NCBI GenBank assembly: GCA_002404095.1
Contig: DHJA01000103.1
Coordinates: 1-15,785 of the forward strand
Direction of reading: 5' to 3'
DNA length: 15,785 nucleotides
Source: Planctomycetaceae bacterium UBA4732
Lineage (GTDB): Bacteria > Planctomycetota > Planctomycetia > Gemmatales > Gemmataceae
Shown here: positions 1 to 15,785 of the stretch, piece by piece
How the letters are laid out: the number at the start of each line of letters is the position of its first letter
Position numbering within the stretch: the first letter of the stretch is position 1
Notes under the pieces: generated by a model
Database searches by the model: none
What the model was told of the DNA's origin: nothing
What the model saw: only the letters and a program-made list of their open reading frames with translations
Position numbers and translations under genes: made by a program

Positions 1-17
1 CCCTTTTCGCACAGGCT

Positions 18-51
18 CTGACTCCATATATCCCCTGACTCCATATATCCC
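18..51. repeat. Two perfect 17-bp tandem copies
   Basis: The unit CTGACTCCATATATCCC occurs at 18-34 and again immediately at 35-51 without a mismatch. It is AT-richer than the surrounding DNA and lies downstream of the first PIN toxin gene, which is read on the minus strand. The window begins only 17 bases earlier, so a longer array could extend to the left. No function is evident. Confidence 0.8.
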
Positions 52-91
52 TCATTTGTCCCCAGCCGTTGGCCCTGTAAAACGGCCAGGT

Positions 92-535
92 TCAGCAGTC
101 CCCCTCGCGGAGCAAGGCTCGAAAGCCGCGCTGTTGGAAATGCTCGTCGGCCGTCAGGGCTTTTGTAATGCCCCGCTCGGACATCACGACGAAGGATGCG
201 CAATCGATCAACCCCCACTCCTTATCGGGGCGAGAGCCGTAAAGTTCCAGTGCCCGCGCGTACAACTCCTCTGACAACGGCAGCAATGTCACGCTCGGGT
301 CCGCCTCTAGCGCCCGCAACAGGCTGACAGCCGCCGCCCGGTAGCGCTGTCGGGATAGGGCGTTGCCAATTTCCAACAGGACGGCGCGAGTGGTCACAAG
401 CCGCGCCCGCGCCGCCTCCAGTTCCTCCGCCAGACATAGCGCCCGGCCGTGGAACTGGTCGGTCGGCGCCGATAACGCCAGTGCGTAGGAGGTATCGAGA
501 AAGACCTCATCCCCTGGGTTGATCGCCTTCTCCAT
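92..535 (-). CDS. PIN-domain (VapC-like) toxin, module 1
   Basis: A 147-residue PIN-domain protein, predicted to be a metal-dependent endoribonuclease toxin of a type II toxin-antitoxin pair. The acidic residues that coordinate metal in PIN domains are visible: D14 in FLDTSYAL, E55 in LLEIGNAL, D111 in GLIDCASF and D130 in LTADEHF. The length fits the family. The ATG at 535 lies inside the last 29 bases of the upstream DUF104-like antitoxin gene, which implies translational coupling; no later start keeps the first catalytic Asp. The substrate RNA cannot be told from sequence. PIN assignment is firm; toxicity is inferred from family and gene arrangement. Confidence 0.88.
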   Translation of the reverse strand: MEKAINPGDEVFLDTSYALALSAPTDQFHGRALCLAEELEAARARLVTTRAVLLEIGNALSRQRYRAAAVSLLRALEADPSVTLLPLSEELYARALELYGSRPDKEWGLIDCASFVVMSERGITKALTADEHFQQRGFRALLREGDC

Positions 536-740
536 AAAGGTAAGTGTCGAGGTTCGCGGACCAATCCGCCGGGCCGTGCAGTTCCAAGGAACGCGCGGTG
601 CGGAGAAACGACGGCGGGGCGGCTTCGTCGGCCGGCAGCACTTCCACCGTCAGGCGGACGCGGGTATTCGGCTCCAGCCTGAGGGCCGTGTCCGGTCGGA
701 ATACGGCGCCATCGTATATGCCTTCCACAGTCTGGCTCAT
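507..740 (-). CDS. DUF104/AF2212-like antitoxin, module 1
   Basis: A 77-residue protein starting MSQTVEGIYDGAVFRP, the characteristic N-terminal beta-strand region of DUF104 (AF2212-like) antitoxins. It is followed by a charged tail (about residues 43-77) of the kind that wraps around a PIN toxin. The open frame extends further upstream, but the ATG at 740 is preferred: it has a strong AGGAAGGAG ribosome-binding site just upstream, and family homology begins at this Met. The 3' end overlaps the PIN toxin gene by 29 bases. The product presumably neutralises that toxin and may regulate its own promoter. Confidence 0.85.
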   Translation of the reverse strand: MSQTVEGIYDGAVFRPDTALRLEPNTRVRLTVEVLPADEAAPPSFLRTARSLELHGPADWSANLDTYLYGEGDQPRG

Positions 741-764
741 TTCCGCTTCTCCTTCCTGTCGGCC

Positions 765-794
765 ATTATACCGGCCGCAGTCGGCCGGGGCCAA
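765..794 (-). promoter_or_regulatory. Probable sigma70-type promoter of toxin-antitoxin module 1
   Basis: On the minus strand, TTGGCC (789-794) and a perfect TATAAT (765-770) are separated by 18 bases. They lie 25 bases upstream of the DUF104 antitoxin start, in the short gap after the previous module's stop codon. The -35 element matches consensus at four of six positions. This suggests module 1 has its own promoter. Promoter consensus in planctomycetes is not well defined, so this is a pattern match only. Confidence 0.5.
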
Positions 795-814
795 CACAAG
801 GGGTTCCTGGACCG

Positions 815-1231
815 TTAGCCAATCAGCCCTTCGGCCGCCAGCAGTCGCCGGTATTCGGCCATCGAGATGATTTGCAGCCCTTCGTACGGATGCAAGGCAA
901 GGAGATGACGGTCGTTAGTTACCAGATAGTCTACCCCGGCCGCGAGGGCGGCACGAAGGATCGGGCTGTCGTTCCTGTCCTGAGAGACGACATGACGCGA
1001 AGCGCCCGGTTCGACCAGCCTAGCCCGCCGCAACGTCCGCTGCCGAGACAAGACGGCCAAGCGCCGGGAGAAGCCGAGCCTCTCTGATATGACTCGTTCA
1101 AGCTCGTCAAGCAGATACGCGCTGACGAAAATGCGCCATCCCGCCCGTTCAGTGGCGGCGACCATTTCTTCCGCCGCTTCACCGAGAAGGCTCTCGGCCA
1201 CGTACACATTCGTGTCGAAAAAGACCTTCAT
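815..1231 (-). CDS. PIN-domain toxin (PIN_3-like), module 2
   Basis: A 138-residue PIN-domain protein beginning MKVFFDTNVYVAESL. It belongs to the PIN_3/COG1569-like branch of putative toxins. Candidate metal ligands are D6 (FFDTN), E43 (LLDELERV), D88 in the QDRNDSPIL segment and D107 (VTNDRHLL). The NDSPIL...GVDYLVTNDRHLL block is typical of this branch and distinguishes it from the VapC-like proteins on either side. The start codon overlaps the stop of the upstream small gene (ATGA, 1228-1231), a classic two-gene toxin-antitoxin arrangement. RNase activity is expected for the family but not demonstrated. Confidence 0.87.
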   Translation of the reverse strand: MKVFFDTNVYVAESLLGEAAEEMVAATERAGWRIFVSAYLLDELERVISERLGFSRRLAVLSRQRTLRRARLVEPGASRHVVSQDRNDSPILRAALAAGVDYLVTNDRHLLALHPYEGLQIISMAEYRRLLAAEGLIG

Positions 1232-1434
1232 TTGCTGTAACGGAAGTCGTGGATGGCTTGGTCAATCGCGGCTTGATCGACGCCTCTTTCCCGAGCCAAA
1301 CGGCGGGCCGGCTCGGCTTCACGCATCCACTCGGCCTCGGCCCGTTCGGCCAGGCGCTGGTCGAGCAGCAGGCGATCGGCTTCGGGGAGCTGCTCGATTT
1401 GATCCAGGATGGTTTGCACGTTGGACTGGTTCAT
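1228..1434 (-). CDS. Probable antitoxin of module 2
   Basis: A small 68-residue, highly charged and probably all-helical protein beginning MNQSNVQTILDQIEQL. It has no clear DNA-binding motif that I recognise. It is assigned as an antitoxin because of its size, composition and position directly upstream of the PIN_3-like toxin gene, overlapping it by four bases. The N-terminal LDQIEQLPEADRLLLDQRL segment resembles the helical start of many small antitoxins in GC-rich bacteria. Only a weak purine-rich ribosome-binding site precedes the ATG. The 183 bases between this gene and the next module hold no gene that I can support. Confidence 0.7.
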   Translation of the reverse strand: MNQSNVQTILDQIEQLPEADRLLLDQRLAERAEAEWMREAEPARRLARERGVDQAAIDQAIHDFRYSK

Positions 1435-1617
1435 GACGCGCTCTCGTCACTTCCGTGATGGCTAGTATGCCCACCCCTTGATTTGATTCTAGCTTGACCG
1501 AGACGAACGGCCAAGGCGGGGGAAGGCAAAAGGGGTCGGGAGATGCCATTTCTACGCAAGTGGAAACGACTCTACGCCACAACCCTCGGGTGCGGCGTCT
1601 GTTCCGGCCCAACCACT

Positions 1618-2067
1618 TCACACGCTCGCCGGATCAACGACCACGACGCCGGGGCCGAACCCCGCCAGCCGGGCGAAGTGCGCCACGTTGAACGTCAACA
1701 GGTGCGACATTCCGTGGACGTGGCAGACCGCCACGAGCCGGGCGTCATGAACTTGCTTGCCAACAATGCTCAGCGCTTCCACAAGAGCCTTCCATGCCGG
1801 GTAAATAGCCGGCGTCTCCGCCAGGAGTGGGAAGGTTGCCTGGAACACCGCCGCCTTCGCCTCCGCGCCCACAGCCGACAAGCCCAGGCCGTTCACCGCC
1901 GTCGGACGGGTGGCGACGTTCCTGAACTCAATGAGAACCTGTGGCGTGATATGCAGCAGTTCACCGCGTCGGTGCAGTTCAAATACGGCACGGGCCGCAA
2001 CCGTGTGCCGTGCGTCCAGCGTGTTCCCAAGTCGCACCAATAGATTCGTGTCGAGCAAGTAGGCCAT
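1618..2067 (-). CDS. PIN-domain (VapC-like) toxin, module 3
   Basis: A 149-residue PIN-domain protein starting MAYLLDTNLLVRL. Visible active-site positions are D6 (LLDTN), E47 (VLIEFRN) and D108 (VHDARLVA). The fourth position reads LLTFNVAHF, with Asn127 where many PIN proteins have Asp; this Asn is common in this branch and need not mean loss of function. The start codon shares one base with the stop of the antitoxin gene (TAATG, 2065-2069). A type II toxin RNase is the likely role. It is clearly diverged from the two other PIN toxins here, so the three modules are not recent duplicates. Confidence 0.88.
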   Translation of the reverse strand: MAYLLDTNLLVRLGNTLDARHTVAARAVFELHRRGELLHITPQVLIEFRNVATRPTAVNGLGLSAVGAEAKAAVFQATFPLLAETPAIYPAWKALVEALSIVGKQVHDARLVAVCHVHGMSHLLTFNVAHFARLAGFGPGVVVVDPASV

Positions 2068-2297
2068 TACTCGTACATTTCTTCACGACTGAGTGCCGCG
2101 TCAGATAGGGACACGCCGCAATCCGTCGCCGCTTCGAGCAACCGCCGCTCCCACTCGTCGCGTGGCTCCAACGGGGCGGACGCTGGGAGGAAATGCTCAC
2201 GCAAGGCGTCGAGGGCCAACACCTCCGGCGCCATGCCGCGCCGCCGGGCCTGTTCGCTCAGGACGGCTTCCAACTGTGGGGTAAGAGTGATGACCAT
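2067..2297 (-). CDS. Antitoxin of module 3
   Basis: A 76-residue protein starting MVITLTPQLEAVLSEQARRR. A short N-terminal strand followed by two helices is compatible with a ribbon-helix-helix DNA-binding antitoxin fold. The acidic C-terminal half (residues 40-76) would be the toxin-binding part. The ATG at 2297 is preceded by a good CAGGAG ribosome-binding site. The gene is immediately upstream of, and overlaps by one base, the PIN toxin. Family naming is uncertain, but the antitoxin role is well supported by position and size. Confidence 0.78.
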   Translation of the reverse strand: MVITLTPQLEAVLSEQARRRGMAPEVLALDALREHFLPASAPLEPRDEWERRLLEAATDCGVSLSDAALSREEMYE

Positions 2298-2332
2298 TGT
2301 TCAACTCCTGAAATTCCACCGACACGCCGTAC

Positions 2333-2338
2333 ATTGTA
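2333..2338 (-). promoter_or_regulatory. Possible -10 element for module 3
   Basis: TACAAT on the minus strand lies 35 bases upstream of the module 3 antitoxin start. No convincing -35 hexamer is found at the normal distance. This is a weak pattern match, listed because the three-module block would need a promoter here. Confidence 0.3.
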
Positions 2339-2410
2339 TCTCCCCAGACGATTGCCGGAATCGAAGGCTATACCTAGGCGCGCCCTTGCGCGTCAATCCG
2401 CCCCCACGGA

Positions 2411-2584
2411 CGGCCGCGGCGCGTTATAACTACACCGACGCCTCGAAGGCCGCACGGAGATTCTCATGCAGCTCGGCCCCTATCGTTTGCTGGCGCAGCT
2501 CGACGCGGGACGCGACGGCGCGTCGTACCGCGCCGCCGACGCAGCCGGCAATCCGGCCGAGGTGCGCGTCCTGAGCGGCGCCGT
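2411..2584 (+). repeat. Left copy of 174-bp direct repeat (kinase upstream region and 5' end)
   Basis: This segment aligns without gaps to 11321-11494 at a constant offset of 8910, with 164 of 174 positions identical and a perfect run at 2481-2537. It contains the TATAA-like sequence, the GGAG ribosome-binding site and the first 40 codons of the large kinase gene. Similarity stops abruptly after 2584. On the left it starts at the position matching the middle of the right arm of a palindrome in the other copy. The two copies bracket the whole glycan island. Confidence 0.97.
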
Positions 2585-2594
2585 TCGGGTTTAG
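2466..2594 (+). pseudogene. Truncated 5' fragment of the large kinase gene
   Basis: The reading frame starts MQLGPYRLLAQLDAGRDGAS as in the kinase at 11376. It keeps the first 40 codons with one amino acid change (Asp for Asn25), then adds Arg-Val and stops at TAG 2592-2594. This covers only the start of the N-terminal pseudokinase domain, so no functional kinase can result. The intact ribosome-binding site GGAG (2456-2459) means a 42-residue peptide could be translated if the upstream region is active. Of the three base differences in the shared codons after the start (counting changed codons), two are silent. It is best read as a relic of a duplication or integration event. Confidence 0.9.
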
Positions 2595-2656
2595 GGTGAG
2601 GAAGGCGCCGCCAACCACGGTACTGTCGGTGTGCCGCCGCCGGCCCGGCCGCAAGT

Positions 2657-2697
2657 AAAATCTACGATGCCTCCATTTCTCTCGGCAAAATCTACGA
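2657..2697. repeat. Short direct repeat pair in non-coding DNA
   Basis: AAAATCTACGA occurs at 2657-2667 and again at 2687-2697. The pair lies in the AT-richer stretch between the kinase fragment and the aminotransferase stop codon. No gene was found in 2595-2766. The pair may be chance or the relic of a repeat element. Confidence 0.45.
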
Positions 2698-2725
2698 CGT
2701 CCTTTTCTTTTCTGCCTTTGATTTT

Positions 2726-2750
2726 CTCTGTGGCGCTGTGCCTCTGTGGT
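2726..2750. repeat. CACAGAGG-type low-complexity repeat
   Basis: On the minus strand this stretch reads as degenerate iterations of (C)CACAGAGG/CACAG directly downstream of the aminotransferase gene. Similar CACAGAGGCACAG strings are, to my knowledge, dispersed in intergenic DNA of many bacteria including planctomycetes. No function is known to me. It marks the downstream edge of the glycan island. Confidence 0.5.
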
Positions 2751-2766
2751 TAGTCTTTTTTCTGCA

Positions 2767-3954
2767 CTAGGCAGCCCGACGGCTGCCGTCGAGTGTGAGG
2801 ATGTCGCGCGGGCCGCCGTGTCGCCTCGCCACCCGGAAACTGCGGACGGTTTCGATGACCGATTGCTGGTCCGCCGCCGTCAGGTCATTGTAGAACGGCA
2901 ACCTCAGCAGGCGGTCGCTGACGGCCTCGGTGACCGGGCAATCGCCCTCACGGCCGCCGAAGGTTTTCCCCATGACCGACAGGTGCAGCGGCAGGTAATG
3001 GAAGACGCTGCAGATGCCGCGCGCCCGCAGCAGAGCGATTAGCGCCTGCCGGTCCTCCAGAGAGGGCAACAGCAGGTAAAACAGATGGTAGGGCTGCTCG
3101 CAATGGGCCGGCGCCACTGGCAGCCTGACGCCCTGCGCGACGGCCCAGTCCTGTAATTGCTCGGCGTAGGTTTGCCAGATTTTTTTGCGGCGCGACTGGA
3201 TTTGGGTGCGCATTTCCAGTTGCGAATACAGCAGGGCGGCCAGCACGTCCGAAGGCAGAAAGCTGGAGCCGACGTCCACCCAGGTGTATTTATCGACTTG
3301 GCCGCGGAAGAACCGATTGCGGTTGGTCCCCTTCTCGCGCAGCACCTCGGCCCGCTCGATGAAGCGCGCGTCGTTGACCAGCAGGGCGCCCCCCTCGCCG
3401 CAGCTGAAGTTCTTGGTCTCGTGAAAGCTCTGCGTTGCCAGGGCGCCGAACGTCCCCAAGTAGCGACCGCGGTACTTGCCGAACAAGCCGTGCGCGTTGT
3501 CCTCGACGACCGCCAGGGAATGGCGGGCGGCGAAAGCGAGGATGGCGTCGAGTTCACAGCCGACGCCGGCGTAATGCACCGGCACGACGGCGCGCGTTCG
3601 CGGCGTCACCAGCGCCTCCAGCTGATTTTCGTCGAGGTTGAGCGTGTCCGGGCGGACATCGGCGAATACGGGTTTGGCCCCGCGCAGTACGAAGGCGTTG
3701 ACGGTGGAGACGAACGTAAACGAGGGGACGATCACTTCGTCGCCCGGCCGGACGTCCAGCAACAGGGCCGCCATCTCCAGGGCGTCGGTGCAGGAGGTGG
3801 TCAGAAGCACTTTCGGGACGCCGAGTTCCTCCTCGAGCAGGGCGTGGCATTTGCGGGTGAAGGGGCCGTCGCCGGACAGGTGCATATTGTCCACGGCCTG
3901 ACGGAGATAGTCGTAGGCCTTCTCGGCGATCAGCGGCCGGTTGAACGGGATCAC
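2767..3954 (-). CDS. wecE: WecE/RffA-type dTDP-4-amino-4,6-dideoxygalactose transaminase (DegT/DnrJ/EryC1 family)
   Basis: A 395-residue PLP-dependent sugar aminotransferase. It would convert a dTDP-4-keto-6-deoxyhexose to the 4-amino sugar with glutamate as donor. The N-terminal MIPFNRP, the SCTDALEMAALLLD block, the PLP lysine K181 in SFHETKN, D152 (VVEDNAH) and EKGTNRNRFFRGQVDKYTW closely match enterobacterial WecE. The frame is open upstream to 4149, but the GTG at 3954 is chosen: MIPFN homology starts there, a GAGG ribosome-binding site precedes it, and the upstream extension is repeat DNA. A tail of about 20 residues (from RVARRHGG) exceeds E. coli WecE. It is the last gene of the island, separated from the previous gene by a 274-bp repeat-rich gap, so it may be transcribed separately. 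No dTDP-glucose genes are in the window. Confidence 0.92.
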   Translation of the reverse strand: MIPFNRPLIAEKAYDYLRQAVDNMHLSGDGPFTRKCHALLEEELGVPKVLLTTSCTDALEMAALLLDVRPGDEVIVPSFTFVSTVNAFVLRGAKPVFADVRPDTLNLDENQLEALVTPRTRAVVPVHYAGVGCELDAILAFAARHSLAVVEDNAHGLFGKYRGRYLGTFGALATQSFHETKNFSCGEGGALLVNDARFIERAEVLREKGTNRNRFFRGQVDKYTWVDVGSSFLPSDVLAALLYSQLEMRTQIQSRRKKIWQTYAEQLQDWAVAQGVRLPVAPAHCEQPYHLFYLLLPSLEDRQALIALLRARGICSVFHYLPLHLSVMGKTFGGREGDCPVTEAVSDRLLRLPFYNDLTAADQQSVIETVRSFRVARRHGGPRDILTLDGSRRAA

Positions 3955-4003
3955 GCCATTGTCCTCTTTGCGAAAATCAGTCGAGGCCGCCGGATAGGTC
4001 CTA

Positions 4004-4219
4004 AAGTATCTACACCAACCCGTTGGGTTTTCCCTACGGACGGGGGTGCCATGCTTTCGCGGCTTATTTGTTTCACCTTCTTCCCGTCTGAGCCGCCGCG
4101 AAAGCATGGCACCCTCGCGAAGCGTCATGCTTTCGCGGGGTCCAGACAAGACGCCGCCTCTGAACCGAGCCGCGAAAGCATGGCACCCTCGACTGTAAAA
4201 GCTGCTGGTGTAGATACTT
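4004..4219. repeat. Composite inverted-repeat (MITE/REP-like) element
   Basis: A 14-bp perfect terminal inverted repeat (4004-4017 with 4206-4219) encloses four alternating copies of the core CATGCTTTCGCGG: forward near 4051-4062, reverse near 4098-4108, forward 4126-4138, reverse near 4170-4182. The first forward-reverse pair can fold into an about 20-bp stem (4044-4064 with 4095-4115) and the second pair into another. The element fills nearly the whole gap between the methyltransferase and aminotransferase genes and contains no plausible gene. The structure suggests a non-autonomous mobile or REP-like repeat. It could also terminate or stabilise the transcript. Confidence 0.85.
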
Positions 4220-4228
4220 CACGGTCGC

Positions 4229-5068
4229 TCAGGCCGCTTGCCGGCCGGACGCCGGCGCAACGTCGTCTCGGCAGGCCAGCGCGATAATGGAGGCGCCAAA
4301 CGGCAAAGGACGCCGCCGGGCCAGCAGCCGCGCTTCCCAGCCCAGCAGCCACGACATAATGCGGTTGAACCCCGGCACGATGCGGAGTTCGCTGAGAGCC
4401 AAGGACTTCGCGTCCGGGACAGGTCCGCCGCGCAGGCGCCGCAACATGGACGCCGCCCGCCGGTTCAGCCACATGAACGGGACCAGCGCCATCATGAACT
4501 CGCTGGCGAACTCCACGCGATAACCGCTCTCGGTCAGCGCTTGCCGCAACTGCGCGACCGAGTAACGGCGGTAATGATTCGCAAACTCGTCGGTGTGGCT
4601 CCACAACGCCATATGCGCCGGAACCGTCAGAAGTAGTCGCCCTGTCGGCGCCAGCACACGTCGGACGTCCTGAAGCGCCCGGCGGTCGTCCGGCAGGTGT
4701 TCCAGCACGTCGAACATGCCGACGACTTCAAAGGGAGCGTCGAACTTCATAGCGTGGATGTCGACCTGAATGAGGGGGCAGGAAGTCCGCTGTCGTGCGA
4801 ACTGCAAGCCTTGCTCGAAGAGGTCGAGTCCGATGGTTTCGCCGCGAGCGCAGACTTTTTCGAGGGCGCGGAGGACGTTGCCGGTGCCGCAGCCGACTTC
4901 CAGCACACGATAGCCCGGCGCCATCTTGTCGGTCAGGCCGCGCACCACTCTCGCGATGACGTCATTGCGAGAGCGGAACCAGAAATGACGATCCTCCGCG
5001 GCAAACAGGTGATCGAAGTCGGGCGCCTCGTCGCCTGGCGGCTTCACAATAGTCGCCGATTTTGACAT
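4229..5068 (-). CDS. Class I SAM-dependent methyltransferase
   Basis: A 279-residue methyltransferase. The SAM-binding motif I is VLEVGCGTGNVL (55-66), the acidic post-I residue is D82 (IGLDLF), and FDVLEHLPDD (119-128) follows. The segment LWSHTDEFANHYRRYS (155-170) is typical of methyltransferases found in surface-polysaccharide clusters. The C-terminal part (about 180-260) has hydrophobic stretches with basic residues that could associate with membrane. The start ATG at 5068 has a GAGGA site and lies 12 bases after the beta-propeller gene's stop, so the two are co-transcribed. The substrate is probably a sugar hydroxyl or a lipid-linked glycan, but it cannot be named. Confidence 0.87.
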   Translation of the reverse strand: MSKSATIVKPPGDEAPDFDHLFAAEDRHFWFRSRNDVIARVVRGLTDKMAPGYRVLEVGCGTGNVLRALEKVCARGETIGLDLFEQGLQFARQRTSCPLIQVDIHAMKFDAPFEVVGMFDVLEHLPDDRRALQDVRRVLAPTGRLLLTVPAHMALWSHTDEFANHYRRYSVAQLRQALTESGYRVEFASEFMMALVPFMWLNRRAASMLRRLRGGPVPDAKSLALSELRIVPGFNRIMSWLLGWEARLLARRRPLPFGASIIALACRDDVAPASGRQAA

Positions 5069-5080
5069 GGGACGTTCCTC

Positions 5081-5980
5081 TTACTCCTCGATGGCGATAC
5101 CGAATCCCGTCAAGCCGTAACGGTTGCCGTTGTAAAGCAGGTAACGCTGCCCCCCGTGCGTGAAGACGTAGGGGTAAGCCTGCATCTCCGAGTCCCAGCC
5201 GGAAGGGGAGACGTCGATCCCCACTTCATCGGGACGCCTGTGCCAGTGGATGCCGTCTGCCGATTCGGCGTAGCCGAGGCGATAAGCCGCGCCGCGGTGA
5301 CAGTACCACATGCGATACACGCCGCCGTCCTTAACGACGCACGGCCGGCATACCGCGTATTCTTCGGGCGGTTGCAGGTCAAGGGCAATCACGCCCTGTC
5401 GCTCCCAGTGAATCCCGTCCGCCGACTCGGCGTACTTGATCACGTGATCCATGTCCGTCTCTTGCCGGCCCCAGCGGAGGTTGGATCCGTACCACATCCT
5501 CCAGCGGGCGCCCTCGCGCAGCACGCAGGGATAGGAGAGGGTGTAGGGGTCCGCGGCGCAACGGTCGAGGAGCGGCGCCGGCGAGTGCTTGACGAACGGC
5601 TCGCCCGGCCGCGCCCGCACCGCCAGGCCGATACTGTTTCGCCAAGGCACCGTGACGCCCAGGTTCCAGCCGAGATAATAGAGATAAGTGGCCTCCCCGG
5701 CATGGATGAGCCAGCCCATTGAGGCGCCGCTGTCGTCGAAACCGCCGAGAGGACCGGGCGCGACCACCGGCTCGTCGGCAACGCCCAGCACGCGCACCTG
5801 CGGACGCAATTCGACGTCCACGTATCCGATGTGCGTGCGGTTCAGCCGGTCGCGGCAGCCGAAGTAGACGCGGAACTCGTCGCCGGCGAGATGCTCGGCT
5901 ACCGGATTGGCGGCGTGCGAGACCATCCACTCGCGCTGACCGTTGGCGGCAAAGACGAGACCCAGTTTACGCCACGTCAC
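5081..5980 (-). CDS. GH43/GH32-like five-bladed beta-propeller protein
   Basis: A 299-residue protein of the five-bladed beta-propeller glycosidase superfamily. Repeated blade motifs are visible: WRMWYGS (160-166) followed by YAESADGIHWERQ (183-195), and YRMWYCHRG (222-230) followed by YAESADGIHWHRR (237-249). The N-terminal FRVYFGCRDRLNR (36-48) matches first-blade sequences of sugar-cluster relatives. There is no signal peptide, so the protein is probably cytoplasmic. A substrate-binding or transfer role, rather than secreted hydrolysis, is possible. The start is GTG 5980 with a perfect AGGAGG (5987-5992). It follows directly after a large palindrome and is tightly coupled to the next methyltransferase gene. 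Catalytic residues cannot be assigned with confidence. Confidence 0.8.
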   Translation of the reverse strand: MTWRKLGLVFAANGQREWMVSHAANPVAEHLAGDEFRVYFGCRDRLNRTHIGYVDVELRPQVRVLGVADEPVVAPGPLGGFDDSGASMGWLIHAGEATYLYYLGWNLGVTVPWRNSIGLAVRARPGEPFVKHSPAPLLDRCAADPYTLSYPCVLREGARWRMWYGSNLRWGRQETDMDHVIKYAESADGIHWERQGVIALDLQPPEEYAVCRPCVVKDGGVYRMWYCHRGAAYRLGYAESADGIHWHRRPDEVGIDVSPSGWDSEMQAYPYVFTHGGQRYLLYNGNRYGLTGFGIAIEE

Positions 5981-5997
5981 GTCGGTCCTCCTGGTAG

Positions 5998-6118
5998 CGT
6001 CTCAATTGGGCGAGCCGGGGGCGTTAGCCCCCGGAGGGTAGTATCAGCGACTGAGACTATCTCCGGGGGCTTACGCCATCTCCGGGGGCTTACGCCCCCG
6101 GCTCGCCCAATTGAGACG
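5998..6118. repeat. 38-bp inverted repeat with nested palindromes
   Basis: The arms 5998-6035 and 6081-6118 are complementary at 37 of 38 positions. Each arm contains its own smaller hairpin (CCGGGGGC, four bases, GCCCCCGG). The loop carries a further copy: the 19-bp unit ATCTCCGGGGGCTTACGCC is tandemly repeated at 6059-6077 and 6078-6096. The structure starts two bases after the acyltransferase stop codon and ends five bases before the AGGAGG of the beta-propeller gene. It therefore exactly fills the intercistronic gap. It is probably a dispersed repeat of the genome that also shapes the mRNA; no T-run follows, so it is not a standard terminator. Confidence 0.93.
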
Positions 6119-6120
6119 TC

Positions 6121-6813
6121 TCACAACCCCTTGAGACGGTTACTTGGTACCCGCGACACCTCGGCCGCCGTCCCCTTGCAGACGGCCATGGGCGGCAAAT
6201 CCTGCAGCACCAACGCGCCGGCGCCAATCACGCTCTCCGCGCCGATTTTCACGCCGTCGCGCAGCGTCGCGTTGACGCCGATGAAGCAGTATGGACCGAC
6301 CTGCACGTTGCCCGAGATGACCGTGTGCGACGTGATGAAGCAGTGGTCGCCGATGGTCGCGTCGTGGCCGACGTGGTTGCCGCTCCACAGAATCACGTCG
6401 TTGCCGAGGCGAACGAACGGCTGCAGGACGTTGTTCTCGAAGACGAAGCAGTTGTCGCCGTAAGTGATCTCGCCCCAGTGGACGGCCTTGGAATTGATGT
6501 AGCTGATGAGTTCGTAACCCTTCGCCTTGCAGGCGTCGTAGATCTCGGCCCGGGCCTTATTGATGCGGCTGAAGCCGATGGCGACGAACATGGCGTAACG
6601 GTCGGGCGGGTAGAGTTCTTCCAGGCGCTCGAACGGCGCCACTGGCTTGCCAAGCAAGTCGGGCTGCTTGAGGAAAGCCTCGTGGACCGTGAAAGCGACC
6701 ACGTCATACGGACTGTCCTTGGCCAGGTATACGCTGGCGACGCGGGCGAAATCGCCCGTGCCAAAGAGGACCACTTTTTTCCCTGTGATGGGTTGCGCCT
6801 TGTCTTGTGTCAT
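6121..6813 (-). CDS. NeuD/PglD-like sugar N/O-acyltransferase (left-handed beta-helix)
   Basis: A 230-residue acyltransferase of the NeuD/PglD/PerB-like family. Residues 12-90 form the N-terminal Rossmann-like sugar-nucleotide domain, with [11 protein letters not shown] (14-24). From about residue 105 to the end there are left-handed beta-helix hexapeptide repeats (for example VRLGNDV, ATIGDH, VQVGPY, VKIGAES). H150 in [13 protein letters not shown] matches the catalytic His of PglD. It would acylate an amino sugar, plausibly the product of the WecE-like enzyme. The open frame extends upstream to 7086, but ATG 6813 is chosen: it overlaps the dioxygenase gene's stop as ATGA (6810-6813) and family homology begins there. 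Confidence 0.88.
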
Positions 6814-7634
6814 CCCTGTCCCTGGCGATAAAGCCGGTCGTGTTCGGGGCGATAGTATTCGTCGAGGCTCGTCACGACGCGCGTGTACCAGCCCAGCAGT
6901 TGCTGGGTCCGCGCCGGTTGGGCTAGGACCGTCGTCTCGCCTAGAGCGCGGACGTAATCGATTTGCTGCTTCAGGAACGAGCGCGTGAACTGATGGTTGA
7001 TGCCGAGCCGATCGGCGCCGGAAACATTGACGCCGGCGGCGTGCCACAAGGTCGAATCGAAAACGAGCATCGAGCCGGCCGTGCATTCGACGGGGACGGC
7101 CGCCGCTTCGAGGTACTCGCGCGCCGGCGTCGCCGTCTTCTGGTGCGTGCCGGGGACGATCAGGGTGCCGCCGTTCTCCGCGGTGAAAGCGTCGATGGCA
7201 AAGAACAGGTTGATCGACGCGAGGTAGCCGTTGAAGACGCGCGGAAAATCCATGTGGAAGCGGTTCTGAAAGACGGTCGGCGTCTGCGTCTTCGGAAACG
7301 ACGGCAGGATGAAGCCGTTTTGCAGGTGCATGATCGCCGTCTCGCCGACCGTCCGATCTACGACCGCGAGCAACTCCGGCAATTCGAGAAACTTGAAGAA
7401 GTGGTTGTCGTGCTTGAGCATCAAGCGCAACACGCCGAGTTCGCCGGCGCGCCGCAAGCGCTGGTCGCCTAACTCGCGGCGGTTGGCGGCCTGCACCTGA
7501 TCCAAGCGCGTGCGCGTTGTTTCGATCATGTCAAGCGGCAGTACATTGCGGACGATGGCGACGCCCGTGTGGTGCAACGACTCCAGGACTAGCGCGAGCC
7601 AGTTCACGTCTTTCTTGCAATCGACCGAGATCAT
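6810..7634 (-). CDS. Phytanoyl-CoA dioxygenase (PhyH)-like Fe(II)/2-oxoglutarate oxygenase
   Basis: A 274-residue non-haem iron oxygenase. The iron triad is visible: H127 and D129 in FHMDFPRV and H198 in LWHAAGVN. R209 (ADRLGIN) or R218 (FTRSF) could bind 2-oxoglutarate. The core beta-helix region spans roughly residues 95-220. The start at 7634 is preferred over the in-frame start at 7688 because homology begins there and AAGGA lies just upstream. It overlaps the acyltransferase by four bases, so the two are translationally coupled. The substrate is probably a sugar, acyl or lipid intermediate of the glycan; hydroxylation is the likeliest chemistry but is inferred. Confidence 0.86.
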
Positions 7635-7698
7635 GCGTCCTTGCCTTTCTAGCCGTCGCTTTACACCACAACGCCACCACGCGCACAAGCACTTCGAG

Positions 7699-8871
7699 CT
7701 AATTCAGCACTGGATGCACGCCTACCCCAAGACCTCGGAGGCGACTCGTCAGCTGGGGATAATAAACTTTGTTCACCGCCAGGACAATGTCGTTGACGCC
7801 ATGAGCAGCGCACGCTTCCGGCTTCACGACCGGGAATCCCAGTTTGGCGAGGTCCGGCTGGTCTGGGCGATCATCCAGGCCGCAGACTATGGGAAAGCCG
7901 CCGAGGTCCGAATACGCGCGCGCCAAGGCGAATACTTCGTTCAGGCCGAAGACGGCGACGCGCCGTTGCGCCGTGGCGAGCCGGTCCAGCGTTTGGTTGA
8001 GCCGATTCATGTCGGTGGTCACCTGGGAGACGATCTGGGCGCACGCCGTCTCCGCGCGAGAACCGGACCACGCCGCGTCTGCCGCGCCTTCGGTGGCTTG
8101 CCAAAGGTGCAGACTGAAGTTGGGCATCCATTCGTGACCGACGACGAAGCCCAACTCGCGGAAACCGCACTTGCGCGCATAGTAGCGCAAGTGGTCCGTG
8201 CCGAAGTGATGCAAATGATCGACGAAGAAAACGTCATAGCTCGGCACATCCTGCGTCGGTTGACACAAAAACAGCAAACCGCCCGGACGCAGACATCGCC
8301 GCAACTCTTGAAGAAAGCGCGTCGGCGAAGGCACGTGTTCCAGGACGGCGACCGAATAGATGGCGTCATAGCGATCGTCCGCCGTTTGCAGTAGCGGCCC
8401 CTGGCGAACGCGCAAGCCGCGCCGCCGCGCTTGATGCGCCGAGGCGGCGCACAGCTCGATGCCTTCCAAAGCGCAATCCGGGAATCGCTGCTGAAACTCG
8501 GCCAGCAGGGCGCCGGCGCCGGCGCCGACTTCGAGGCAGCGCCCGAGCGTCCGCCAACGGTCCTGCCCGAACGCCGTCGTCAGCCAGTTGCAAAAGAGCG
8601 TGCTGCGCGCCACGGGACCGCCGGGCGTGTAGAAGGTATAATCGTCCGGCGCCACGCGGTAATCCTGCGTGTAACAGTCGATCAGCGCATCAGACTGGCG
8701 TGAATGTCCCTCGCGCACTAGGCCGCAGCGCTGGCAGCACAGCTTGCATAGATCGCCTGCCATCATCTGCCGATCCGAGCGCAGCGATCGACCCGTCGCC
8801 AGGTGAGCCAGCACGTCGGCTTGCTGCGACCGGCACAGATCGCAGCGGTCCGCACGGTAGTTGCCGTCCAT
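7699..8871 (-). CDS. Zinc-binding SAM methyltransferase with C-terminal Rossmann-like domain (sugar C-methyltransferase-like)
   Basis: A 390-residue three-part protein. C10-x2-C13 and C46-x2-C49 form an N-terminal zinc-binding domain. A class I methyltransferase core follows with motif [13 protein letters not shown] (112-123), acidic E139 (GIEL) and [11 protein letters not shown] (173-183). A C-terminal Rossmann-like domain (about 303-390) carries [14 protein letters not shown]. This order is that of sugar C-methyltransferases such as TylC3 and NovU, and of related enzymes in glycan clusters. VDHLHHF (217-223) occupies the position of the usual catalytic Tyr/His segment. It lies nine bases downstream of the next methyltransferase gene and 64 bases upstream of the oxygenase. 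C- versus O-methylation cannot be decided. Confidence 0.86.
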
Positions 8872-8880
8872 ACGCCGTCC

Positions 8881-9504
8881 TCAGCGCCGCACCAGGATGG
8901 TGAACTCGTAAAGTCCGTAATCGTGCAATAGCGCCACGTGCCGCGAGAAGCGCCGCTTGCAATGATCGAACAGCGTACACGGATTCGCATAATACAGATC
9001 GGCCCGCATGCGCTCCGGATCGGAGTAGCTGGTCAGGGCGTTGAAGGCGAACCCGCGTCGGCCGAGGTCGGCGAGGCGTTCGATCGTGTGCAAGACGTAG
9101 GCTTCCCACTCGGCGAGCGACCGCTCCAGCTTCACGTTGAACACGCCGCTGGCGACGACGAAATCGCTGTCGGCCAGGACCGACTCGTCGGCGCCGAAGG
9201 CGGCCCGAGCGTCGCCGCCGTGCCGCCCCCGTGCCGCCTCGAGCATCGCCTCGGAGATGTCGAAGCCGCGGTAGGCGCAGTCGCGGCCGCCGGCCAGAAG
9301 GTGGTCGTACAGCGCCGCATAACCGCAGCCGTAGTCGCCGAGCGTGAACGGCCCGGCCTCGTCACAAACGCGAATGAGCTGAGCGAAGCGCGTCTCTTGC
9401 GAGACGGCTGAGTTCCAATCGACGCCGCGCGGCGTCGAACCGTGCGCGCCGATGCGGCCGGTGTAGTACGCGCGGACGTCAGTCAACAAGTCGGAGGCGT
9501 TCAT
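8881..9504 (-). CDS. Small class I SAM-dependent methyltransferase
   Basis: A 207-residue methyltransferase. Motif I is LGDYGCGYAALYDHL (55-69), the ribose-binding acidic residue is D82 (GFDISEAML), and VASGVFNVK follows motif II. The N-terminal segment GAHGSTPRGVDWNSAVSQ (19-36) is shared by a group of methyltransferases in O-antigen and capsule clusters. There is no zinc domain and no membrane segment. The start ATG at 9504 has GGAGGAG upstream and lies 26 bases inside the end of the glycosyltransferase gene, so the genes are coupled. The acceptor is unknown. Confidence 0.86.
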   Translation of the reverse strand: MNASDLLTDVRAYYTGRIGAHGSTPRGVDWNSAVSQETRFAQLIRVCDEAGPFTLGDYGCGYAALYDHLLAGGRDCAYRGFDISEAMLEAARGRHGGDARAAFGADESVLADSDFVVASGVFNVKLERSLAEWEAYVLHTIERLADLGRRGFAFNALTSYSDPERMRADLYYANPCTLFDHCKRRFSRHVALLHDYGLYEFTILVRR

Positions 9505-10438
9505 GCCGTGCCGCTCCTCCCGGCCGTTCGTAGACCTGGCGAACGAGCGTCACCGGACGGCGCTTCGTCTCCAGGTAAACCTTCGCCAGGTAAATCCCTT
9601 GGATCCCCTGGCAGAAGATGATAAGCCCGCCCAGCAGCCAGATCGAGACCATCAGCGACGGCCAGCCGGCCATCATACCTTTGCCGAGCAACTGGCCCGT
9701 GACCAGCCCGGCCCCGATCAACGCCGAGACCGTAAACAGGACCACGCCCAAGTAGAAGATGAAGATCAACGGCTTGCTGCTGAAGGAGGTAATGGCCTCG
9801 ACGAACAGCTTCGCCCGGCGGAATAGGCTATAGGTCGTGGCCTTCTTGCCCGCTTTCGCCACCCGTACCGGCTGCTGCTGGAACCCTGTGCGCGCCCACA
9901 GCCCGGCGATGACGAACGACCGTTCTTCGTGCATCAAGAGCGCATCGACGTAGCGCCGGCTCATGAGGCGAACGGTCATCAGGTGCTGCGGGAGCGGATC
10001 ATCGCAGAGGGCGTTGAAGAGCTTGTAAAACAGCCACGCTCCCCAGCGCTGGCTCCAGCGGTCGCCGCGCGCTTCCTGGACGCCGTACACAACGTCGGAG
10101 CCACTCGTCTCTTGTTCACGCGCGAAGAGCGCGAGCCATTCCGGCGACTCTTCCAGGTCGCAGTCGATGAGGAAAACCCAGTCGCCCCGCGCATGTTCCA
10201 GGCCGGCCCACATCGCCTGGTGATGGCCGAAGTTCCGGGAAAGATCGACGACTTTGACCCGAGCGTCCTCCGCCTGGAGGCCAAGCGCCGCGGCGAGGGA
10301 GCCGTCGGGCGAGCCGTCGTTGACGAGGACGATCTCATAGTCCTCGGTCACCTGGCGCGCGGCGGCGCGGACGCGCGCGTGGAACTCGCGCAGGTACGCC
10401 TCGGAGCGATACATTGTCGAAACAATGCTAAGCCGCAT
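9479..10438 (-). CDS. GT2-family membrane glycosyltransferase (ArnC/DPM1-like)
   Basis: A 319-residue inverting glycosyltransferase with a GT-A fold. Nucleotide-sugar binding is indicated by D41 in VNDGSPDGS (39-47) and by the DCD motif (92-94) in FLIDCDLEESPEW. Two transmembrane helices are visible at about 224-246 and 258-282, as in ArnC, GtrB and other polyprenyl-phosphate sugar transferases. It probably transfers a sugar to undecaprenyl phosphate at the inner face of the cytoplasmic membrane. It overlaps the WbqC-family gene by 11 bases upstream and the small methyltransferase gene by 26 bases downstream. GGAGG precedes the ATG at 10438. Confidence 0.9.
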   Translation of the reverse strand: MRLSIVSTMYRSEAYLREFHARVRAAARQVTEDYEIVLVNDGSPDGSLAAALGLQAEDARVKVVDLSRNFGHHQAMWAGLEHARGDWVFLIDCDLEESPEWLALFAREQETSGSDVVYGVQEARGDRWSQRWGAWLFYKLFNALCDDPLPQHLMTVRLMSRRYVDALLMHEERSFVIAGLWARTGFQQQPVRVAKAGKKATTYSLFRRAKLFVEAITSFSSKPLIFIFYLGVVLFTVSALIGAGLVTGQLLGKGMMAGWPSLMVSIWLLGGLIIFCQGIQGIYLAKVYLETKRRPVTLVRQVYERPGGAARHERLRLVD

Positions 10439-11135
10439 CGCGCCTCCGTTCGAGGTACGCGGAGGCCTGCGGCCCCACCATGAACAGGAGGTCGAGCACC
10501 GTTACGGCGTGTTCAAACGGCGGATGCAGTTGGGGGTATTCCGCGTAACCGGAGTAGTCCATGTAGCGGACGGCGACGCCGTGGCCCGCGAACAGCCCCT
10601 CGTCGAGATAACTCCGCGCGGCCGGCCCGGACAGGTAGACGCTTGCGCTCGCTTGCAGACAAAGCTCCAGCAGCTTGGCGGTCGGGTCCGTCTCGGTCAG
10701 GCGATAATCCATTGAGCGAGTGATTCGCGTGGTGATTCCCATGATTTCGCAGACGCCAGTGATCCACGCGTGGTTGACGTCGCTGAGGAACTCGTCATTG
10801 CGACCGAGGTATAGCGACTCGAACGCATCCTTGAAGTGCCGAAAGAACGGCGCCTTGCCGTAGCAATGGCTCAGTGTGCGCCAGTGGTCGCGTCCCCAGT
10901 TCGGGTCGCTGACCTTCGTCTCTTTGACCGCCTGGAAATACTTGCCCTTAACCTCGACGGGGATGGTGAGCCACTGCGTCCCGTGAGCCGTCTTGATGCG
11001 GTTGCGGTTGCGCCAGTCGCGGCGGGTGTACTGGACGTCGTCGTAGAGGACGAATTCGTCCGCGCAGCGGATGAGGTCGAAGTAGCCTTTCCAGGGGATG
11101 TAATTGGACTGGACGATCGCCAGAACCTTCCCCAT
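10428..11135 (-). CDS. WbqC-family protein
   Basis: A 235-residue member of the WbqC-like family (PF08889), known from O-antigen and other glycan clusters but without an established general reaction. The family signature is plain: AIVQSNYIPWKGYFDLI (6-22), YDDVQYTRRDWRNRNRI (31-47) and WLTIPV (55-60). Full length, soluble, no signal peptide. As the first gene of the minus-strand island it probably follows the main promoter in the 11136-11375 region; GGGGAG precedes the ATG at 11135. A role in adding an amino-acid or acyl group to an amino sugar has been suggested for relatives; that is inference here. Confidence 0.9.
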   Translation of the reverse strand: MGKVLAIVQSNYIPWKGYFDLIRCADEFVLYDDVQYTRRDWRNRNRIKTAHGTQWLTIPVEVKGKYFQAVKETKVSDPNWGRDHWRTLSHCYGKAPFFRHFKDAFESLYLGRNDEFLSDVNHAWITGVCEIMGITTRITRSMDYRLTETDPTAKLLELCLQASASVYLSGPAARSYLDEGLFAGHGVAVRYMDYSGYAEYPQLHPPFEHAVTVLDLLFMVGPQASAYLERRRDAA

Positions 11136-11264
11136 GAAACACGTCTCCCCGAGGGCCGAGAACCTGCATTGTCGTGGAGAGGCCTATCCCTGAGAGGTGA
11201 AGGCGTCGTATACCCCTTTCCCCATCGGGAAACAAGGCGGGTTCGCGGGAAAGGAAGCGGTGTT

Positions 11265-11334
11265 ACGAGCCGCGACCGTTAGGGAGCCGTCACGTCGCCC
11301 AACTCAAAACCACTCCCTAACGGTCGCGGCTCGT
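11265..11334. repeat. Perfect 22-bp inverted repeat between divergent genes
   Basis: 11265-11286 and 11313-11334 are exact reverse complements, with a 26-base loop. The right arm ends directly before the TATAAA-like sequence (11335-11340) of the kinase gene. The inner boundary of the 174-bp direct repeat falls inside this arm at 11321. The motif GAGCCGCGACCGTTAGGGAG resembles, from memory, a palindromic repeat dispersed in planctomycete genomes. It could act as a terminator or insulator between the divergent units or be only a repeat insertion. The rest of 11136-11264 shows no gene. Confidence 0.92.
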
Positions 11335-11494
11335 TATAAATACAACGACGCCTCGAAGGTCGCACGGAGACTCTCATGCAGCTCGGCCCTTATCGTTTGC
11401 TGGCGCAGCTCGACGCGGGACGCGACGGCGCGTCGTACCGCGCCGCCAATGCGGCCGGCAATCCGGCCGAGGTGCGCGTCCTGAGCGGCGCCGT
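11321..11494 (+). repeat. Right copy of 174-bp direct repeat
   Basis: This is the partner of 2411-2584. It covers the tail of the palindrome, a TATAAA-like -10 sequence (11335-11340) without a clear -35, the ribosome-binding site GGAG (11366-11369, six bases before the ATG) and the first 40 codons of the kinase gene. This copy is continuous with the full-length gene. Confidence 0.97.
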
Positions 11495-14400
11495 CGCGGA
11501 TGCCGAGCGATGGAAAGCGCTGAGTAAACGCCTACGTTTGGCGACGACTTTTGACCATCCCGCGTCGGTTCGCATCCAGTCGCTAGAGTTGGATCACGAC
11601 CCGCCGTTTGTGGCGTTGGATTGGGTGGAAGGTACAAGCTTGGCCGAGTCTTTCGCGCAGGCCATGCCGCCTCCCGAGGAGGGCTTGCGGATCGCCGAGG
11701 GACTGTGCGACGTAGTGGCGGACGCGCATCGCCTGGGTCTCGTTCACGGTCGGCTGCGTCCTATTTCGATCCGCTTGACGGACGCGGGCGGACTAAAACT
11801 GGACTTCACCGGCGTCGAAGCCGGCGCCCTTAGCGACCCGGCGGCACACGCGGAAATGTCCGCCGCGTGCGTCGCGCCCGAGGTGGAGGCCGGCGGCAAG
11901 GCTGACGCCGCGGCCGACCTCTATAGCTTGGGAATGATTCTGTATTGGCTGTTGCGCGGCGGCACTACGCTTCCCGGCCACACGCCGCGCGAGATCGCCG
12001 GCAATATCCAACAGGAAACCCGCACGTTTCGCGTGTCGTGGCAGCATCTCGTACCGCTGCTGCTGGCGGCCGACCCGGCGGAACGACCGCAGGCTCGGAT
12101 GGTTCTGGATCGGCTTCAAAAAGACGGTTCGGACGTGGAAGACGCGCCCGACGCCCAAACCGTGCTGGGTCAGACGGTCCACCGCGAATCGTCCGCGAAG
12201 GCGCCCCCAACTCAAGTGGGGCGGTTTCGCCTCATGGAGAAGCTCGGCGAGGGCGGCATGGGTTCGGTCTACCGGGCCGAGGACACGACCGACGGTACGA
12301 TTGCGGCCGTGAAATTGCTACAGGGGCGGTGGAATGATCTGGAGGGGGCGTGGCAACGGCTGCGTAAGGAAGCCAGGATGCTGGCCGAGGTCAACAACCC
12401 CTACGTTGCTAACTTCATCGAAATCAACGAACACGAAGGCGCGCCTTATTTAGTCATGGAGTTTGTGGAGGGTGAAAGTCTTAGTAAGACGCTTGCTCGG
12501 CGGAAACGACTGCCGGAGGTCGAGGCCGTGGCCGTGATGGCCGACGTGGCCCGCGCCCTCGTTGAGGCGCACCGTCGCGGCATCGTCCATCGCGACGTGA
12601 AGCCGGAAAATATCCTTTTGCAAATGGGGAGCCTTCGGGTGAAGTTGTGCGATTTCGGCTTGGCCCGTCACGTTCTGCAATCCGAGTCGCTGAACCTGAC
12701 CCAAGCCGGAACTGCCGTGGGCACTCCTTTCTACGCTTCGCCGGAGCAGTGCGCGGGCGCACGCATCGACGCCCGTACCGACGTCTACGCCATGGGGGCC
12801 ACGCTGTATCATCTGCTGGCCGGGCGGCCGCCGTTTGTGGCGGAAACCGCCTTGGGTCTGAGCTTTTTACACGCCAATAAACCGCCGCCGCCCTTGCGAG
12901 AGTTCAACCCCGACGTGAGCGACGGCGTCTGTCGGATCGTCGAGAAGGCGCTGGCCAAACACCCCGACGACCGTCAAGCCGACGCCGAGGCGTTCCTGCT
13001 TGAACTCGAACGGCTGCGCCGCGGCGAGGCCGTCAGCCTTGTCGTCCACCCCCGACTTCCCCCTGCCGCGCCGGGTAAAGTGTTGCATTACGAATGGACC
13101 TGGGAACTGGAGGCGGCGCCGGACCAGATGTGGCCGCACGTCGCCAACACCGAACGGCTCAACCGCGCCATCGGGCTGCCTGCCGTGGACTTCACGACCG
13201 AGCCGGATCCGTCCGGCGGCACGCGCCGTTTTGGTGAGGCGCGGAAGGCTGGCGTCGTCAATAGCTGGCGGGAACATCCCTTCGAGTGGGTCGAAGGCCG
13301 GCGCCTGGGCGTGTTGCGCGAATACCATCGCGGCGTCTTCAAGTGGATGGCCAGCACGGTGGAATTGAAGCCGCGCGGCGACGGCGGCACGTCGCTGACG
13401 CATCGGCTCCGCATCGAACCGCGCGGCCTGCTAGGCCGGTTGATCGCGGCAGTGGAAGTCGGCATTAAGGGGAAGCGCGCCCTGGAGCGCGTCTACCGCC
13501 GCATCGACGGCTACGCCGGGGGCAAGCTAGGCAGACCGGAAACGAGCGATCCGTTCGAGCCGGCGCCGCCGATGAAGCCGGCCGGGCGACGACGGCTCGA
13601 AGGCTTGCTCAACCGGCTTATCGAATTGCGCTTGGACCCCGGCGTTGTCGAGAAACTAGGCGATTTTCTGTCGCACGCGCCGCCGCAGGAGGTCGCGCGC
13701 ATCCGGCCGTTGGCGATGGCGGAGCGACTCGGCCTTGATGCAAACCAGCTTACGGCGGCCTGTCTGCACGGCGCTCGTGAGGGCTTGTTGGTTCTCCTTT
13801 GGGACATTCTCTGCCCCATTTGTCGCATTCCATCCGGCGTCAAGGACGCGCTGCAGGCGGTGAGCGAACACGAACACTGTCCGGCCTGCGACCTCGACTT
13901 CAAGCCGGACTTCGGCGAAGCGGTCGAGATGATTTTTCGCGTTCACCCGGAGGTCCGTGCCAGCGAGCTGGCCACGTATTGCGTCGGCGGGCCGGCCCAT
14001 TCGCCCCACGTCGCGGCCCAGGTCCGGGTCGCCCCGGACGAGACCATCGAGTTGGAATTAGCGCTCTCCGAAGGGGCATATCGGCTACGCGGCCCCCAGC
14101 TGCCTTACGCGCGGGACTTTCAGGTTCGGACGACCGCCGCGGCGCGACGCTGGGATTTGACGCTGGGACAAGGTGAGCCGCCGAGGACGCCGGCCGCTCT
14201 CCAAGCCGGCCGGCAGATTGTAACCCTGACCAATGAACATCCGGTGGAGGTGGTGGTGCGCATCGAACGCACGGCCTCGCGCGCCGACGCCCTGACGGCC
14301 GTGCGCGCTTCCACGTTATCCCTGTTCCGCGAGCTGTTCCCAGGCGAGGCGCTGTCGCCCGGCCGACTTGCGGGCGTGACCTCCTTGACGCTGTTGGTGA

Positions 14401-14909
14401 CGGACCTGGACCCGGCCGGCCGGCTGTACGAGAAATTAGGCGACGCCCGCGCCTTCGACGTGCTGCATGGCTATTTGCAAGCGGTCGGCGAGAGCGTGAA
14501 ACGCGAAGGCGGCGCCGTGGTCAAGGCGGTAGGGGAAGGGATGCTGGCATCTTTCATTGACCCGGCGGCGGCTGTGCGCGTCGGTTTGACGTTGGCCGGC
14601 CGCGCCGTATCCGGAGCGGAAAACGGCTTGCGCCCACGCGTAGCCGTCCATCGCGGGCCCGTAATGGTCGCCACCATCAACGACCACCTCGACTATTTCG
14701 GTTCCACGGTCAGCCAGGCGTCGCGCTTGACACAGCGCGCGGCGGGCGGTGAGTTGGTACTGACGCAGACGGTTGCGTCCGACCCCGAAGTGGCGGACGT
14801 GCTGCGCTCGCGGGGTCTGCTCATCGAAGTGCTGCCCGAAGAAGCGTCCTCCTCGATGGCGGGATTCCTGCATCGCATCACGGTTCCCGCCCGTTTCCCC
14901 GTGGAGTAA
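11376..14909 (+). CDS. Multidomain signalling protein: pseudokinase, Ser/Thr kinase, SRPBCC, DUF5939-like, class III cyclase
   Basis: An 1177-residue, apparently cytosolic protein with no membrane helix. Residues 5-245 are a kinase-like domain lacking key residues: R34 replaces the VAIK Lys, HGR (124-126) replaces HRD, and DFT (143-145) replaces DFG. Residues 281-548 are a complete Hanks-type kinase: GEGGMG 291-296, K313, HRD 405-407, DFG 426-428, SPE 455-457. Residues 568-715 resemble an SRPBCC/START ligand-binding domain. Residues 740-985 resemble the DUF5939 region, with Cys pairs C813/C816 and C835/C838. Residues 1000-1170 are a class III cyclase: D1010, K1050 and D1106 (LDYFGS) are kept, but GDG reads GEG (E1054) and the usual Asn reads Ser1113 beside R1117. 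It probably couples phosphorylation to cyclic-nucleotide signalling. It is divergent from the glycan island, and its start is fixed by GGAG and the duplicated copy. Confidence 0.93.
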   Translation: MQLGPYRLLAQLDAGRDGASYRAANAAGNPAEVRVLSGAVADAERWKALSKRLRLATTFDHPASVRIQSLELDHDPPFVALDWVEGTSLAESFAQAMPPPEEGLRIAEGLCDVVADAHRLGLVHGRLRPISIRLTDAGGLKLDFTGVEAGALSDPAAHAEMSAACVAPEVEAGGKADAAADLYSLGMILYWLLRGGTTLPGHTPREIAGNIQQETRTFRVSWQHLVPLLLAADPAERPQARMVLDRLQKDGSDVEDAPDAQTVLGQTVHRESSAKAPPTQVGRFRLMEKLGEGGMGSVYRAEDTTDGTIAAVKLLQGRWNDLEGAWQRLRKEARMLAEVNNPYVANFIEINEHEGAPYLVMEFVEGESLSKTLARRKRLPEVEAVAVMADVARALVEAHRRGIVHRDVKPENILLQMGSLRVKLCDFGLARHVLQSESLNLTQAGTAVGTPFYASPEQCAGARIDARTDVYAMGATLYHLLAGRPPFVAETALGLSFLHANKPPPPLREFNPDVSDGVCRIVEKALAKHPDDRQADAEAFLLELERLRRGEAVSLVVHPRLPPAAPGKVLHYEWTWELEAAPDQMWPHVANTERLNRAIGLPAVDFTTEPDPSGGTRRFGEARKAGVVNSWREHPFEWVEGRRLGVLREYHRGVFKWMASTVELKPRGDGGTSLTHRLRIEPRGLLGRLIAAVEVGIKGKRALERVYRRIDGYAGGKLGRPETSDPFEPAPPMKPAGRRRLEGLLNRLIELRLDPGVVEKLGDFLSHAPPQEVARIRPLAMAERLGLDANQLTAACLHGAREGLLVLLWDILCPICRIPSGVKDALQAVSEHEHCPACDLDFKPDFGEAVEMIFRVHPEVRASELATYCVGGPAHSPHVAAQVRVAPDETIELELALSEGAYRLRGPQLPYARDFQVRTTAAARRWDLTLGQGEPPRTPAALQAGRQIVTLTNEHPVEVVVRIERTASRADALTAVRASTLSLFRELFPGEALSPGRLAGVTSLTLLVTDLDPAGRLYEKLGDARAFDVLHGYLQAVGESVKREGGAVVKAVGEGMLASFIDPAAAVRVGLTLAGRAVSGAENGLRPRVAVHRGPVMVATINDHLDYFGSTVSQASRLTQRAAGGELVLTQTVASDPEVADVLRSRGLLIEVLPEEASSSMAGFLHRITVPARFPVE

Positions 14910-14923
14910 ACGCCTTTTTCGCT

Positions 14924-15664
14924 TCATGGTTTCGTGAACGCCGCTTCGTCCGGCTTCGACGGGAATTTATACGAAGCGGAGGTCAATTCCATCACTTTCT
15001 TGCCCTGAAGGAACTCCATTTGCCGCGTCGGCAGTTTTACGCCGTCGAACAGCTTGTGGTCGCCGAACAGATATTCCTTGTCGAGTCTCAGGCCCGCTTC
15101 CAGCGCGGTTCGCTCGATCTTCACGAGCAAATGCGTTTCGCCGTCGAAATAGAGCTTGGCGTCGGCGTGTCCCTTGCTAGAAACCTTGACGCCGACGGCC
15201 GTGCGGTCGCCGATTTTGATTTCCGGCACAGGCGCCAGGTCGAAGCCGGCCTTTTGCAGCAGCGCCAGCGTTTCAAGCCCCAAAATGTATATCTCTTCGC
15301 GCAATTCCTTGAGCCGCGCGGGGCCGACTTCCGTAACCGTGCCGGATACGGCCTGCCAACCTTTGTCGCCGTTGACGGCGATGGCGAAGCGTGTCTTCTT
15401 GTCGATCACCACGGAGTCGCGCCACTGATCAGGGAGATTAAGCGTTAATTCATCGGTAAACGGCGTTTTGGTTTCGTCTTGTAATATAACGCCTTCGCCT
15501 GCGCGCACGGCGGTGCGGACTTTGGCCAGCGCGTCGGCGCCGCCGTGAGCCTTGACTGCCTGGTCGATGATCGCCAGCGCGTCTTCGCGGTCGCCGGCCG
15601 GGGCCGGCGCCGTCGTTGCCAGGAGGTACCCGCACGTCAGCGCGGCCGTCAGTATCGTTCGCAT
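14924..15664 (-). CDS. Exported LolA-like protein
   Basis: A 246-residue protein with an N-terminal signal peptide (about residues 1-23, likely cleaved after APA). The mature part is rich in alternating strands, in the style of LolA/LolB and outer-membrane lipoprotein-sorting-like proteins. The segment AIIDQAVKAHGGADAL (31-46) is common in planctomycete members. C11 is not in a proper lipobox, so it is predicted to be soluble and periplasmic. It is convergent with the kinase gene, with only 14 bases between the two stop codons and no clear hairpin terminator. The 121 bases upstream (15665-15785) contain a GAGTGAGGA ribosome-binding region and nothing else recognisable. Function is not established. 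Confidence 0.75.
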   Translation of the reverse strand: MRTILTAALTCGYLLATTAPAPAGDREDALAIIDQAVKAHGGADALAKVRTAVRAGEGVILQDETKTPFTDELTLNLPDQWRDSVVIDKKTRFAIAVNGDKGWQAVSGTVTEVGPARLKELREEIYILGLETLALLQKAGFDLAPVPEIKIGDRTAVGVKVSSKGHADAKLYFDGETHLLVKIERTALEAGLRLDKEYLFGDHKLFDGVKLPTRQMEFLQGKKVMELTSASYKFPSKPDEAAFTKP

Positions 15665-15785
15665 TCCTCACTCCATTAAGCGTTCCGTCGGGCGATTCCC
15701 TGTCCGTTGTAGGGGCGTTGCGCGCGCCTGTCCATTCATTTCCTGGCGAGCGTCGGGGTTCATCCCCGCCGTCCGGCCCGCCGGG

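What the first reader, a model, noticed from the sequence alone, without database searches (positions are those of the whole stretch)
2411..11494. Glycan island bracketed by a 174-bp direct repeat of the kinase 5' end
Positions 2411-2584 and 11321-11494 match at 164 of 174 positions without gaps (offset 8910), and everything between them is the nine-gene glycan island with its repeats. The left copy is truncated after codon 40; the right copy continues as the full kinase. This is the pattern expected from single-crossover (Campbell-type) integration of a circular DNA carrying a kinase 5' segment, or from a tandem duplication. Recombination between the copies would excise an 8910-bp circle and restore an intact kinase frame. 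The island could therefore be gained or lost cleanly.
Basis: partly seen in the sequence, partly recalled or inferred. Interest (0 to 1): 0.72.

Follow-up and report, generated by a model that had tools for sequence, protein, structure and literature searches.

The report
Kinase gene stub beside sugar-gene cluster
A planctomycete genome carries a broken copy of the start of a signalling-kinase gene on the far side of a cluster of sugar-modifying genes; it is most likely a scar of local DNA duplication rather than a proven doorway through which the cluster comes and goes.

Summary
The direct repeat is real: 2411-2584 and 11321-11494 match at 164/174, are the only two copies found in the draft genome, and the stub's 42-aa ORF is recorded identically on 5 contigs, the longest 20,197 bp, so a one-contig artefact is unlikely. 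Nine glycan-type genes lie between. Cluster and kinase are each patchy in the family and were not found on one contig in relatives, so their adjacency looks lineage-specific. The Campbell reading is weak: the right copy sits behind an intact REP-type palindrome of a genome-wide family (148 arms; backwards-pattern control 0), whereas the stub keeps only one decayed arm (16/22) and begins at the loop/arm border. The stub is cut at both ends, opposite to the simple Campbell expectation. Local direct repeats of at least 100 bp occur in 4 of 80 own-genome stretches at >=90% identity and 6 of 80 at >=85%, but none of the 80 matches this one in strength and spacing together. Best reading: a segmental-duplication scar, probably break repair at a palindrome, perhaps tied to the cluster's arrival. 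Excision is possible in principle, not shown. No close empty site could be read.

The parts
2403..2424 (+). decayed single arm of the REP-type palindrome at the left edge of the stub (16 of 22; 12 of 14 inside the 174-bp repeat)
2411..2584 (+). left copy of the repeat (kinase 5' stub)
2466..2594 (+). 42-aa open frame of the stub (kinase codons 1-39, Val40, then RV and stop)
2767..4149 (-). DegT/DnrJ/EryC1 aminotransferase (2767-4026 was scanned)
   Evidence: PF01041
4229..5068 (-). SAM methyltransferase (MT1)
   Evidence: PF13489
5081..5980 (-). GH130-like protein (below Pfam cut-off)
   Evidence: PF04041, 23.2 bits against cut-off 26
6121..6813 (-). hexapeptide-repeat transferase with PglD-like N terminus
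   Evidence: PF00132
6810..7634 (-). PhyH-type dioxygenase
   Evidence: PF05721
7699..8871 (-). SAM methyltransferase (MT2)
   Evidence: PF13489; relative in 1 other of 102 order genomes
8881..9504 (-). methyltransferase, weak (MT3)
   Evidence: PF08242 and PF13649 below cut-off
9479..10438 (-). GT2 glycosyltransferase
   Evidence: PF00535
10428..11135 (-). WbqC-like protein
   Evidence: PF08889; widespread family
11265..11334 (.). intact REP-type palindrome: perfect 22-nt arms 11265-11286 and 11313-11334, 26-nt loop
11321..11494 (+). right copy of the repeat
11376..14909 (+). full protein kinase with DUF5939 and a nucleotide-cyclase-like C-terminal domain
   Evidence: PF00069, PF19363, PF00211

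Best explanation
The left copy is a dead, doubly truncated duplicate of the kinase 5' region (palindrome arm, leader, first 39 codons), made by a segmental duplication. The likeliest route is illegitimate break repair or template switching that began at the REP-type palindrome just upstream of the kinase, during or after the rearrangement that placed the glycan cluster between the toxin-antitoxin block and the kinase. Shown: the repeat, its truncation at both ends, the intact palindrome at one copy only, the lack of such adjacency in the relatives examined, and other local fragment repeats in this genome. Inferred: break repair as the route, and the link to the cluster's arrival. RecA recombination between the copies could delete the cluster, but nothing shows that it does.
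For: The homology starts at the loop/arm border of a palindrome whose arm has 72+76 matches in this genome at up to 2 mismatches against 0+0 for the pattern read backwards. A 22-mer matching the arm at 16 or more of 22 occurs at 54 of 778,712 one-strand positions of the first 40 own-genome stretches plus the window, 36 of them at 19 or more, so the stub's 16/22 arm exactly in register is unlikely to be chance. No homology joins the flanks beyond the repeat. Direct repeats of >=100 bp with starts >=900 bp apart lie in 4 of 80 own-genome stretches at >=90% and 6 of 80 at >=85%; in one, L115, an orphan copy of the last ~50 codons of a 674-aa ORF brackets a 244-aa ORF. Residue 25 is Asp in the stub and in P0002-P0012, Leu in P0013 and Asn only in the full kinase of the window, so the stub is not a fresh copy of today's gene.
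Against: None of the 80 stretches has a pair with >=90% identity, >=164 identical bases and starts >=5 kb apart as here, so the window's pair is unusual and a link to an insertion of the cluster is natural. The first 40 stretches alone had no pair at >=90%. REP units can move, so completeness of the palindrome is an imperfect guide to the parental copy. The other fragment pairs are not shown to share a mechanism, and no palindrome core lies near the L115 pair.
Confidence: 0.47

Rival explanations
1. The stub is the relic of a former second copy of the whole kinase gene, whose body was lost when the cluster or the toxin-antitoxin block moved in.
For: The stub keeps the Asp25 of the relatives; 3 of 4 coding differences are at codon position 3 and the leader is more diverged than the coding part (6/55 against 4/119, p = 0.07), as if it once coded. 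P0002, a 50-aa ORF 85% identical to the stub on an 11,073-bp contig, suggests that such kinases also break elsewhere.
Against: No trace of the rest of a second kinase in 2585-2770 (only a 15-bp match at E 0.09) or elsewhere in the draft, where the next kinase is about 40% identical over the kinase domain. The substitution pattern rests on four changes. P0002 may be a frameshift or contig-edge effect.
Confidence: 0.25
2. Campbell-type single-crossover integration of a circle carrying the kinase 5' segment and the glycan genes; the copies are the integration boundaries and recombination would excise the island.
For: Direct orientation, exact bracketing of the cluster, 57-bp perfect block; cluster patchy in relatives and not beside the kinase; no equally strong and widely spaced pair in 80 other stretches.
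Against: The palindrome spans the predicted new junction at the right copy and is lost at the left, the reverse of expectation; no integrase or transposase among 17 proteins scanned and no tRNA; no plasmid match to the window at megablast level and no phage match to the repeat region; no other contig with the segment; GC of cluster genes and flanking genes is alike (0.615-0.663 against 0.602-0.659).
Confidence: 0.19
3. Assembly error: a chimeric join at the palindrome or a scaffolding overlap created the second copy.
For: The draft is heavily scaffolded: 81 N runs in the first 40 sampled stretches plus the window, 36 with an inverted and 17 with a direct 12-mer shared across the gap (2 with both); rpoB is interrupted by N runs.
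Against: No N in the window; the copies differ at 10 positions; the identical 42-aa stub ORF is on 5 contigs, one longer than the window.
Confidence: 0.06

Closest known systems
REP / BIME repetitive extragenic palindromes (PMC3733652, passages seen, mentions members in Planctomycetes)
   Same: short stem-loop, many dispersed copies mostly as paired opposite units, extragenic at this site
   Different: arm not compared with the GTAG or CGTC families of that paper; no RAYT transposase was searched for
REP-associated segmental duplications (Shyamala 1990, seen only as a reference-list entry; SBW25 duplications in PMC11708052 and PMC7661048, passages seen)
   Same: one end of the duplication lies at a REP-type palindrome
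   Different: those are large tandem duplications (45-290 kb in PMC7661048); here a fragment of about 180 bp lies 8.9 kb away
Campbell-type genomic island with a gene-fragment boundary repeat (recalled)
   Same: truncated gene copy on one side, full gene on the other, cargo between
   Different: no integrase seen, palindrome context on the wrong copy, no empty site seen
Variable surface-glycan gene clusters (general kind, recalled)
   Same: DegT, GT2, WbqC, hexapeptide transferase and methyltransferases; patchy, and reordered between genera
   Different: product unknown; no conserved flanking genes identified

Membership tests
Campbell-type integrated island | direct repeat bracketing the cargo | tested here: met
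Campbell-type integrated island | native upstream context on the left copy, new junction at the right copy | tested here: not met
   intact palindrome spans the right-copy boundary, only a decayed arm at the left; later movement of the palindrome cannot be ruled out
Campbell-type integrated island | empty site in a close relative | tested here: inconclusive
   10 of 10 kinase-bearing family relatives show no cluster gene beside the kinase, two of them on contigs under 5.3 kb, but they are 42-57% relatives without the window's flanks; the closest kinases (83-92%) have no readable context
Campbell-type integrated island | excised circle or deletion junction | tested here: inconclusive
   none among assembled contigs; reads not available
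REP-type repetitive palindrome | stem-loop in many dispersed copies | tested here: met
REP-type repetitive palindrome | associated RAYT transposase or GTAG/CGTC tag | not tested
   not searched
REP-mediated tandem duplication | a duplication end lies in a REP | tested here: met
   left end at the loop/arm border, 2403/11313
REP-mediated tandem duplication | other end also in a REP, copies in tandem | tested here: not met
   right end is inside codon 40 and the copies are 8.9 kb apart
Transposon target-site duplication | short exact repeat flanking a transposase-bearing element | tested here: not met
   174 bp at 94%, no transposase among the Pfam hits of 17 window proteins

The most novel reading that the evidence does not exclude
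This genome may repeatedly copy short gene ends, anchored at its REP-type palindromes, to the far side of neighbouring genes, creating a population of RecA-excisable cassettes of which the nine-gene glycan cluster is one; loss of a surface glycan would then be a frequent event that leaves the neighbouring kinase whole.
Probability: 0.07. Interest if true: 0.6.

Novelty: new member of a known kind. Interest (0 to 1): 0.22.

Why it matters
If the copies do recombine, one event would delete nine glycan-type genes while leaving the kinase intact, a clean route to surface change in a phylum whose cell surfaces are of wide interest. More generally, the survey shows that local fragment repeats are present elsewhere in this genome, a caution against reading every bracketing repeat as an island boundary.

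Tried and rejected
Target-site duplication of a transposon: rejected (174 bp, 94%, no transposase among 17 proteins). Dispersed repeat family: rejected for the 174-bp segment (2 copies in the draft). Homology resuming upstream of the palindrome or after the stub: none found (one 15-bp match at E 0.09). Foreign composition of the cluster: GC not distinctive; GC3 of the nine cluster genes is 0.754-0.855 against 0.703-0.776 in the eight flanking genes, slightly higher and not pursued. Recent transfer between held relatives: cluster proteins are mostly 53-69% identical to those of G023 and G109, MT1 only 27-32% in G023, while rpoB of G000 and G109 is 73.8% identical over 892 residues (no rpoB was found in the G023 draft); no sign of recent exchange with G109.

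Contig-length fingerprint: none of the 120 listed WbqC relatives (7,170 reached the E-value among 7,998 scored) has the contig length given for kinases P0003-P0008 (4,930; 52,294; 11,766; 127,770; 212,847; 385,749 bp). That fits absence of the cluster there but is only a proxy. The best WbqC hit, P0088 (97%), is on a 1,742-bp contig. A viral-contig scan for a 42-bp piece of the repeat found nothing. The search for planctomycete island papers gave a listing only and nothing used.

Error of mine: the 'left' query was translated one base out of frame, so its 'left' rows are meaningless. The 'right' rows cover the same 40 residues and show no second stub beside the kinases of relatives; one search uses the correct frame. 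In some searches two query frames (the partner of the first PIN gene, and DegT) began at in-frame points rather than start codons.

Survey caveats: thresholds were set after seeing the window's repeat. The stretches were not random: the first 40 came from contigs already named by kinase or repeat hits, of the second 40 thirty were taken by contig number and ten from long contigs. They are 2,523-20,000 bp long; 14 of 80 are under 9 kb and could not show an 8.9-kb spacing. The first 40 gave 0 pairs at >=90% and 2 stretches at >=85%; the second 40 gave 4 and 4.
Full report
WHAT WAS CLAIMED AND WHAT IS THERE. Positions 2411-2584 and 11321-11494 match at 164 of 174 positions at offset 8910. The self-comparison extends this to 175 bp at 94.3%, E 3.8e-74, and shows no other repeat of that size in the window. 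The left copy holds codons 1-39 and Val40 of the kinase and then runs into a stop (42-aa ORF, 2466-2594); the right copy opens the 1177-aa kinase. Between them lie nine minus-strand genes of glycan type, two of them recognised only below the Pfam cut-off.

CONTEXT. The window is one whole contig (C259) of a 299-contig, 6.8-Mb draft genome, the only genome of its genus that the search held. Kinase relatives are mostly from Planctomycetota, with Gemmataceae and Isosphaeraceae among them; one full-length relative is labelled Myxococcaceae, and partial ones come from Chloroflexota and others. The last 41 bases of the contig (15745-15785) are a dispersed repeat, which probably explains why the contig stops there.

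IS IT AN ARTEFACT? The assembly is scaffolded with many N runs (81 in the first 40 sampled stretches plus the window; rpoB interrupted), but the window has none. The exact 42-aa stub protein is recorded on 5 contigs, the longest 20,197 bp, longer than this window. The copies differ at 10 positions. An artefact is unlikely. Whether the 5 contigs are independent assemblies, whether the window's own is among them, and whether they hold the glycan genes is not known.

THE PALINDROME. Immediately before the right copy is a hairpin of two perfect 22-nt arms, 11265-11286 and 11313-11334, with a 26-nt loop (single-strand DNA fold -29.2 kcal/mol, z -7.2, 0 of 200 shuffles as good). The arm occurs 72 times forward and 76 times reverse at up to 2 mismatches in the genome; the pattern read backwards gives 0 and 0. 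In the first 40 sampled stretches plus the window, 74 arms (up to 4 mismatches) form 30 hairpins and 14 lone arms, several of the latter next to N runs. The last 14 nt of the right arm lie inside the 174-bp repeat. The stub keeps this arm in decayed form (16 of 22; 12 of 14 inside the repeat) and shows neither loop nor left arm; its upstream region does not fold unusually (z -1.1, 32 of 200 shuffles as good). A match of 16 or more of 22 is found at 54 of 778,712 one-strand positions of that sample, 36 of them at 19 or more. The duplicated unit may thus be better given as 2403-2584, starting at the loop/arm border. The stub is broken on both sides and the copy with the fuller context is the right one. 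A Campbell event predicts the reverse: native upstream on the left, a new joint just before the right copy. REP units can move, so this argument is good but not conclusive.

AGE AND DIRECTION. The only amino-acid difference is residue 25: Asp in the stub and in 11 of 12 compared relatives (P0002-P0012; Leu in P0013), Asn in the window's full kinase. The full gene changed there after the duplication. Differences are denser in the leader (6/55) than in the coding part (4/119), p = 0.07, too few to argue from.

RELATIVES. Kinase orthologs at E <= 1e-150 occur in 11 of 95 family genomes including this one. Stretches around all 10 others were fetched (two on contigs under 5.3 kb): none shows a glycan-cluster or toxin-antitoxin homolog of the window at E <= 1e-4. 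Over all loci tested the only hits were MT1 matches in 4 loci (31-35%) and one GH130-like match (31%), none in these ten. The MT2 protein has a relative at E <= 1e-30 in 2 of 102 order genomes including this one, the GH130-like protein at E <= 1e-20 in 5 of 95 family genomes including this one. On contig C296 of G023 all nine cluster proteins have a match, MT1 only weakly (27-32%); on C1130 of G109 seven have a match, without PhyH, and the MT2 match there falls on the MT1 gene; the gene order differs in both. G023's kinase lies on another contig (C95). The cluster is a unit of its own, and its place beside this kinase is probably particular to this lineage. The closest kinases in the protein database are 92, 88, 85 and 83% identical over their length (P0003-P0006), but their contigs cannot be read here. 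No listed WbqC relative shares their contig lengths, a weak hint that the cluster is absent there.

HOW UNUSUAL IS IT HERE? I surveyed 80 stretches of the same genome (1,304,612 bp; 2.5-20 kb, mean 16.3 kb). Direct repeats of at least 100 bp with starts at least 900 bp apart occur in 4 of 80 stretches at >= 90% identity (L158, L162, L169, L171) and in 6 of 80 at >= 85% (adding L095 and L115). Against my reading: only 2 of 80 (L169, a whole duplicated gene, and L171) reach 164 identical bases at >= 90%; only 1 of 80 (L162, 106 bp) has starts >= 5 kb apart at >= 90%; none has both, as the window's pair does; and the first 40 stretches had none at >= 90%. The pairs are also of mixed kind: one pair in L169 ends at an N run, and L095's 106-bp unit has 20 hits in the first sample. 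L115 is the nearest parallel: an orphan copy of the last ~50 codons of a 674-aa ORF, 975 bp away, with a 244-aa ORF between. In L162 segments at gene starts and upstream regions recur at 90-97% at four places. So gene-fragment repeats are part of this genome, but the window's pair is among its stronger and wider ones.

MECHANISM. Most likely a segmental duplication in which repair or replication restarted at the palindrome and copied about 180 bp to a second site, during or after the rearrangement that put the cluster beside the kinase (inferred). REP clusters as hot spots of rearrangement are described in passages of PMC11708052, and duplication ends at intergenic repeats in a table of PMC7661048 (passages); the 1990 REP join-point paper was seen only as a reference entry. 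Rivals are a relic of a second kinase gene (0.25), a true Campbell insertion (0.19) and an assembly error (0.06). The repeat's 57-bp perfect block could in principle support RecA-dependent loss of the cluster (inferred); there is no evidence that it happens, and no other assembled contig carries the segment.

VERDICT. A genuine but modest finding: a duplication scar next to a variable glycan cluster. The island-boundary claim remains open, not shown.

Noticed in passing
window 11265-11334; genome-wide: A REP-type palindrome family (arm ACGAGCCGCGACCGTTAGGGAG and variants) with 148 arms at up to 2 mismatches in this genome; its exact 15-nt core was not found in 40 loci of relatives searched (L023-L048, L057-L066, L084-L087).
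   Followed up: partly
L115:16934-18068: Orphan copy of the last ~50 codons of a 674-aa ORF, 88% identical and 975 bp away, bracketing a 244-aa ORF: a 3'-end parallel to the window's 5'-end stub.
   Followed up: partly
L162:13021-18262: A 106-156 bp segment at gene starts and upstream regions recurs at 90-97% identity at four places among different genes.
   Followed up: no
family genomes: Of 94 relatives, 10 have the kinase (E <= 1e-150) and 4 the GH130-like cluster gene (E <= 1e-20); 3 have both, on separate contigs. The overlap looks higher than chance but kinship is not corrected for.
   Followed up: no
window 5998-6118 and 4035-4197: Two further inverted-repeat elements inside the cluster (39-nt arms, 97% complementary; 30-nt arms, 90%).
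   Followed up: no
G000:C273:1464-5290: rpoB of this draft genome is interrupted by N runs, one with a direct repeat shared across the gap, a sign of imperfect scaffolding.
   Followed up: partly
window 92-2297: Three PIN-domain genes, each with a small partner gene upstream that has no Pfam hit, form a tandem toxin-antitoxin-like block next to the stub.
   Followed up: no
P0002 (50 aa, 11,073-bp contig): A second short kinase-5' ORF in another organism, 85% identical to the stub and following the kinase about eight codons further; perhaps a frameshifted kinase.
   Followed up: partly
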